Shown here piece by piece: positions 1 through 64,000 of a stretch of 64,000 nt of DNA. Position numbers and translations under genes: made by a program. The stretch's first letter is position 1. The number at the start of each line of letters is the position of its first letter. Origin of the DNA: Gluconacetobacter tumulisoli (lineage in GTDB: Bacteria > Pseudomonadota > Alphaproteobacteria > Acetobacterales > Acetobacteraceae); the NCBI RefSeq assembly GCF_014174155.1, contig NZ_JABEQM010000010.1, positions 62,001-126,000 of the forward strand, written 5' to 3'. The notes under the pieces were generated by a model that was given only the letters and a program-made list of their open reading frames with translations, had not been told where the DNA came from and made no database searches.

Positions 1-491
1 CGCCCGATGGACCGGATGGCGGATACGATCGCGTGGTCGATTGCACGGGGATCGCCGCGCGCGCCCGCCTTGCGGGCCTGCGCGGGGTGCGGGGGGAGAT
101 GCTGCTGCTGCGCTGTTCCGACGTGACCCTGCACAGGCCCGTGCGCATGCTGCATCCGCGCATCCCGGTTTACATCGTGCCGCGCGCCGACCATCTGTTC
201 ATGGTGGGCGCGACGATGGTGGAAAGCGAGAACGCGGGCGGCATGACAGTACGCTCCATGGTGGAACTGCTGACGGCCGCCTATGTGCTGCATCCTGCCT
301 TCGGCGAGGCCGAGATCGTCGAAAGCGGCGCGGGCCTGCGCCCGGCCTATCCGGACAACATGCCGGCCGTGACGGTGGAGGGCCGGACGGTTTACGTGAA
401 TGGAATGTACCGGCATGGCTTCCTGCTGTCGCCGGCCCGCGCGCGGCAGGCCGCCGATATCGTGTTCGGCACCGGGCCAGGCGCTGCCTGA
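1..491 (+). CDS. thiO: Glycine oxidase ThiO, C-terminal part (5' end outside window)
   Basis: The frame is open from the left edge (readable from base 3) and ends at a TGA at 489-491, so about 160 C-terminal residues are present. ThiO is an FAD-dependent D-amino-acid-oxidase-family enzyme that oxidises glycine to the imine used in thiazole synthesis. Visible family features are the G-E-M-L-L segment, the F-M-V-G-A-T-M strand, and the C-terminal GLRPAYPD and YRHGFLLSP stretches that form the FAD-contacting end of DAO proteins. The assignment rests on these and on thiS-thiG-thiE directly downstream. Any TPP riboswitch for the operon would lie to the left, outside the window. Confidence 0.85.
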   Translation, partial: PDGPDGGYDRVVDCTGIAARARLAGLRGVRGEMLLLRCSDVTLHRPVRMLHPRIPVYIVPRADHLFMVGATMVESENAGGMTVRSMVELLTAAYVLHPAFGEAEIVESGAGLRPAYPDNMPAVTVEGRTVYVNGMYRHGFLLSPARARQAADIVFGTGPGAA

Positions 492-522
492 ACGCCACGA
501 CAAGGAGGGCGAAGGAGGGGAA

Positions 523-720
523 ATGAAGATTCTGGTGAACGAAGAAGCGCACGAGGTCTCGACCAGGACCCTTGCCGGCCTGCTGGACGAACTGGGCTAT
601 GGCGACGCGCGGGTGGCGACGGCGGTCGATGGCGATTTCGTGCCCGCCTCGCGCCGGGGGGGGCATATGCTGGCGGAAGGGGCGCGGATCGAGATCCTGG
701 CCCCGATGCAGGGGGGCTGA
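523..720 (+). CDS. thiS: Sulfur carrier protein ThiS
   Basis: 65 residues, a typical ThiS length, ending in the Gly-Gly tail that is adenylated and thiocarboxylated to carry sulfur for the thiazole ring. The body has the beta-grasp pattern MKILVNEE...VATAVDGDFVP...ILAPMQGG. The start is fixed by an AGGAGG at 513-518, four bases before the ATG. Upstream in-frame ATGs exist but would lengthen the protein well beyond the family size. It lies 31 bp after thiO and 3 bp before thiG, so it is surely co-transcribed with both. Confidence 0.93.
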   Translation: MKILVNEEAHEVSTRTLAGLLDELGYGDARVATAVDGDFVPASRRGGHMLAEGARIEILAPMQGG

Positions 721-723
721 GCC

Positions 724-1494
724 ATGTTGTTCTACGGCACGGAATTGTCGTCCCGGCTGATGCTGGGCACGGCGCAATACCCGTCACCCGAGATCCTGGC
801 CGATGCGGTGCGGGCGGCACAGGCCGGCGTGGTCACCGTCTCGCTGCGGCGGGAATCGGCCGGCCTGCGGGCCGGGCAGGCCTTCTGGTCGATGATCCGC
901 GACCTGGGCGTACCCGTCCTGCCCAACACCGCAGGCTGCCATACGGTGAAGGATGCCGTCACCACGGCCCACATGGCGCGCGAAGTGTTCGAGACCGACT
1001 GGATCAAGCTGGAGGTCATCGGCGAATCCGATACGCTGCAGCCCGACATGTTCGCCTTGATCGAGGCCGCGCGGATCCTGACCGAGGACGGGTTCAAGGT
1101 CTTTCCCTACATGACCGAGGATCTGGTCGGCGCCGAACGGCTGCTGCAGGCGGGGTGTGAGGTCCTGATGCCGTGGGGTGCGCCGATCGGGTCGGGCAAG
1201 GGACTGAACAACCTGTTCGGCCTGCGGGCGTTGCGGGCGCATTTCCCGGACGTGCCGCTGGTCGTCGATGCCGGGATCGGCCTGCCGTCGCACGCCGCGC
1301 AGGCGATGGAACTGGGATACGACGCCGTGCTGATCAACACGGCGGTGGCACGGGCGGGCGATCCGGCGGCGATGGCGGCGGCCTTCCGCCTGGCAGTCGA
1401 AGCCGGCCGGATCGCCCGTCAGGCGGACCCGATGGAGGAACGCGACATGGCCGTGCCCTCCACCCCGGTCCTGGGCCGGGCGGTGCTGGCATGA
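724..1494 (+). CDS. thiG: Thiazole synthase ThiG
   Basis: 256 residues, the normal family length. ThiG condenses 1-deoxyxylulose 5-phosphate, dehydroglycine and ThiS-thiocarboxylate into the thiazole phosphate of thiamine. Visible signatures are LGTAQYPSP near the N terminus, the Schiff-base lysine in W-I-K-L-E-V-I-G (Lys95), and the glycine-rich phosphate loops [10 protein letters not shown] and [11 protein letters not shown]. The TGA at 1492-1494 overlaps the ATG of thiE (ATGA), indicating translational coupling. The protein is cytosolic and works with ThiS and ThiO encoded just upstream. Confidence 0.95.
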
Positions 1495-2117
1495 CTCTGC
1501 CGTCGCGGATCTATCCCGTCGTCGATCGCGCCCTGTGGGTCGACCGGCTGGGCGGCGCCGGCGCACGGCTGATCCAGTTGCGCGTCAAGGACCTGCCGGC
1601 GGCAGAACTGGTGATGGAGGTCCGGGCGGCGCGCGCGCTGGCGGCGCGGCACGGCGTCTGCCTGGTGCTGAACGATTACTGGCAGCTGGCGCTGAATGAA
1701 GGGATCGACTTCGTTCACCTGGGGCAGGAGGATCTCGATACCGCCGATGTCGCCGCCATCAGGGGGGCCGGGGTCAGGCTGGGCGTCAGCACGCATTCGC
1801 CCGGCGAACTGGACCGGGCGCTGTCGGTCGGGCCCGATTACGTGGCGCTGGGCCCGGTCTGGCCGACGAAGCTGAAGCAGATGCCCTGGGCCCCCCAGGG
1901 GCTGGACCGGCTTGGCGAGTGGAAGCGTCTGGTCGGGCCTGTGCCGCTGGTCGCCATCGGCGGCATCACGCTGGCCCGGGCCGGGGCCTGCATCGCGGCT
2001 GGGGCGGATTGCGTGTCGGCCGTGTCCGACTTCATCGGTGCGCGCGATCCCGAAGGGCAGGTACGCGCGTGGCTGGCGGCCACCGCCGATTCCGCCCCCG
2101 CGCCGCATGCTGGATGA
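1491..2117 (+). CDS. thiE: Thiamine phosphate synthase (TMP-TENI family)
   Basis: 208 residues of TIM-barrel TMP-TENI type. ThiE joins the thiazole and pyrimidine halves to give thiamine phosphate. Family features in order: LIQLRVKDL (pyrophosphate/Mg region), [28 protein letters not shown], and GGITLA near the end. The active-site motif is somewhat divergent (LNDYW instead of the common NDR-type), as in the shorter ThiE-like proteins often linked to thiOSG in alphaproteobacteria. The start ATG overlaps the thiG stop. It is the last recognisable gene of the operon. Confidence 0.87.
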
Positions 2118-2464
2118 AGGGTCCGGCGATGGGGTCCGCGATGCAATTCTGTATCGGACATGCAGCATAATGTGACCACCCGCGCGTTGTCCGATTCGGG
2201 CTTGTGTGCTTTTTCGGAAACATCGGGATGGGGAGGTGTTAATGTACCGCCGCATTCGGCAAGGACGGGGGTATTCGGGAGCATACGCCTTACATCATTG
2301 TTTCGATTGCCGTCTTGATCCGATGCGGGAGAATCGGCCGAGTGGGATGGGGACGTGGCCGGTAGGCCGTCTGTCCCGGATGTCCTGAAACGGCCATCAT
2401 AAGTTCATACTTGCCTGCCATAGTGAAACGGCACGCGCGCATGGCGACAAGGAGAGACTAACGG
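2118..2464. other. Intergenic region between the thi operon and the antiporter gene
   Basis: 347 bases without a recognisable conserved gene. It must hold the end of the thi transcript and probably the antiporter promoter, but no convincing -35/-10 pair or T-tailed hairpin was found. The only notable content is a short frame with a good ribosome binding site at 2242-2388 (listed separately) and the AAGGAG at 2449-2454 ahead of the next gene. Confidence 0.5.
2242..2388 (+). CDS. Possible small ORF, 48 residues, no known family
   Basis: An ATG at 2242 sits five bases after GGGGAGG (2230-2236), an almost ideal Shine-Dalgarno arrangement, and opens a 48-codon frame ending at 2388. The product is basic and Arg/Gly-rich (begins MYRRIRQGRGYSG) with a His-His and two cysteines in the middle, and has no signal peptide or membrane segment. 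I do not recognise it. Frames of this length arise by chance in GC-rich DNA, so the ribosome binding site is the only positive evidence. Confidence 0.22.
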   Translation: MYRRIRQGRGYSGAYALHHCFDCRLDPMRENRPSGMGTWPVGRLSRMS

Positions 2465-5086
2465 ATGGCGGTGACGGGTCTTGCTGCGGTTCTTCTGGCG
2501 ATCGCCGTGCTGCTGGTGGTCGTCAGCGCGGTGCAGCCGGTCGCCCGTCGCCTTGAAGTGTCCGAGACCGTTCTGCTGGCCGTCGTCGGGATCCTGATAG
2601 GCGGGTCGGCCGATCTGGTGCTGCGCAGTTCCTATACCGACCTGTTCAACGGCGCGGCCGAGACGCTGCTGGATTTCCCGCTGAACAGCGAGGCCTTCCT
2701 GCTGATCTTCCTTCCGGCCCTGGTCTTCCAGGGGGCGCTGGCGATCGACGTCCGGCGCCTGGCGCATGAAACCGCGACGGTGCTGCTGCTGGCGGTGGTC
2801 GCGGTCGTCGTGTCGACGGCGACCATCGGACTGGCGCTGTTTCCGTTCGCGGGCCTGCCGCTGTCCGTCTGCCTGCTGCTGGGATCCATCGTCGCGACGA
2901 CCGACCCGTCGGCGGTGGCGGGAATATTCCGCGATATCGGCGCGACCAGCCGCCTGACCCGGCTGGTGGAGGGGGAAGCCCTGCTGAACGACGCCGCCGC
3001 CATTGCCATTTTTTCCATCCTGCTGGCCGCCGTGACATCGCATCACCAGATCCAGCCCGGCGGCGCGGTCCTGGAATTCCTGGTGTCGTTCGTCGGTGCG
3101 ATCGTCATGGGCGTGCTGTTCGGGCGCCTGACCCTGTTGCTGATCACCACGATCGGCGCCGCGCCGGCCGCCGAAATCACGCTGACGGTCGCGCTGCCCT
3201 ATATCGTCTATATCATCTGCGACGAATTCCTGGGTTTCTCGGGCGTGGTCGCGACCGCCGCCGCCGGGCTGACGCTGTCGGTCTACGGGCCGTCGACCTT
3301 CCGCCCGCAGACCTGGCGGTTCCTGGATGAACTCTGGCAACAGCTGGTGTTCTGGGCAGGATCCCTGGTCTTCGTCCTGGCGTCGATGCTGGTGCCGCGC
3401 CTGCTGGTCGGCATGACGCGGTGGGACTGCGTGCTGATCCTGATCGCGACCGGCGCCGGGCTGCTGGCCCGGGGGGCGGTGGTGTTCGGCCTTCTACCCG
3501 TCCTGGCCGCCACGCGCCTGTCCCCGCCGGTCCCGACGCCGTTCAAGGTCACGATGGTCTGGGGCGGGCTGCGTGGCGCGATCACGCTGGCGCTGGCGCT
3601 GGCGGTGACCGAGAATGAGCATGTCTCCACTCCCGTCGCGCATTTCATCGGAATCATCGCCACGGGATTCGTGCTGATCACGCTGTTCGTCAACGGCACG
3701 ACGCTGCGCTACCTGGTATTGTTTCTGAAGCTGGACCAGCTTTCGCCGATCGACCAGGCCCTGCGTCACCAGGTGCTGGGCATTGGCCTGGGCGAGGTGC
3801 GGGACCGCACCCGCGAAATGGCGGACGAACTGGGCTTTTCCCGCAATGTGGCCAGCGGTGTCGTCGGCATGCTGGACGAGCGCGTGGCCGAGGAAGAACA
3901 GGCCAATACGTTCGACACCGCGCTGGGCGATCGGCAGCGGGTGACGCTGGCGCTGATCGTCGTCGCCAACAAGGAACGGTCGATCCTGCTGGATCTGTTC
4001 CGCATCCAGGGCCTGTCGCGCCCGGTGATGGAGACGCTGCTGCGCTCGGCGGAGGCGATGGTCGATGGGGCGCGATTGGAAGGCCGGTTCGGCTATGTCC
4101 GTGCCCTGCGCCGGCGGTTGCGGCCGTCTCTGCGGTTCCGCGTCGCCCAGGCGATCCATCACCGGTTTCATTTCGACCAGCCGCTGATGTACTGCATGAC
4201 AGAGCGGTTCGAGATGCTGATGATCAGCTATTTCGTGTCGCTGTCGCTGATCCGGTTCATGCGGACGCGGATGGAACCGACCCTGGGCAGTCGCATCGGC
4301 GAGATCGTGGGTGAAGTCCTGGAACGCCAGCGCAAGCTGCTGAACGAGGCCCTGCAGACCCTGCGACTGCATTATCACGGCTATTCCGAAGCCCTCGAGA
4401 GCCGGCTGCTGCAGCAGGTGGCGCTACGGCTGGAAGGGGAGGAATATGACGCGCTGATGTCCGAATCCCTGATCAGCGAGGAACTGCATCGGGAACTGCA
4501 CCGCGATGTCGAGCGTCGGCGCAATCAGCTGGATTTTCGTCTCAAATTCAACATCAAGGCGGGGATCGAGGCCCGGATGCGCGGCCTGCCGGCCTTTCGC
4601 GGCCTGCCGGACGCAGTCCTGCATGACGTGGCTAAGCAGATGTCCATCCATTTCACCTCGCCGGGTGAACGGCTGTATCATCGCGGGCGGAAGGTCCGGA
4701 CCGTCTATTTCATCAGCGCGGGCGTGGCCGAGACCCATTATGCCGAGCATGATGTCCGCTATGGCGCCGGCGACGTCCTGGGGGCGGAGGAAGCCCTGTC
4801 CGGCGAGCCGGTCCGCGCCATCAGCCGGTCCCTGCAATTCGGGCATTTCCTGACCATGAGCGCCCGCCGTTTTCGCCACCTGGTCGCGGAACATCCGGTT
4901 ATCCTGAAAAATCTGGATGAACTGGTCAGGGCACGCGAGACCTCGGACAGGTCGGAGGTCCGCCTGCTGCCGTCCGGCAAGGGCCAGGTGCTGGCGCCGT
5001 CCGACGAGGCGATCGCCCTGGCGACGGCATCATTGTCCGATGCCTTGCCGGCCTCTATCGACGGTGTCGACGGCGAGCAGCCATAG
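2465..5086 (+). CDS. Na+/H+ antiporter (CPA1/NhaP type) with C-terminal cyclic-nucleotide-binding-like domain
   Basis: 873 residues, about twice a plain NhaP. The first ~420 residues are strongly hydrophobic and carry CPA1 signatures: the ATTDPSAVAGIF segment, EGEALLNDAAAIAIFS (ion-binding acidic residues), and MVWGGLRGAITLALAL near residue 367. A ~290-residue soluble linker rich in Arg/Glu helices follows, then a cNMP-like beta-roll at roughly 710-820 (PGERLYHRGRKVRTVYFI, then YGAGDVLGAEEAL). The layout recalls plant SOS1-like exchangers. Inference: an inner-membrane cation/proton exchanger gated by its cytosolic tail. The cassette is divergent, so true cyclic-nucleotide binding is not assured. 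It stands alone, preceded by AAGGAG at 2449-2454. Confidence 0.85.
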   Translation: MAVTGLAAVLLAIAVLLVVVSAVQPVARRLEVSETVLLAVVGILIGGSADLVLRSSYTDLFNGAAETLLDFPLNSEAFLLIFLPALVFQGALAIDVRRLAHETATVLLLAVVAVVVSTATIGLALFPFAGLPLSVCLLLGSIVATTDPSAVAGIFRDIGATSRLTRLVEGEALLNDAAAIAIFSILLAAVTSHHQIQPGGAVLEFLVSFVGAIVMGVLFGRLTLLLITTIGAAPAAEITLTVALPYIVYIICDEFLGFSGVVATAAAGLTLSVYGPSTFRPQTWRFLDELWQQLVFWAGSLVFVLASMLVPRLLVGMTRWDCVLILIATGAGLLARGAVVFGLLPVLAATRLSPPVPTPFKVTMVWGGLRGAITLALALAVTENEHVSTPVAHFIGIIATGFVLITLFVNGTTLRYLVLFLKLDQLSPIDQALRHQVLGIGLGEVRDRTREMADELGFSRNVASGVVGMLDERVAEEEQANTFDTALGDRQRVTLALIVVANKERSILLDLFRIQGLSRPVMETLLRSAEAMVDGARLEGRFGYVRALRRRLRPSLRFRVAQAIHHRFHFDQPLMYCMTERFEMLMISYFVSLSLIRFMRTRMEPTLGSRIGEIVGEVLERQRKLLNEALQTLRLHYHGYSEALESRLLQQVALRLEGEEYDALMSESLISEELHRELHRDVERRRNQLDFRLKFNIKAGIEARMRGLPAFRGLPDAVLHDVAKQMSIHFTSPGERLYHRGRKVRTVYFISAGVAETHYAEHDVRYGAGDVLGAEEALSGEPVRAISRSLQFGHFLTMSARRFRHLVAEHPVILKNLDELVRARETSDRSEVRLLPSGKGQVLAPSDEAIALATASLSDALPASIDGVDGEQP

Positions 5087-5177
5087 GCCGGGTTCCACTT
5101 CCGGACAATGTTTTGTTATCAAGACGGATCGGGTCGGCGTCCTCGGCGCCGTCCGCTGATTCCCGTCCGGAGGATGC

Positions 5178-5633
5178 ATGCTGACATTGCAGATTAACGG
5201 CGTCGCGCATCAGGTCGATGTTCCCGATGACATGCCATTGCTGTGGGTCCTGCGGGACGTTCTGGGCATGCCGGGCACGAAATTCGGATGCGGCATCGCC
5301 GAATGCGGGGCCTGCACCGTCCATGTCGACGGCAAGCCGGTCCGGTCGTGCTCGCTGCCGGCGTCGTTGGTGGGCGCGCGGCCGGTGACGACGATCGAGG
5401 GGCTGGCCGGCGACCTGGTGGGCGAAGGTGTGCAGAAGGCGTGGCTGGATATCGACGTCGTGCAGTGCGGCTATTGCCAGACAGGACAGATCATGTCGGC
5501 GGTGGCGCTGCTGAAGGCCAATCCGCATCCGACGGACGATGATATCGACCAGGCCATGTCGGGCAATATCTGTCGCTGCGGCACCTATCGGCGGATCCGG
5601 GCCGCCATCCGCAACGCCGCCGGGGTGGCGTGA
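5178..5633 (+). CDS. (2Fe-2S)-binding subunit of Ald/isoquinoline-oxidoreductase-type dehydrogenase
   Basis: 151 residues, the usual length for the small subunit of xanthine-oxidase-family enzymes. The plant-type cluster ligands are Cys38, Cys43, Cys46 and Cys58, and the second cluster uses Cys97/Cys100 (CGYCQTG) and Cys132/Cys134 (ICRCG). There is no signal peptide; such subunits are exported folded with their Tat-bearing partner. GGAGG at 5169-5173 precedes the ATG. It relays electrons from the molybdenum cofactor of the next gene product to the cytochrome subunit. In acetic acid bacteria this arrangement (AldG-like) belongs to membrane-bound aldehyde dehydrogenase; isoquinoline 1-oxidoreductase alpha is the alternative family name. 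Confidence 0.9.
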
Positions 5634-7780
5634 TGCCCGTGGCCATGCTGTCCCGCCGCGGCGCCCTGGCCGGTGCCGGCGGCCTGTTGCTGGCGGCGAT
5701 GTTGCCACGCGCCCCGGCCCGGGGTGCGATGCGGATCGTCGAGGACCAGACCGGTCCCTTCGCCCCCAACGCCTTCGTGCGCATCGCGGTCGACGGCGCG
5801 ATCACGTTGATCCTGCCCAATGTGGAAATGGGGCAGGGGATCTATACCGGCGAGGCGATGCTGATCGCCGAGGAACTGGCCGTCGGACTGGATCAGATCC
5901 AGATCGAGGCGGCGCCCCCAGGCGACCCGTATATCACCAAGGAACTGGGGACCCAGGCGACCGGAGGCTCGACGTCGACCATCGCCACCTGGACGGGGTT
6001 GCGACAGGCCGGTGCCGCGGCGCGGACCCTGCTGATCCAGGCCGCGGCCGCACGGTGGTCTGTCGGCCCCGAAACCTGCCAGGCGGAGGCCGGCGTGATC
6101 CGTCATGCGGCCAGCGGGCGCAGCCTGAGCTACGGCGAGGTCGCGGCCGCCGCCGCGCTGCTGCCCGCGCCGGCAGCCCCGGCACCGCTGCGCGATCCCG
6201 CCATGTTCCGGTTGATCGGCACATCGCAGCACCGTCTGGATTCCCCGGCCAAGGTGGCCGGGACCGCGATCTTCGGCATCGATGTCCAGGTCCCCGGCAT
6301 GCTGGTCGGTACCGTGGCGGCCTGTCCGGTCCTGGGCGGCATCCTGACGCATGTCGACGCCGTCGCCGCGCGCAAGGTGCCCGGCGTACGCGACGTGCTG
6401 ACGATCGGCAATGCGGTCTGCGTGGTAGGCGATCATTTCTGGGCGGCCCGCAAGGGGCTGGAGGCGCTGTCGATCACCTGGGACGAGGGGGTGAACGCCG
6501 CCGTCACCACGGCGACGATCTATCGCCAGCTTCACGACGCGTTGGACGGCCCGGCCATCGTCGCCCACACCAAGGGGGACGCGAAAGCCGCCATCGCGTC
6601 GGCCGCGACGCGGATCGAGGCGACGTACCAGCAGCCTCTGCTGGCCCATGCGCCGATGGAACCGATCAATTGCACAGTACAGGTCGGACCGGACCGCTGC
6701 GACATCTGGGTCGGGTCCCAGGTCCCCTTGCGCGCGCGCGACGCGGCGGCCGGGATCACGGGCCTGGCCAGGGACCAGGTCCATGTCCACAACCAGTATA
6801 TCGGGGGCGGATTCGGCCGCCGGCTGGAACATGAATATGTGATCCAGGCGGTCCAGTTCGCGCGGCAGGTGTCCTATCCGCTGAAGATCATCTGGTCGCG
6901 CGAGGAAGATCTGACGCTTGACCGCTTCCGGCCGGCCTATGTCGACCGGCTGGTCGGCGGGCTGGACCGGGACGGCAATCTGGTGGGGATCGAACATCGC
7001 ATCGTCGGGCCGGCGGTGGTCGCCCGCTGGGCGCCCGAGGCCCTGCTGCCGAACGGGGTGGATGACGATTTGCTGGTCGCCACGGCGGTGACGCCCTACG
7101 CGATTCCCGCGACGTTTCTGGAATATGCACGGCGCGAGGCGCCGGGCGTGGTGACCGCCTGGTGGCGGGGCGTCGGCGGTACGCGCGGGGTATTCGTGGT
7201 CGAGAGTTTCATCGACGAACTGGCAGCCCAGGCCGGGGTCGATCCCGTTGCGTTCCGGCGGAAGATGACGGGCGACAGTCCGCGTGCGCGCGCGGTGCTG
7301 GACCTGGCGGCGGACAAGGCGAACTGGGGCGCGCCGTTGCCGCCGCATGTCGGCCGGGGCGTGGCATTGCAGTACGTGTTCGGATCCTACCTGGCCACGG
7401 TGATGGAGGTCGAGATGTCCGATACCGGGACCGTCCGGGTCCGCCGCGCCATCGTCGCCGTGGATTGCGGACGGGTGGTGAACCCCGATCAGGTCGTATC
7501 CCAGATCGAAGGGGGGCTGATCTTCGGGCTGAGCGCCGCCTTGTATAACGAGGTCACGCTGCAGGGCGGCCGGGTGCAGGAGGACAATTTCAATTCCTAC
7601 CGGATCCTGCGCATGAACGAATCCCCGATGATCGACGTCCATCTGGTCGACAGTACCGAGGACCCGGGGGGCATTGGGGAAACCGGCACGGCGGCGGCGG
7701 CGGCGGCGCTGGCCAACGCGATGGCGGCGGCCAGCGGCCGGCGGTATCGGACCCTGCCGCTGATGGGGCGCCAGGCATGA
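5633..7780 (+). CDS. Molybdopterin-binding large subunit of Ald/Ior-type dehydrogenase
   Basis: 715 residues, the size of single-chain IorB/AldH-type subunits. A Tat signal (L-S-R-R-G-A-L at residues 6-12 and a hydrophobic stretch) shows folded export to the periplasmic side. Molybdopterin-family landmarks are [24 protein letters not shown] and the catalytic GIGETG with Glu683. The ATG overlaps the preceding TGA (TGATG); a GTG three bases earlier is possible but less likely. It probably oxidises aldehydes at the outer face of the inner membrane and feeds ubiquinone through the cytochrome subunit. The exact substrate cannot be read from sequence. Confidence 0.88.
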
Positions 7781-9048
7781 GCCCGCCGATCGAATCGCGT
7801 CGCCGCGATGTGCGGCGGATTGCCTGCCTGTCGTTCTTCGCGGTCGCGGCGCTGGGCGGCATGCGCGGGGCGCGGGCGGCGGACACCGACCTGGTCGCCC
7901 GCGGCGCGTACCTGGAACGCGCGGCGGATTGCGAGGTCTGCCACACCAGGCCGGGCGGCACCCCGTTCGCCGGTGGCCGGGCTTTCGTCCTGCCGGGGAT
8001 CGGGACGATCTATTCCTCCAATATCACGCCGGACCGGGAAACCGGGATCGGCACCTACACCGATGCGCAGTTCGTCTCCGCCGTACAGGCGGGCGTGGCG
8101 CCCGGATGGAAGCATCTGTACCCCGTCATGCCTTATCCGTCCTATGCACGGATGACGGCGGACGATGTGCGGGCCATTCGCGCCTATCTGGATACGCTGC
8201 GTCCGGTCCGTGCCCGCGCGCCGGCCAACGCGGTGCGGTTCCCCTACAGTTTCCGGCCGGTGATGATCGCCTGGAACCTGATCAACCTGCCTTCGGCGCC
8301 CCTTGCCGACGATCCCGGCCAATCGGCGGACTGGAATCGCGGACGATATCTGGTCGAGGCCGCCGGCCACTGCGCCGAATGCCATTCGCCGCGCAATATC
8401 ATGCAGGCGACGTCCAGCGCGCATTCCTATGCCGGCGCGGTGACGGGCGGGTGGCGTGCCTATAACCTCTCCCCCGATCCCGACAGCGGCATCGGGGCGT
8501 GGAGCGACACGCAACTGGCCGCCTATCTGTCGAGCGGGCATGCGGACGGCCATGGAACGGCGGCCGGTCCGATGGCCGAGGTCGTCAGCCACAGCCTGCG
8601 CTATCTGACGGCACGGGATATTTCGGCCATGGTGACCTATCTGCGCACCCTGCCGGCGCGGCCGTCCGACGAGACGGTGGCCAATGTTCCGCCCGATACG
8701 CTGGCCGCGGCGGGTTCCAACCGCACCAATGGAGGCGAGCTGTTCGCGGGGGCCTGCGGCGGCTGCCATCTGAAAGACGGGCAGGGACGGCAGGTTGATG
8801 TTGCCGCCCTGTGGGGCGCGCGATCCCTGGGCGAGACGCAGGGCCGTAATCTGGTGAAGGTGCTGGTCGAAGGATCGCGGCTGGATACCCCGCAGGGAGC
8901 GATGACGATGCCGGCCTTCGGGCCCGAATACCGCGACCAGGATATTGCGGACATAGCGAATTACGCCATCGGCCATTTCAGCCACCGAATCGGACATGTC
9001 ACGGCAGGCGACGTCGCGACCGCACGGGATGGCGAACCGCCATCGTGA
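7777..9048 (+). CDS. Tri-haem cytochrome c subunit of the membrane dehydrogenase
   Basis: 423 residues with three CXXCH haem sites: Cys52-His56 (CEVCH), Cys199-His203 (CAECH) and Cys327-His331 (CGGCH). A secretion signal ends near Ala35. Three evenly spaced class-I cytochrome domains of this size match the cytochrome subunits of membrane alcohol, gluconate and aldehyde dehydrogenases of acetic acid bacteria, which hand electrons to ubiquinone. The ATG overlaps the stop of the large-subunit gene (ATGA), so the three genes form one coupled operon. A perfect hairpin follows the stop. Confidence 0.9.
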   Translation: MSPPIESRRRDVRRIACLSFFAVAALGGMRGARAADTDLVARGAYLERAADCEVCHTRPGGTPFAGGRAFVLPGIGTIYSSNITPDRETGIGTYTDAQFVSAVQAGVAPGWKHLYPVMPYPSYARMTADDVRAIRAYLDTLRPVRARAPANAVRFPYSFRPVMIAWNLINLPSAPLADDPGQSADWNRGRYLVEAAGHCAECHSPRNIMQATSSAHSYAGAVTGGWRAYNLSPDPDSGIGAWSDTQLAAYLSSGHADGHGTAAGPMAEVVSHSLRYLTARDISAMVTYLRTLPARPSDETVANVPPDTLAAAGSNRTNGGELFAGACGGCHLKDGQGRQVDVAALWGARSLGETQGRNLVKVLVEGSRLDTPQGAMTMPAFGPEYRDQDIADIANYAIGHFSHRIGHVTAGDVATARDGEPPS

Positions 9049-9068
9049 TGTCACATCGCGCAGCGCAT

Positions 9069-9087
9069 GCCCGGAGCCACTCCGGGC
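9069..9087 (+). terminator. Hairpin terminator after the dehydrogenase operon
   Basis: Perfect 8-bp stem GCCCGGAG/CTCCGGGC with a three-base CCA loop, 20 bases after the cytochrome stop. No T-run follows, so intrinsic termination would be weak; it may mark the 3' end of the mRNA. Confidence 0.5.
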
Positions 9088-9135
9088 GTGTCGCGGGAAT
9101 TTCGCATGGACGATGAAGGGGAAAGACCCGACGCG

Positions 9136-9210
9136 TGGTAGCGGCGGACGGATTTGAACCGCCGACCAAGGGATTATGATTCCCCTGCTCTACCGCTGAG
9201 CTACGCCGCC
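9136..9210 (-). tRNA. tRNA-Met (anticodon CAT), elongator type
   Basis: Read on the minus strand, the 75 bases fold as a complete cloverleaf. The acceptor stem is GGCGGCG with CGCCGCT (first pair a G-U wobble). The D arm is GCTCAGCGGTAGAGC, the anticodon stem GGGGA/TCCCT, and the loop ATCATAA places CAT at 9178-9176. The T arm carries TTCAAAT, and an encoded CCA lies at the 3' end (complement at 9136-9138). The AATCATAATCC context resembles alphaproteobacterial elongator methionine tRNAs. A tRNA-Ile with lysidine-modified CAT is the alternative, which I consider less likely. Confidence 0.93.
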
Positions 9211-9384
9211 ATCGCGTCGGGTGGTTGGGAGATATCGCCCCGGTCGGCCAAAGTCAACCCGTTCGCCGCATATGACGCGACCCCTGCCATGGCGGTTAAA
9301 GAAAACTCCCGTTTCCTTTGATATGGCTTTATTCATGCGCACCCATAACCCCCGCCACCGAGACGAGAGACCGGAATATATGTT

Positions 9385-10584
9385 GTGAAGAACGAGTTTA
9401 TTTCCCTGCTGACCGATATCCGCCAACTGCTCGGGTGGCTGCCGGCGCCGGTGGCGTCGATCCTGATGCTGTGCGCGGCCGGCCTGATGGCGGAGATCCT
9501 CAGCCGCATCATAACCAAGCTGGTTCTGCGCATTCCCGGACAGAAGCGCGGGGCGTTCGTCCGGTCCTTCACGATGGCCATGCAGCGTCCGGCACGCATC
9601 ATGCTGGTGATCATCTTCGTCGCGACGGCGCTTCCGGCCTCGGGCTTTTCGTACACGACGCGGCAGGCGACGGCCCATGGGCTGCTGGTCCTGTTCCTGC
9701 TCATGCTGGGCTATGCGGCGATCGTGGCGATGCGCATCCTGTCGGATGCCTATCTGACGCGCATCAATGGCAAGGACGACAGGGACGACATCCTGTCGCG
9801 CACGCACATGACCCAGGTGCGCGTGCTGCGGCGCATGGCCGACATCCTGGTGGGGCTGCTGACGGTCGGGTCGGCCCTGATGACGTTCGAATCGGTGCGT
9901 GAATACGGGCTGAGTCTCTTCGCCTCGGCCGGGGCCGCGTCCGTCGTGGTCGGCCTGGCCGCGCGACCGCTGCTGACGAACCTGATCGCCGGCATGCAGA
10001 TCGCCATGACGCAGCCGATCCGCATGGAAGACCTGATCATCATCAACGGAGACTGGGCCTGGGTCGAGGAAATCACCGCGACCTATGTCGTGCTGCGGGT
10101 CTGGGACTGGCGCCGTCATATCGTGCCGATTTCCTACTTCCTGGAAAATCCGTTCCAGAACTGGACCCATAATTCAGCGGCGCTGATCGGGGTGGTCTTC
10201 GTGCATCTGGATTTCCATGCGCCGATGGACCGCATCCGGGTAAGGCTGAACGAAATCGTCCGGTCGACGACGCTATGGGATGGAAAAGTCTTCGACGTTC
10301 AGGTCTCGGATTGCACTGCCCAGGTCATGACCATCAGGATCATCGCCAGCGCCCGCACGGCGTTGCAGAGCTGGGACCTGCGCTGCGAAATCCGCGAGAA
10401 GATCATTGCCTTCCTGTGCGACGAATGCCCCGAGGCGTTGCCGCGGGAACGGATGGCCCATGTTTCGTCCATCGTCGGCCAGGATATCCTGACCACCACC
10501 GGCATCATTTCGCCGCCGGTCGACCGGCCGCCGCCAGGGGCCTATACTGGCCCAGGCAGCGCGCCGCCGCCATCCGCCTCCTGA
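9385..10584 (+). CDS. Small-conductance mechanosensitive channel (MscS family)
   Basis: 399 residues with three to four N-terminal membrane segments (about 22-42, 70-90, 95-115) and the MscS pore/beta domain: AGAASVVVGLAARPLLTNLIAGMQI is the glycine/alanine-rich pore helix, followed by QPIRMEDLIIINGDWAWVEEIT (beta domain) and an alpha/beta cytosolic domain. It releases solutes on hypo-osmotic shock. The start is GTG; no in-frame ATG lies in the right place. The C-terminal ~30 residues are Pro-rich and probably disordered. It is transcribed away from the tRNA and convergent with the permease gene. Confidence 0.88.
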   Translation: MKNEFISLLTDIRQLLGWLPAPVASILMLCAAGLMAEILSRIITKLVLRIPGQKRGAFVRSFTMAMQRPARIMLVIIFVATALPASGFSYTTRQATAHGLLVLFLLMLGYAAIVAMRILSDAYLTRINGKDDRDDILSRTHMTQVRVLRRMADILVGLLTVGSALMTFESVREYGLSLFASAGAASVVVGLAARPLLTNLIAGMQIAMTQPIRMEDLIIINGDWAWVEEITATYVVLRVWDWRRHIVPISYFLENPFQNWTHNSAALIGVVFVHLDFHAPMDRIRVRLNEIVRSTTLWDGKVFDVQVSDCTAQVMTIRIIASARTALQSWDLRCEIREKIIAFLCDECPEALPRERMAHVSSIVGQDILTTTGIISPPVDRPPPGAYTGPGSAPPPSAS

Positions 10585-10589
10585 AGGGA

Positions 10590-10616
10590 CCGACCAGGGC
10601 CTGAGGCCCGGGTCGG
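10590..10616. terminator. Bidirectional terminator-like hairpin between mscS and the permease gene
   Basis: Nested stem: CCGACC pairs with GGTCGG, then after one A/G mismatch GGGCC pairs with GGCCC around a TGA loop. It lies six bases after the MscS stop and 58 bases from the stop of the convergent permease gene, so it can serve both. Confidence 0.5.
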
Positions 10617-10674
10617 CCGATCGGGATCACCGAATTCGGCGGGTTTCAGGCAGCGCCCTGGGCGTGCCGTGAGA

Positions 10675-12210
10675 TCAGACGATGGCCGCGTTTTCGCGGC
10701 CCAGCCGGGAATGCGACCGGCCGTAGAGGGTGTAGCCCAGCACGCCGAGGACAATATAGCTTCCCAGCAGGATGGCGGGCAGGGGATTGCCGTTCCATAG
10801 GGCGCGGATCATGTCCACGAACAGCGGGACCATCATGATCAGGCAGAACAGGATGCCCAGTGCCGGCGAGATGCCGATCCACACCCCTCCGATCCGGACG
10901 CCGCCCAGGGGGACGCTGAACGGGCGGACCAAGTCGGGCCGGGCGTTCCGCTGCCAGATCACCGTGAAGCAGACGATGCCGAATGCAGTCGCCGTGCCCA
11001 GGCTGACCAGGTCGCTGATGATGTCGATCGGCAGGGTCGCGGTCGCCACCGCCACGATCACGCCCAGGACGATGGTGCCGATCCAGGGCGTGCAGAATTT
11101 CGGATGCAGGCGGCAGAACATCGGCGGCAACAGGCCGTCCCGGGCAATGGTGAAGAAGATACGCGTCTGGCCGTATAACAGGCCGAGAATCACCGAACAC
11201 AGGCCGGTCACCGCGCCGACCTTGATCATGATGGCCAGCCAGGGTTGGCCAATCGCATCGACCGCTATGGCCAGCGGATCGGCGACGCCGAGCTTGCGAT
11301 ACGGGACGATGCCGATCAGCACCGCGGCCACGCAGATATAGACCAGCGTACAGATCAGCAGGGACCCGATGATGCCCAACGGTACGTCGCGCCGGGGATT
11401 CCGGGCCTCGGCCGACGCGGTCGACACGGTTTCGAACCCCACATAGGCGAAGAAGATGACCGAGGCCGCGCGGAAGATGCCCGGTACGCCGTAATGGAAC
11501 CCGCCCTCGCGCGGCGGAATAAAGGGCACCAGGTAGGAGGGGTGGATGTAATGAACGCCCACCGCCAGGAACAGCATGAGCACGCCGACCTTGATGAAGA
11601 CGATAAACGTATTGATCCGGGCCGATTCCTCGACGCCCAGGACAAGGAAGAACGTGACCAGCAGGACGGACGACGCCCCCACGAGATCCAGCCGCGGCGC
11701 CACCAGCAGGCTGGCCCCATGGGCCGTCGGCAGAGTCTGCACCAGGGTCGAGCACAGGAAGGAGGGTATCGTGACGCCCAGGTCGTGCAGCAGGCTGGTG
11801 GCATAGCCGGAAAACCCGGCGGCCACGCCCGCGCAGGATACCCCGTATTCCAGCAGCAGCAGCCATCCGACCGCCCAGGCGGCGCCTTCGCCCATCGACA
11901 CATAGGCATAGCTGTAGGCCGAGCCCGACACCGGCATCGTCGAGGCCAGTTCCCCGTAGGAAAATGCCGTGAACAGGCAGGCCAGGCCCGCGACCAGGAA
12001 CGACAGCAGGATCGCCGGCCCCGCATAGTTCGCGGCGGCCGTACCGGTCATGACGTAGATTCCCGCCCCGATCGTCGAGCCGATTCCCAGCATCATGAGC
12101 TGGATCGGACCGAGGGTGCGGCGCAGCCCGTGCGTCAGGCTTTCGGACTCGATCTGCTGGATGGATTTGCGAAGCGCGAGGCGCCGCGGTGAGGAAGGGC
12201 TAGGCGACAT
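10675..12210 (-). CDS. APC-family amino acid permease (cationic amino acid transporter type)
   Basis: 511 residues with about 12-14 hydrophobic segments. The N-terminal signature of the APC superfamily is clear: IGSTIGAGIYVMTGTAA (the substrate-binding unwound helix 1) and, later, FFAYVGFETVSTASAEARNP, typical of the CAT/YfnA subgroup. It is an inner-membrane amino acid importer or exchanger; its substrate cannot be told. The N terminus has a short soluble stretch that starts MSPSPSSPRR. It is monocistronic, divergent from nothing obvious, and ends at the shared hairpin with mscS. Confidence 0.87.
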   Translation of the reverse strand: MSPSPSSPRRLALRKSIQQIESESLTHGLRRTLGPIQLMMLGIGSTIGAGIYVMTGTAAANYAGPAILLSFLVAGLACLFTAFSYGELASTMPVSGSAYSYAYVSMGEGAAWAVGWLLLLEYGVSCAGVAAGFSGYATSLLHDLGVTIPSFLCSTLVQTLPTAHGASLLVAPRLDLVGASSVLLVTFFLVLGVEESARINTFIVFIKVGVLMLFLAVGVHYIHPSYLVPFIPPREGGFHYGVPGIFRAASVIFFAYVGFETVSTASAEARNPRRDVPLGIIGSLLICTLVYICVAAVLIGIVPYRKLGVADPLAIAVDAIGQPWLAIMIKVGAVTGLCSVILGLLYGQTRIFFTIARDGLLPPMFCRLHPKFCTPWIGTIVLGVIVAVATATLPIDIISDLVSLGTATAFGIVCFTVIWQRNARPDLVRPFSVPLGGVRIGGVWIGISPALGILFCLIMMVPLFVDMIRALWNGNPLPAILLGSYIVLGVLGYTLYGRSHSRLGRENAAIV

Positions 12211-12309
12211 GAATTCAAGTTTAGCATGTCGCGCGGAAACTGTATCGCAAGGAAAAGGAATTCCGTCGCGGTCCAGGGGGCTGGATCGACAATCCCTGGG
12301 GGATGGAGG

Positions 12310-13077
12310 TCAGTGGCGGCGATCCCCCAGCAGGTCGGCAACCGTGGGCTCTATCATGCGGGCGATCGTCTCCTGCGCTGCGGCGGTCGGATGCAGGGGT
12401 GGGTCGGGCGGCAGAAGATGCGGATCGAGGAAGCGCGACGGATCGGGCGCGCCGTCACGTTCCACCGCCGCCCCGACATCCGCGTAGCGCAGCCAGGGGC
12501 GGCCCTGGCGGATATCGCCCTGCAGCGCCCGGTTCAACTGGCGTGTATTCGCGGTGACCCAGGCCGAGCGGATGGAGGGCAGCACGCCCAGAAGCAGCAC
12601 GTGGCTGGACGGGAAACGGGCATGGATCGCGTCGACGATGCGAACGATACCCGGATAGGTCTGTCCGGCGTTCGTATGGACATGCCCGAAATTATTGGCG
12701 CCGATCAGAACGACGAACAGGCGGGGCGGGGCGCGGAAATCCAGTTCCCCATGGGCAAGGCGCCACAGGACATGGCAGGTGCTGTCCCCCTTGAACCCCA
12801 GGTTGATGGCGTGCCGGTCGCCGTAATAATGCTGCCAGGTCGGGGCGAAATCGCGCCATGCCTCCGGCCCGTTCCGTTCCCAGTTCTGGGTGATCGAATC
12901 GCCCAGCCATACGACGTCGAATCGGCCACGGACGATCTCGGCCTGCTTGTCCGCGAAGCGCTGGTGCCACCAGGGCGTGTCCATGCGGGACACGGGCTGG
13001 ATCGCGATATTGGCGGGGGCGGCGGCGCCCAGCCCCAGCAGGGCCAGGATGGGCAGGACGGACAGGCGGGAGCGCAT
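12310..13077 (-). CDS. Secreted SGNH/GDSL-family hydrolase
   Basis: 255 residues. A signal peptide (MRSRLSVLPILALLGLGAA) directs export. SGNH blocks are visible: VWLGDSIT with nucleophile Ser61, the block-II glycine in GFKGDST, IGANNFGH (block III), and a C-terminal histidine in LHPT (His229). The overall look is close to the PAF-acetylhydrolase-like or acetylesterase branch. The catalytic Asp is not in the usual D-x-x-H spacing (Asp225 is four before His229), so its exact role is unclear. The open frame continues upstream without a stop but overlaps uppP; the ATG at 13077 is chosen for the signal peptide. Confidence 0.8.
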   Translation of the reverse strand: MRSRLSVLPILALLGLGAAAPANIAIQPVSRMDTPWWHQRFADKQAEIVRGRFDVVWLGDSITQNWERNGPEAWRDFAPTWQHYYGDRHAINLGFKGDSTCHVLWRLAHGELDFRAPPRLFVVLIGANNFGHVHTNAGQTYPGIVRIVDAIHARFPSSHVLLLGVLPSIRSAWVTANTRQLNRALQGDIRQGRPWLRYADVGAAVERDGAPDPSRFLDPHLLPPDPPLHPTAAAQETIARMIEPTVADLLGDRRH

Positions 13078-13205
13078 AGGTCGGGTCTGGTTCCGCTGGA
13101 GCAGGTCGTGCCGGGTCGATGACCCGAGCGCGTGAAGATGCTCGTAAAAGGAAGGGGTGAGGGCAAGGAGGTGGGGCGCGCCAGTCGCGCCCGAAGGTTG
13201 CCTGG

Positions 13206-14063
13206 TCAGTGGCCGAGCAGGACGTAGGCCACGGCGCCGATTCCAAGGCAGTAATAGCCGAACGGCCGTAGCGCCCATTGTTCGTGCGTGTGGAAATAGC
13301 GCATCAGGAACGCCGTGCTGGCCAGGGCGGTGATTGCCGCGATCACCGCGCCGATCGCCGCGATCTGCATCTCGCCGGGCGGGATGTCGACATGGCGCAG
13401 ATGGAATGCCTCGCGCACCGTCGCGGCGAGGATGACCGGCTGGGCCATCAGGAAGGAGAAGCGCGCGGCGCCTTCGTGATTGAGGTTGCGCAGCAGGCCA
13501 CCGATGATGGTCGCCCCCGACCGGGAAATGCCCGGCAGGAAGGCGAGGCATTGCCACAAGCCGATCACGGCGGCGTCGGCATAGGTCAGCGAGGCGATGG
13601 CCCGGTCGGGATGGGCGCGCTCGCGGCTCTTGATCCGCTCGGTCAGCAGCAGGAGGATTCCGTTCAGAACCAGGAAGATCGCGGCGAATCGCGCGGTGCC
13701 GAACAGGGCGCGCAGCCAGTGTTCCAGCAGCCCGCCGATGATGGCCGCCGGGATCGTGGCGACCACCAGCAGGACGATGATATGGATGCTTTCGGCCTGC
13801 CGCTGGCTGCCGTCCCGGCCACCAAGACCCTGGACGATCGCCGACCAGTCCTTCCAGAAGAAGACCAGCAGCGCCACCGCCGTCCCCAGGTGCAGCATCA
13901 CCAGGAAGGGCAGGAAGATGTCGCCATTGGGATCGAGCGACCAGTGCAACAGGGCGGGCACGATCACGGCGTGCCCCAGGCTGCTGACGGGAAACAATTC
14001 CGTGGCGCCTTGCAGGATGGCAATCACGATAGCTTGGATGAGTGTCATTGTCCGGCTGTCCAT
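13206..14063 (-). CDS. uppP: Undecaprenyl-diphosphatase UppP (BacA)
   Basis: 285 residues, normal for the family, with about eight membrane helices. Both active-site motifs are present: QGATELFPVSSLGH (Glu22 region) and LPGISRSGATI. It dephosphorylates undecaprenyl pyrophosphate so that the lipid carrier can be reused in peptidoglycan and polysaccharide synthesis, and confers bacitracin tolerance. An internal ATG at 14048 (residue 6) could also be the start. It is followed by the SGNH hydrolase gene 128 bp downstream on the same strand. Confidence 0.95.
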   Translation of the reverse strand: MDSRTMTLIQAIVIAILQGATELFPVSSLGHAVIVPALLHWSLDPNGDIFLPFLVMLHLGTAVALLVFFWKDWSAIVQGLGGRDGSQRQAESIHIIVLLVVATIPAAIIGGLLEHWLRALFGTARFAAIFLVLNGILLLLTERIKSRERAHPDRAIASLTYADAAVIGLWQCLAFLPGISRSGATIIGGLLRNLNHEGAARFSFLMAQPVILAATVREAFHLRHVDIPPGEMQIAAIGAVIAAITALASTAFLMRYFHTHEQWALRPFGYYCLGIGAVAYVLLGH

Positions 14064-14161
14064 GGCGAATTACAATGTTGTCGTGCCCCAGTTTTCGGGG
14101 ATGCCGCAAGCGGATACCGCAGGTGCCCGCGGGATCGGTGCTTCGGGATTAGGAGGAACGT

Positions 14162-14623
14162 TTGGCGCGAGAAAATGGCAGCGCGGTAATTTTCAGCGGG
14201 TTGGTCCTGCTGGTCGCCGGGGCGTTCTATGCCTATGCGCGGGCGACGCAGGTCGATCTGAGCCATGATCGCTATACGCTCGACGCACGTTTCATGTCGG
14301 CGAACGGCTTGCATGTGGGGGCCGAGGTGCAACTGGCCGGCGTGCCTGTCGGCCGCGTCGCCGCCATCACCCTGGACCCGGCCAGCTACATGGCCGACGT
14401 CCGCTTCACCGTGGACCGGAACCTGTCGCTGCCGGCCGATTCGGGGGTGATGATCGGCAGTGCCACGATGACGGCGGACGACGCGCTGATGATCGTGCCC
14501 GGTACGGGGACGGCGCACCTGCGGCCGGGGGCCGTCATCACCAATGCCCAGGAGGCCGTCAGCCTGGAGCAGCAGGTCAGCAATTACATCTTCGGCAATG
14601 GCGGCCTGCCGCCCGATCCCTGA
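14162..14623 (+). CDS. MCE/MlaD-domain protein, orphan
   Basis: 153 residues: one N-terminal membrane helix (about 9-27), then a single MCE domain (YTLDARFMSANGLHVGAEVQLAGVPVGRV), and a short tail. MlaD proteins form the periplasmic hexameric ring of phospholipid-trafficking ABC systems. The start codon is TTG at 14162, supported by AGGAGG at 14151-14156, five bases away; no ATG is usable. No mlaF, mlaE, mlaB or mlaC is adjacent: upstream is uppP (divergent) and downstream ppk2 (convergent). Its transporter partners, if any, must be encoded elsewhere. Confidence 0.85.
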   Translation: MARENGSAVIFSGLVLLVAGAFYAYARATQVDLSHDRYTLDARFMSANGLHVGAEVQLAGVPVGRVAAITLDPASYMADVRFTVDRNLSLPADSGVMIGSATMTADDALMIVPGTGTAHLRPGAVITNAQEAVSLEQQVSNYIFGNGGLPPDP

Positions 14624-14729
14624 CCAGGGCTGTCAGATCAGGCCCTTCTTGTCCCGAATCTTCGGACGAGACAGGTGTTGCCCTTATTGTGAGGGAGGGG
14701 GCCGAGCGGCGCGGCCGTGGCCTGGGGTA

Positions 14730-15647
14730 TCAGTAAAGTTCGGGAACGATCATCGAGGCAGGTGTCGGCTGGCGTTCGTAATCCGGATGATAGACCCGCT
14801 CGGGAAGAAGAACTTCGGGATGCGACACGGCTTCGTAAGGAATGAGCGAGAGCAGGTGCGCCATGCAGTTCAGACGGGCACGCTTCTTGTCGACCGCCTG
14901 CACCACCCACCATGGCGCTTCGGGGATGTGGGAGCGTTCCAGCATGACTTCCTTGGCACGGGTATAGTTCTCCCACCGGCGACGGCTTTCCAGGTCCATC
15001 GGTGACAGTTTCCACTGTTTCAAAGGATCTTCGATGCGTGCCCGGAACCGGGCTTCCTGCTCGTCATCCGTGATCGAGAACCAGAATTTCACGATCTGAA
15101 TGCCGCTGCTGACCAGCATGCGCTCGAATTCGGGGACGGAGCGGAAAAACTCCTCGTACTGCGCGTCGGTGCAGAAGCCCATGACGCGCTCGACGCCCGC
15201 GCGATTATACCAGCTGCGGTCGAACAGGACGATTTCGCCCGCCGCGGGCAGATGCGCCACGTAGCGCTGGAAATACCATTGCGTGCGTTCCCGGTCGCTC
15301 GGCGCGGGCAGGGCCGCAACGCGGCAGATACGCGGATTGAGGCGCTGGGCGATCCGTTTGATGGCGCCCCCCTTTCCGGCGGCGTCGCGTCCCTCGAAGA
15401 TGACGACCAGCCGGTGGCCCGTCGCCTTGATCCAGTCCTGGAGCTTCACCAGTTCGCCCTGCAGGCGGATCAGCTCGCGAAAATAGACACGGCGAAATGC
15501 CCGGTCGGAGGCGTCGAGCGCGCCGCCGGCAGCGTCTTCCTCGAGAGAGAGTTCGAATTCCTCGTCCAGATCGTCGATGATCTCGCGGCGCATCTGCACG
15601 CGTTCGCGCTCTTCCGATGACAGATCGGCCATATCCTGATCGCGCAT
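14730..15647 (-). CDS. ppk2: Polyphosphate kinase 2 (PPK2)
   Basis: 305 residues. PPK2 transfers phosphate between polyphosphate and nucleoside diphosphates. Visible features are Walker A GRDAAGKGG at 86-94, Walker B LFDRSWYNRAGVE from residue 141, and the lid region with conserved RRRWENY. The acidic N-terminal ~50 residues precede a standard single PPK2 domain (class I layout). It is cytosolic, single-gene, and convergent with the orphan MCE gene; about 100 bp without clear structure lie between them. Confidence 0.93.
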   Translation of the reverse strand: MRDQDMADLSSEERERVQMRREIIDDLDEEFELSLEEDAAGGALDASDRAFRRVYFRELIRLQGELVKLQDWIKATGHRLVVIFEGRDAAGKGGAIKRIAQRLNPRICRVAALPAPSDRERTQWYFQRYVAHLPAAGEIVLFDRSWYNRAGVERVMGFCTDAQYEEFFRSVPEFERMLVSSGIQIVKFWFSITDDEQEARFRARIEDPLKQWKLSPMDLESRRRWENYTRAKEVMLERSHIPEAPWWVVQAVDKKRARLNCMAHLLSLIPYEAVSHPEVLLPERVYHPDYERQPTPASMIVPELY

Positions 15648-15760
15648 CGTTTCTCCCCCTCTGGTCGGCGTTCGCGCCCCGGCGGGGTCATCATACGGCC
15701 TGCCGAACGTGGCTGAATTGAAACTTCCATGACATCGGTCGAGCCTGCCGGCGCGATCGC

Positions 15761-17227
15761 TCAGAAAGTTGTCGTCATGTTGAGGCCCATCACGATTCCA
15801 TTCGCGATGGGACGGCCGGTATCGGGATTTCGCGAGGTTCCGCCGATGTTCCAGAAATACTGGAAGTCCGGCTGCAGGATCAGGTAGGGCGTCACCGCCG
15901 CCTGATAGGTCAGTTCGACATGGTGCTCGGGCCGGAGGGGACCCGCCAGGCTCGTGCCCAGACGCGTCGCATCATATGCGTTCTCGATTGCGCGCCGTTC
16001 GTAGAAGCCTGTCCCCCAGGCGACGCCGATCGTATCGTCAGGGCGGCCGGGGAGAAGCTCGTCGAAGGTCAGGCCGGCCTGGACTTCTGACGAAAAGCGG
16101 TTGCGGGTGCCGTCATTCACCGTCGCGCGGGCGAAGACATTGATGGTCTTGCCCGACCCCTTCTCCGCGCGCCAGATCATCTGGTCGAGGACGGCGTAAG
16201 CCAGCCAGTTGCCGCGATGATAGAGCGGTGTACCGGTGCTGTCGGGACTGGCCAGCAGACCGCCCTGACTGTCATATCGCTGGTCCGGAAAGCGCCCGCT
16301 GTCGTACAACGCCCCGATTTTCCAGGTCCCCGGCAGGGCGGGCGCGTCTTTCCCGGCGATCCGTTCGGCCGCGTCGAGCCAGAGCTGGACTTCGGCGATG
16401 AAGAGCGTGCCGCCTGCGGTCGAGAAGAACGTCCCCGAGGGGTCCCGCTGCGCAGGGCTGATATCGCTATAGAACGGTCCGCGGGTCGGGTTGTCGTCCG
16501 TCACCGCCCCCATAAGGACCAGAGGATAGGTCGGCGTCCATTTGACCCGCACGCCCATGGCGGAGAACGGCCAGGACGGTCCCCCCGAATAGAGATTGCT
16601 GGACGTGGACAGCGGCCAGCCGAAGCTGGCGTTCAGGAAGAAGGACGCGTTCTGGCTGACCAGAAATTCCGTATCGAGGTCGATCGTCCCCGCGCGGATA
16701 TCGAGGCGGTTCCCGAAGAAGCCCTGCCCGTACCAGAGTTCGAACAGGCGCGTGGAACGCCCCGCGTCATAACCGCTGACCGCGTTGAGCGATCCGAGGC
16801 GCTCGCCCGTCAGCGACCGGCCACGGATCTGCAGCGCGCTGATGTTCAGAAGGCCGTCCCGCAAGCCGAATGCGCGCCCGGTGTCGAGCGTCAGGGCCAT
16901 GGCCGTCATGCCGTCGTAGGTCGGACCGGGATGCATCCCGCCGGACAGCAATCCCCACAGTTCCTCGACGTCCTGGATATTGATTCGTACCCCCTTCCGG
17001 TCGAGCCAGTCGCGCGCGCCCCACGCATTGCCGAGCAACTCGGTACTCGCATCCTCGGGCGGGCGGACAAAGCTTGGGGCAGGGACCGGCAGGGGAACGC
17101 CGGACGGCAGGATGTCGGTCACGAGGGGCGTGCTCGCGGCACGGGCCCCGTGTTCCCCCGCGAGACAACCGGCCATGGCGAAGAGGAAGGCTGTGCGGCG
17201 AAATGTCGGAGCGGGAGACCTCGCCAT
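15761..17227 (-). CDS. OprB-family carbohydrate-selective porin
   Basis: 488 residues from the ATG at 17227, whose product starts with a signal peptide (MARSPAPTFRRTAFLFAMAGCLAGEHGARA). The mature part has the OprB pattern: an early DWLDRKGVRINIQ strand, alternating amphipathic beta strands throughout, FGNRLDIRAGTIDLDTEF, the HHVELTYQAAVTPYLILQPDFQY segment, and a terminal aromatic residue (Phe488) for outer-membrane assembly. It forms a passive channel for sugars and is common in acetic acid bacteria. An upstream in-frame ATG at 17401 would add 58 non-signal-like residues and is rejected. Confidence 0.88.
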   Translation of the reverse strand: MARSPAPTFRRTAFLFAMAGCLAGEHGARAASTPLVTDILPSGVPLPVPAPSFVRPPEDASTELLGNAWGARDWLDRKGVRINIQDVEELWGLLSGGMHPGPTYDGMTAMALTLDTGRAFGLRDGLLNISALQIRGRSLTGERLGSLNAVSGYDAGRSTRLFELWYGQGFFGNRLDIRAGTIDLDTEFLVSQNASFFLNASFGWPLSTSSNLYSGGPSWPFSAMGVRVKWTPTYPLVLMGAVTDDNPTRGPFYSDISPAQRDPSGTFFSTAGGTLFIAEVQLWLDAAERIAGKDAPALPGTWKIGALYDSGRFPDQRYDSQGGLLASPDSTGTPLYHRGNWLAYAVLDQMIWRAEKGSGKTINVFARATVNDGTRNRFSSEVQAGLTFDELLPGRPDDTIGVAWGTGFYERRAIENAYDATRLGTSLAGPLRPEHHVELTYQAAVTPYLILQPDFQYFWNIGGTSRNPDTGRPIANGIVMGLNMTTTF

Positions 17228-17465
17228 GGTCGGCCAGTTAAAGGAGGTGGGGGAAGAGGAAGAACAGCATACCGCTGATGAGCATGGCCGTTTTCCCTTG
17301 CCCGGTATTGAAGGCACGCCGCGAAACTCGGCGACCTGACGCGTCTCATAAAGTGAAGTTATTATGACGTTCGCACAGGGAACGTCCCTGCCGCCAGCCA
17401 ACTCCAGGCGATCCGGCCGGTCACAATGAATTCACGTCAAGGCTGAAGCCACGCCTTCCAGCCGT

Positions 17466-18563
17466 TCAGTCGTTGAGTGGGTAGGAGGCCATCATCTTCC
17501 GCTGCAACCGCCAGTAGCGGAGCATCGTGAAGGCGCCGCTGCTACGCCAGCCCGCCTTCTTCTTCTTGGCGCCGATCCGGAACGTCTCCCGGTAATGCAG
17601 GAACTGCACGGCGTAGGCCTCGCGCAGGGTCGTGCGGGAATCCCAGATATGGGTGGCCTCGGACCCGACTCCATTGATCTCTATGATCTCGAATCCGGTG
17701 CCCCGGCGCAGGGCGGCGACCGATTCGAATTTCAGGTCGATCCGGCCGAAATGGAAATCGGGCAGGTCCTGCATGATCCGGTCGATCTGTTCGACGAGCG
17801 CGGGGGTAATATCGTCGGCGCCGTTGCGGAAGATCGACCCCTTGCAATGATTGCCGGCGAAGACCAGGCGCAGGGGTTCGCCTGTCGGCAGGATTTCGTG
17901 CACCCGCTCGCCCAGCCGGGGCAGGTAGAGATGCGGGACGAGGCGCGTCCGCGCGTCGGCATCGATCAGTTGCCGCACCGTGGAACGTCCGTCGCCGACC
18001 AGGACCGGGGCCTCCTTGTAGGTCAGCGACGTGACGCGCCCCTGGGCCTCGTCGGGATGGCGGATATAGAAGACGCCGGCCTCATGCTCGAAGGGAATCA
18101 GCCGCTGCAGGACCAGGCGGACGCCACGCGGATACTGGTCCAGCGTCATCGCCAGGTCTTCCCAGGTCGTGATCAGCTTCACCCCGGTGCCGTTGCAGCC
18201 GATATCGGGCTTCAGGACGACGGGCAGGGACAGGCCGGCCTGGTCCAGCGCCACGCGCGCCGCCTGGGCGTCGTCGGCCGATCCGGTAACGATGGTGGTG
18301 TACGGGGCGATCCAGCGTCGGGCCTCGGCCCCGGCCATGTCCAGGATCGAGGTCTTGCTTTCCCCGCACAGGCCGCCGGTCTCGATCCGGGGATTCGCCG
18401 CCGTGGGCAGGCTGAAATCCCGATAGCGCAGGCCCATCAGGATCCAGTAGAGCACGATGGGCGTATAGAATGCCCAGCCCGGCCAGAACTCGAACAACGA
18501 CAGCGGCGAGGGCTGGCGTGTCTTGGCGGCGGCCGGCGTCGCGGCGGTCGAGGCCTGGGTCAT
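17466..18563 (-). CDS. Membrane-anchored ATP-grasp ligase-like protein
   Basis: 365 residues. The N terminus has a membrane-associating segment (about 26-44, FWPGWAFYTPIVLYWILMG), followed by an ATP-grasp fold resembling D-Ala-D-Ala ligase/carbamoyl-phosphate-type proteins: LPVVLKPDIGCNGTGV (ATP-binding Lys and glycine loop), RLVLQRLIPFEHEAGVFY, and the Mg-binding end GRIDLKF...IIEINGVGSEATH. The start overlaps the stop of the DedA gene (ATGA), so both are one unit. The substrate is unknown; annotation as D-alanine ligase would be a guess. The glycine loop suggests a functional ATP-dependent carboxylate-amine ligase near the membrane. Confidence 0.75.
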   Translation of the reverse strand: MTQASTAATPAAAKTRQPSPLSLFEFWPGWAFYTPIVLYWILMGLRYRDFSLPTAANPRIETGGLCGESKTSILDMAGAEARRWIAPYTTIVTGSADDAQAARVALDQAGLSLPVVLKPDIGCNGTGVKLITTWEDLAMTLDQYPRGVRLVLQRLIPFEHEAGVFYIRHPDEAQGRVTSLTYKEAPVLVGDGRSTVRQLIDADARTRLVPHLYLPRLGERVHEILPTGEPLRLVFAGNHCKGSIFRNGADDITPALVEQIDRIMQDLPDFHFGRIDLKFESVAALRRGTGFEIIEINGVGSEATHIWDSRTTLREAYAVQFLHYRETFRIGAKKKKAGWRSSGAFTMLRYWRLQRKMMASYPLND

Positions 18564-19153
18564 AGGGACGGACTCCGCACGGTGGCCACGATCCGGCCGA
18601 CAAGAATGATGGTCAGGATGAAGCCCGCCATGCCCAGCCATTTCCATTCGCCCAGATGGTCGATCAGGAACTGGCCGACACGCAGCGAAACAGCGAACAG
18701 CAACGATGTCCAGATCAGCGTCGCCATGACCGCGGCGACGGCGAAGCGGCCGATGCTGGCCCGGAAGAATCCGCAGGCGGTATAGAGCGGCAGGCGCGCG
18801 CCGGGGATGAAGCGGCTGATGAAGACGATGCGAAAGACATTCCGGCCGAACCAGCCCTGGCTGTCGTCCCCCTTCTGCTTCCCGTCCGCGTGCGGGACGG
18901 CGATCCAGCGTCGCATCGGCGGCCACAGGGCCGCCAGGCGGCCCAGGCCGTACAGGCCCAGATCGCCGACCACGATGCCGATATAAAGGGCCACGAGCGC
19001 AAGCTGGATGGAGACCTGGCCGGTCTGGACCTCCATCGCCGTCATGATCGTGGCGGCGTCCTCCAGGATGAAGGTCCCGATGATAATGGCCAGCGCCTGA
19101 AGGAATGGCGACGCGCCTGCACTGGCGAGAAGTGCGGAAAGAGAGGGGAACAT
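18560..19153 (-). CDS. DedA-family membrane protein
   Basis: 197 residues with about five hydrophobic segments. DedA/SNARE-associated signatures are present: an early EDAATI (acidic membrane-embedded pair, EDA), GDLGLYGLGR, and FISRFIPGARLPLY-TACG with the conserved arginines. DedA proteins act as polyprenyl-phosphate or phospholipid flippases/transporters driven by the proton gradient. It is the first gene of a two-gene operon with the ATP-grasp protein (4-base overlap). The leading gap to the divergent transglycosylase gene is 278 bp. Confidence 0.87.
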   Translation of the reverse strand: MFPSLSALLASAGASPFLQALAIIIGTFILEDAATIMTAMEVQTGQVSIQLALVALYIGIVVGDLGLYGLGRLAALWPPMRRWIAVPHADGKQKGDDSQGWFGRNVFRIVFISRFIPGARLPLYTACGFFRASIGRFAVAAVMATLIWTSLLFAVSLRVGQFLIDHLGEWKWLGMAGFILTIILVGRIVATVRSPSL

Positions 19154-19431
19154 GATGGAAGGCGCTGGGGTTCAGCGCCGCAGCGGCGGGAGCGGTAGGG
19201 TCACAATCCTCACTTCATCAAGCCTCTTGCCCGTTGGCGCGCACACCGATCAATCCGGCCACGCCGTCCCAACCCTAATAACTCCGACGCATGCGCGGGC
19301 GCCCGGGCAGGCTGTGGCAGGCCGTGTCCGGGCAGGCGGCCCTTGTGGCATGCTTCGTCCCGGCCGACAAATCGCCACCATGGGGTGCCGAGGATTGAAA
19401 GGCCCCGGACAGATGTGGCACAGCTTGCGTC

Positions 19432-20421
19432 ATGATCGGACGTCGCGCCTTCCTTCTTTCCGCCTCGGCAGCCTGTGCGGGCGGCGGCGTCGCCCTGGCC
19501 GGCACGCCCGTCCGTGCCGCCCCCGCGACCTCTTATGCCGCCTTCCTGGCAGGTGTCCGGGCCGAGGCGCTGCGCAACGGCCTGTCCGCCCCGATGGTGG
19601 ATCGCGCGCTGGCGCTGCAGGCGCCCAACGACAAGGTGCTGCAGCTCGACCGTCATCAGCCTGAATTCACGCTGACCTGGGCCCAGTACCGGCAACGGGT
19701 TCTCAGCGAGAAGAAGATCGCCGACGGGCGCGCCGCGGCGCAGGCGCGTCGCGCGCTGCTGACGGCGGTGGGGCAGCGCTATGGCGTCGATGCGCAGCCA
19801 ATGATGGGGATCTGGGGACTCGAATCCGCCTACGGGACCCGGATCGGCACGTTCCGCATCACCGATGCGCTGGCGACGCTGGCCTATGACGGACGGCGGG
19901 CGTCGTTCTTCCGGTCCGAACTGATGAATGCGCTGCGGATCCTCGACCACGGCGATGTGGAGCCCGAGCGGATGATCGGCAGCTATGCCGGCGCGATGGG
20001 GCAGCCGCAATTCATGCCCAGCGCCTATCTGCGCTACGCCGTCGATTACACCGGGACGGGCCGGCGGGACATCTGGACCAGCGAGCCGGACGTCTTCGCC
20101 TCCATCGCCAATTACCTGGGTAAATGCGGCTGGGTGGCGGGCGAACCGTGGGGGCAGGCGGTCTCCGTTCCAGCGGGCCTGCCGCAGGGCAGCCTGGGGC
20201 GCGACCGGCGCAGGACCCTGGCGGCGTGGATGGAGCAGGGGGTCCGTCGCCAGGACGGCCGCGCGTTTTCGCGCGGTGACATCACCGGCGCGGTGATCAG
20301 GCCGGATGGCCCGGGAGGCGAGGCCTTCATGGTCTATCGCAATTTTTCGGTCATTCGCCGCTACAATCCGTCCGATTTCTATGCGCTGGCGGTCGGGCTG
20401 CTGGGTCGTGACGTGACGTGA
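19432..20421 (+). CDS. Lytic murein transglycosylase (MltB/SltB type)
   Basis: 329 residues. An N-terminal Tat/Sec-like signal (G-R-R-A-F-L-L-S) ends near Ala30. The catalytic glutamate is Glu131 in GIWGLESAYG, and other family landmarks are ITDALATLAYDG, GSYAGAMGQPQFMPS and DIWTSEPDVFASIANYL. It cleaves the MurNAc-GlcNAc bond in the periplasm, forming anhydro-ends. It starts an eight-gene run; its TGA overlaps the GTG of the RlpA-like gene (GTGA). The upstream 278 bp hold the promoter, not identified. Confidence 0.92.
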   Translation: MIGRRAFLLSASAACAGGGVALAGTPVRAAPATSYAAFLAGVRAEALRNGLSAPMVDRALALQAPNDKVLQLDRHQPEFTLTWAQYRQRVLSEKKIADGRAAAQARRALLTAVGQRYGVDAQPMMGIWGLESAYGTRIGTFRITDALATLAYDGRRASFFRSELMNALRILDHGDVEPERMIGSYAGAMGQPQFMPSAYLRYAVDYTGTGRRDIWTSEPDVFASIANYLGKCGWVAGEPWGQAVSVPAGLPQGSLGRDRRRTLAAWMEQGVRRQDGRAFSRGDITGAVIRPDGPGGEAFMVYRNFSVIRRYNPSDFYALAVGLLGRDVT

Positions 20422-21281
20422 GGCGTGTCTGCGCCGTGCTGGTCGTGGTGGGGCTGGCCGGCTGCCATCGACCGGAGGAGCCCCCGCTGCCGCCGGCCTC
20501 GCCCCATTATGTCGTCGGCGCGCCCTATCGCATGGGCGGCGTCTGGCGCTATCCGCAAGAGGATTTTTCCTATCGCGCGACCGGTCTGGCCATCGCCGAT
20601 CCGGACCAGACCCCTTATGTGACGGCGGATGGCGAACATTATGATGCCAACGCCATGACCGGCAGCCATGCCACCTTGCAGTTGCCGGCCATCGTGACCG
20701 TCCGAAACCTGGAAAACGGGCGCGAAATCACGATTCGCCTGAACGATCGCGGTCCGGTATCCGCGGGGCGCCTGGTATCGCTGACCCCGCGCGCCGCCGC
20801 CCTGCTGGGGATCGGCGTCAATCCGGTCCGCGTGGCCATCACGGGAATCGAAGGATTGAACGAGCAGCTGGCCGAAACCCTGCCGGGGGGGCAGCATCTG
20901 GATGTCGCTGCCGCACCCGCCGGCCAGGTCCGCGCGGAATCGCTCGATCACCCCGGGACCGGCGGCATGGTGGTCGCCGCGCCGTCCGGCGGGGTGGACG
21001 CGGCGGATGTGGCGGCGGTCATGCGCGACCTGCCGGCGTCGGTACGCCAGGGATATGTCGAGGGCGGCCTGCTCTGGGTGGACGCCGGCACATTCTCGAC
21101 ACTTCGTTATGCTGAAGTCGCTGCCGCCAGGACCGGTGGCCGTGTTGTTCCGGTGCGCGATCGCGGCAAGGCCGCCTGGCGGGTACATGTCGGGCCGTTC
21201 ATGACCGCCGCCGATGCGGACCGGGGACTGGACCAGGTCATGGGTGCCGGGGTAACCGGTGCCCGGATCGTCGTCGAATAG
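20418..21281 (+). CDS. rlpA: RlpA-like septal-ring lipoprotein with SPOR domain
   Basis: 287 residues from a GTG that overlaps the preceding stop. The lipobox VGLAGC places the lipidated cysteine at residue 16. Residues ~35-155 form the RlpA double-psi beta-barrel, with ATGLAIADPD, the ADGEHYDANAMTGSH segment and RLNDRGPVSAGRLVSL. The C-terminal ~70 residues are a SPOR domain (GGLLWVDAGTFST...WRVHVGPF) that binds denuded glycan at the septum. RlpA in several bacteria is a lytic transglycosylase on denuded strands, fitting its position between a transglycosylase and a DD-carboxypeptidase. Confidence 0.88.
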   Translation: MRRVCAVLVVVGLAGCHRPEEPPLPPASPHYVVGAPYRMGGVWRYPQEDFSYRATGLAIADPDQTPYVTADGEHYDANAMTGSHATLQLPAIVTVRNLENGREITIRLNDRGPVSAGRLVSLTPRAAALLGIGVNPVRVAITGIEGLNEQLAETLPGGQHLDVAAAPAGQVRAESLDHPGTGGMVVAAPSGGVDAADVAAVMRDLPASVRQGYVEGGLLWVDAGTFSTLRYAEVAAARTGGRVVPVRDRGKAAWRVHVGPFMTAADADRGLDQVMGAGVTGARIVVE

Positions 21282-21283
21282 GG

Positions 21284-22543
21284 ATGAACGTGCAGACCCG
21301 AAGGTTCCTTCTTGCCGGATCGGCCTCGCTGGCCGCTTCCGGCTCTCTTGCGTTCGCGGCGCCGCATCGGCACCGCGCTGCGTCGTCCCATACCCATGCC
21401 CCGGCCGCCACGTCGGACGATTCGGGCAACGGCGGCGACACCCCGGCCGCGCCCGTCGGGCCGCCAGCGGTCACCCCGATCGGTCCTCTGGACACGGTCG
21501 CGCGCTGGGCATGCATCGTCGATTACACGACCGGTGCTGTCCTGCTGGAAAAGGCGGCGGACGAACGGATGCCTCCGTCCTCGCTGACCAAGATGATGAC
21601 GGCCTATATCGTGTTCGGCATGCTGAAATCCGGTCGGCTGAAACTGGATCAGCCCCTGCCGGTCAGCGAGAAGGCCTGGCGGATGCAGGGTTCGAAGATG
21701 TTCGTGCCCCTGGGCGAGAGCATCCCGGTGCAGGACCTGATCCAGGGCATGGTCATCCAGTCGGGCAACGACGCCTGCATCGTTCTGGCCGAAGGCGTGT
21801 CCGGGTCCGAGGAACAGTTCGTCGCCCTGATGAACGACGAGGCCGGGCGGCTGGGCATGACGAATTCCCATTTCATGAACGCCACAGGCTGGCCCGCCGA
21901 CAATCATTACATGTCCGCGCGCGACGTGGCGACGCTGGCGGTGCGCCTGATCCGCGACTTTCCCGAATATTACCATTTCTTTTCGGAGAAGGATTATCGC
22001 TTCAACAAGATCGCCCAGGGCAACCGCAACGTCCTGGTGGACAAGGGGCTGGCGGACGGGCTGAAGACCGGACACACCGATGCCGGGGGATTCGGCCTGT
22101 GCGCCAGTGCCGATCGCGGCGGAAACCGCATTGTCCTGGCGTTGAACGGCATGCCGTCCAGCAACGCCCGCGCGCATGAGGGCGAGCGCCTGCTGGAATG
22201 GTCCTTCGCCAATTTCGAGAACGCGGTCCTGTTCCGCCGCGGCGACGTCGTGGAACATGCCGCCGTCTGGCTGGGCACCGCGCCGACGGTACCGCTGGTC
22301 GCCACGCGGGACATCGTGATGACCCTGCCGCATGGCTGGCGATCCCGCGCCCATATCGGCGTCGATTATCAGGCGCCGGTGCCGGCCCCGATCGCCGCCG
22401 GGCAGGCGCTGGGTGAACTGGTGATCGCCAATCCCGGTCTGGCCGACATCCGCATGACCCTGGCCGCCGGCCAGAGCGTGGCACGCCTGGGCCTGTTTGC
22501 CCGCGCATCGGCGGTGCTGGGTCAGAAACTGGGCCGGCACTGA
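21284..22543 (+). CDS. dacF: D-alanyl-D-alanine carboxypeptidase (PBP5/DacF type)
   Basis: 419 residues. The three serine-peptidase motifs are all present: Ser100-x-x-Lys103 in PPSSLTKMM, SGN in IQSGNDAC, and KTG in GLKTGHTD. A Tat-like N-terminal signal (T-R-R-F-L-L) precedes a ~45-residue Pro/Ser/His-rich linker. The C-terminal ~110 residues form the PBP5 beta domain with an amphipathic tail for membrane association. It trims the terminal D-Ala of peptidoglycan stem peptides. The ATG lies two bases after the rlpA stop. Confidence 0.93.
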   Translation: MNVQTRRFLLAGSASLAASGSLAFAAPHRHRAASSHTHAPAATSDDSGNGGDTPAAPVGPPAVTPIGPLDTVARWACIVDYTTGAVLLEKAADERMPPSSLTKMMTAYIVFGMLKSGRLKLDQPLPVSEKAWRMQGSKMFVPLGESIPVQDLIQGMVIQSGNDACIVLAEGVSGSEEQFVALMNDEAGRLGMTNSHFMNATGWPADNHYMSARDVATLAVRLIRDFPEYYHFFSEKDYRFNKIAQGNRNVLVDKGLADGLKTGHTDAGGFGLCASADRGGNRIVLALNGMPSSNARAHEGERLLEWSFANFENAVLFRRGDVVEHAAVWLGTAPTVPLVATRDIVMTLPHGWRSRAHIGVDYQAPVPAPIAAGQALGELVIANPGLADIRMTLAAGQSVARLGLFARASAVLGQKLGRH

Positions 22544-22548
22544 ACGCG

Positions 22549-23193
22549 GTGCCGGGCCTGTTCATCACGTTCGAGGGCGGGGAAGGCGCAGGCAAGTCGA
22601 CGCAGGTGCGGCATCTGGAGGCCCATCTGCGCGAAGGGGGGTACGATGTCGTGCGCACCCGCGAACCCGGCGGCACGCCGGGGGCGGAGGCCCTGCGCGA
22701 ATTCCTGCTGTTCGGCGGGCACGACCTGTCCCTGCGGGCCGAGATCATGTCCCATTTCGCCGCACGCTGCGACCATGTGGACCGCCTGATCCGGCCGGCG
22801 CTGGCCCGCGGGCAGGTCGTGATCTGCGACCGGTTCGTCGATTCCACCCTGGCCTATCAGGGATACGGGCTCGGCAAGGGGGATCCGCGGATACTGGACC
22901 TGATCCGCACATTGGGAACGCAGGTAGGGGTCGTTCCGGACATGACCTTCGTGCTGACCCTGCCGCGCGCGCAGGCGCTGGTGCGTCTGGCGGCACGGGG
23001 CCAGAGTTCCGACCGATACGAGGCCGCGGACGAGGCCTTTCACGCCCGCGTCGCCGACGGGTTCGACGCGATCGCGCGCGCGGACCCCGGGCGGTGCCTG
23101 TCGGTTGCCGCCGACCGGCCGGCGGACGCGGTCGCGCGCGACATCGCCGTGCGTGTCGATGCCTGCCTGGCCGCGCACCCCGGGCCGGCATGA
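22549..23193 (+). CDS. tmk: Thymidylate kinase
   Basis: 214 residues, full length. It phosphorylates dTMP to dTDP. The P-loop GGEGAGKST lies at residues 10-18, the DR(Y/F) motif in CDRFVDSTLAYQG, and the lid arginine region in RLAARGQSSDRYE. The start is GTG five bases after the dacF stop; no better start exists. Its stop overlaps the holB start. The tmk-holB-metG-tatD order is a widespread bacterial arrangement. Confidence 0.95.
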   Translation: MPGLFITFEGGEGAGKSTQVRHLEAHLREGGYDVVRTREPGGTPGAEALREFLLFGGHDLSLRAEIMSHFAARCDHVDRLIRPALARGQVVICDRFVDSTLAYQGYGLGKGDPRILDLIRTLGTQVGVVPDMTFVLTLPRAQALVRLAARGQSSDRYEAADEAFHARVADGFDAIARADPGRCLSVAADRPADAVARDIAVRVDACLAAHPGPA

Positions 23194-24167
23194 TTCCGGC
23201 GCCCCCGCCGCGTGAAAATGTTCGCCTGGTCGGGCACGGGCCGGCGCGGGCGGCGTTCCTGGATGCCGTGCGGGCCGGGCGGCTGCATCATGCCTGGCTG
23301 GTCACCGGGCCGGAGGGGATCGGGAAGGCGACTTTCGCCTTCTGGATGGCGCGGGTCCTGCTGAAGGCCGAGGATCCCGCATCGGCCACCGCACGGCGCA
23401 TCGCCGCCGGCAGTCACGCCGACCTGCTGACCATCGCGCGTGGGATGGACGAAAAGCGGCAGAAGATCCGGGCCGAGATCGTGGCCGACGATGTCCGCCC
23501 GATCAGTCAGTTCATGCATCGCACGGCGGCCGAGGACGGCTGGCGCGTGGTGGTGGTGGATGGCGCGGAATACATGAACCGCAGCGCCGCCAATGCCATC
23601 CTGAAAATCCTGGAGGAACCGCCGCCGCGCGCGATCCTGATCCTGACCTGCGCGGCCCCGGGACGGCTGCTGCCGACGATCCGCAGCCGTTGCCGCACCC
23701 TGCCTCTGGCCCCGCTGACGGAGCGGGACATGCATGAGGCCATGGGATTTCTGGCCAGCGACATGCAGGATGCGGATATCGCGCGGATCGTTCCCCTGGC
23801 CCAGGGTGCGCCCGGCCGCGCGCTGGCGCTGCTGGCGGGGGACGGGGCCGAACTCGGCGTGGTGGTGGAGCGGATCCTGCGCGAACCGGTCGGCGCGGGG
23901 GCGATGTATGACATTGCGGACGCCGTCCTGAAGCGGGAGAATGGTTTTTCGGTCTTCTTCAATCTCCTGTGCGATGCCATATCGGTTCGGACGCGGGATG
24001 CGGCGCGCGGACGGACGCCGTCCGGGGGAGGCGGGCTGGGGATGCCGGCCGACCGCATGGTCGATCTGTGGCGCCAACTGGTTCATTTGCGGGCCGAGAC
24101 GGAACGCTTCAATCTGGATAAACATCAGGCCATCCTGACCGGCCTGACACTGGTGAGTGGAATATGA
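23190..24167 (+). CDS. holB: DNA polymerase III subunit delta'
   Basis: 325 residues. The ATG overlaps the tmk stop (ATGA). HolB is the rigid stator of the clamp loader. AAA+ features are visible: AWLVTGPEGIGKATFAFW (P-loop-like), VVVVDGAEYMNRSAANAILKILEEPP (Walker B area and sensor 1), and TIRSRCRTL (SRC arginine-finger motif). The zinc-binding cysteine module found in E. coli delta' is absent here, as in many alphaproteobacteria. Its stop overlaps metG. Confidence 0.93.
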   Translation: MIPAPPPRENVRLVGHGPARAAFLDAVRAGRLHHAWLVTGPEGIGKATFAFWMARVLLKAEDPASATARRIAAGSHADLLTIARGMDEKRQKIRAEIVADDVRPISQFMHRTAAEDGWRVVVVDGAEYMNRSAANAILKILEEPPPRAILILTCAAPGRLLPTIRSRCRTLPLAPLTERDMHEAMGFLASDMQDADIARIVPLAQGAPGRALALLAGDGAELGVVVERILREPVGAGAMYDIADAVLKRENGFSVFFNLLCDAISVRTRDAARGRTPSGGGGLGMPADRMVDLWRQLVHLRAETERFNLDKHQAILTGLTLVSGI

Positions 24168-25702
24168 CTGGGCGCTATTACGTCACGACACCGATCTATT
24201 ATGTGAACGGGGCGCCCCATATCGGCCACGCCTACACCTCCGTCGCCGCCGACGTGATCGCGCGCTTCAAGCGGTTGGCGGGGTACGATGTCTTTTTCCT
24301 GACCGGCACCGACGAACACGGCCAGAAGGTGGAACAGGCGGCCCAGGCGGCGGGGGTGGAGCCGATCGACTTCGCCGATCGCGTTTCCTCCGATTTCCGG
24401 GCGATGTACGACGCGATGAACGTCTCGTACGACGATTTCATCCGCACGACCGAGCCGCGCCATATCGCCGGCGCCTCGGCCCTGTGGGAAAGGATCGCCG
24501 CGAACGGACATATCTATCTGGGCGCCTACGAAGGGTGGTACGCCCTGCGCGACGAAAGCTTCTACAACGAGGACGAACTGGTCACGCGGCCCGACGGCAC
24601 GCGGGTCGCGCCGACGGGCGCGCCGGTGGAATGGGTCCGGGAGCCGTCCTATTTCTTCCGCCTGTCGGCCTTCGCCGACAGGCTGCTGGATCTGTACGAA
24701 AACCGGCCGGGCTTCATCGAGCCCGCATCCCGCCGTAACGAGGTCGCGAGTTTCGTCCGACAGGGCCTGCGCGACCTTTCCATCAGCCGCACCAGCTTCC
24801 GCTGGGGCATTCCCGTGCCGGGCGACGCCGACCATGTGATGTATGTCTGGGTCGACGCGCTGGCCAATTACCTGTCGGCGGTGGGCTTTCCCGACACCGC
24901 CAATCCGCGCTGGGGCTACTGGCCGGCGAATGTGCACCTGGTCGGCAAGGATATCGTTAGGTTCCATGCGATCTACTGGCCGGCACTGCTGATGGCGGCG
25001 GGGCTGGACTTGCCGGATTGCGTCTTCTCGCATGGGTGGTGGACCATCGAGGGTGAGAAGATGAGCAAGTCGCTGGGCAACGTCATCGATCCGCGTGACC
25101 TCGTCGCCGAATTCGGCCTCGATCCCGTGCGGTTCTTCCTGATGCGCGAAATGCCGTTCGGGGGCGACAGCGACCTGAACCGCAAGGCCATCATCACCCG
25201 GATGAATGTTGAACTGGCCAACGACCTGGGCAATCTGGCGCAGCGCACGCTGTCGCAGGTGGCGCGCAACTGCGGCGGAGTCCTGCCCGAACAGGGCGTG
25301 CGGACCGAGGATGACCTGGCCCTGCTGGCGCAGGCCGCCCTGCTGCCGGCGGTAATGCACGGGCAGATCGACCGCCGGGCCCTGACCGACGCGCTGGAGG
25401 AAGTCTGGCGCGTGGTGCGGGCCTGCAACGCCTATATCGACCGGCAGGCCCCCTGGGCGCTGAAGAAGACGGATCCCGAGCGCATGGGGGTGGTGCTGCG
25501 CGTGCTGGTCGACGCGGTGCGGGTGATCGGCACGATGCTGCAACCATACATGCCCGCCAGCATGGACGCGCTGTTGACGCAGGTCGGCGCCGAAGCGGAC
25601 GAACGGAGCTTCGCGGCGCTTGAAACACCCCTGCCGGCCGGGCGCGCGCTGCCCGCACCCAAGGGCATCTTCCCCCGCTATGTGGAACCCGAGGCGCAAT
25701 GA
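24164..25702 (+). CDS. metG: Methionyl-tRNA synthetase
   Basis: 512 residues, class I synthetase. The HIGH motif is PHIGHAY (residues 18-24) and KMSKS lies at 299-303 followed by LGNVIDP. The zinc-knuckle region (EGWYALRDESF) lacks the CxxC pairs seen in other MetRS subgroups, and there is no C-terminal Trbp111-like tRNA-binding extension, so this is the compact form. Both ends overlap neighbours by four bases (holB upstream, tatD downstream). Confidence 0.96.
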   Translation: MTGRYYVTTPIYYVNGAPHIGHAYTSVAADVIARFKRLAGYDVFFLTGTDEHGQKVEQAAQAAGVEPIDFADRVSSDFRAMYDAMNVSYDDFIRTTEPRHIAGASALWERIAANGHIYLGAYEGWYALRDESFYNEDELVTRPDGTRVAPTGAPVEWVREPSYFFRLSAFADRLLDLYENRPGFIEPASRRNEVASFVRQGLRDLSISRTSFRWGIPVPGDADHVMYVWVDALANYLSAVGFPDTANPRWGYWPANVHLVGKDIVRFHAIYWPALLMAAGLDLPDCVFSHGWWTIEGEKMSKSLGNVIDPRDLVAEFGLDPVRFFLMREMPFGGDSDLNRKAIITRMNVELANDLGNLAQRTLSQVARNCGGVLPEQGVRTEDDLALLAQAALLPAVMHGQIDRRALTDALEEVWRVVRACNAYIDRQAPWALKKTDPERMGVVLRVLVDAVRVIGTMLQPYMPASMDALLTQVGAEADERSFAALETPLPAGRALPAPKGIFPRYVEPEAQ

Positions 25703-26490
25703 CGGGCCTGATCGACTCACACTGCCATCTGGACCATTTCCCCGACGAGGCGATTCCCGACCTTCTGGAGCGGGCGAAGCAGGCTGGGGTCGAGGGAATG
25801 GTGACGATCGGCACCCGCCTGTCGCGGGCCGGCCAGCAGAAGGAACTGACCCGCTTCGACCGGCCGGACCTGCGGGTGTGGTGTACCGTGGGCACGCACC
25901 CCGATCATGTCGACGAATGCACGGTTTCCGATCCCGCCGACATCGTGGCCCTGGCCGACGACCCGCGCGTCGTGGGCATCGGGGAAAGCGGGCTGGATTA
26001 TTTCCATGGCGCGCCCGAGATCCGGCCGCTGCAGCAGGCGCGCTTTCGTGCTCATATCGCGGCTGCGCGGCGCATGGACCTGCCGCTGGTCATCCACGCC
26101 CGCGACGCCGATTCGGATGTCGCCGGGATCCTGCGCGACGAGATCGCGGCCCATGGCCCGTTCCGCTTCCTGCTGCACTGCTTCGCGTCGGGCCCCGAAT
26201 TGGCGCGGACGGGGCTGGAACTGGGGGGATATATCAGTTTTTCGGGGATCCTGACCTTTCCCCGGTCCGACGCCCTGCGCGACATCGCCCTGTCCATCCC
26301 CGAGGATCGCCTGCTGGTCGAGACGGATTCGCCCTACTTGGCCCCCGTGCCGCAGCGCGGCCGGAAGAACGAGCCCGGATTCGTCGCCCATACCGCGCTC
26401 AGGCTGGCCGAGTTGAGGGAGATGGCGCCCGAGCGGTTGGCGGAGGTGACGACCGCCAATTTCCATCGCCTGTTCAGCCGGGCGTCATAG
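25699..26490 (+). CDS. tatD: TatD-family metal-dependent hydrolase/DNase
   Basis: 263 residues. All metal-site motifs are present: DSHCHLDHF at the N terminus, GTHPDHVDE, GIGESGLDYF, VIHARDAD, LHCFASG and VETDSPYLAP. TatD proteins are TIM-barrel nucleases or deacylases acting on 3' ends of DNA/RNA. The ATG overlaps the metG stop; the next gene starts three bases after its stop. Confidence 0.93.
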   Translation: MTGLIDSHCHLDHFPDEAIPDLLERAKQAGVEGMVTIGTRLSRAGQQKELTRFDRPDLRVWCTVGTHPDHVDECTVSDPADIVALADDPRVVGIGESGLDYFHGAPEIRPLQQARFRAHIAAARRMDLPLVIHARDADSDVAGILRDEIAAHGPFRFLLHCFASGPELARTGLELGGYISFSGILTFPRSDALRDIALSIPEDRLLVETDSPYLAPVPQRGRKNEPGFVAHTALRLAELREMAPERLAEVTTANFHRLFSRAS

Positions 26491-26493
26491 ACC

Positions 26494-27285
26494 ATGGAAC
26501 TGATCGTCCTGGGATGCGGCGGATCTGCCGGGGTGCCGATGGTCGGCGGCCCGGGGGGGCGTGGCGACTGGGGCGCCTGCGATCCGGCGGAACCGCGCAA
26601 TCGCCGCACCCGCTCGTCGGTGCTGCTGCGCGGCGATGACGGGCGGGGGCTGCTGATCGATACCGGTCCTGACCTGCGGGACCAGTTGCTGGCGCAGGAA
26701 ATCGACCGGTTCGACGCCATCCTGTACACGCATTCCCATGCGGACCATATCTCGGGCCTCGACGAGGTGCGGGCCGTCAACCGCGTCATCGACCGGCCCC
26801 TGCCGGTCTACGGGACGCCGCCCGTCCTGTCCGACCTGGAAAACCGATTCAATTACGCCTTCCGTCCCTGGTCGCCGCCCGGGTTCTATCGTCCGGTAGT
26901 GGTGCCGGAAATCGTCCATGCCGGCGGAACCTACGAAATTGCCGGTCTGACGGTGTCCCTGTTCGAACAGATTCACGGGCGCACGCTCTCGCTGGGGGTA
27001 CGTTGTGGCTCGCTGGCCTATTCGACGGATGTGGTGGAACTGCCGGAGGACGCGTTCGCGATTCTGGAGGGCATCGAGACATGGCTGGTGGATTGCTTCC
27101 AGCGCTCGGCCACCCACAGCGCGCATGCCTGGCTGGAACGGGTGATGCATTGGCGCGCGCGGGTTCGTCCCCGGCGGGTGATCTTGACCCACATGGGCGG
27201 CGACATGGACTGGGCCTGGATGCAGGCCAACCTGCCCGATGGGGTCGAACCCGCCTTTGATGGAATGCGTCTGACATTCCGGTAA
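26494..27285 (+). CDS. MBL-fold metallo-hydrolase (PhnP-like phosphodiesterase)
   Basis: 263 residues of metallo-beta-lactamase fold. Metal ligands are the HSHADH block (His80, His82, Asp84, His85), DTGPDLR, DCFQ, and THMGGDMD near the end. The LGCGGSAGVPMVGG N terminus is typical of PhnP/Lactonase-like cyclic phosphodiesterases. The metG-tatD-MBL order is commonly conserved in alphaproteobacteria, suggesting a nucleic-acid or nucleotide housekeeping role rather than phosphonate metabolism. It is the last gene of the run; a small hairpin overlaps its stop. Confidence 0.88.
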   Translation: MELIVLGCGGSAGVPMVGGPGGRGDWGACDPAEPRNRRTRSSVLLRGDDGRGLLIDTGPDLRDQLLAQEIDRFDAILYTHSHADHISGLDEVRAVNRVIDRPLPVYGTPPVLSDLENRFNYAFRPWSPPGFYRPVVVPEIVHAGGTYEIAGLTVSLFEQIHGRTLSLGVRCGSLAYSTDVVELPEDAFAILEGIETWLVDCFQRSATHSAHAWLERVMHWRARVRPRRVILTHMGGDMDWAWMQANLPDGVEPAFDGMRLTFR

Positions 27286-27304
27286 TCCGGTTCTCCGGAT
27301 TTTG
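27284..27304 (+). terminator. Terminator hairpin at the end of the tmk-metG run
   Basis: Seven-base-pair stem AATCCGG/CCGGATT with a TTCT loop, directly at the stop codon of the MBL gene and running into a short T stretch (TTTTG). This is the best T-tailed intrinsic terminator candidate in the left half of the window. Confidence 0.55.
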
Positions 27305-27642
27305 AAAAAATCCGTTGAGGCTGGGGGAAGTGTTTGCGGCCGGCACGCGATTTAGGTTGAATCGCGACAGTCTGCGGCGATACCCTTGGACAAGACGACC
27401 CTGAGAGTCCGGTGCCCCGCCATTCCACGATACAGCAACGCTGTCGAATCGCGTGGGCCACGGACCACGGCGTGCCCGCCCGTCTGCAAAAGGGGATGAG
27501 CATTGAATGGTAGAAATACGGAAACGCTAGGCTGACGTTCCTCCCCGGACGGGGATCGGTCTCCGCCCGGGAATTTTGTCCATGATACATGGTCGCCCTG
27601 GGTTCATGACGGATCCAGGCGACGGATCGGAGACATCTGCCG
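27286..27642. other. Intergenic region upstream of prkA
   Basis: 357 bases with no conserved gene. Apart from the terminator at its left end I see a repeated GAATCGCG octamer (near 27359 and 27446), a CAGC-AAC-GCTG mini-hairpin, and no clear promoter. No ATG upstream of the prkA start carries a convincing ribosome binding site. The long leader would suit a stress-regulated promoter, but no sigma-54 or EcfG-type element matched. Confidence 0.4.
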
Positions 27643-29592
27643 ATGGCTTCTTCTGATATCAACGTGTTTTCCCTGGCCACCGCGATGCGGGACGGGCGTC
27701 GCGAAGTCGAGATGAGCCTGTCCGACTATCTCGAATCCTGCCGGACAGACCCGTCATGCTACGCGACGGCGGCCGAACGCATGCTCAAGGCAATCGGCGA
27801 GCCGCGCAGCGTCGATACCTCCCGCGATCCACGTCTGTCGCGCATTTTCATGAACCGCACGCTGCGGATCTATCCCGCGTTCTCCGATTTCTTCGGCATG
27901 GAAGAGACGATCGAGCAGATCGTCGGCTTCTTCCGTCACGCTGCCCAGGGGCTGGAGGAACGCAAGCAGATTCTCTATCTGCTCGGCCCCGTCGGCGGCG
28001 GGAAATCGTCGCTGGGCGAACGGCTGAAGGCCCTGATGGAAAAGGAGCCGATCTATGTCCTGAAGGCCGGGCGGCATATCAGTCCGGTATTCGAAAGCCC
28101 GCTGGGGCTGTTCGACCCGGACCGCATGGCGGATGCGCTGGAGGAGCGTTACGGCATTCCCCGCCGCCTGCTGACCGGGATCGCCAGCCCCTGGGCGCTG
28201 AAGCGGCTGGAGGAGTTCGATGGCGACCTGTCGCGCTTCACGGTGGTCAAGCTTCATCCTTCGCGCCTGCGGCAGATTGCGATCGCCAAGACCGAACCGG
28301 GCGACGACAACAACCAGGACGTGTCGGCCCTGGTGGGCAAGGTCGATATCCGGCAGCTGGAGCATTACAGCCAGAACGATTCCGATGCCTACAGCTTCTC
28401 GGGCGGGTTGAACCGCGCGAACCAGGGGCTGCTGGAATTCGTCGAGATGTTCAAGGCGCCGATCAAGATGCTGCATCCGCTGCTGACGGCGACGCAGGAA
28501 GGCAACTATGTCGGGACCGAGAATATCGGCGCCATCCCGTTTACCGGCGTGATCCTGGCCCATTCCAACGAGGCGGAGTGGCAGACCTTCCGCAACAATC
28601 GTACGAACGAAGCCTTCCTGGATCGCGTCTGCGTCATCAAGGTGCCGTACTGCCTGCGCGTGACCGAGGAGACCAAGATCTACGAGAAGCTGGTCCAGTC
28701 CTCCAGCCTGTCGGCAGCGCCCTGCGCGCCCAACACGCTGGAAATGCTGGCGCGCTTCGCCGTGCTGTCGCGGCTGAAGCCGCATCCGAACTCGACGCCG
28801 TTCGCCAAGATGCGGGTCTATGACGGCGAGAATATCCGCGAGACCGATCCCAAGGCGCGGACCATGCAGGAATATCGCGACGCCGCCGGCGTGGACGAGG
28901 GGATGGAGGGGATTTCCACCCGCTTTGCCTACAAGGTGCTGTCGGCGACCTTCAACCATGATTCGAACGAGATTTCGGCCGACCCCGTGCATCTGATGTA
29001 TGTGCTGGAACATGCGGTCCGGCGGGAACAGTTTCCACCGGAGGTCGAGGCCACATATCTGGCGACCCTGAAATCGGAACTGGCGGGACGCTATGCCGAA
29101 TATCTGGGGCACGAGATCCAGAAGGCCTATCTGGAGAGCTACAACGATTACGGCCAGAACCTGTTCGACCGGTATCTGGATTACGCCGACGCCTGGATCG
29201 AGGACCAGGATTTCAAGGATCCCGATACCGGCCAGATGCTGAACCGGGAATTGCTGAATGCCGAGCTGACCAAGATCGAGAAGCCGGCCGGCATCGCCAA
29301 TCCCAAGGATTTCCGCAACGAGGTCGTGAAATTCTCGCTGCGTGCCCGGGCCAGCAATGGCGGGAGGAACCCGTCCTGGACGTCGTACGAGAAGATCCGC
29401 GACGTCATCGAGAAACGGATGTTCAGCCAGGTGGAGGACCTGCTGCCGGTCATCAGTTTCGGGTCCAAGAAGGACGGCGAGACCGAACGCAAGCACGACG
29501 AGTTCGTGGAGCGGATGGTGTCGCGCGGATACACGGAACGACAGGTCCGCAGGCTCGTTGAATGGTACATGCGGGTGAAGCAGTCCGCCTGA
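27643..29592 (+). CDS. prkA: Serine protein kinase PrkA
   Basis: 649 residues, the usual PrkA length. An AAA domain carries the P-loop GPVGGGKSSLGE at about residues 113-124, followed by conserved segments EGNYVGTENIGAIPF (sensor area) and NEAEWQTFRNN. The C-terminal ~250 residues are the kinase-like domain (YLGHEIQKAYLESYNDYGQNLF). PrkA is a cytosolic stationary-phase and starvation-linked protein acting with YeaH and YcgB/SpoVR. The three genes lie here in that order. Confidence 0.95.
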   Translation: MASSDINVFSLATAMRDGRREVEMSLSDYLESCRTDPSCYATAAERMLKAIGEPRSVDTSRDPRLSRIFMNRTLRIYPAFSDFFGMEETIEQIVGFFRHAAQGLEERKQILYLLGPVGGGKSSLGERLKALMEKEPIYVLKAGRHISPVFESPLGLFDPDRMADALEERYGIPRRLLTGIASPWALKRLEEFDGDLSRFTVVKLHPSRLRQIAIAKTEPGDDNNQDVSALVGKVDIRQLEHYSQNDSDAYSFSGGLNRANQGLLEFVEMFKAPIKMLHPLLTATQEGNYVGTENIGAIPFTGVILAHSNEAEWQTFRNNRTNEAFLDRVCVIKVPYCLRVTEETKIYEKLVQSSSLSAAPCAPNTLEMLARFAVLSRLKPHPNSTPFAKMRVYDGENIRETDPKARTMQEYRDAAGVDEGMEGISTRFAYKVLSATFNHDSNEISADPVHLMYVLEHAVRREQFPPEVEATYLATLKSELAGRYAEYLGHEIQKAYLESYNDYGQNLFDRYLDYADAWIEDQDFKDPDTGQMLNRELLNAELTKIEKPAGIANPKDFRNEVVKFSLRARASNGGRNPSWTSYEKIRDVIEKRMFSQVEDLLPVISFGSKKDGETERKHDEFVERMVSRGYTERQVRRLVEWYMRVKQSA

Positions 29593-29612
29593 AACGGGAA
29601 TGGTGCCGCTCA

Positions 29613-30923
29613 GTGGATATTATCGACAGACGTCCCAATCCCCACGGGAAGAATATCGAGAACCGGCGCCGCGTGCTCGAACGGGCGCGGGGCGCGGTGC
29701 AGAAGGCTGTCCGCGATTCCGTGGCCCGTGGCAAGATCAGGGAAATCGGGCAGGGCAATGCCGTCTCCGTGCCCTCCGACGCGCTGCATGAACCGACCTT
29801 CCATCGCATCTTTACCGAGGGCGTGCGCGAGATCGTCCTGACCGGCAACCGCGAGTTTTCGCGCGGGGACCGGTTGCAGCGTCCGCCGGCCGGGGGCGGG
29901 TCGGGCAACGGCGGCGGGCCGGGGCAGGGAGGCGAGAAGGGGGGCGGTGAGGATTCATTCCGCTTCGTGCTTAGCCGGGATGAATTCCTGGACCTGTTCT
30001 TCGACGACCTGGAACTGCCGGACCTGGTCAAGCGTGAGATCGCGACGACCGAAAACAGCGTGCCCAGCCGCAGCGGGTTGAGCAACGACGGGGCGCCGTC
30101 GCATCTCGACCTGGGCCGGACGATGCGCCGGTCGGTCGCGCGGCGGATCGGGCTGGGCCGCCCGAAACCCGACGATCTGCGCGAAGTCGACGAACGGATC
30201 GCAGAGCTCGAAGCCCGGCGTCCTCTGGGCGCCGAAGAGATCGAGGAACTGGAACGCCAGCGCGAACGGCGGTCGACGATCCGCCAGCGCATGGCGCGCA
30301 TTCCATGGGTCGATCCGGTCGATTTGCGCTTTCGCCGCTATACCCTGACGCCGCAGCCGTCGACGCGCGCGGTCATGTTCTGCATCATGGATGTCTCGGG
30401 TTCGATGACCGAGCGCATGAAGGATCTGGCGAAGCAGTTCTTCCTGCTGCTGCACGTCTTTCTGGAACGGCGCTACAAGAAGGTCGACATCGTGTTCATC
30501 CGCCATGCCGAAAGCGCGGAGGAGGTGGACGAGGAGACGTTCTTCCACGATCCGCGCACCGGCGGCACCATCGTGTCGTCCGCACTGGAACTGATGCATG
30601 GCATCCAGCGCGAGCGCTATCCGGCGGGCAGCTGGAACATCTACGTTGCGCAGGCGTCGGATGGCGACAATGCATCGTCGGACACCCAGCGGACTGCGTC
30701 TCTGCTGCAGGAGCAGATCCTGCCGGCCGTCCAGTATTACGCCTATATCGAAATCACGGGATCCGGTGCGGTCATTCGCGGGGAAACCGATTTGTGGCGC
30801 AGCTATCGGACCATTGCCGAACAGAACGATCATCTTGCGATCCGCCAGGTCGGCGACCGCAAGGAGATCTTCCCCGTCTTCCGCGACCTGTTTTCCCGCC
30901 AGCATGACCATGCGGAGGCATGA
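29613..30923 (+). CDS. yeaH: YeaH/DUF444 family protein
   Basis: 436 residues from the GTG at 29613, chosen because the product then begins (M)DIIDRRPN, matching the start of E. coli YeaH; an ATG at 29562 would overlap prkA by 31 bases. A Gly-rich low-complexity stretch at ~88-112 is typical. The C-terminal half is a von Willebrand-like domain with the MIDAS motif DVSGSMTER (Asp260, Ser262, Ser264) and TGGTIVSSAL. It is part of the PrkA-YeaH-YcgB signalling triad. The stop overlaps spoVR. Confidence 0.92.
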   Translation: MDIIDRRPNPHGKNIENRRRVLERARGAVQKAVRDSVARGKIREIGQGNAVSVPSDALHEPTFHRIFTEGVREIVLTGNREFSRGDRLQRPPAGGGSGNGGGPGQGGEKGGGEDSFRFVLSRDEFLDLFFDDLELPDLVKREIATTENSVPSRSGLSNDGAPSHLDLGRTMRRSVARRIGLGRPKPDDLREVDERIAELEARRPLGAEEIEELERQRERRSTIRQRMARIPWVDPVDLRFRRYTLTPQPSTRAVMFCIMDVSGSMTERMKDLAKQFFLLLHVFLERRYKKVDIVFIRHAESAEEVDEETFFHDPRTGGTIVSSALELMHGIQRERYPAGSWNIYVAQASDGDNASSDTQRTASLLQEQILPAVQYYAYIEITGSGAVIRGETDLWRSYRTIAEQNDHLAIRQVGDRKEIFPVFRDLFSRQHDHAEA

Positions 30924-32479
30924 TGGACCAGATTGTTCCAGGTGGGGCGTCCGCGACGCCGGGCGGCCTTCTCTATTCCGGCAATGACTGGAATTTCCAG
31001 GTCATCCGGAATTGCTACGACGCGATCGAGGAGATCGCGGACAAGGAACTCGGCCTGGAGATCTATGCCAACCGGATCGAGATCATCACGTCGGAGCAGA
31101 TGCTCGACGTCTACACGTCGCACGGCATGCCGCTGGGCTACAAACACTGGTCGTTCGGCAAGCGCTTCATCGGGCATGAAAGCGCCTATCGACGCGGCCT
31201 GATGGGGCTGGCGTACGAGGTCGTCATCAATTCCGATCCCTGCATCAGTTACCTGATGGAGGAAAATTCCGCGACGATGCAGGCGCTGGTCATCGCGCAC
31301 GCAGCGTTCGGCCACAACCATTTCTTCCGCAACAACCGGCTGTTCCGGGAATGGACCGACCCGTCGCAGATCCTGGATTATCTGGAATTCGCCCGGGGCT
31401 TCATCGCGCGGTGCGAGGAACGGCATGGGCAGCGGGCCGTGGAACGCATCCTGGATGCCGCCCACGCCCTGCAGAACCAGGGGGTCCACCGTCATTCCGG
31501 TGCGCGCAAGATCGACCTCAAGGCCGAGCAGCAGCGGGCGCGCGAGCGCCGCGAATACGAAGACAGCATGTTCAACGATCTGTGGCGGACCTTGCCGTCC
31601 GACCTGCCGGGCGAGAAGGACGGCGTGCCCGATTCGACGACACGGCGGCGGCTGGGCCTACCCGAGGAAAACCTGCTCTATTTCCTGGAAAAGCATGCCC
31701 CCCGCCTTGCGCCGTGGGAGCGGGAGATCATTCGGATCGTCCGGATGGTCGCGCAATATTTCTACCCGCAGCCCCAGGTCAAGATGATGAACGAAGGCTG
31801 CGCGACCTGGGTCCATGCCTATATCATGCGCCGCCTGCATGAGCTGGGACGGATCGACGACGCCGCATATCTGGAAGTCATTCATTCCACATCGAACGTG
31901 ATCAACCAGCCCGGCTTCGAGGCGGGTGGCGGGCCGTCCTTCAATCCCTACGCACTCGGCTATGCGATGATGACCGACATCGCCCGGATGTGCGCTTCGC
32001 CCACCGAGGAGGATCGGCGCTGGTTCCCCGACATCGCCGGCAATGGCGATCCGGTCGGTACCCTGCGCCATGCCTGGGCCGAATATCGGGATGAGAGTTT
32101 CATCCAGCAATTCCTGTCGCCCGCGGTCATCCGGGATTTCCGCATGTTCAGGCTGCGCGACGACACCGCCCAGCCTTATCTGCTGGTGGATGCGATCCAT
32201 GATGAGGCCGGTTATCGCGATATCCGCCGCAGCGTGGCCCTGACCTACGACCCGGGAATGTTCTATACGGAAATCGAGATCGTCGATGTCGATCTGCTGG
32301 GGGATCGGACCCTGGTCCTGGAGCACCGCAGCCGGACAGGACAGATGCTACAGCCCGGCGACGCCCGGCAGACCCTGGATTATCTTGTAACATTGTGGGG
32401 TTACGGTGTTGTTTTAAAGGAAATCGATAGCCAGACCGGCGTAGTCGTCACCACACACACGGTCAATCCCGCCAGTTAA
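30920..32479 (+). CDS. spoVR: SpoVR family protein (YcgB)
   Basis: 519 residues, full length. SpoVR/YcgB shows the typical NEGCATWVHAYIM, NVINQPGFEAGGGPSFNPYALGYAMM and RDESFIQQFLSP segments. The exact biochemical role is unknown; it accompanies PrkA and YeaH in stationary phase. Two adjacent ATGs exist: the first (30920) overlaps the yeaH stop, and the second (30923) has better spacing from GGAGG at 30914-30918. A T-less but perfect hairpin lies 63 bases after the stop. Confidence 0.93.
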   Translation: MMDQIVPGGASATPGGLLYSGNDWNFQVIRNCYDAIEEIADKELGLEIYANRIEIITSEQMLDVYTSHGMPLGYKHWSFGKRFIGHESAYRRGLMGLAYEVVINSDPCISYLMEENSATMQALVIAHAAFGHNHFFRNNRLFREWTDPSQILDYLEFARGFIARCEERHGQRAVERILDAAHALQNQGVHRHSGARKIDLKAEQQRARERREYEDSMFNDLWRTLPSDLPGEKDGVPDSTTRRRLGLPEENLLYFLEKHAPRLAPWEREIIRIVRMVAQYFYPQPQVKMMNEGCATWVHAYIMRRLHELGRIDDAAYLEVIHSTSNVINQPGFEAGGGPSFNPYALGYAMMTDIARMCASPTEEDRRWFPDIAGNGDPVGTLRHAWAEYRDESFIQQFLSPAVIRDFRMFRLRDDTAQPYLLVDAIHDEAGYRDIRRSVALTYDPGMFYTEIEIVDVDLLGDRTLVLEHRSRTGQMLQPGDARQTLDYLVTLWGYGVVLKEIDSQTGVVVTTHTVNPAS

Positions 32480-32849
32480 CACGGATAATTTATCGTAAAT
32501 ACAAATATTTAGGCGAGTCGGCTGAGTCGTCCTCCGTCAGATCGGAGTTGCCGCGATTCGCGGCAACTCCGAATGAAAATTCTTTCAAAATCAATGAATA
32601 AAATCCTTATCTGGATAACGTATCCTGGGGCGTTTCACGTCGCGTCCCATGGCGCGCATCCGAAACGTACTGGCCCTTGGCGGGAAAAATTTGTATCGAA
32701 AGGATATTGAACCCGACCGGTGCCGGACGGGTCGACGTCCCGCCCGTGACGCTGCCGCGCTGGACGATTGACGGATTTGGCGGGGCGGCAGGGCGAAAGA
32801 TAAGGTAACGGGATGAATATACTGTCCTATTCTATGTCAGGACGGCTCC
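32480..32849. other. AT-rich, hairpin-rich intergenic region before the amine dehydrogenase operon
   Basis: 370 bases without a gene. The first ~150 bases are strikingly AT-rich for this genome and hold several inverted repeats: TAAATA-CAAA-TATTTA (32496-32511), the 14-bp hairpin at 32542-32572, and TTATC-TG-GATAA (32607-32618). The second half returns to high GC. The amine dehydrogenase promoter must be here; a TTGACG (32768-32773) and a TATACT (32818-32823) are seen but are not correctly spaced with each other. AGGA at 32839-32842 serves the next ATG. Confidence 0.5.
32542..32572 (+). terminator. Perfect 14-bp hairpin downstream of spoVR
   Basis: Stem TCGGAGTTGCCGCG pairs completely with CGCGGCAACTCCGA around an ATT loop. 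It is the longest perfect hairpin in the window. No T-run follows directly (GAAAATTC), so it may be a terminator of the prkA operon, a transcript-end stabiliser, or a protein-binding palindrome. Confidence 0.55.
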
Positions 32850-34058
32850 ATGGCGGCTGAACGACGTCGTGGCATGATCCGGGCTCTGGCCGCTCCCTTG
32901 ACGCTTCTCGGCGCCCTGTCCGTCCTTGCTTCGGGCCCGGCCCAGGCGGCGGACCCTATCCTGCAGACCGAAGAAAGCGACATCCTGAAGCTTCAGCCTG
33001 GTGGTCCGCATCGGATCCTGGTGGAAGACGGCGTGTACCGTCACAGCAAGGACGGACGCGTCTACGTGGTCGATACCGACAGCGGGAAGCTGCTGGGCAT
33101 GGTTCAGGCCGCCTATAACGCCAATGTCGCCGCCGATCCGGCCGGCCGGACGTTCTACGTCGCCGAAACGACCTGGGAGCGTGGAAATCGTGGCAAGCGG
33201 CATGACATGCTGGTGGCTTACGATCCCCTGACGCTCGAGCCGACGATGGACATCGACCTGCCGAGCCGCGCCCTGGTGACGCCCAAGAAGGCCGACCTGG
33301 GGGTCAGCGCTGATGGGCATTACGTCTATGTCTACGACACCAGTCCGACCAATTCGGTCCACGTCGTGGATACGGCGAAGAAGGCCGTGGTGCAGACCGT
33401 CGACGTCCCGGGCTGCGCGCTGGTCTATCCCTGGGGGCCTTCCGGCTTTTCATCGATCTGCGGCGACGGATCGCTGGCCAACGTCAGCCTCGACGCGTCG
33501 GGCAAGCCCAGCGTTACCCATTCCGCGCCGTTCTTCGTCCCCGACCGTGATCCCGTCTTCGAGCACAGCCCGAAAATCGCGGCCAGCGGCCATGTCTGGT
33601 TCGTGTCCTTCAGCGGTCTGGTCTATGACGCGGTCCTGGGGACCGACGTCCGGATCGGCAAGCCCTGGTCCCTCCAGGAAGCGGCGGGCCTGAAGCCGGC
33701 ATCCGATGCCCGCGCCCCCTTCGACGTTACCTGGCGGCCGGGCGGCTGGCAGCTGGCGGCGGTGCGTGCCCGCGATTCGCACCTGTTCGTCCTGATGCAC
33801 AACGGCACGTTCTGGACCCACAAGGAACCGGGGACGGAGGTATGGGAGGTCGACCTGAAGACCCGCAAGCTGGTGCGCCGCATCCGCCTGGCCGCCCCCA
33901 GCACATTGGTCGGGATCACCCAGGATGCGGCGTCGCGCGTCTTCGTGACGGACGAGGCCGGCGATCTGATCGTCCTCGATGGCACCACCGGCAAGACCGT
34001 GCGGCCGATCAGGAAACTTGGGGAATCGCTCATCTTCACGGTCGCACCGGGGGAATGA
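32850..34058 (+). CDS. Amine dehydrogenase heavy (alpha) chain, MauB/AauB type
   Basis: 402 residues, the usual size of the heavy chain of TTQ amine dehydrogenases. A signal peptide (from Met9, M-I-R-A-L-A...A-Q-A) sends it to the periplasm. The rest is a seven-bladed beta-propeller with recurring blades: VYVVDTDSGKLLGMV, FYVAETTWERGNRGKRHD, YVYVYDTSP-TNSVHVVD, VWEVDLKTRKLVRRI and VLDGTTGKTVRPI. The TWERGxRGxR segment is typical of MauB/AauB. It forms an alpha2beta2 complex with the light chain next door. The AAD versus MAD subtype cannot be fixed by eye. mauE, mauD, mauF and mauG are not adjacent. Confidence 0.88.
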   Translation: MAAERRRGMIRALAAPLTLLGALSVLASGPAQAADPILQTEESDILKLQPGGPHRILVEDGVYRHSKDGRVYVVDTDSGKLLGMVQAAYNANVAADPAGRTFYVAETTWERGNRGKRHDMLVAYDPLTLEPTMDIDLPSRALVTPKKADLGVSADGHYVYVYDTSPTNSVHVVDTAKKAVVQTVDVPGCALVYPWGPSGFSSICGDGSLANVSLDASGKPSVTHSAPFFVPDRDPVFEHSPKIAASGHVWFVSFSGLVYDAVLGTDVRIGKPWSLQEAAGLKPASDARAPFDVTWRPGGWQLAAVRARDSHLFVLMHNGTFWTHKEPGTEVWEVDLKTRKLVRRIRLAAPSTLVGITQDAASRVFVTDEAGDLIVLDGTTGKTVRPIRKLGESLIFTVAPGE

Positions 34059-34082
34059 TGGCGATGACACGAAACATGACCC

Positions 34083-34108
34083 GCCGCCCGTCCCGCGTGA
34101 CGGGCGGC
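34083..34108 (+). other. Strong GC hairpin between heavy- and light-chain genes
   Basis: A perfect 10-bp stem, GCCGCCCGTC with GACGGGCGGC, around a six-base loop, in the 84-bp gap between the heavy- and light-chain genes. It could slow or stabilise the operon mRNA and so set the subunit ratio; it is not followed by a T-run, so full termination is unlikely. Confidence 0.6.
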
Positions 34109-34142
34109 CACCGGATTTTCGCCCGCATGACGGAGGCATTCC

Positions 34143-34721
34143 ATGGCCAGTCCTGAAACCGGACGGGGCGCGACCGGCCGCCAGGACGGTTTTGATCGCG
34201 TAGCCGAACGGCTGACCCGCCGTCTGGCCGGGCGGTCGTCGCGTCGCAGTGCGCTGGCACGGCTGGGGGCGTGGGCGGCTGCGATCCCGGCTTTCCCGCT
34301 GCTGCCGGTCTGGCGGGGCGAGGCCCGCGCGGCTGCTCCCGTAACCCCGGCCCCGTCGCCCTTTGCCGCCAAGGCCCAGGTCAAGGACGACACCAAGTGC
34401 GATTACTGGCGGTATTGCGCCATTGACGGCAACCTGTGCACCACCTGCGGGGGCGGGGTTCACAGCTGCCCGCCGGGCACCCGTCCGTCGCCGACCTCGT
34501 GGATCGGCACATGCTTCAACCCGCAGGATCGCCGGTCTTACCTGATTGCCTATCGCGACTGCTGTGGGCAGGATTCCTGCAATGAAGAGAATTGCCTGGG
34601 TACCGACGGGGACCTGCCGACCTACCGTCCGCAAGCCAATAACGACATCATCTGGTGTTTCGGAACGGGCTCGCTTCTCTATAATTGTTCGACAGCCGTA
34701 ATCGTAGGAACCGCCGAATGA
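34143..34721 (+). CDS. Amine dehydrogenase light (beta) chain with TTQ cofactor residues
   Basis: 192 residues. The long Tat-like leader (R-S-S-R-R-S-A-L at 31-38) matches the unusual leader of MauA proteins. The mature part begins KCDYWRYCAIDGN. Twelve cysteines (86, 92, 99, 102, 109, 124, 140, 141, 146, 151, 172, 182) would form six disulfides as in the known light chains. By alignment from memory the two tryptophans crosslinked into TTQ are Trp120 (TSWIGTC) and Trp171 (IIWCFG), and the catalytic aspartates are Asp95 and Asp139 (YRDCCG). The start has GGAGG at 34132-34136. Its stop overlaps the first cytochrome gene. Confidence 0.92.
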   Translation: MASPETGRGATGRQDGFDRVAERLTRRLAGRSSRRSALARLGAWAAAIPAFPLLPVWRGEARAAAPVTPAPSPFAAKAQVKDDTKCDYWRYCAIDGNLCTTCGGGVHSCPPGTRPSPTSWIGTCFNPQDRRSYLIAYRDCCGQDSCNEENCLGTDGDLPTYRPQANNDIIWCFGTGSLLYNCSTAVIVGTAE

Positions 34722-35173
34722 AGAAGATCCTGACCCTGGCCCTGTGTCTTGCCGGGGCGACGCCCGCCTTTGCCGCGCCTGACGGAATGGCCCTCTATGG
34801 CGCCAATTGCGGCATCTGCCATCAGGGCGGCGGCGTCGGGGCGCCGGGACAATTCCCACCGCTGGCCAACCGCATCGACAAGATCGCGTCGACGCCGGAG
34901 GGCAAGAAATATGTGACCCAGGTGCTGATCAACGGCCTTGCCGGATCCATCCAGGTTGCCGGATCGACCTATGTCGGCTTCATGCCCAGCTTCAAGAGCC
35001 TGCCCGACGACCAGATCGCGGCGATCCTGACCTATCTGTCGTCTCTGGGCTCGACGAAGCCCGCCCCGGTCTTCACGGCGGCCGACCTTGCTGCCTCCCG
35101 CGCGACGCCGATGTCGTCGTCGGCCGTGGCCGCCGCCCGGAAGACCCTGAATGCGGCGCATCCGCTTCCCTAA
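34718..35173 (+). CDS. Mono-haem cytochrome c, amine dehydrogenase operon (first)
   Basis: 151 residues with a signal peptide (cleavage near Ala20) and one haem site, Cys31-x-x-Cys34-His35 (CGICH). A methionine in GFMPSFKSLPDDQI is the likely sixth ligand, as in class-I cytochromes of the alcohol-dehydrogenase type. The ATG overlaps the light-chain stop (ATGA), so it is translationally coupled. The natural reading is that it takes electrons from TTQ, replacing the copper protein amicyanin used in Paracoccus. It is far too small and has too few haems to be MauG. Confidence 0.85.
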   Translation: MKKILTLALCLAGATPAFAAPDGMALYGANCGICHQGGGVGAPGQFPPLANRIDKIASTPEGKKYVTQVLINGLAGSIQVAGSTYVGFMPSFKSLPDDQIAAILTYLSSLGSTKPAPVFTAADLAASRATPMSSSAVAAARKTLNAAHPLP

Positions 35174-35648
35174 GGCCGCGCATGTCGCGGGGCCGGCCGT
35201 CGCCCTTATAGTGGTGGCCGGTATCCTTGTCCTGCCGCGACAGGCACGCGCCCTGGACGGAACGCGCACGACCTATCTGGTCAAATGCGGGGGATGCCAT
35301 GGGATCGAGGGCCTGTCCGGACAGACCTATATTCCGGTCCTGCGCGACCGCGTCGGCAGCCTGACCTGCACGTCGGAAGGCCGATCCTATCTGGTCCGGG
35401 TGCCGGGTGTGTCGATGTCGCTGATCCGCGATGACGCGGTCATGGCGCGGGTGCTGAATTTCGTGGTGTTCGACCTCGGCGGTTCCAGCACGCCGAAGGG
35501 AACCCGTCCCTACACGGCGAAGGAAGTTCACGCCCTGCGCGGCCATCCGCTGCAGACCACCGACCTGCCGGGATTGCGCGCGGGTGTCTGGGGCCGCGCG
35601 GTGGCGGCCTGCGCCGCACAGGCCGGCCATGCGGCCGGCGCGTATTGA
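35151..35648 (+). CDS. Mono-haem cytochrome c, amine dehydrogenase operon (second)
   Basis: 165 residues with a membrane/signal segment at 12-28 and one haem site, Cys46-Cys49-His50 (CGGCH). A second cysteine pair is not present; a methionine in VPGVSMSLIRDD may be the sixth ligand. The start overlaps the previous gene by 23 bases, so they are co-transcribed. It is divergent from ordinary class-I cytochromes, and I do not recognise a named family. It could relay electrons to the terminal oxidase or take part in cofactor assembly; neither can be told from the sequence. Confidence 0.75.
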   Translation: MRRIRFPKAAHVAGPAVALIVVAGILVLPRQARALDGTRTTYLVKCGGCHGIEGLSGQTYIPVLRDRVGSLTCTSEGRSYLVRVPGVSMSLIRDDAVMARVLNFVVFDLGGSSTPKGTRPYTAKEVHALRGHPLQTTDLPGLRAGVWGRAVAACAAQAGHAAGAY

Positions 35649-35663
35649 CCGGATCGCCGCCCG

Positions 35664-36272
35664 TTACCGTGCCCGGAGGCGTGATGCCAGGTCGGCGATC
35701 GCGAGGCGGAAGGCCTCGTAGAAATCATCGTGCACGGCGATGCCTCCACCCGACAGGCGGATGAAACCTTCTACCATTCCATTTTGCAGCATGCCGTCGG
35801 AATGGGCCAGGATACCATCGCAATCCTCGGCCGCCCCCGATCCGACCGGCGCGTCGTGCGTGGTGCGCGGGCGCAGATCGTCCCCCCATGCGGCGCGGCG
35901 GTAGGCCCTGACCTTTTCGGGATACAGCCGTCCGTCCGTCGTGTAGCCCGCCAGGGGTTTGCCCTGCGCCATCATATAGCCGATTTCCACCGCCGTGCCG
36001 GGATCCATGTCGGCGGACCGGCGGAACGGGTCGATACAGAAGATGCCGCCGTCGCATCGATCCATCAGGTCGCGGTCGGCCCTGACGATCCTCAGCGTCG
36101 TTTCCAGGCCCTGGGGCATGGATTCAATCCCGACCTGGCCGTCGAACGGGGCCACGCCCACGACCCCGGCCGCGTCGCACAGCGCCCGCAGACGATCGAA
36201 GATCGTGATCGCGCCGGGACGAAACACCAGGTCGCCCGCCAGATAGACCGTTCCCAGCGTCGTCATGTCCAT
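35664..36272 (-). CDS. Nucleoside 2-deoxyribosyltransferase family protein
   Basis: 202 residues. The family pattern is clear: TVYLAGDLVFRPGA at the start, DRCDGGIFCIDPFR, and DPGTAVEIGYMMAQGKPLAGY with the catalytic glutamate of the NDT fold. It would transfer or hydrolyse 2'-deoxyribosyl groups of nucleosides or nucleotides (DNPH1/NDT-like salvage). Two ATGs (36272, 36266) both fit; the GAGGG before the first favours it or the second about equally. Convergent with the second cytochrome gene. Confidence 0.82.
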   Translation of the reverse strand: MDMTTLGTVYLAGDLVFRPGAITIFDRLRALCDAAGVVGVAPFDGQVGIESMPQGLETTLRIVRADRDLMDRCDGGIFCIDPFRRSADMDPGTAVEIGYMMAQGKPLAGYTTDGRLYPEKVRAYRRAAWGDDLRPRTTHDAPVGSGAAEDCDGILAHSDGMLQNGMVEGFIRLSGGGIAVHDDFYEAFRLAIADLASRLRAR

Positions 36273-36430
36273 TCACCCTCTGTCGCAGAAGGGACCGGAC
36301 CGCCATGGGCGGCCCCGGGTCCAGGTTTTTCGATGGCGCGCGTCTTTTTCTTGCCACCATCCGATTCGCATCTTATGTGGAAGCGCCAACGGTCGGGTAC
36401 CCGAGGCACAGGGACCCCTGCAATGGTTGA

Positions 36431-37948
<1,518 letters not shown>

Positions 37949-37992
37949 ACGGAATCGCTGACCGGGGACCGCCGCCGGACCATTGGAACAAG

Positions 37993-38009
37993 GTCCCGGG
38001 CCCCGGGAC
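37993..38009 (+). terminator. Hairpin between guaB and rsmB-like gene
   Basis: Perfect 7-bp stem GTCCCGG/CCGGGAC with a GCC loop, 24 bases before the next ATG. No T-run. It may be a weak terminator or affect translation of the downstream gene. Confidence 0.35.
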
Positions 38010-38032
38010 GCTGGACGACAGACAGGACGATC

Positions 38033-39325
38033 ATGACCCCCAGTGCGCGGCTTGCCGCCGCCATCGATCTGCTTACGGCGATGGAGGCTACGCCCCGTCG
38101 CCCGGCGGACGCCGTTGCCAATGCGTTCTTCCGCGAACGCCGTTATATCGGCGGGGGCGACCGCCGGGCCGTTTCCACCCGGGTCTGGTCCATTCTGCGC
38201 CAGTGGCGACATATCGAATGGTGGCTGGACCGTGCAGGCACCTCCGCCACGCCGCGAAACCGGATCGTGGCGATGCTGGCCCTGTCTCCCCGGCCGGGGG
38301 AGGCCCCGCAGGACCTGTTTTCCGGCGACCGCTACGCGCCGTCCGTCCTGTCGCCGGCCGAGCGCGACCTGGCCGCGCGGTTGCGGGGGCATGAGCTGAT
38401 CCATCCCGACATGCCGCGCGCCGTCGCGCTGGAAATCCCCGACTGGCTGCTGCCACGGTTGGAGACGGTGTTCGGCGACGATCTGGTGCCGGAAATCGAG
38501 GCCCTGTCGGGCGAGGCGACGCTGGATCTGCGCGTCAACCTGCTGAAGACCACGCGGGACGAGGCGCGGCAGTCGCTGGCCGCCGACGGCATCATCGCCG
38601 AGGACACAATTCTGTCCCCATGGGGGCTGCGTGTTCCGGGACGCCAGCCCGTGACCGCGACTGCGGCGTTCAAGGCCGGCCTGGTGGAAATCCAGGACGA
38701 AGGCAGCCAGGTGGTGGTGGCGGCGGCCGATGCCCGGCCGGGCATGCGGGTGGTGGATTACTGCGCGGGCGCCGCGGGCAAGACGCTGGGCATGGCCATG
38801 ACCATGCAGAATCGGGGCCATATCGTCGCCTGCGACGTGTCCGAGGCCCGGCTGGACGGCGCGGTGCGCAGGCTGCGGCGGGCGGACGTGCATAATGTCG
38901 AACGCCACCTGCTGAAGCCCGGCGACCGCTGGGCCAAGCGGCGTGCGGGCAGCTTCGACCGGGTGCTGGTTGACGCGCCATGCACCGGGACGGGCACCTG
39001 GCGCAGGAACCCGGACGCCCGCCTGCGTTTGACAGAGCAGGATCTGGCCGAACTGATGGTCAAGCAGGCCGAGATCCTCGATACCGCGTCGACGCTGGTC
39101 CGGCCGGGCGGCCGGCTGGTGTATGCGACCTGTTCGATCCTGCGGGAGGAAAATCAGGATCGCATCGAAACCTTCCTGCGTACGTCGCCGCAATTCCGTC
39201 GTGCGGAACCCGACGCGCAATGCGGCCTGCCGGCGGGGCTGGCGCAGCAGGGCATGATCGCGCTGTCGCCCCTGCGCGACCGGACCGACGGGTTCTTCGC
39301 CGCGATCCTGGAACGGACGGCCTGA
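38033..39325 (+). CDS. rsmB: RsmB/NOP2-family RNA cytosine-5 methyltransferase
   Basis: 430 residues. An N-terminal NusB-like helical part (~1-140) precedes the Rossmann methyltransferase domain. SAM-site motif I is VVDYCAGAAGKTLGMA. The two cysteines of the m5C mechanism are in DAPCTGTGTWRRNPD (motif IV) and YATCSILREEN (motif VI, catalytic). It methylates a cytosine in 16S rRNA or a related RNA. Assignment to RsmB rather than another NOP2 paralogue is by overall length and layout. Confidence 0.87.
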   Translation: MTPSARLAAAIDLLTAMEATPRRPADAVANAFFRERRYIGGGDRRAVSTRVWSILRQWRHIEWWLDRAGTSATPRNRIVAMLALSPRPGEAPQDLFSGDRYAPSVLSPAERDLAARLRGHELIHPDMPRAVALEIPDWLLPRLETVFGDDLVPEIEALSGEATLDLRVNLLKTTRDEARQSLAADGIIAEDTILSPWGLRVPGRQPVTATAAFKAGLVEIQDEGSQVVVAAADARPGMRVVDYCAGAAGKTLGMAMTMQNRGHIVACDVSEARLDGAVRRLRRADVHNVERHLLKPGDRWAKRRAGSFDRVLVDAPCTGTGTWRRNPDARLRLTEQDLAELMVKQAEILDTASTLVRPGGRLVYATCSILREENQDRIETFLRTSPQFRRAEPDAQCGLPAGLAQQGMIALSPLRDRTDGFFAAILERTA

Positions 39326-39447
39326 CGGTCGCCATCTTCCGCATTTTTTCTGGTTAACGGACTGGTTTCGCCCGATTATCGGTTTTGCCATCGTCATAGT
39401 ATGATGGGATTGCCCGAGCTGTCGGGCCAACAGTCCGGGAAACGGGA

Positions 39448-41262
39448 ATGCAGGATAATCTGGCCATCGGGATCTTGTGCGTGCTGGGGGGCGGTATCGG
39501 CGCCCAGTGGGTGGCCTGGCGCTTTCGCCTGCCGGCCATCGTCCTGCTGTTCGGGTTGGGCCTGGTCTACGGCCCCGGTCTTGGCCTTCTGCATCCCTCG
39601 GCGGCGATTGGCCGCTATTTTCACCCGATCGTCTCGCTCGCCGTTGCGTTCATCGTGTTCGAGGGCGGGTTGGCGCTGGATTTCCGGCAATGGCGCGCCT
39701 CGGGCGAGGGCGTGCTGCGCCTGACGGCGGTGGCTCTGCCAATCAACTGGGTCCTGGGCGCCCTGGCCGCGCATTTCGTCGGCCATCTGCACTGGGGGGC
39801 GTCGTGGCTGTTCGGTGCGATCATCGTCGTGACCGGCCCCACGGTCGTGCTGCCCCTGCTGCGCCATACCAAGCTGCGGCCGCGCGTGGCGGCGTTCCTG
39901 CGCTGGGAAGCGATCCTGAATGATCCCGTGGGGGCCATCCTGGCGACTCTGGTGCTGGAAATCCTGGTGATCCAGGGCAATCGCCATTCCGGCATGTTCA
40001 TGGTGGAGATCGTACCCCACCTGCTGTTCAGCACCATGATGGCCATCGGATTCGGGGTGTTCCCCGCGATTCTGGTCCGCTTCCTGTCGGCGCGGGATCT
40101 GGTTCCGGAAATCCTGCGCATTCCCATCATCCTGACCCTGGCGATGAGCGTCTTTTCGGTCTGCAACTTCTTCATGGAAGGTGCCGGGCTGATGGCGGCG
40201 ACCGTCTTCGGCATGGCGCTGACGAACATGCACGTGACCGGCATGTCCGAATTGCGCCGTATCAAGGAGTCGCTGGGGGTCCTTGTCGTGTCGTGCCTGT
40301 TCGTCATGCTGACCGCCGATCTGCATCGCGATGTGCTGGAACGCCTGTCCCTGCCCATCGTTGCGATGACGCTGACGGTGCTGTTCGTAGTGCGGCCCCT
40401 CGGCATCCTGCTGTCGACCATCCGGTCGGACCTGTCATGGCAGGAACGCCTGTTCGTGGGCTGGATCGCACCGCGCGGCATCGTCGCCGCCGCCGTCGCC
40501 GGCGTCGCCGGCCTGCAACTGGGGGAGGCGGGCTACCCCAGCGCAGACCTGGTGATGCCGGGGGTGTTCGCCCTCATCGCGACCACCATGATCCTGCATG
40601 GGTTTTCGCTTCGTCCCGTGGCGCGGATCCTGCGTCTGACCCTGTCGGACGAACCTGCCCTGGCGATCGTGGGCGCCAGCGCATGGTCGACCGATCTGGC
40701 CGGCGCGCTGCATCGCCTGGGCTGTCCGGTCGTGCTGGTCGATACCTATGCCGGCGCCCTGGCGCCGGCGGCCCGCGCCGGCATCCCGACCCTGAAGGCC
40801 GAACTGCTGTCCGACGAAGGTCTGGAAAGCCTGGAGGAACGGCCGGCGGACTATCTGATCGCCGCGACGCCGGACGCGATCTATAACGGACTGGTCTGCG
40901 CGCGCCTCGCCCCCGATTTCGGGCGGCAGCGCGTGTTCCAGGTCAGTCCGGGGGTGGCACGCCTGGATCTCTATCGGGGGCTCAGCCGCGACTCGCGCGG
41001 CAAGGTCCTGGGGGACCCGGCCTGGAATTTCACCCTGATCGACACCCTGTTCGAACGTGGATGGCGGTTCAGGAGCCTGCCGTTTGGCAGTGACGTACCC
41101 CGCGATCCGGCCGGTACGGACGGAAACCGGCTGAACATCATGACGATCCGCAGGGGAACGGCGATGTGGATCCGATCGGTCGAGGACGAGGCCCCGGTCG
41201 AACCGGTATCGGGCGATATCATCATTGCGATGACGCCACCCGAGGGTGCAATCGCCTCCTGA
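39448..41262 (+). CDS. Cation:proton antiporter (NhaP2/CPA1 type) with RCK-like NAD-binding domain
   Basis: 604 residues. About 12 membrane segments up to ~390 hold VTGPTVVLPLLRHTKL and the WEAILNDPVGAI motif of CPA1. A RCK/TrkA-N-like Rossmann domain follows (LAIVGASAWSTDLAGALHRLG), then a C-terminal soluble part. It probably exchanges K+ or Na+ for protons under cytosolic nucleotide control. It differs from the first antiporter, which has a cyclic-nucleotide-like tail. Convergent with the L,D-transpeptidase gene. Confidence 0.87.
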   Translation: MQDNLAIGILCVLGGGIGAQWVAWRFRLPAIVLLFGLGLVYGPGLGLLHPSAAIGRYFHPIVSLAVAFIVFEGGLALDFRQWRASGEGVLRLTAVALPINWVLGALAAHFVGHLHWGASWLFGAIIVVTGPTVVLPLLRHTKLRPRVAAFLRWEAILNDPVGAILATLVLEILVIQGNRHSGMFMVEIVPHLLFSTMMAIGFGVFPAILVRFLSARDLVPEILRIPIILTLAMSVFSVCNFFMEGAGLMAATVFGMALTNMHVTGMSELRRIKESLGVLVVSCLFVMLTADLHRDVLERLSLPIVAMTLTVLFVVRPLGILLSTIRSDLSWQERLFVGWIAPRGIVAAAVAGVAGLQLGEAGYPSADLVMPGVFALIATTMILHGFSLRPVARILRLTLSDEPALAIVGASAWSTDLAGALHRLGCPVVLVDTYAGALAPAARAGIPTLKAELLSDEGLESLEERPADYLIAATPDAIYNGLVCARLAPDFGRQRVFQVSPGVARLDLYRGLSRDSRGKVLGDPAWNFTLIDTLFERGWRFRSLPFGSDVPRDPAGTDGNRLNIMTIRRGTAMWIRSVEDEAPVEPVSGDIIIAMTPPEGAIAS

Positions 41263-41296
41263 ACAGGGCCGGCCAGACCCGCCGCGATCCGGCCGG

Positions 41297-41809
41297 TCAG
41301 GCCGGCGGCAGGACCTCGATTTCCGTCAGTCCGGCGGCCAGTATGCGGCGCAGGTCGGATTCGCGCAGGGCGATGCATCCTTCGGTCGGGCGGCCATCCG
41401 GCGATTGCAGATGCAGGAAAATGGCCGATCCGCGCCCCGGGACCGGCGGGGCGTCATTATATCCGAGTTCTATCACGATATTGTAAACGTTATCGTCCCG
41501 CCACATCTTCTCATGCCGGGCAGGGTGGGGCAGGGTGATGCGCCGGTTGTAGTCGGCGTGGGCCGGGTCGTCGCACCACCCGTCGGCCGGCGCCAGGGGT
41601 TCCAACGGCAGGGCGCAGACCGGCGCCGCGACACGGTCGGCGCGGTACAGGACCCGCCGCAACGGCAGAATTCCGGTCGGTGTGGCGTGATCGCCTTCCT
41701 CCTTGATGGACCGGACCCCAGCGGCCCCGACGATCGCCGGGATTTTCTGATCCATGCAATGCAGTTGTGCATCGGGGCCGGTATTCGATCTTAAAACTGC
41801 GCGTATCAT
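41297..41809 (-). CDS. L,D-transpeptidase-family (YkuD-like) protein
   Basis: 170 residues starting at the ATG at 41809, which has GGAGG five bases upstream; the frame stays open upstream but would overlap the divergent regulator. The YkuD-type catalytic block is present as FLHLQSPDGRPTEGCIAL (His133, Cys145), a variant with T-E-G-C in place of the common S-H-G-C, as in the small COG3786-like subgroup. No signal peptide is evident. It could act on peptidoglycan or a related peptide substrate. Confidence 0.78.
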   Translation of the reverse strand: MIRAVLRSNTGPDAQLHCMDQKIPAIVGAAGVRSIKEEGDHATPTGILPLRRVLYRADRVAAPVCALPLEPLAPADGWCDDPAHADYNRRITLPHPARHEKMWRDDNVYNIVIELGYNDAPPVPGRGSAIFLHLQSPDGRPTEGCIALRESDLRRILAAGLTEIEVLPPA

Positions 41810-41987
41810 GGAGGCCTCCAAACGGGTCGCCTTTTGCTGGGATTCGGGCCTAGACTGGACGACACCAGTATAGCCGTGGGAAGAGGTCGCAGGCGGACGG
41901 GTCCGGATGCTGCCGTTTCCGCTTCGGGAATGATATAGGATACCCGGCCCTGCGGATGGGGTTGCGGTCAAAAATAAAGAGGGTTCG

Positions 41988-42704
41988 ATGGCAGGTGCGC
42001 GTCCCATTCTGATAGTGGATGACGATCAGACGTTACGTCATATGCTCGTCGAACAATTGCAGCTCGAAGGGGAGTTCCTGGCGATCGAGGCGGAATCGGT
42101 CGCCGATGCCTGGGACAAGCTGAATGCGCCGGGCGCGCGCTTCGATGCCATCATCCTGGACGTGACGCTGCCCGACGGTGATGGCCGCGATTTCTGCGCC
42201 GACCTGCGACGCCAGGGCAAGCGCATCCCCATTATCATCCTGACGGGTTCGGATGACGAAACCGACGTGGTGCGGGGCCTGGATGCCGGGGCCAACGATT
42301 ATGTCGCCAAGCCCTTCCGCATCGCCGAGCTCCTGGCCCGCCTGCGCGCGCAGATGCGGATCTTCGAGAACAGCGAGGATGCGGTCTTTTCCATCGGGCC
42401 CTATGTCTTCCGGCCGTCGGCGAAGCTGCTGCAGGAACCCACGCGCAACCGCCGCATCCGGCTGACGGAAAAGGAAGCCGCGATCCTGAAATTCCTGTAC
42501 CGGGCCGGCACGCGGCCTGTGCCGCGGCAGGTCCTGCTGAACGAGGTCTGGGGCTACAACGCCGCCGTGACCACCCATACGCTGGAAACCCACATCTATC
42601 GCCTGCGGCAGAAGATCGAGCCCGATCCGACGAATGCATCTCTGCTGGTGACCGAGGGCGGGGGGTATCGCCTGGACCCGGAAGGCGGATTGCGCGCCGG
42701 TTGA
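41988..42704 (+). CDS. OmpR/PhoB-type response regulator, orphan
   Basis: 238 residues. Receiver domain with acidic triad Asp11-Asp12-Asp13, phosphoacceptor Asp58 (IILDVTLPDGDG), Thr86 and Lys108 (YVAKPF). The C-terminal winged-helix DNA-binding domain has LTEKEAAILKFLYRAG and VTTHTLETHIYRLRQKIEPDP. No histidine kinase gene is adjacent: xthA lies downstream in the opposite direction. It is probably a two-component partner whose kinase is elsewhere. Confidence 0.92.
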   Translation: MAGARPILIVDDDQTLRHMLVEQLQLEGEFLAIEAESVADAWDKLNAPGARFDAIILDVTLPDGDGRDFCADLRRQGKRIPIIILTGSDDETDVVRGLDAGANDYVAKPFRIAELLARLRAQMRIFENSEDAVFSIGPYVFRPSAKLLQEPTRNRRIRLTEKEAAILKFLYRAGTRPVPRQVLLNEVWGYNAAVTTHTLETHIYRLRQKIEPDPTNASLLVTEGGGYRLDPEGGLRAG

Positions 42705-42758
42705 GGCAGGCTGCGTTCGGATCCGGGACCCGAACGCCTTTTGGCCCCCTGGTTGCGA

Positions 42759-43568
42759 TCAGGGGGTGAAATCGACCACCACGGGCGCATGGTCCGATGT
42801 GGTTGGCCAGTCCCGGGCTTCACGCAGGACCGTCATGTCCCTGAGGGACGCCATCAGGTCGGGGGTTACCCAGACGTGGTCCAGGCGCCGGCCGCGATTC
42901 CATCGTTCGGGATTGGCCTCGGTCCAGTTGCGATTGCGATAGGACCACCACGTATATAATTTTTCGCTCGCCGGAACAAAATGCCGCATGGCGTCGACGA
43001 ACCCGCAGGCCTGCCAGGCCAGCAGGCGGGTCGTCTCGGGCGGGGTATGGCTGACGACATTCAGCAATTGCCTGTGGTTCCAGACATCCTGCTCCAGCGG
43101 AGCGATGTTCAGGTCGCCGACGAGGATCGTCCGCCGATTGTCCCGCCCCGTGAACCAGGCATGGGCCTCGTCGACAAATGCCAGCTTGTGCGCGAATTTC
43201 GGATTGGCCTCGGGGTCGGGAATGTCCCCGCCGGCGGGGACGTAGAAATTATGCAGTTCGACGGGCTGCCCCCCCAGGTCGAACGACGCCGCGATGTGGC
43301 GGCAATCGCTGCGGGCGCACCAGTCGGGGGTATCGTCCAGCGGAACCAGCGCGACGCGGGACAGGATCGCGACGCCGTTATAGGATTTCATTCCCCGGTG
43401 CTGGATGTGGGCGAAGCCCAGCTTGCGTACCGCATCGGCCGGAAACAGATCGTCCGGCACCTTGGTTTCCTGCACGCAGACGATATCGGGCTGCAGTTCC
43501 GCGCACAGCCGTGCCAGAAGCGGCAGCCGCAGGCGGAGCGAATTGATATTCCATGTGACGATACGCAT
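42759..43568 (-). CDS. xthA: Exodeoxyribonuclease III (AP endonuclease)
   Basis: 269 residues from the ATG at 43568 (product begins MRIVTWNINS, the family start). Metal and catalytic residues are in VQETKVPDD (Glu34), VGDLNIAP, and the terminal TSDHAPVVVDF. It removes 3' blocks and nicks abasic sites in DNA repair. The frame continues upstream to 43640 without gain. It is divergent from uvrC, another repair gene, across an AT-rich gap. Confidence 0.94.
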   Translation of the reverse strand: MRIVTWNINSLRLRLPLLARLCAELQPDIVCVQETKVPDDLFPADAVRKLGFAHIQHRGMKSYNGVAILSRVALVPLDDTPDWCARSDCRHIAASFDLGGQPVELHNFYVPAGGDIPDPEANPKFAHKLAFVDEAHAWFTGRDNRRTILVGDLNIAPLEQDVWNHRQLLNVVSHTPPETTRLLAWQACGFVDAMRHFVPASEKLYTWWSYRNRNWTEANPERWNRGRRLDHVWVTPDLMASLRDMTVLREARDWPTTSDHAPVVVDFTP

Positions 43569-43914
43569 ATGGGTGGGATTGCCCATCCCGCGAATCCTGG
43601 CAAGTGGGATTCGGCTGCGCGGCGTGGGGATCGGGATCAAACCGATATCGGAATGACGAACAAAACAGGATCGAGTCGGACGGAACGGAAAAGCGATTCG
43701 AGCGGATTTTGTCCACCTTTGGGATTGACTTCCTTATTTTCCAAAGGATTGCTCGAATTTTACAGTCAGTTCCTAGGGTGTCTTTAATATAATCATTAAA
43801 TATCAATAGGTTATTTGTTGTGCTTCTTTTTTGGGCAATTCAAGCGGGGGACAGGGAAACCGCCAGCCGCACGATTCTGTCAGCGGCTGTTCCACAGACT
43901 TATCCACATGATCG
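43569..43914. other. AT-rich divergent intergenic region with a DnaA box
   Basis: 346 bases between xthA and uvrC. Bases about 43730-43830 are strongly AT-rich (for example TCTTTAATATAATCATTAAA). TTTAAT and ATTAAA form an inverted repeat around 43783-43800. At 43900-43908 the sequence TTATCCACA is the exact consensus DnaA box, with weaker look-alikes TGTTCCACA at 43889 and TTGTCCACC near 43709. No gene was found. The region must contain the xthA and uvrC promoters. Confidence 0.6.
43900..43908 (+). promoter_or_regulatory. Consensus DnaA box
   Basis: TTATCCACA, a perfect match to the high-affinity DnaA box, seven bases before the uvrC start region. It could make uvrC a DnaA-regulated gene or be part of a replication origin; a single box is not proof. 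Confidence 0.5.
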
Positions 43915-45819
43915 GTGGATGAACGGATGGGTCCATTGATGGACGGCGACGTGCCGGCCGTGGTGGCGGTCAAGGGGGTGGGCGCCATCCAGCAGGCCTT
44001 GCAGACGATGCCGCTTTCCCCCGGGGTCTACCGGATGATCGGGGAGAAGGGGGAGGTCCTGTACGTCGGCAAGGCCCGTATCCTGAAGCGGCGCGTGACG
44101 TCGTACACCCAGACGGGGAAATTGCCGGAACGCCTGCGACGCATGGTGTCGGAAACGGTCGCGATGGAAATCGTGACGACCCATACCGAGGCCGAGGCCC
44201 TGCTCCTGGAAGCCAACTACATCAAGCGGATGAAACCCCGCTTCAACATCCTGCTGCGGGACGACAAGAGCTATCCGTGGATCATGATGACGGACGCCGA
44301 CATGTTTCCCCAGGTCACGAAACATCGGGGGAAGCCGGCAAAGGGGGCATCCTACTGGGGCCCGTTCGCCTCGGCCTGGGCGGTGAACCAGACCCTGAAC
44401 CTGATCCAGCGGGTATTCCTGCTGCGATCCTGTTCCGATTCCGTCTTTGCCTCGCGTACCCGTCCCTGCCTGCTGTTCCAGATCAAGCGCTGTTCGGCCC
44501 CGTGCGTCGAGCGGATCGGCCAGGACGACTATGCCCACCTGGTCGAGCAGGCGCGCGCCTTTCTGTCGGGGCAACGCACCGGCATTCGCGACGAACTGGT
44601 GCGGGAAATGGAGGCGGCGGCGCAATCCCTGGAGTTCGAGCGCGCAGCGACGATTCGCGATCGCATTCGCGGCTTCGCCTCCATGCAGGATTCGTCGGTG
44701 ATCAATCCGGCGTCGCTTGACGATGCGGACGTGGTCGCGATCTGGCAGGCCGCCGGACATTCCTGCATTCAGGTCTTCTTCATCCGCGGGGGCAGGAACA
44801 ACGGCAATCGCGCCTTTTTCCCGGCCCACGCCAAGGATGAGGACGCCTCCGACATCCTGACGGCCTTCCTGGCACAATTCTACGACGACAAGCCGCCGCC
44901 GGCGCAGATCCTGTTGAATCACGAGATCGCGGAGAGCGATCTCGTGGCGGACGCGCTGAGCATACGACGGGGCCGGAAAGTGGAGATCCTGGTTCCGAAG
45001 CGCGGCGAGAAGAAGGCGGTCGTCGACCATGCCGAAACCAATGCCCGGGAGGCACTGGAACGCAGGCTGGCCGAAAGCACGGCCCAGGCGCGCCTGCTGG
45101 ACGGCATGGTCGACCTGTTCGGGCTCGACGCCCCGCCGAAGCGGATCGAAATCTATGACAACAGCCACATCATGGGCAGCAACGCCTATGGCGTGATGGT
45201 CGTGGCCGGTCCGGAGGGGTTCGAGAAGCGCGCCTATCGCAAATTCTCGATTCGGGGCCCCGTCACGCCGGGCGACGATTTTGCGATGATGCGCGAAGTG
45301 CTGGAGCGCCGATTCAGCCGCGGCCTGCGCGAACGTCAGGAACAGGCGAATCCCGGGGACTGGCCGGACATCGTCCTGATCGACGGCGGGGCGGGCCAGT
45401 ATTCCGCGGTCCGCGCGGTGCTGGACGATCTGGGCGTGACGGACGTGACGCTGGTGGCCATTGCCAAGGGGCCGGACCGCGACGCCGGGCGGGAATGGTT
45501 TCATGTCGCCGACCGGCCGCCCTTCCAGTTGCCGCCGCGTGATCCGGTCCTGTATTATCTGCAGCGTCTGCGCGACGAGGCCCATCGCTTCGCCATCACC
45601 ACCCATCGCGCCGGGCGCTCGAAGGCGCTGGTGAAGTCGGAACTGGACGAGATCCCCGGTGTCGGCGCCGCCCGGAAGCGCGCCCTGCTGAACCAGTTCG
45701 GCTCGGCGCGCGGCGTGAAGCAGGCGGGCCTGGCGGAGTTGGAAGCCACGTCGGGGATCAACCGGGAGACGGCACGGATCGTTTATGGCCATTTTCATCC
45801 CGGCTGGTCCGGAGAATGA
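43915..45819 (+). CDS. uvrC: UvrABC system protein C
   Basis: 634 residues. The GIY-YIG nuclease is near the N terminus ([20 protein letters not shown]). An UVR helix pair sits at ~220-250 ([20 protein letters not shown]), then the RNase H-like endonuclease domain ([29 protein letters not shown]), and a C-terminal helix-hairpin-helix pair ([18 protein letters not shown]). It makes both incisions in nucleotide excision repair. The start is uncertain: GTG 43915, ATG 43927 or ATG 43939 are possible; none has a strong ribosome binding site. Confidence 0.95.
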
Positions 45820-45910
45820 TCGGCCGGGGCAGGAGCCGTGAGCAAATTCGTCATCAGACCGTCGTGATGAGGCGTTCCTGTTCCCCGTGTCTTGTTGTAC
45901 TCTGCGCACG

Positions 45911-46510
45911 ATGCTGACCGACCTGCCCAATATCCTGACCCTGTCGCGGATTGTGGCGATTCCCGTTCTGGTGGCGCTCGTGGGGGTGGGGGCGCCGGTG
46001 ACGGACTGCGCGGCCTGTCTGCTGTTCATCGCCGCAGCCATCACCGATTATCTGGATGGCAAGCTGGCCCGCGCATGGCATCAATACTCCGACCTGGGGC
46101 GGATGCTGGATCCGATTGCGGACAAATTGCTGGTCGGCGCGTCGCTGATGGTCCTGGCAGGGTCGGATCGCCTGCCGTTCGGGGCGCTGTATCCTGCCAT
46201 CATCATCCTGGCGCGGGAAATCCTGGTCAGCGGCCTGCGTGAATTCCTGGCCTCTACCCGGGTCAGCCTTCCGGTAACGCGCCTGGCCAAATGGAAGACC
46301 GGATTTCAGATGACCGCCATCGGTTTCCTGTTGGCTGGCGACAGCACGGGAAAGCTGCTGCATCTCGACCCGTTGCCGGTCAGCATGGTGGGGGCGATCA
46401 TGCTGTGGATTGCCGCGGTGCTGACGATCGTGACGGGCTGGGACTATCTTGCCACGGGCCTGCGCCACGTCGGTCGCAATGGCAGGACGGCGTCTAAAAT
46501 CGCCTCCTGA
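45911..46510 (+). CDS. pgsA: CDP-diacylglycerol-glycerol-3-phosphate 3-phosphatidyltransferase
   Basis: 199 residues from the ATG at 45911 (MLTDLPNILTLSR, the usual start). The CDP-alcohol phosphotransferase motif is complete: Asp49-Gly50-x2-Ala-Arg-x8-Gly-x3-Asp-x3-Asp71. Five to six membrane segments follow. It makes phosphatidylglycerol phosphate. It sits after uvrC, a common pairing in proteobacteria, with 91 bp between them. Confidence 0.95.
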   Translation: MLTDLPNILTLSRIVAIPVLVALVGVGAPVTDCAACLLFIAAAITDYLDGKLARAWHQYSDLGRMLDPIADKLLVGASLMVLAGSDRLPFGALYPAIIILAREILVSGLREFLASTRVSLPVTRLAKWKTGFQMTAIGFLLAGDSTGKLLHLDPLPVSMVGAIMLWIAAVLTIVTGWDYLATGLRHVGRNGRTASKIAS

Positions 46511-46605
46511 TTGTGTCAGATCATGTCCTGCTACTTGAGATTGTGGTGACGCGCGGGCACACTCCGTTTCGGTCGCGAACGGGGTGGCCGGCCAGGAGGG
46601 GCATG

Positions 46606-47127
46606 ATGCGAAACGCGGCGCTGTTGTCGTCACTTGTGTTGATCAGCGGGTGCTCGGGTTTCGGAAAGCTGGCGAGTGACGGGATGAGTTTCCCGGGCCT
46701 CAATCCCAACGCGCCGGGCGGGGAGGCCGAGAATCTGCGCCGTGCGCGGGGGGAGGCAGCCGCGGAACTGCCGATCCTGCCGGAAGCCGGAAATATGTGG
46801 CCCGGGCCGCCGGCCCCCTTGCCGACCTTGGGCGACGTGTCGAAGGATCGTGGCCGGTTGGGCGATGCGCTACCCGCCGACGCAGGCGGGGCCGAATTGC
46901 CGAAAGGCGGCAGCATGAGCGCCGGCGAACAGGCCGAGATCAAGGGCGGGATCCAGGATTTTTCCGGTGGCGGGCTGCCGTCGAGGGTAAGGGACGACGC
47001 CGTACGCTATGGCGCGGGGCAGCGGGCCGCGACCATCGTCATTCCCAACGGGGATGGCACCAGCACCGTCATCGCACCCGATGGGACGGTCAAGACGGTT
47101 AAAGATTCGCCGGCCACCCCCAGATAG
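46606..47127 (+). CDS. Small lipoprotein of unknown function
   Basis: 173 residues from the second of two adjacent ATGs (46606), which is six bases from AGGAGG at 46594-46599; 46603 is only three away. The lipobox LVLISGC gives lipid-modified Cys16. The rest is Gly/Pro/Ala-rich, with no conserved domain I recognise; LPSRVRDDAVRYG and the NGDGTSTVIAPDGTVKTV end look structured. It resembles DUF-type alphaproteobacterial lipoproteins that follow pgsA. Cellular location: inner or outer membrane leaflet. Confidence 0.72.
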   Translation: MRNAALLSSLVLISGCSGFGKLASDGMSFPGLNPNAPGGEAENLRRARGEAAAELPILPEAGNMWPGPPAPLPTLGDVSKDRGRLGDALPADAGGAELPKGGSMSAGEQAEIKGGIQDFSGGGLPSRVRDDAVRYGAGQRAATIVIPNGDGTSTVIAPDGTVKTVKDSPATPR

Positions 47128-47172
47128 GGGTAAGAGCAATCCGCGTTATGACTGACTCGTCGGCGGCCTACC

Positions 47173-47189
47173 TCAGGGCTCTGCCCTGA
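47173..47189 (+). terminator. Hairpin after the lipoprotein gene
   Basis: Perfect 7-bp stem TCAGGGC/GCCCTGA with a TCT loop, 46 bases after the lipoprotein stop. A second, imperfect stem (AAGG with CCTT) follows at once. The layout of two consecutive hairpins resembles the one at 54313-54355. Confidence 0.45.
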
Positions 47190-47230
47190 AACCCGTCGAA
47201 GGCCTCGGACCTTTGGAAACCGGTCTGGTG

Positions 47231-47292
47231 ATCCATGATCGGGGTCCGGAGGTCCCTCAGGCCCTGGTGGGTTCGGGCAAGGCCCGGCCTGG
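47231..47292 (+). repeat. Intergenic dispersed repeat, copy 1
   Basis: About 60 bases that can be aligned by eye with 61474-61532. Both begin ATCCATGATC, have a variable ~17-base middle, then share CAGG(C/T)CCTG(G/A)TGGGTT(C/T)GGGCAA(G/C)GCCCG(G/A)CC(T/C)TGG. The GGGC-AA(G/C)-GCCC core can form a small hairpin. It lies just before moaD. No coding potential is evident. Confidence 0.6.
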
Positions 47293-47304
47293 CCTGCCAT
47301 CTGG

Positions 47305-47577
47305 ATGGAAGGCGTGCCTGTGATTACGATCCTGTATTTTGCCTGGCTGCGCGACCGGTTGGGTCGGTCCAGCGAATCCATGCCGTTGCCCGAGGGGGCA
47401 CGGTGCGTCGGCGACGTGATCCGCAGCCTGGCTGGACGGGAAGGCGAGTACCAGGCGGTCTTCGGGACGCAGGGTGGCGTCGTCCGATGTGCGGTCAACC
47501 AGGAATTCGCCAGTCCGGAGGACGGGGTGCGGGCAGGGGACGAGATCGCATTCTTTCCCCCCGTCACCGGGGGCTAG
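47305..47577 (+). CDS. moaD: Molybdopterin synthase small subunit MoaD
   Basis: 90 residues, beta-grasp fold, ending in Gly-Gly, the thiocarboxylated tail that donates sulfur to precursor Z. Motifs: TILYFAWLRDRLGRSSE, VAVNQEF-like CAVNQEFASPED, and EIAFFPPVTGG at the end. A GTG at 47314 is an alternative start. It supplies cofactor to the molybdenum enzyme encoded at 5.2-9.0 kb. moaE follows six bases after its stop. Confidence 0.93.
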   Translation: MEGVPVITILYFAWLRDRLGRSSESMPLPEGARCVGDVIRSLAGREGEYQAVFGTQGGVVRCAVNQEFASPEDGVRAGDEIAFFPPVTGG

Positions 47578-47582
47578 GCGCC

Positions 47583-48050
47583 ATGACGATCCGCGTCAGC
47601 GTGCAGACCACAATTTTTTCGATGGATGCGGAACTCCCCCGTTTGATGCAGGGCGGGCAGGAGGCCGGCGGTGTCGGCGCGTTCCTGGGCGTCGTGCGGG
47701 GTGGGGCGGGGCTGCGCGCCCTGACGCTTGAGCATTATCCCGGCATGACCGAATCGATGATCGGCCGAATCGCGGCCGAGGCGCAGACGCGATTCGGCCT
47801 GTCGGGCTGCACGATCATCCATCGCGTCGGACGCCTGACGGTCGGCGAGCCGATCGTGCTGGTCCTGTGCCTGGCCGCGCACCGCGCGGCGGCGCTGGAT
47901 GCCACTGCGTTCGTCATGGACTGGCTCAAGACACGGGCACCGTTCTGGAAGCGCGAGGAATTCGAGGACGGGCGGACCGCCTGGGTCGAGGCGCGGGAGG
48001 CGGACGACATCGCCGCGAGCCGCTGGGCGCGGGACGGCCGACCCGGTTGA
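47583..48050 (+). CDS. moaE: Molybdopterin synthase large subunit MoaE
   Basis: 155 residues. MoaE binds precursor Z and two MoaD tails to make molybdopterin. Motifs: GAFLGVVRG (here with G-G-A-G), LEHYPGMTE, IIHRVGRLTVGEPIVLV and the catalytic lysine region LKTRAPFWKREEF. It starts six bases after moaD, so the two subunits are made together. Confidence 0.94.
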   Translation: MTIRVSVQTTIFSMDAELPRLMQGGQEAGGVGAFLGVVRGGAGLRALTLEHYPGMTESMIGRIAAEAQTRFGLSGCTIIHRVGRLTVGEPIVLVLCLAAHRAAALDATAFVMDWLKTRAPFWKREEFEDGRTAWVEAREADDIAASRWARDGRPG

Positions 48051-48182
48051 TCGACGCGAGTCGCGTGACGGACCCGGCGGCCGGACTCTGCCGGTGAGAT
48101 AAAAAAAGATTTTCCTTGATTCCCGAAAGCCATGGAAAGTCCTGCCTCGTCAACGGGATCGCGCTCTTGCTGTCTTCGATGA

Positions 48183-48230
48183 TTCATATATCTAGTGCGT
48201 CTTCAGTTGCCCGGGCGCGATATGTAGGGG
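48183..48230 (+). promoter_or_regulatory. Pair of NrdR-box-like sites upstream of nrdA
   Basis: Two 16-base sites, centred at about 48190.5 and 48222.5, resemble the NrdR consensus acaCwAtATaTwGtgt. Core 1 is ATATATCTAG (48186-48195) and core 2 is CGATATGTAG (48218-48227), each with two mismatches. Their centres are 32 bp apart, three helical turns, the spacing seen for NrdR tandem boxes. They lie 63-108 bases before the nrdA ATG. Confidence 0.55.
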
Positions 48231-48292
48231 CATAAACAAGGTGTCGGGACGATGGGCGCAGCCCTGTCCCCGCGATTTCACGGAGATGATGG

Positions 48293-50236
48293 ATGAGCCT
48301 GGACGACGTATCCGGAACTGTGTCTGATCGTCCGGCCGACGACCGTGGTCTGTTCCAGGATCGCGACGCCGACCAGACCCCCGACATGTTCGACGACGTC
48401 GTCCAGCTGCCGGGCCATCATCCGGTTCGGGTGAATCGCTCGCGTGACGCGCTGCTGACGCCGTTCGGCAAGGCGACTCTGGATAACCGCTATCTGCTGG
48501 ATGGCGAGAGCTATCAGGACCTGTTCGGCCGCGTGGCGTCCTATTACGGCGCGGATGCCGGGCACGCGCAGCGCCTGTACGACTATATCTCCCGCCACTG
48601 GTTCATGCCCGCGACGCCGGTCCTGTCGAACGGCGGAACGACGCGCGGTCTGCCGATTTCCTGCTTCCTGAACGAGGCGAACGACAGCCTGCGCGGCATC
48701 GTCGATTTGTGGAACGAGAATGTATGGCTGGCGTCCAAGGGGGGCGGCATCGGATCCTACTGGGGCAACCTGCGGTCCATCGGCGAGGATGTCGGGCGCA
48801 ACGGCAAGACCTCGGGGGTCATCCCCTTCATCCGCGTCATGGACAGCCTCACCCTCGCCATCAGCCAGGGCTCTCTGCGTCGCGGGTCCGCCGCCGTCTA
48901 CCTGCCTGTCTGGCATCCGGAGATCGAGGAATTCATCGAGATCCGTCGCCCGACCGGCGGCGATCCGAACCGCAAGGCCCTGAACCTGCATCATGGCGTG
49001 CTGGTGTCCGACGCCTTCATGCGCGCGGTCGCCGAGGACGCCGAATGGGCGCTGTTGTCGCCCAAGGACGGCGCGCATATCCGCAAGATCTCGGCCCGGT
49101 CGCTGTGGATCCGCATCCTGACGGCCCGCATGGAGCAGGGCGAGCCCTACATCATCTATTCGGACCATGTGAACAACGCGCGGCCCGAGCACCACAAGAT
49201 GGCGGGGCTGGAGGTCAAGACTTCGAACCTGTGCGCCGAGATCACCCTGCCGACGGGGATGGACCATCACGGCAAGGAACGTACGGCCGTCTGCTGCCTG
49301 TCGTCGTTGAATCTTGAGACGTGGGACGAGTGGAAGGACGATCCGCTCTTCATCGAGGACGTGATGCTGTTCCTCGACAACGTGCTGCAGGATTTCATTG
49401 ACCGCGCCCCCGACGACATGGAGCGTGCGAAATACGCCGCGACCCGCGAACGGTCGGTGGGGCTGGGGGTCATGGGCTTCCATTCCTTCCTGCAGGCGAA
49501 GGAAATTCCCTTCGAAAGCGTGATCGCGAAGGTCTGGAACAAGCGGATTTTCAAGCATATTCGCGAACAGGCCGACGCGGCGTCGCACAAGCTGGCGGAA
49601 CTGCGCGGCGCGTGCCCCGACGCTGCGGAATACGGCATCATGGAGCGGTTTTCCAACAAGCTGGCCATCGCGCCCACGGCGTCGATCTCGATCATCGCGG
49701 GCAATGCCAGCCCGGGGATCGAACCGATCGCGGCCAATGTCTTCCTGCAGAAGACCCTGTCCGGCTCGTTTACCGTCCGCAACCGGCACCTGCTGAAGCT
49801 GCTGATCGACAAGGGGCAGAACACGGACGAAGTCTGGTCGTCGATCACCCTGACCAAGGGCAGCGTCCAGCATCTCGACTTCCTGACGCAGCAGGAAAAG
49901 GACGTGTTCAAGACCGCCTTCGAACTGGACCAGCGCTGGGTGGTCGAACATGCGGCCGATCGCGCCCCGTTCATCTGCCAGGCCCAGTCGATCAACCTGT
50001 TCCTGCCCGCGAACGTGCATAAGCGCGATCTGCACCAGATCCACTACCTGGCATGGAAGCGGGGCGTGAAATCCCTGTATTACTGCCGCTCGCTCTCGAT
50101 CCAGCGGGCGGATACCGTCAGCACCATCCTGGGCAAGAGCGACGTCATGGAACAGGAAGGTACGCCCGCCATGCCGGCCAGCGTACCGCCGACGTCGTCC
50201 TCGACCGATTACGACGAGTGCCTGGCCTGCCAATAA
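48293..50236 (+). CDS. nrdA: Ribonucleotide reductase class Ia, alpha subunit
   Basis: 647 residues. It reduces ribonucleotides to deoxyribonucleotides with NrdB. Active-site Asn312, Cys314 and Glu316 are in SNLCAEI; the other redox cysteines are in PISCFLNE and CCLSSLNLE. The C-terminal CxxC (Cys643, Cys646) in ECLACQ is reduced by thioredoxin. The protein starts directly with the catalytic region: no ATP-cone of ~90-100 residues is present, unlike E. coli NrdA, so dATP inhibition at that site is missing. Two NrdR-like boxes precede the gene. Confidence 0.95.
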   Translation: MSLDDVSGTVSDRPADDRGLFQDRDADQTPDMFDDVVQLPGHHPVRVNRSRDALLTPFGKATLDNRYLLDGESYQDLFGRVASYYGADAGHAQRLYDYISRHWFMPATPVLSNGGTTRGLPISCFLNEANDSLRGIVDLWNENVWLASKGGGIGSYWGNLRSIGEDVGRNGKTSGVIPFIRVMDSLTLAISQGSLRRGSAAVYLPVWHPEIEEFIEIRRPTGGDPNRKALNLHHGVLVSDAFMRAVAEDAEWALLSPKDGAHIRKISARSLWIRILTARMEQGEPYIIYSDHVNNARPEHHKMAGLEVKTSNLCAEITLPTGMDHHGKERTAVCCLSSLNLETWDEWKDDPLFIEDVMLFLDNVLQDFIDRAPDDMERAKYAATRERSVGLGVMGFHSFLQAKEIPFESVIAKVWNKRIFKHIREQADAASHKLAELRGACPDAAEYGIMERFSNKLAIAPTASISIIAGNASPGIEPIAANVFLQKTLSGSFTVRNRHLLKLLIDKGQNTDEVWSSITLTKGSVQHLDFLTQQEKDVFKTAFELDQRWVVEHAADRAPFICQAQSINLFLPANVHKRDLHQIHYLAWKRGVKSLYYCRSLSIQRADTVSTILGKSDVMEQEGTPAMPASVPPTSSSTDYDECLACQ

Positions 50237-50373
50237 TGGCCCACGGGTCCGGTGCCGTCGCGACCTGAACGGGGACGCGCATCCTGATCGGGCGCGCCGC
50301 CCGGGTGCCGGACGTCTGGTGACGCATGGATTTCATGGCGCATCTGCGCCTTCCGATTCCCGGAGAATACGAC

Positions 50374-51393
50374 ATGAGCGACATTTCCCAGCGGCCCGAG
50401 CCCGAGGCCGAGCCGCATTTCGACCTTCTGACCGCCAATCCGGTCTACAAGCCGTTCCGCTATCCGTGGGCCTATGATGCGTGGCTGACCCAGCAGCGCG
50501 TTCACTGGCTGCCCGAGGAAGTGCCCCTGGCCGACGACGTGAAGGATTGGCACCGCACGCTGACCGAAAGCGAGCGCCACCTGGTCACGCAGATCTTCCG
50601 CTTCTTCACGCAGTCCGACGTGGAAGTGAACAATTGCTACATGAAGCATTACAGTCGGATCTTCAAACCGACTGAAGTGCTGATGATGCTGTCCGCCTTC
50701 TCGAATATCGAGACGATTCATATCGCCGCCTACAGTCATCTGCTCGATACCATCGGCATGCCCGAGAGCGAATATTCGGCTTTCCTTAAATATAAGGAAA
50801 TGAAGGATAAATATGACTATATGCAGAGCTTCTCGGTCGACAGCAAATACGAGATCGCCCGGACTCTGGCGGCGTTCGGTGCCTTTACCGAAGGGCTGCA
50901 GCTGTTCGCGTCCTTCGCCATCCTGCTGAATTTCCCGCGCTTCAACAAACTGAAGGGCATGGGGCAGATCGTCTCGTGGTCGGTGCGGGACGAGACCCTG
51001 CATTGCCTGTCGATGGCGCGCCTGTTCCGCGTGTTCATCCAGGAGAACCCGGAAATCTGGACCGAGGCCCTGCAGGAGGACATCCGCCAGATCTGCCGCG
51101 ACATCGTCGAGCACGAGGACGCCTTCATCGATCTGTCGTTCGAGATGGGCCCGGTCGAAGGGTTGGATGCCGCTACGGTCAAGACCTATATCCGCTTCGT
51201 CGCCGACCGGCGCCTGAACCAGTTGGGGCTCGACGCGCTGTATCACGTACCCAGCAATCCGCTGCCGTGGCTGGACGACATGCTCAATGCCGTCGAACAT
51301 ACCAATTTCTTCGAAAACCGCTCGACCGAATACAGCCGCGCGTCCACCGCCGGTTCGTGGGAGGAAGCGTTCGAGGAGAGTGTCTTCCAGTAA
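50374..51393 (+). CDS. nrdB: Ribonucleotide reductase class Ia, beta subunit
   Basis: 339 residues from the ATG at 50374, which has GGAG at 50362-50365; an ATG at 50326 without ribosome binding site would add 16 residues. It carries the di-iron/tyrosyl radical. Ligands: Glu and His in IETIH with Tyr in AAYSHLL (radical site), plus DETLH further on. The family is the NrdB type that is typical of alphaproteobacteria. It is 137 bases after nrdA and probably co-transcribed with it. Confidence 0.95.
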   Translation: MSDISQRPEPEAEPHFDLLTANPVYKPFRYPWAYDAWLTQQRVHWLPEEVPLADDVKDWHRTLTESERHLVTQIFRFFTQSDVEVNNCYMKHYSRIFKPTEVLMMLSAFSNIETIHIAAYSHLLDTIGMPESEYSAFLKYKEMKDKYDYMQSFSVDSKYEIARTLAAFGAFTEGLQLFASFAILLNFPRFNKLKGMGQIVSWSVRDETLHCLSMARLFRVFIQENPEIWTEALQEDIRQICRDIVEHEDAFIDLSFEMGPVEGLDAATVKTYIRFVADRRLNQLGLDALYHVPSNPLPWLDDMLNAVEHTNFFENRSTEYSRASTAGSWEEAFEESVFQ

Positions 51394-51418
51394 AATTCCC
51401 GCACCGGTGATCGCCGGG

Positions 51419-51458
51419 AGTCCCAAGGGGCCAGCAGTCTCGGCCCCCTTTGAGGACT
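51419..51458. terminator. Bidirectional hairpin between nrdB and the trmN6-like gene
   Basis: AGTCC...GGGGCC pairs with GGCCCC...GGACT through two bulges, spanning both convergent gene ends. It gives a long though imperfect stem; no strong T-run on either side. Confidence 0.45.
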
Positions 51459-51470
51459 GGCCTCCGGCCG

Positions 51471-52304
51471 TCAGGCGAGGGGGGCCCCGTCACGCAGGAC
51501 CGATGCCGCCTGGCGGGTAAAGCGCCCGTCATCCTCATGCAGGATCAGGCCGGGCAGGACGGCGGCGTCGCCTTTCGATCCGATTCGCCCTTGCACCAGC
51601 ACGATCCGGGCGGGCCGTCCGGCCTTGGGCCAGAACGGGAAGAGGGTGATCCCGCCGATTCCGTGATCGCGCATGGAGGCGACCGCCACGTCATGCAGGG
51701 CGGCGGGCAGGGCGAGCGTCAGCGTGCCACGATGACGGACCTGCCGGCCCAGGCTGCGGACCCAGGCGGCGATGGTGTCGGCCGAGGCGACGCGGCGCGC
51801 CAGGTCGCGCCGCGCGTCGGGCGAGGCGGTGGCGTCATGGCGATGCCAGGGCGGGTTGGCGAAGGCGTGGTCGAACCATCCCCCCTCGGACGGGAACATT
51901 GCCGCGGCGGGCAGGGCGGGGAGGGTGGTCCGCGCGACGTGCAGGCGATCGAAGCCGTTGTCGGCGAAATTGGTCTCCGCCAGACAGGCGGTCCGCGAAT
52001 CCCGTTCAAGGCCGAGCCCCGTCACCTCCGCGACCCGATGGGCAAGGCACATCAGCCCGGCGCCGGCGCCGCATCCGCCCTCCAGCACCCGATCCCCGGC
52101 GCGCGCGGGGACATGTGCCGCCATCAGGACGGGTTCGAGTCCGGTACGATACCCCTGCCGGAACTGGCGGTAGCGAATACGGCCATCCAGCAGGCTTCCC
52201 ACCGTGGTCGTGCCATATTCCGGGTTGTCCCCCGGACATGCCTGGTCCGGTGGGACCTCATCTATCGTGTCCTTCGGCTTGACCGTCATTCCTGCGCCGC
52301 TCAT
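51471..52304 (-). CDS. tRNA1(Val) adenine-N6-methyltransferase-like protein (TrmN6 family)
   Basis: 277 residues. A class-I SAM methyltransferase with DRVLEGGCGAGAGLMCLA (motif I) and the adenine-specific NPPW motif in FDHAFANPPWHRH. The family modifies A37 of tRNA1-Val in E. coli; the alphaproteobacterial members are less well studied. It overlaps neither neighbour. It is divergent from the polyprenyl synthase gene, whose possible start sites lie close by. Confidence 0.8.
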   Translation of the reverse strand: MSGAGMTVKPKDTIDEVPPDQACPGDNPEYGTTTVGSLLDGRIRYRQFRQGYRTGLEPVLMAAHVPARAGDRVLEGGCGAGAGLMCLAHRVAEVTGLGLERDSRTACLAETNFADNGFDRLHVARTTLPALPAAAMFPSEGGWFDHAFANPPWHRHDATASPDARRDLARRVASADTIAAWVRSLGRQVRHRGTLTLALPAALHDVAVASMRDHGIGGITLFPFWPKAGRPARIVLVQGRIGSKGDAAVLPGLILHEDDGRFTRQAASVLRDGAPLA

Positions 52305-52419
52305 ATGTTCAGCAGACCAATCCTACGGAGCCGGGGAGTTTAACCTTTTGGGCGTTGCAGTCACCCTGCCGGAATCCGAGCGAACGGCAAGCGCGAAAGA
52401 CAGAGGGGCGACCAATCCG

Positions 52420-53424
52420 ATGGCGGACGGAACGGAAGCGGCGCTGCGGGAACTGTCGGACTATCTTGGCGATGATATGGCGGCGTGCAACCGCGCGATC
52501 GTCGAACGGATGGACAGTCCGGTCGCCCTGATTCCGCAGCTTGCCGCCCATCTGGTCGCCGCTGGCGGCAAGCGACTGCGCCCGTTGCTGACGCTGGCGT
52601 CGGCCCGCCTGTGCGGGTACGAGCCGGGTCCCAACCGCCAGCGTCATGTTTCCCTCGCCGCCTGCGTCGAATTCATCCACACGGCGACCCTGCTACATGA
52701 CGACGTGGTCGATGACAGCCTGCTGCGGCGCGGCCTGGCCAGCGCCAATGCGGTGTTCGGCAACAAGGCGTCGGTGCTGGTGGGCGATTTCCTGTTCGCC
52801 CGCTCGTTCCAGCTGATGACCGACGATGGCTCGCTGAAGGTCATGGCCATCCTGTCCTCGGCGTCCGCGACGATCGCGGAGGGCGAGGTCCTGCAGATGT
52901 CCACCCAGAACGACCTGTCGACATCGGTTGAACAATATCTGGAGGTCATTCACGGCAAGACGGCGGCGCTGTTCGCCGCCGCGTGCCGCGTCGGCGCGGT
53001 CGTCGCCGCCCGGCCGGATGTCGAGGAGCTGGCGCTGGAAGCCTACGGCACCAATCTGGGCATGGCGTTCCAGCTGGTCGATGATGCGCTGGATTATGCG
53101 GCCGACCAGGCCATTCTAGGCAAGACCGTCGGGGACGATTTCCGTGAAGGCAAGATCACGCTGCCGGTTCTGGCGGCCTATGCCGCCGGCAGCGACGAGG
53201 ATCGGATCTTCTGGCGCCGCGTCATCGAGGACAGCGAACAGAACCCGGAAGATCTGGACCATGCCCTCTCGCTGATCGCGGCCACCGATGCGATCGAGAC
53301 GACGCTGAACCGTGCCGCCGTTTATGCGCAGGCGGCACGCGACGCGCTGGAAATCTTCCCCGAGAGCCGTCTGCGCCGTCTGCTGCAGGATACGGCCGGT
53401 TATACCGTGAGCCGCGCCCGCTAA
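52420..53424 (+). CDS. ispB: Polyprenyl diphosphate synthase (octaprenyl/decaprenyl, ubiquinone side chain)
   Basis: 334 residues from ATG 52420; a TTG at 52348 with GGGGAG nine bases upstream is a real alternative. The two aspartate-rich motifs are LLHDDVVDDSLLRRG and LVDDALDY, and the IPP-binding GGKRLRPLL is at the start. It extends farnesyl diphosphate to the ubiquinone tail; chain length cannot be deduced. It sits between trmN6 (divergent) and murI. Confidence 0.9.
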   Translation: MADGTEAALRELSDYLGDDMAACNRAIVERMDSPVALIPQLAAHLVAAGGKRLRPLLTLASARLCGYEPGPNRQRHVSLAACVEFIHTATLLHDDVVDDSLLRRGLASANAVFGNKASVLVGDFLFARSFQLMTDDGSLKVMAILSSASATIAEGEVLQMSTQNDLSTSVEQYLEVIHGKTAALFAAACRVGAVVAARPDVEELALEAYGTNLGMAFQLVDDALDYAADQAILGKTVGDDFREGKITLPVLAAYAAGSDEDRIFWRRVIEDSEQNPEDLDHALSLIAATDAIETTLNRAAVYAQAARDALEIFPESRLRRLLQDTAGYTVSRAR

Positions 53425-53509
53425 GGCGTATCGCAACCGGATCGATCCAATCGCCGCGTGACCCGGTCGTCGGGACAGGCATATTCAAACGGACCCTCAC
53501 TGCCGGGCC

Positions 53510-54307
53510 ATGGTTGATCGTCGTCCCATCCTCTTTTTCGATTCGGGCGTCGGCGGCCTGTCGGTCCTTGCCCCCACGCGCGCGCTGTTGCCTCGGGCCC
53601 CCATTGTCTATGCGGCCGACAATGCCTTCTTTCCCTACGGCCTGAAATCCGAGGCCGAGATCGCCGACCGTGTTCCCGCCCTGCTGGGTCGGCTGGCGGC
53701 GCATTATCGTCCCCGCCTGATCGTGAATGCTTGCAACACCGCCTGCACCATCGCACTGGCAACGATGCGGGCGGCGCTGGACCTGCCCGTGGTGGGCACC
53801 GTGCCCGCGATCCGTCCCGCGGCGCAGGCCTCTCGCACCCGTGTGATCGGTGTGCTGGGCACCGAGGCCACCGTGCGTCAGCCCTATGTGGACCGTCTGA
53901 GTGCCGATTATGCCGCCGATTGCCTGGTCCTGCGCCATGGCTCGGCCCGGCTGGTCGAACTGGCGGAGGCCGACCTTCGCGGCGAGGACACGCCTGACGA
54001 TGCCTATCGCGCGGTCCTGTCAGGCCTGCTCGACCAGCCAGGCGGCGCACGCCTCGACACGATCGTCCTGGCCTGCACCCATTTCCCGCTGGTTGCCGGT
54101 CGCCTGACCGCCGTCGCCCCACGACCGTTCGCCTTCGTCGACGGGGGCGCCGGCATCGCACGTCGCGTGGCCCATTTGACCGAAGGGCAGTCCTGGCCCG
54201 ATGAGCCCCCGCCGGGGATTGCCGTTTTCACCGGGCCGCTTGATCCCACGCCCGCCTTTCGGGCCAGCCTGGCACGGTTCGGACTTGTAACGTTCCAGCA
54301 GTTTTGA
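53510..54307 (+). CDS. murI: Glutamate racemase
   Basis: 265 residues. It makes D-glutamate for peptidoglycan. Both catalytic cysteines are present: Cys75 in VNACNTA and Cys189 in LACTHFPL. The N-terminal FFDSGVGGLSVL holds the family aspartate-serine pair. It is 85 bases after the polyprenyl synthase gene and ends at two hairpins shared with convergent pyrE. Confidence 0.95.
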   Translation: MVDRRPILFFDSGVGGLSVLAPTRALLPRAPIVYAADNAFFPYGLKSEAEIADRVPALLGRLAAHYRPRLIVNACNTACTIALATMRAALDLPVVGTVPAIRPAAQASRTRVIGVLGTEATVRQPYVDRLSADYAADCLVLRHGSARLVELAEADLRGEDTPDDAYRAVLSGLLDQPGGARLDTIVLACTHFPLVAGRLTAVAPRPFAFVDGGAGIARRVAHLTEGQSWPDEPPPGIAVFTGPLDPTPAFRASLARFGLVTFQQF

Positions 54308-54312
54308 AAGCC

Positions 54313-54331
54313 CGAGGGGCATCGCCCCTCG
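54313..54331. terminator. First of two back-to-back hairpins between murI and pyrE
   Basis: Perfect 8-bp stem CGAGGGGC/GCCCCTCG with an ATC loop, five bases after the murI stop. Confidence 0.6.
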
Positions 54332-54337
54332 AATCCC

Positions 54338-54355
54338 TCAAAGGCGAGCCTTTGA
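54338..54355. terminator. Second of two back-to-back hairpins between murI and pyrE
   Basis: Perfect 8-bp stem TCAAAGGC/GCCTTTGA with a two-base GA turn, seven bases before the pyrE stop. With the first hairpin it can terminate the two convergent genes from either side. Confidence 0.55.
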
Positions 54356-54362
54356 AATCCAG

Positions 54363-55121
54363 TCAGCCCTGGGCCTGCGCGCCCTTGAAGGCGAGGGCTT
54401 CCTCGGCGCTGCCGACGCCGCCATGGCGCGCGGACCACGCGCAGGGATCTTCCAGGAACCGCCGCACTTCGGCCGCGGCCTTTTCCGAGAAATAGGGCCG
54501 CCCCGCACAGGCTTCCAGCACGTCCCACCAAGTGCACAGGGCGTGCAGCGAGATATTCATGTCTGCCAGGGTGCGATGCGCACCGGGGAACACGCCATAG
54601 AAGAAGACGACGAAGGTATGATCGACGATCGCGCCGGCATCGCGCAGCGCCTTGGCGAATCGAACCTTGGACGATCCGTCCGTCGTCAGGTCCTCGACCA
54701 GCAGGGTGCGCATGCCCTCGGGCACGTCGCCCTCGATCTGGGCGTTGCGGCCGAATCCCTTGGGCTTCTTGCGGACATAGGCCATCGGCGCCATCATCCG
54801 GTCGGCGATCCAGGCGGCAAAGGGAATGCCGGCCGTCTCGCCGCCGACCACGGCGTCGATGCTTTCATAACCCACATGGCGCCCGATCTTCTCGACGCCC
54901 AGTTCGACGATCTTGGCGCGGGCCCGTGGGAAGAAAATGATGCGACGGCAATCGATATAGACCGGCGACTTCCACCCGGACGTCAGGGTATACGGCTCCT
55001 CGGGCCGGAAATTGACGGCCTCGATTTCCAGAAGCAGCTTGGCCGTCGTCAGGGCAGCGTCCCGGTCCCAGGCTGTGGAGCCCGTCGAGAGGCCCGCCCC
55101 GTTTCCTGTCGTGTCGCTCAT
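54363..55121 (-). CDS. pyrE: Orotate phosphoribosyltransferase
   Basis: 252 residues. It makes orotidine 5'-monophosphate in pyrimidine synthesis. The PRPP-binding motif is LLVEDLTTDGSSK, and the substrate loop is in PYTLTSGWKSPVYIDCR. The N-terminal ~20 residues and the C-terminal ~40 (CAWSARHGGVGSAEEALAF) are longer than in minimal PyrE. The ATG used is at 55121; no better start is visible. The promoter would be in the 222-bp gap to the divergent small ORF. Confidence 0.92.
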   Translation of the reverse strand: MSDTTGNGAGLSTGSTAWDRDAALTTAKLLLEIEAVNFRPEEPYTLTSGWKSPVYIDCRRIIFFPRARAKIVELGVEKIGRHVGYESIDAVVGGETAGIPFAAWIADRMMAPMAYVRKKPKGFGRNAQIEGDVPEGMRTLLVEDLTTDGSSKVRFAKALRDAGAIVDHTFVVFFYGVFPGAHRTLADMNISLHALCTWWDVLEACAGRPYFSEKAAAEVRRFLEDPCAWSARHGGVGSAEEALAFKGAQAQG

Positions 55122-55300
55122 GCCGCCTGTATCTCCGATCGTTCGTTACGTGACTGGTGGATGACGCTTAGCGGGAACGGGCGGGAAAATCCATGCTCCG
55201 GAAAAGATCGCGCAAGGGGGGACATCCATCCTTCGGCGGAAGGCAGGGATGCGTTTCGGCGACCGGGGTTTTCCTTGCCTGTACCTGACGGAGACGCTAC

Positions 55301-55328
55301 TATAATCGTAATTGCAAATCGTTTGCAA
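55301..55328 (+). promoter_or_regulatory. TATAAT box with downstream 17-bp palindromic operator-like site
   Basis: An exact -10 TATAAT at 55301-55306 is followed five bases later by TTGCAAA-TCG-TTTGCAA (55312-55328), a perfect 7-bp inverted repeat. The operator would cover the +1 region, ideal for a repressor. A -35 candidate TTGCCT (55275-55280) is 20 bases upstream, longer than ideal. The TGCAAA-N3-TTTGCA form recalls Fur/Mur-family sites of alphaproteobacteria, from memory. It lies 16 bases before the 79-residue ORF. Confidence 0.55.
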
Positions 55329-55343
55329 ATAAGGGTGTGAGCA

Positions 55344-55583
55344 GTGGGTGTCGAAACCGGCAGGATTGCGCGGAATTGCGAACGTGCGGTGGTGACCGCC
55401 TATCAGGAGCTGCGCGACGTGGGGACCGGTGACATGTCGGCATTCCATGCGTGCACGACCCTGTACAGGATTCATCATCCCGAAGCCTCGTTGAACGAGG
55501 CGCGGCGTCTGGTGTCCGAATGGATCGACCATCACGTCGTCCGTCGCGACCAGGGGCCGACAGCGGGATGCGCCTGCGACTGA
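55344..55583 (+). CDS. 79-residue small protein of unknown function
   Basis: The GTG start at 55344 is nine bases after AAGGG (55331-55335). The product has two His-His pairs (IHHPEA and DHHVVRR) and a C-terminal Cys-x-Cys (GCACD), which may hint at metal binding. It lacks a signal and membrane segment, and its ADP-like fold cannot be named. Its own promoter with an operator palindrome makes it more credible as a gene than its length would. Confidence 0.62.
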   Translation: MGVETGRIARNCERAVVTAYQELRDVGTGDMSAFHACTTLYRIHHPEASLNEARRLVSEWIDHHVVRRDQGPTAGCACD

Positions 55584-55612
55584 TTCGGGTGCCGTCAGCG
55601 GCCTGAACCCGA

Positions 55613-55806
55613 TCAGCGCCAACGCCGTCTGTTCCGGCACATACCAATGTCACAAGACCGACGAACAGGGCGCCCACGCCAATCCATCGTACCACACACC
55701 GGAATCCAGGCATTCCGGTGAGGAAAAAGGCGACGTAGATCGTCGTCGCAAGCCACCCTTGCCATGAGGCGGGGGATGCGTCGAATCCGAATGTCCTGGA
55801 TTGAGT
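55613..55806 (-). pseudogene. Possible remnant of a small two-helix membrane protein gene
   Basis: On the minus strand the frame reads TFGFDASPASWQGWLAT, followed by a hydrophobic helix, an FRCVVRW turn and a second helix. This is the layout of small alphaproteobacterial inner-membrane proteins with a P-x-[ST]-W-x-G-W motif, which usually end in an Arg/Trp-rich tail soon after helix two. Here there is no nearby ATG/GTG/TTG in frame, and the tail (ending RNRRRWR then TGA at 55615-55613) is in a different frame, so a frameshift is suspected. Sequence error or coincidence is possible. Confidence 0.25.
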
Positions 55807-55871
55807 CAGGCCGGGTTTGAAACCTGTTTCATCCTGATTTCCCGGCCGGACCAAGCTGTCGCCGCCAAAGC

Positions 55872-55904
55872 CACCCCGGGGCATCGGGCCCTCGGGGTGG
55901 CATT
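55872..55904 (-). terminator. Terminator-like inverted repeat after gltA
   Basis: GCCACCCCG (from 55871) is mirrored by CGGGGTGGC ending near 55901, around a GGGCATCGGGCCCT centre; the stem lies a few bases beyond the gltA stop on the minus strand. This is the most obvious terminator for the citrate synthase transcript. Confidence 0.55.
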
Positions 55905-55909
55905 CGGCC

Positions 55910-57208
55910 TCAGCCGCGCTGGTCGAAGGACGGGAAGTCGCGCTGGGGCGACCCGGTGTAAAGCTGGCGCGGGCGGCCGATGCGCTGGCCGGGTTCCTCG
56001 ATCATTTCCTTCCACTGGCTGATCCAGCCCACGGTGCGGGCGACGGCGAACAGGACCGTGAACATGCTGGTCGGGATGCCCATCGCCTTCAGGATGATTC
56101 CCGAATAGAAATCGACGTTCGGATACAGGCTGCGCTTGACGAAATATTCGTCGTGGATGGCGATTTTCTCCAGTTCGATCGCCAGGTCCAGCAGCGGATC
56201 ATCCTTGATGCCGAGTTCGCCAAGCACTTCGTGGCAGGTCGCCTGCATGATCTTCGCCCGGGGGTCGAAGTTCTTGTAGACACGATGCCCGAAGCCCATC
56301 AGGCGCACGCCACTGTTCTTGTCCTTCACCTTGGCGATGAAGTCCGGAATGTTGTCCTTGTTGCCGATCTCGGCCAGCATTTTCAGCACGGCCTCGTTGG
56401 CGCCGCCATGGGCGGGGCCCCACAGGGCGGCAATGCCGGCGGCGATGCAGGCGAACGGATTGGCGCCCGTCGAACCCGCCAGACGCACCGTGGAGGTCGA
56501 GGCATTCTGTTCATGGTCTGCGTGCAGGATCAGGATCCGGTCCATCGCGCGGGCCAGGACGGGATTGACCACATAGGGCTCTGACGGATGCGCGAACATC
56601 ATCGACAGGAAGTTTTCGGCATAGTTCAGGTCGTTGCGCGGATATACGAACGCCTCGCCCTGCGTGTATTTATAGGCCCAGGCCGCGATCGTCGGCAGCT
56701 TGGCGATCAGGCGCATCGCCGACAGTTCGCGGCTGGCGGCGTTCGAGATGTCGGTGCCTTCGTGATAGAAGGCCGACAGGGCGCCGACGGTGCCGCAAAG
56801 GATCGCCATCGGATGGGCGTCGCGGCGGAAGCCGTTGAAGAAATTCCGGATCTGCTCGTGCAGCAGCGTGTGCGACTTGATGGTGGCGACGAACGCATCG
56901 TTCTGCGCCCGGGTCGGCAGTTCGCCGTTCAGCAGAAGGTGTGCGACTTCCAGAAACGTTGCCTGCTCGGCCAGCTGGGCGATCGGATATCCCCGGTGCA
57001 GCAGCACGCCCTTGCCGCCGTCGATGAACGTGATCTTGCTCTCGCAGGATGCCGTTTCGCCATAGCCTGGATCGAACGTGAATACGCCCAGGTCGGCGGC
57101 GATCTTGCGGATATCCAGAACGTCAGGCCCCAGGACTCCGGACAGGACCGGCAGACTGGCGGTTTTGCCTTCTAGCGAGACGGTGGCCACTTTTCCTGAC
57201 TCGGTCAT
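55910..57208 (-). CDS. gltA: Citrate synthase (AarA-type)
   Basis: 432 residues from ATG 57208, with GAGGAG upstream (a TTG one codon earlier is not needed). Hexameric-type citrate synthase: catalytic His267 (GPAHGGAN), His308 (GFGHRVY) and Asp366 (NVDFYSG), numbers close to E. coli 264/305/362. It condenses oxaloacetate and acetyl-CoA. In Acetobacter this enzyme is AarA, required for acetic acid resistance. It follows sixA on the minus strand by 196 bp. Confidence 0.96.
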
Positions 57209-57404
57209 CAAACTCTCCTCTTGGTCGTTCGCCGCCTTGCGGTGCGACGGATCTCATCCCAAACCTGCGGGCACTCCTGTCCTCTGTGTGACAGTTCGTT
57301 GCGTGGCCCATCGATGCGCCCCCGTTCGGGACGGCAGGCATGCGCCGAGATAAGGACGAAACGACAGACGTGGCAACTCCGCCGAAGCGGGGTCCGTCAT
57401 GCCG

Positions 57405-57965
57405 TCAGGCGCATAGCACCAGGGAAAGAGTGGCCCGTTTTGCCGCCAGGTCGTGCCAGTGGCCATGGATCCGGAAAGAGGCAATGGAGGCCGTGGGAAA
57501 ACCGCGGATCAGGACGGACTTGTCCGGGTCGTCGATGGCCCGCCCCGCCAGGTCCAGGGTCAGGTGATACAGGTCCGGATTGTGCCCTATCACTATGATA
57601 TTATTGAACTTATCGGGTATGAGCCGAATGATGTCGAGAATGCTGTCGGGACCGGATTCATACAGCCCGGCCTCCTGAACGATGGTGGGGGGCGGGGCCG
57701 CGGGAAAGGGGCCCAGCGCGGTATAGGTTTCGCTGGACCGGATAGCCGGGCTGATCAGGACCAGGTCGGGATGGAAGCCGATCTCGCGCAGTTGTGTTCC
57801 CCGCTGCCCCGCCTTGCGGCGCCCCGATGGCGTAAGGGGACGGGACAGGTCGCTGGCCCGCCCCAGGTCGCCATGCGGGGCGGGGAAGGCCTCGGCATGG
57901 CGCATCAGCACCAGCGTGCGCGCGCCGGGGACGGCCGCGTCGTCCGATTTTGCCATATCCGGCAT
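57405..57965 (-). CDS. sixA: SixA-like phosphohistidine phosphatase (AarB position)
   Basis: 186 residues, histidine phosphatase superfamily. The phosphohistidine motif is LMRHAEAF (His23), and a second histidine lies in VIGHNPD (His128). In A. aceti the former aarB gene was reassigned to SixA, an activator of citric acid cycle flux, so its place directly before gltA fits the aar locus. Its ATG overlaps the chorismate mutase stop by one base. Confidence 0.88.
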   Translation of the reverse strand: MPDMAKSDDAAVPGARTLVLMRHAEAFPAPHGDLGRASDLSRPLTPSGRRKAGQRGTQLREIGFHPDLVLISPAIRSSETYTALGPFPAAPPPTIVQEAGLYESGPDSILDIIRLIPDKFNNIIVIGHNPDLYHLTLDLAGRAIDDPDKSVLIRGFPTASIASFRIHGHWHDLAAKRATLSLVLCA

Positions 57966-58327
57966 CAGGACGTGCCGTTTCCCGCGGTCTTGCGGGCGAT
58001 CGCCTCGTGATGGCGGATGACTTCCTTGATGATGAAGGCCAGGAATTTCTCGGCGAAATCGGGATCGAGCTGCGCCGCCGCCGCAAGTTCGCGGAGCCTG
58101 CGGACCTGTCGCGCTTCGCGTTCCATGTCGGCGGCCGGCATGTCGTGGCGGGCCTTCAGTTCGCCGACGGCCTGGGTATGGCGGAACCGTTCCGCAAGCA
58201 TGTAGATCAACGCGGCGTCGATATTGTCGATGCTCCGGCGCAGCGCCAGCAGGGTGTCCCGCGCACCCTGCTGTGTGGCGTCGCCTGACGTCTGGACGGT
58301 CGTATCGATGGCCGTGCTGTCGCTCAC
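57965..58327 (-). CDS. aroQ: Chorismate mutase, AroQ type
   Basis: 120 residues from a GTG at 58327, with CAGGAG nine bases upstream. The helical AroQ pattern is clear: LLALRRSIDNIDAALIYMLAERFRHTQAVGELKARHDMPAADM (first ~half) and FAEKFLAFIIKEVIRHHEAI. The conserved arginine and lysine residues (ALRRSID, GELKARH) are those binding chorismate. It makes prephenate for Phe/Tyr synthesis. Coupled to sixA by a one-base overlap, an unusual neighbour for aar. Confidence 0.88.
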   Translation of the reverse strand: MSDSTAIDTTVQTSGDATQQGARDTLLALRRSIDNIDAALIYMLAERFRHTQAVGELKARHDMPAADMEREARQVRRLRELAAAAQLDPDFAEKFLAFIIKEVIRHHEAIARKTAGNGTS

Positions 58328-58379
58328 GTGAACATGCTCCTGAATGTTGATCGGCACTATCATATCACCATACAGGTTT

Positions 58380-59264
58380 TCAGGAATCGTCGGGCAGGTC
58401 GATCCATGCGAGATGTCCGCCCTTGCCGGCGCCCGTATCGGTAAAGACCGAGCTGCCCCCGGCGCGACCGGCGCGAACCCACGGGCGTCCATCCGTCGAC
58501 CGCCGGTCATGCCCGCAATAGACCGTGTATCCCGCCGGGATATGGTCGACCCAGTTCAGGCGCCGTTCGGGGTAGCCGTCCTTCTGCATGCGTCCCGTCG
58601 TTTCGCCGAACAGCGCCCGCGACAGGACCGGCGTGACGAGGCCCAGCCCGGAGGGCGGACGTTCCGTCAGCATCCGCGAATGAAAGCCGCCATGCACGAA
58701 GATCCGCCGTCCGAGCACCAGCCAGGGGGGGGCCTGGGCGATGTCGTGCCATGCCCTGCGTCGGACGTCCTCGTTCTCCGGCGCCTGGAACTGGCGCAGG
58801 GTTTCCGTCAGCGGCGCGTCGCGACGCAGTTTCTGGCCGGCCAGCGCACGGGCCAGCTTGCGGTCATGGTTGCCCAGGATGAACAGCCCGCGTCCCTCGT
58901 CCAGCAGGCGTTGCATCAGGCGGAACGTTCCCGCGCTGTCGGGCCCATGGTCCACGAGGTCGCCAAGCTGAATCACGAAACGGTCGGTGGCCACCGCATG
59001 GCGGAAGGCCCGCAGGTCGCCATGAACGTCACCCACCACCCGAATCGGTCGTCCCGCGATCAGGCGTTCGACGACGGCGCTGTCGTAGGTCGCAGGCACG
59101 GTATCGGGCGGCACGAAGGACGGCAGGCCGGGCGACCGAAGATCGTCGGCGGCGTAGGGCTGCGCGGATCCGGAGGGCGGGCTGGGGTCCAATCGAAATT
59201 CCGTTTCTGGCGTCAGAGGGGCGATAACAGAGTCCGTTTCCTGATATTGGTATGAACATCCCAT
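58380..59264 (-). CDS. Metallophosphoesterase (PPP-family phosphatase)
   Basis: 294 residues from ATG 59264 (GGAGG ten bases upstream; an earlier in-frame ATG at 59396 lacks a site). Metal-binding motifs: VVGDVHGD, LGDLVDHGPDSAG, ILGNHDRKL, FVHGGFHS and YCGHDRRS, the pattern of Ser/Thr phosphatase/ApaH-like enzymes. It may dephosphorylate proteins or dinucleoside polyphosphates. The GTG of aroQ follows 53 bases after its stop. Confidence 0.87.
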   Translation of the reverse strand: MGCSYQYQETDSVIAPLTPETEFRLDPSPPSGSAQPYAADDLRSPGLPSFVPPDTVPATYDSAVVERLIAGRPIRVVGDVHGDLRAFRHAVATDRFVIQLGDLVDHGPDSAGTFRLMQRLLDEGRGLFILGNHDRKLARALAGQKLRRDAPLTETLRQFQAPENEDVRRRAWHDIAQAPPWLVLGRRIFVHGGFHSRMLTERPPSGLGLVTPVLSRALFGETTGRMQKDGYPERRLNWVDHIPAGYTVYCGHDRRSTDGRPWVRAGRAGGSSVFTDTGAGKGGHLAWIDLPDDS

Positions 59265-59392
59265 TCCGCCATGTCCTCCCGGGCCAATGGAGGCGAGACG
59301 GAAAGGCGCGTGTTTGGGAATGATTGAAGCAGACTGACGCGTCGGCTCTTCGGTTGACAGAAAAATAGAAGCTATTTTTGCATATCTGCCAT

Positions 59393-59716
59393 TCATTTCC
59401 TGTCAGGTAGGCCCATCCAGCGGGGATGGCTCTGTTCGATATAGGCCAGAATCCGATCGACGCGGCGACGCAGGATCGCAAAGTCGTCGGACAGCAGAAC
59501 CAGTCCCAGCGGCAGCATCCAGATCCCCAGCAACGGGAGAATGGACAGAAAACCGCCCAGAATCAGCAATCCCCCCGAAAGCAGCCGCCAACGTCGGCGC
59601 GACGGTACCCGTAGCCAGTTCACCGTCCGGCGCAGCCGGTGCGGTGCCCGTGCCAGGAGCAGGCCGATCCGGCGCTCGCGTTCGGCCAGTGCATTCAAAA
59701 CGACGGAATGGGTCAT
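59393..59716 (-). CDS. Small single-helix-pair membrane protein of unknown function
   Basis: 107 residues, with one long hydrophobic region at 45-76 (LLSGGLLILGGFLSILPLLG then IWMLPLGLVLLSDD) flanked by arginine-rich stretches. The GG-x-L-x-x-LP-x-LG-x-WMLPLG pattern recalls a small alphaproteobacterial family without known function. It is divergent from aarC (197 bp between). Confidence 0.72.
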   Translation of the reverse strand: MTHSVVLNALAERERRIGLLLARAPHRLRRTVNWLRVPSRRRWRLLSGGLLILGGFLSILPLLGIWMLPLGLVLLSDDFAILRRRVDRILAYIEQSHPRWMGLPDRK

Positions 59717-59892
59717 GCTGTAACACTCTTTTGTTGTGACGCGCCGGACGGGAAAGAGAAGAGATTGTGTGTCGGACAGGGATTAGGCGGGATGATACCA
59801 CCGGTCAGGCCGTCGGACGGATGCGGACCGGGACGGGCGTTGCTGCCGGACGCGGGACAGGCGATTCTGCACTTTCCCGCGACATAAAATGA

Positions 59893-61434
<1,542 letters not shown>

Positions 61435-61440
61435 CGCACA

Positions 61441-61472
61441 GCATCCCCCGACCCATTCGGGCCGGGGGATGC
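61441..61472 (+). terminator. Strong hairpin after aarC
   Basis: Perfect outer 10-bp stem GCATCCCCCG/CGGGGGATGC plus an inner CCC/GGG, six bases after the aarC stop; no T-run follows. It also faces the convergent smc gene. Confidence 0.65.
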
Positions 61473-61473
61473 C

Positions 61474-61532
61474 ATCCATGATCCGGTACAGGGCATCAGG
61501 TCCTGATGGGTTTGGGCAACGCCCGACCCTGG
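61474..61532 (+). repeat. Intergenic dispersed repeat, copy 2
   Basis: The second copy of the element at 47231-47292: ATCCATGATC, a variable spacer, then CAGGTCCTGATGGGTT followed by TGGGCAACGCCCG and CCCTGG. It starts two bases after the aarC hairpin and ends at the smc stop. It lies between convergent genes, whereas copy 1 lies upstream of moaD. Confidence 0.6.
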
Positions 61533-64000
61533 TCAGACCGCCGCTTCCGCACGGGCCTGTCCGGCCATGGTCGAAGCGTGTTCCAGATCGACGGACAGCA
61601 CGCGACTGACCCCGCGTTCCTGCATCGTCACGCCATAGAGCCGGTCCATATGCGCCATCGTCAGCTGATGGTGCGTGACGACCAGGAAGCGCGTGCCGGC
61701 TTCGGCCACCATGTCGCCCAGCAGGGCGCAGAACCGGCCCACGTTGGCGTCATCCAGCGGCGCGTCCACTTCGTCGAGGACGCAGATCGGCGCGGGGTTG
61801 CAGCGGAACACCGCGAAGATCAGCGACAAGGCCGTCAGCGCCTGCTCGCCACCCGACAGCAGGGACAGGGTCGCCAGTTTCTTGCCAGGCGGCTGGGCAT
61901 AGATCTCCAGCCCCGCCTGCAATGGGTCGTCGTTGCCCACCATGCCCAGATGCGCGCGGCCGCCGTTGAACATCCGGGCGAACAGCGCCTGGAAATGCTG
62001 ATCTACCTCGGTGAACACCGCCAGCAGCCGCTCGCGCCCCTCGCGGTTCAAGGCACCGATTGATCCTCGCAACCGGGCGATGGCGGTTTCCAGCTCGTCC
62101 TTTTCGGTCCGGATGACGGCGATGCGGGTCTCGGCCTCGTCGGCTTCCAGCTCGGCGCGCAGATTGACCGGCCCCATGTCCTCGCGCTCGCGCGTCAGGC
62201 GGGCGATCTTTCGCCGCAGGCTGCTTTCGGCGGCTTCCGTCAGGTCGGGCGGCACCACGCCCGGCGGTTCGGGCGTCTCCGTCAGAAGCTGCGTCAGGAT
62301 GGCCTCGGCCTGCTCGTGTCGCCCCTCGGCGCGCAGCAGCCCCTCGCGCGCGGTCGCCAGGGCAGCGTCGGCATCCCGCCGGCCGGCCTGGGCCTGGGAC
62401 AGGGCGGCCTCGGCCGCCGCAAGCGCACCGGTCACGGCGTCATATGCGGCCTGGGCCTGCCCCAGGGCCTCGCGCGTTGTCTCGCGCGTGCGGAGGACTT
62501 CGTCGGGCAGGGCGGACAAGCGCGCATGTTCGGCCTGGGTGGCCGCCAGCCGCGTGGCGCTGTGCCCGGCCTGGGCGATGGCAGCTTCGTGCCGGGCGGA
62601 CCAGTCCGCGATGGCGTCCCGCAGACCGGCGAGGCGCGTCTGCGCCGTCTGGTCCTCGCCGGCCAGGGCAGCGCGACGATCGCGGGCGGCATCCTCTACC
62701 TGGCGGGCCGCCACCAGTTCCTCGCGCAGGGTCCGGATATGCTCGGCGATCGCGTCCGGGTCGGGCAGGGTCGCCTGTTCCGCGACGATTCGCGCCAAGG
62801 TCCGGGCCGCGTCGTCCCGTTCCTGGCCCAGAGTTGCCAGACGCGGCGCCTGGGCTTCGATCGCGCTGCGGGTTTCGATCAGGGTGGTCTGAAGGGCGGA
62901 ATGGGCGGATTGCGCCTGCTCCAAGGCCTTCTCTGCCTCCAGCCGGTGCTGCCGTGCGGATTCCAGCGCCTGCGTCGCCTGCGTTACCCGCGATTGCGCG
63001 GCGGTCAGGACCGTTTCGACATCCTGGATGGGGGGTAGGTCGGACAACGCCTGTTCGGCTGCCTGCCGGGCAGTTTCGGCCTGCTGGGCCTCGCGGACGA
63101 TGCGCTGCAATTCGGGGACGATCGTGGCCAGGCGGGTTTCGGCCTCATCATGGCGGGCCGCGGCGGTCCCGGCGGCCCGCCGCGCGGTTTCCAGAGTCGT
63201 CTCGGCCCGGCGCCGGGCATCGCGGGCCGTGCTTTCCGCGGCCTGCGATGCCTGTTCCCGCTGGCGTGCCGCGTCGTGGTCACGCCGCAACTGCGCCTCG
63301 TCCGGAAGGCCGGACAGGGCCTGTCGCGCGGCGGCCAGCGTGGCTTCCGCTTCGGATTTCCCCTGCACGGCCTGTTCGTGTTGCGGCAGCACGGTGTCCA
63401 GCCGCGCCCGGACCGTGGCGTCCAGCCGGCTGATCTCGGCCTCGTCCGCCCGGGCCTGGCGCAGGATGGTCTCGACCCGTGTACGCTCGGCGCGGGCGCG
63501 GATCACGGCGTCGGCGGCCTGGATACGGGCGGATTCGGTCGCGGCCTGATCTGCCTGTGCCGCCGGCAGGTCGGCGCGGCGGGTCGCCAATGCCGCCGCC
63601 GTTTCCCGCAGGCGGTTGCGCTGTTGCAGCAGAAGCGCCGCACGGCTGGGCAGGCCCGGCGCCAGGCGATAGCCATCCCAGCGCCAGAGCCCACCATCCC
63701 GGCGCACCAGGCATTGACCGGGACGCAGCTGCAGCTGCAACGGGGCGCCGTCCATGCCGTCCGCCAGCAATCCGACGGCCCCCAACGCCCGGCCCAGGGC
63801 AGGCGGGGCCATGACCAGCGTGGAAAGCGGGACGGTGCCCTGGCCCGGGAGGACCTGCGTCGCCAGGTCCGGCAGGAGATGCCACAGGCGCGGGGCATCC
63901 GGCTGGACCGACGCCTCCAGCCCGTCGGCAAGGGCGGCGGCCAGCGCGGTTTCCAGCCCGTCCGGAACCGTGATGTCGTCCACCACCCCCCGAACCCCGG
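61533..64000 (-). CDS. smc: Chromosome segregation protein SMC, C-terminal part (5' end outside window)
   Basis: About 820 residues of the right half of an SMC protein, open through the right edge. At the window end the frame reads GVRGVVDDITVPDGLETA, the start of the hinge domain. A long Gln/Glu/Arg/Ala-rich coiled coil follows (roughly residues 110-650 of the visible part). The C-terminal ATPase part has the LSGGEQALTALSLIF signature and Walker B VLDEVDAPLDDANV, then VVTHHQLTMA. SMC condenses and segregates chromosomes with ScpA/ScpB. The N-terminal Walker A lies outside the window. Confidence 0.95.
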   Translation of the reverse strand, partial: GVRGVVDDITVPDGLETALAAALADGLEASVQPDAPRLWHLLPDLATQVLPGQGTVPLSTLVMAPPALGRALGAVGLLADGMDGAPLQLQLRPGQCLVRRDGGLWRWDGYRLAPGLPSRAALLLQQRNRLRETAAALATRRADLPAAQADQAATESARIQAADAVIRARAERTRVETILRQARADEAEISRLDATVRARLDTVLPQHEQAVQGKSEAEATLAAARQALSGLPDEAQLRRDHDAARQREQASQAAESTARDARRRAETTLETARRAAGTAAARHDEAETRLATIVPELQRIVREAQQAETARQAAEQALSDLPPIQDVETVLTAAQSRVTQATQALESARQHRLEAEKALEQAQSAHSALQTTLIETRSAIEAQAPRLATLGQERDDAARTLARIVAEQATLPDPDAIAEHIRTLREELVAARQVEDAARDRRAALAGEDQTAQTRLAGLRDAIADWSARHEAAIAQAGHSATRLAATQAEHARLSALPDEVLRTRETTREALGQAQAAYDAVTGALAAAEAALSQAQAGRRDADAALATAREGLLRAEGRHEQAEAILTQLLTETPEPPGVVPPDLTEAAESSLRRKIARLTREREDMGPVNLRAELEADEAETRIAVIRTEKDELETAIARLRGSIGALNREGRERLLAVFTEVDQHFQALFARMFNGGRAHLGMVGNDDPLQAGLEIYAQPPGKKLATLSLLSGGEQALTALSLIFAVFRCNPAPICVLDEVDAPLDDANVGRFCALLGDMVAEAGTRFLVVTHHQLTMAHMDRLYGVTMQERGVSRVLSVDLEHASTMAGQARAEAAV

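Follow-up and report, generated by a model that had tools for sequence, protein, structure and literature searches.

An amine dehydrogenase operon of Gluconacetobacter tumulisoli probably encodes a tryptophan-tryptophylquinone (TTQ) enzyme that is matured in trans and independently of MauG, with a small cytochrome encoded in the operon, c2, as the prime candidate for the role of MauG. The operon is found at positions 32850-35648 on the + strand of the 64,000-nucleotide stretch that we analysed (the window). Its open reading frames encode the heavy chain (32850..34058, +; 402 amino acids with a likely signal peptide), the light chain (34143..34721, +; 192 amino acids with 12 Cys) and two single-haem cytochromes, c1 (34718..35173, +) and c2 (35151..35648, +). 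The light-chain and c1 genes overlap by 4 nt and the c1 and c2 genes by 23 nt. The first-pass annotation had described a four-gene TTQ amine dehydrogenase operon without the usual maturation genes, and both parts of this description hold: no mauE, mauD, mauF or mauG homologue was found in the surrounding 18 kb (window positions 25000-43000). The two chain genes, which it called directly adjacent, are indeed neighbours, but are separated by 84 nt. Known TTQ biosynthesis relies on the di-haem enzyme MauG; if MauG-less enzymes are active, another route to TTQ must exist, and our comparison singles out one small, expressible protein, c2.

The assignment of the two chains is based on profile matches and on the cofactor residues. 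The heavy chain, the large subunit, scores 159.7 bits against PF06433 (cut-off 21), and the light chain, the small subunit with the TTQ tryptophans, scores 171.5 bits against PF02975 (cut-off 25). The best PDB relatives of the heavy chain are aromatic amine dehydrogenase (2h3x, 150.6 bits) and methylamine dehydrogenase (1mg2, 138.6 bits), and the light chain matches 3c75_L with an E value of 6e-53. In alignments with methylamine dehydrogenase light chains of known structure, the light-chain residues Trp120, Trp171, Asp95 and Asp139 fall at what we take to be the positions of the TTQ tryptophans and of the essential aspartates. Both tryptophans and Asp139 are invariant in the 156 rows (155 different, the window's own included) of our light-chain tree, and the position of Asp95 is Asp in 150 rows, His in 5 and Ser in 1. 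An apparent loss of the sixth disulfide among light chains may be a mere alignment shift, and we make no claim for it. With both Pfam cut-offs passed and the Trp, Asp and 12 Cys residues present, the pair belongs to the TTQ amine dehydrogenases. The equivalog models lie beyond it, at 168.5 bits against a cut-off of 454.45 for the heavy chain (TIGR02658) and, a near miss, 196.1 against 196.85 for the light chain (TIGR02659). Judged by reading the sequence, the N-terminus of the light chain may be a Tat-like leader. The window enzyme would be a periplasmic amine dehydrogenase of the TTQ type, in the aau-like branch; its substrate would be a primary amine, and the electrons would go to a c-type cytochrome, most likely c1. 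c1 is a mono-haem class I cytochrome c (CGICH motif; PF00034, 41.4 bits) with a conserved Met, Met81, found in 73 of 74 distinct relatives, and among the references it is closest to the first cytochrome encoded in the aau-type cluster on a Pseudomonas aeruginosa RW109 plasmid (L017).

The layout of the operon is unlike that of either known system, as the first-pass annotation had maintained. The RW109 aau-type cluster has the order B-E-D-A-cytochrome-cytochrome (B, heavy chain; A, light chain); it shares with the window operon the two chains followed by c1-like and c2-like mono-haem cytochromes in the same order, and likewise has no mauF or mauG beside it. The two differ in mauE and mauD, which lie between B and A in RW109 and are absent from the window operon. 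The mau cluster of Paracoccus denitrificans (L015) encodes homologous chains with the same TTQ residues, but its linked genes are F, E, D, amicyanin, J and G, with neither c1 nor c2; the window operon is the reverse for F, E, D and G and for c1 and c2. We do not assign the window operon to the amicyanin-type (mau) methylamine dehydrogenases; mauF, mauG and amicyanin are not beside it. By comparison and by the tree, the operon most likely derives from a B-E-D-A-c1-c2 ancestor.

The genome holds a second heavy/light pair, on contig C5 (L003), in the order TonB-B-D'-A-c2-E-D, and both a MauE (82.4 bits) and a MauD with a CPVC motif are encoded beside it. This cluster has the same subunits as the window operon (45% identity for the heavy chain, 61% for the light chain and 44% over 132 columns for c2), lacks c1 and encodes an additional MauD-like protein (D') with a CPIS motif. 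The first-pass annotation had proposed either that the maturation genes lie elsewhere or that cofactor formation takes a different route, and had held that complete genes elsewhere would refute its reading; for mauE and mauD such genes are at the second locus, on another contig. A different route is favoured for the MauG step only, and for the whole branch, not for this operon alone. The light-chain disulfides are most likely made in trans by the MauE and MauD of the second cluster, as co-occurrence suggests.

Indeed, all 13 genomes with a window-type operon (our own included) also carry a B-D-A-c2-E-D cluster. In Gluconacetobacter diazotrophicus PA1 5, a window-type operon (L114) is likewise accompanied by a complete cluster, if genome G215 is the same strain. 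E and D adjoin A in 17 of 17 single-copy Acetobacteraceae genomes. We rejected the idea that the operon matures without any MauE or MauD in the cell, since MauE is found in our own genome and, at 50.8 bits or more, in all 36 searched Acetobacteraceae genomes with an intact light chain. The state without E and D accounts for three changes on the light-chain tree (146 rows, with ten edge or partial rows left out), placed in Gluconacetobacter, in the Komagataeibacter-type and Acetobacter syzygii copies, and in HR40 and a relative; such counts do not separate gain from loss, and a loss is what we infer. In each of these groups, the genome also carries a complete cluster (in G324, the E gene of that cluster is on another contig). 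The window operon would have lost mauE and mauD after a second, complete cluster was in place in the lineage. A natural experiment is provided by genomes that encode two or three TTQ dehydrogenases but just one mauE/mauD set. In Novosphingobium nitrogenifigens (L189), a B-D-A-c1-c2 operon lacks E, and a complete B-E-D-A-c2 cluster lies elsewhere. For locus L138, on a contig of only 5.6 kb, MauE was not found in genome G791; in relatives of L138, E-D lies ∼4 kb upstream of B, which would fall off its contig.

c2, which the first-pass annotation had not singled out, is the most informative gene of the operon. Of 165 copies that lack mauF/G, 160 have a c2 gene beside the light-chain gene, on its strand and no more than 6.5 kb from A; of the 5 copies with mauF/G, none has one. 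These 170 copies include duplicates, because some genomes entered both through their genome loci and through named contigs. The 80 named loci are the top-ranking ones among at least 580 relatives, and this sample therefore leans towards the window's kin. The five mauF/G-less copies without an adjacent c2 share their genome with a c2-bearing cluster. Similarly, a light chain is encoded in 31 plasmid records; 15 of these have c2 (within ∼1.5 kb), 15 have MauF, none has both and one has neither, with MauF searched for in cluster surroundings and in the plasmid collection. The record with neither is a distant Thermomicrobium match. At the level of genomes, c2 scores above 120 bits in 36 of 36 TTQ genomes compared to 1 of 361 others, profile A2 having been built partly from genomes that were later searched with it. 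Among 398 genomes drawn evenly from the phylum, c2 scores above 128 bits in all 11 genomes with an intact light chain and at most 50 bits in the other 387; mauF/G was beside the light chain in none of the 11. One genome (G145) has c2 and no light-chain match; it is 66% complete and its c2 lies at the very start of a contig. On the light-chain tree, c2 accounts for 3 changes (counted on the same 146 rows) and c1 for 12.

The sequence of c2, a mono-haem cytochrome (CGGCH), fits neither of the obvious classes. It resembles the second of the RW109 cytochromes and a ‘hypothetical protein’ of the Novosphingobium pNL2 cluster, and its family is found beside MauG-less TTQ light chains. With a single CxxCH motif, c2 falls outside the MauG/CCP_MauG proteins, which have a PF03150 domain and two haems; 40 of 42 c2 family members match Cytochrom_C (best E 3e-6) and none matches PF03150 at E 0.1. 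It also lacks the conserved axial Met of class I cytochrome c electron carriers: there is no Met column in 145 distinct relatives, with Met in 0 of 145 at column 69, in 4 at column 73 (aligned by hhalign to the Met of c1) and in 45 at column 74. Position 74 is Met in these 45 (the window's own c2 among them) and His in 25, together 70 of 145, and this residue, including the window's Met74, might serve as a haem ligand. The loop that would carry the axial Met is shortened. The profile match to Thermus cytochrome c552 (1c52; 84.7 bits) extends on both sides of the loop, and residues 49-70 of the 1c52 chain, which presumably include its axial Met69, are reduced to about four profile positions in c2. 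The AlphaFold model of c2 (pLDDT 90.8) had no Foldseek match at E 0.001; the best matches were Thermus c552, with a probability of 1.00, an E value of only 0.03 and TM scores of 0.57/0.64. c2 evolves faster than the other subunits, with a pN/pS of 0.23-0.50.

For the TTQ step we consider c2 the prime candidate: it is a small cytochrome, has no conserved sixth haem ligand and is retained next to the light chain where MauG is missing. The mauF/G-bearing copies form one clade on the light-chain tree, and the exchange of c2 and MauG may thus be a single event. More tentatively, c2 may found a new type of TTQ maturation, in which an independent mono-haem cytochrome, its sixth coordination site open, takes over the work of both MauG haem domains, either by itself or together with a His/Met cytochrome such as c1; in that case MauG would be an exception confined to a single clade, and c2 would be the usual route to TTQ. 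In the open-licence literature searched we found no pointer to a c2-like TTQ maturation protein, though one may be in print.

The most serious alternative is that c2 serves MauG-less TTQ dehydrogenases as their dedicated electron acceptor, with amicyanin taking its place in the mau branch, and that another enzyme elsewhere performs the MauG-like step. Amicyanin is linked to mauA, and c2 missing, in four of the five mauF/G clusters that we read (out of 15 plasmid records with MauF), and c2 could thus be an acceptor that amicyanin replaced; moreover, c2 is class I-like, is closest to Thermus c552 and was retained in the window operon despite the loss of E and D. However, the lack of a conserved Met in c2, where c1 has one, is unusual for an electron carrier, and Indioceanicola, with mauF, a peroxidase-annotated gene at the place of mauG and no listed amicyanin, nevertheless has no c2. 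Weighing both sides, we regard an acceptor role as possible, short of probable. The Indioceanicola cluster also has another c-type cytochrome gene upstream.

A general di-haem peroxidase could instead replace MauG in trans. The genome encodes three PF03150 (MauG superfamily) proteins, on contigs C4, C5 and C8, and we accept none of them as MauG. Those on C4 and C8 were rejected because each has three CxxCH motifs. The C5 protein, which shares 31% identity with Paracoccus MauG over 387 columns and has two haems, was rejected less certainly: it has Phe at the ligand place, where MauG presumably has the haem-ligating Tyr, and its neighbour is a phosphoesterase. This arrangement resembles that of BthA, a MauG-like protein with a putative phosphatase (PMC6405878). 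PF03150 proteins are present in 34 of 36 Acetobacteraceae TTQ genomes (our own included), any one of which could act, but PF03150 had no match in 14 other TTQ-bearing genomes, nine of them of unknown completeness and several of them metagenome-assembled; among the 14, G585 and G453 are single-contig and 100% complete, G654 and G219 are 100% complete and G178 is 89%. We thus consider a peroxidase substitute unlikely, and the genomes without a PF03150 match point to TTQ formation that is MauG-independent in the aau-like branch.

Finally, the window operon is very unlikely to be a duplicate in decay or put to another use, with a light chain that never acquires TTQ because the helper genes are gone: the loss of E and D beside a complete paralogous cluster would fit, but the operon persists in 13 genomes, the TTQ residues and 12 Cys are kept in all 12 light chains compared (our own included), and the light-chain pN/pS of 0.13-0.21 (versus 11 orthologues) indicates that the gene is maintained.

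The tryptophan-tryptophylquinone (TTQ) amine dehydrogenase operon of the window consists of four forward-strand genes, which the ORF coordinates place where the first-pass annotation had put them: heavy chain B (32850-34058; PF06433, 159.7 bits), light chain A (34143-34721; PF02975, 171.5 bits) and two mono-haem cytochromes, c1 (34718-35173), which matches the Pfam model Cytochrom_C, and c2 (35151-35648), which has no Pfam match at E 0.01. The light chain, c1 and c2 ORFs successively overlap at their ends, and the closest solved structures to the two chains are methylamine and aromatic amine dehydrogenases. Of the residues that form or serve TTQ in methylamine dehydrogenase, both tryptophans and Asp139 are invariant across the 156 light-chain rows compared (155 of them different), and 150 rows retain Asp95. 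The pN/pS of all four genes against 11 orthologues (light chain, 0.13-0.21; heavy chain, 0.17-0.33; c1, 0.09-0.26; c2, 0.23-0.50) indicates that the operon is maintained. His replaces Asp95 in five rows (L063, L071, L074, L077, L082), which come from a G037 cluster (B-E-D-A-c1-c2-TonB) and, in several Gluconacetobacter-type genomes, from the third TTQ cluster; these light chains sit on a long tree branch.

The first-pass annotation had proposed that the maturation genes lie elsewhere or that the cofactor forms by a different route. The first alternative holds for mauE (E) and mauD (D), and for the MauG step a different route is favoured. The genome (3.96 Mb, 99.9% complete), which its closest named relatives place in Gluconacetobacter, encodes two light and two heavy chains, and the second cluster (L003, contig C5) reads TonB receptor, heavy chain, MauD-like protein (CPIS), light chain, c2-like cytochrome, MauE (82.4 bits with the MauE Pfam model) and MauD (CPVC), the last identified within this cluster by similarity to Paracoccus, Indioceanicola, Novosphingobium and Pseudomonas proteins. 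That the E and D missing from the window operon are elsewhere in the genome is the ordinary part of the result; the interesting part is apparent TTQ maturation without MauG, with c2 as the candidate replacement. The upstream MauD paralogue (L003:9913-10510, reverse strand) has CPxS instead of CPxC, and its relatives adjoin many Acetobacteraceae TTQ clusters; in B-D-A-c2-E-D clusters CPxS is found in all 14 upstream D copies and CPxC is kept in the 14 downstream copies, one genome being counted twice (L051 and L187). Genes for TonB-dependent receptors, like that at L003:11851-14448 (reverse strand), adjoin many related TTQ clusters and may hint at uptake of a particular substrate.

An intact light chain occurs in 36 of 397 genomes of the family, and the surroundings of each light-chain copy reported for these 36 were examined; G122, a small acetic acid bacterial genome, has only a remnant with four in-frame stops (L110). 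All 36 contain a MauE match (at least 50.8 bits), and E and D adjoin A in 17/17 single-copy genomes. A light chain occurs in 14 genomes of the same genus. Thirteen of them combine a single B-A-c1-c2 operon with a single B-D-A-c2-E-D cluster (preceded by a TonB receptor match in 11 of the 13); the exception, G388 (87% complete, in 1310 contigs), has a B-E-D-A-c1-c2 cluster only. In each of three genomes of another genus, a single B-E-D-A-c1-c2 cluster is accompanied by two copies that lack E and D; in one of the three, G324, a contig end breaks the B-E-D-A-c1-c2 cluster, with E on a different contig. G009 has B-D-A-c2 and B-E-D-A-c1-c2. Outside the family, the genomes with E/D-less copies L185 and L188 also contain a complete B-E-D-A-c2 cluster. 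No MauE match was found in the MAG G791, where the 5.6-kb contig of the cluster (L138) would be too short to reach E and D. In one group of MAG clusters (L132-L135, L137, L186) E-D stands apart from B-A-c2, some 4 to 5 kb upstream, rather than between B and A.

On the tree of the 156 light chains, ten edge or partial rows were set aside; the E/D-less state, present in 21 of the 146 rows that were scored, requires three changes. The window copy falls within a clade of 12 E/D-less rows (support 100/99), nested in a supported group of 45 rows mostly from E/D-bearing clusters. The simplest explanation is that E and D were lost once a second cluster made both redundant.

Genes for mauF or mauG adjoin only five of the 170 light-chain copies read (duplicates included; the named loci among them are the best 80 of at least 580 relatives), and the five form one clade. 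None of the three proteins of this genome that match PF03150, the MauG-superfamily model, resembles a MauG orthologue; one, a two-haem protein (L012:4423-6033, reverse strand, contig C5), has Phe where MauG has its Tyr ligand and adjoins a phosphoesterase gene, like the BthA-phosphatase pairing. PF03150 proteins are present in 34 of the 36 Acetobacteraceae TTQ genomes, with no match in G178 (89% complete) and G219 (100%). Among 23 further TTQ-cluster genomes or records, 13 lack a PF03150 match; one is a plasmid record only, leaving 12 genomes. Of these, G585, G453 and G654 are 100% complete, the first two as a single contig, and the other nine, several of them MAGs, are of unknown completeness. 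In total, 14 genomes have the dehydrogenase and no MauG-superfamily match, and c2 adjoins a light chain in all 14. From these gene contents, TTQ-type light chains of this branch apparently mature without MauG. Previously described aau clusters are not known to contain mauG.

The c2 gene accompanies the light chain closely. Of the 165 copies without mauF/G, 160 have c2 no more than 6.5 kb from the light chain and on its strand; none of the five with mauF/G (Paracoccus three times, Methylobacterium, Indioceanicola) does. The genome of each c2-less copy among the 165 (L095, L103, L108, L185, L188) also has a c2-bearing cluster. Of 31 light-chain records in the plasmid collection, 15 have c2, in every case no farther than about 1.5 kb from the light chain, and 15 have MauF; the two sets are disjoint and jointly cover 30. 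The thirty-first, a Thermomicrobium roseum plasmid (L208), matches only distantly: one of its regions holds four distant light-chain-like matches, as well as MauE- and MauD-like matches, among hypothetical genes. With a profile built partly from the searched genomes, which aids finding them, not avoiding others, c2 exceeds 120 bits in 36/36 TTQ genomes of the family. Of the 361 others only G145 reaches that score; it is 66% complete and its c2 lies at a contig edge. Another 24 genomes give weaker matches, of 36 to 48 bits, as would be expected of other cytochromes. In a phylum sample of 398 genomes, c2 exceeds 128 bits in 11/11 with an intact light chain, and of the other 387, two genomes match at 49 to 50 bits and the rest give nothing at E 1e-10. 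Faint light-chain signals occur in two of the 387: a partial match of 25 bits in G659 and the remnant in G122.

In this branch c2 is a specific, testable candidate for the MauG replacement. On the tree c2 changes three times, versus 12 for c1, and the rows without c2 belong either to the mau clade or to one of two groups of extra copies; the c2 pattern is what would be expected of genes required for maturation, and the c1 pattern what would be expected of exchangeable electron carriers. Alternatively, c2 could be an electron acceptor, as four of the five mauF/G clusters include a linked amicyanin gene. Of 74 distinct c1 sequences, 73 retain Met81. The 145 distinct c2 sequences have Leu (72), Val (71) or Ala (2) in the column preceding the conserved Pro; column 73, the hhalign counterpart of the c1 Met, is Met in four; and column 74 is Met (45), His (25), Phe (22) or another residue. 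A cytochrome with no fixed sixth ligand would be better suited to peroxide or oxygen chemistry than to electron transfer, but the window c2 carries Met74, which may be a haem ligand. Aligning the c2 and c1 profiles requires a gap of 16 columns at the Met loop. In the sequence match of c2 to Thermus c552 (1c52 chain), the alignment is interrupted over residues 49-70, a stretch that includes the axial Met69. The AlphaFold model of c2 is confident (pLDDT 90.8), and its best PDB matches are Thermus c552, at a modest Foldseek E-value of 0.03.
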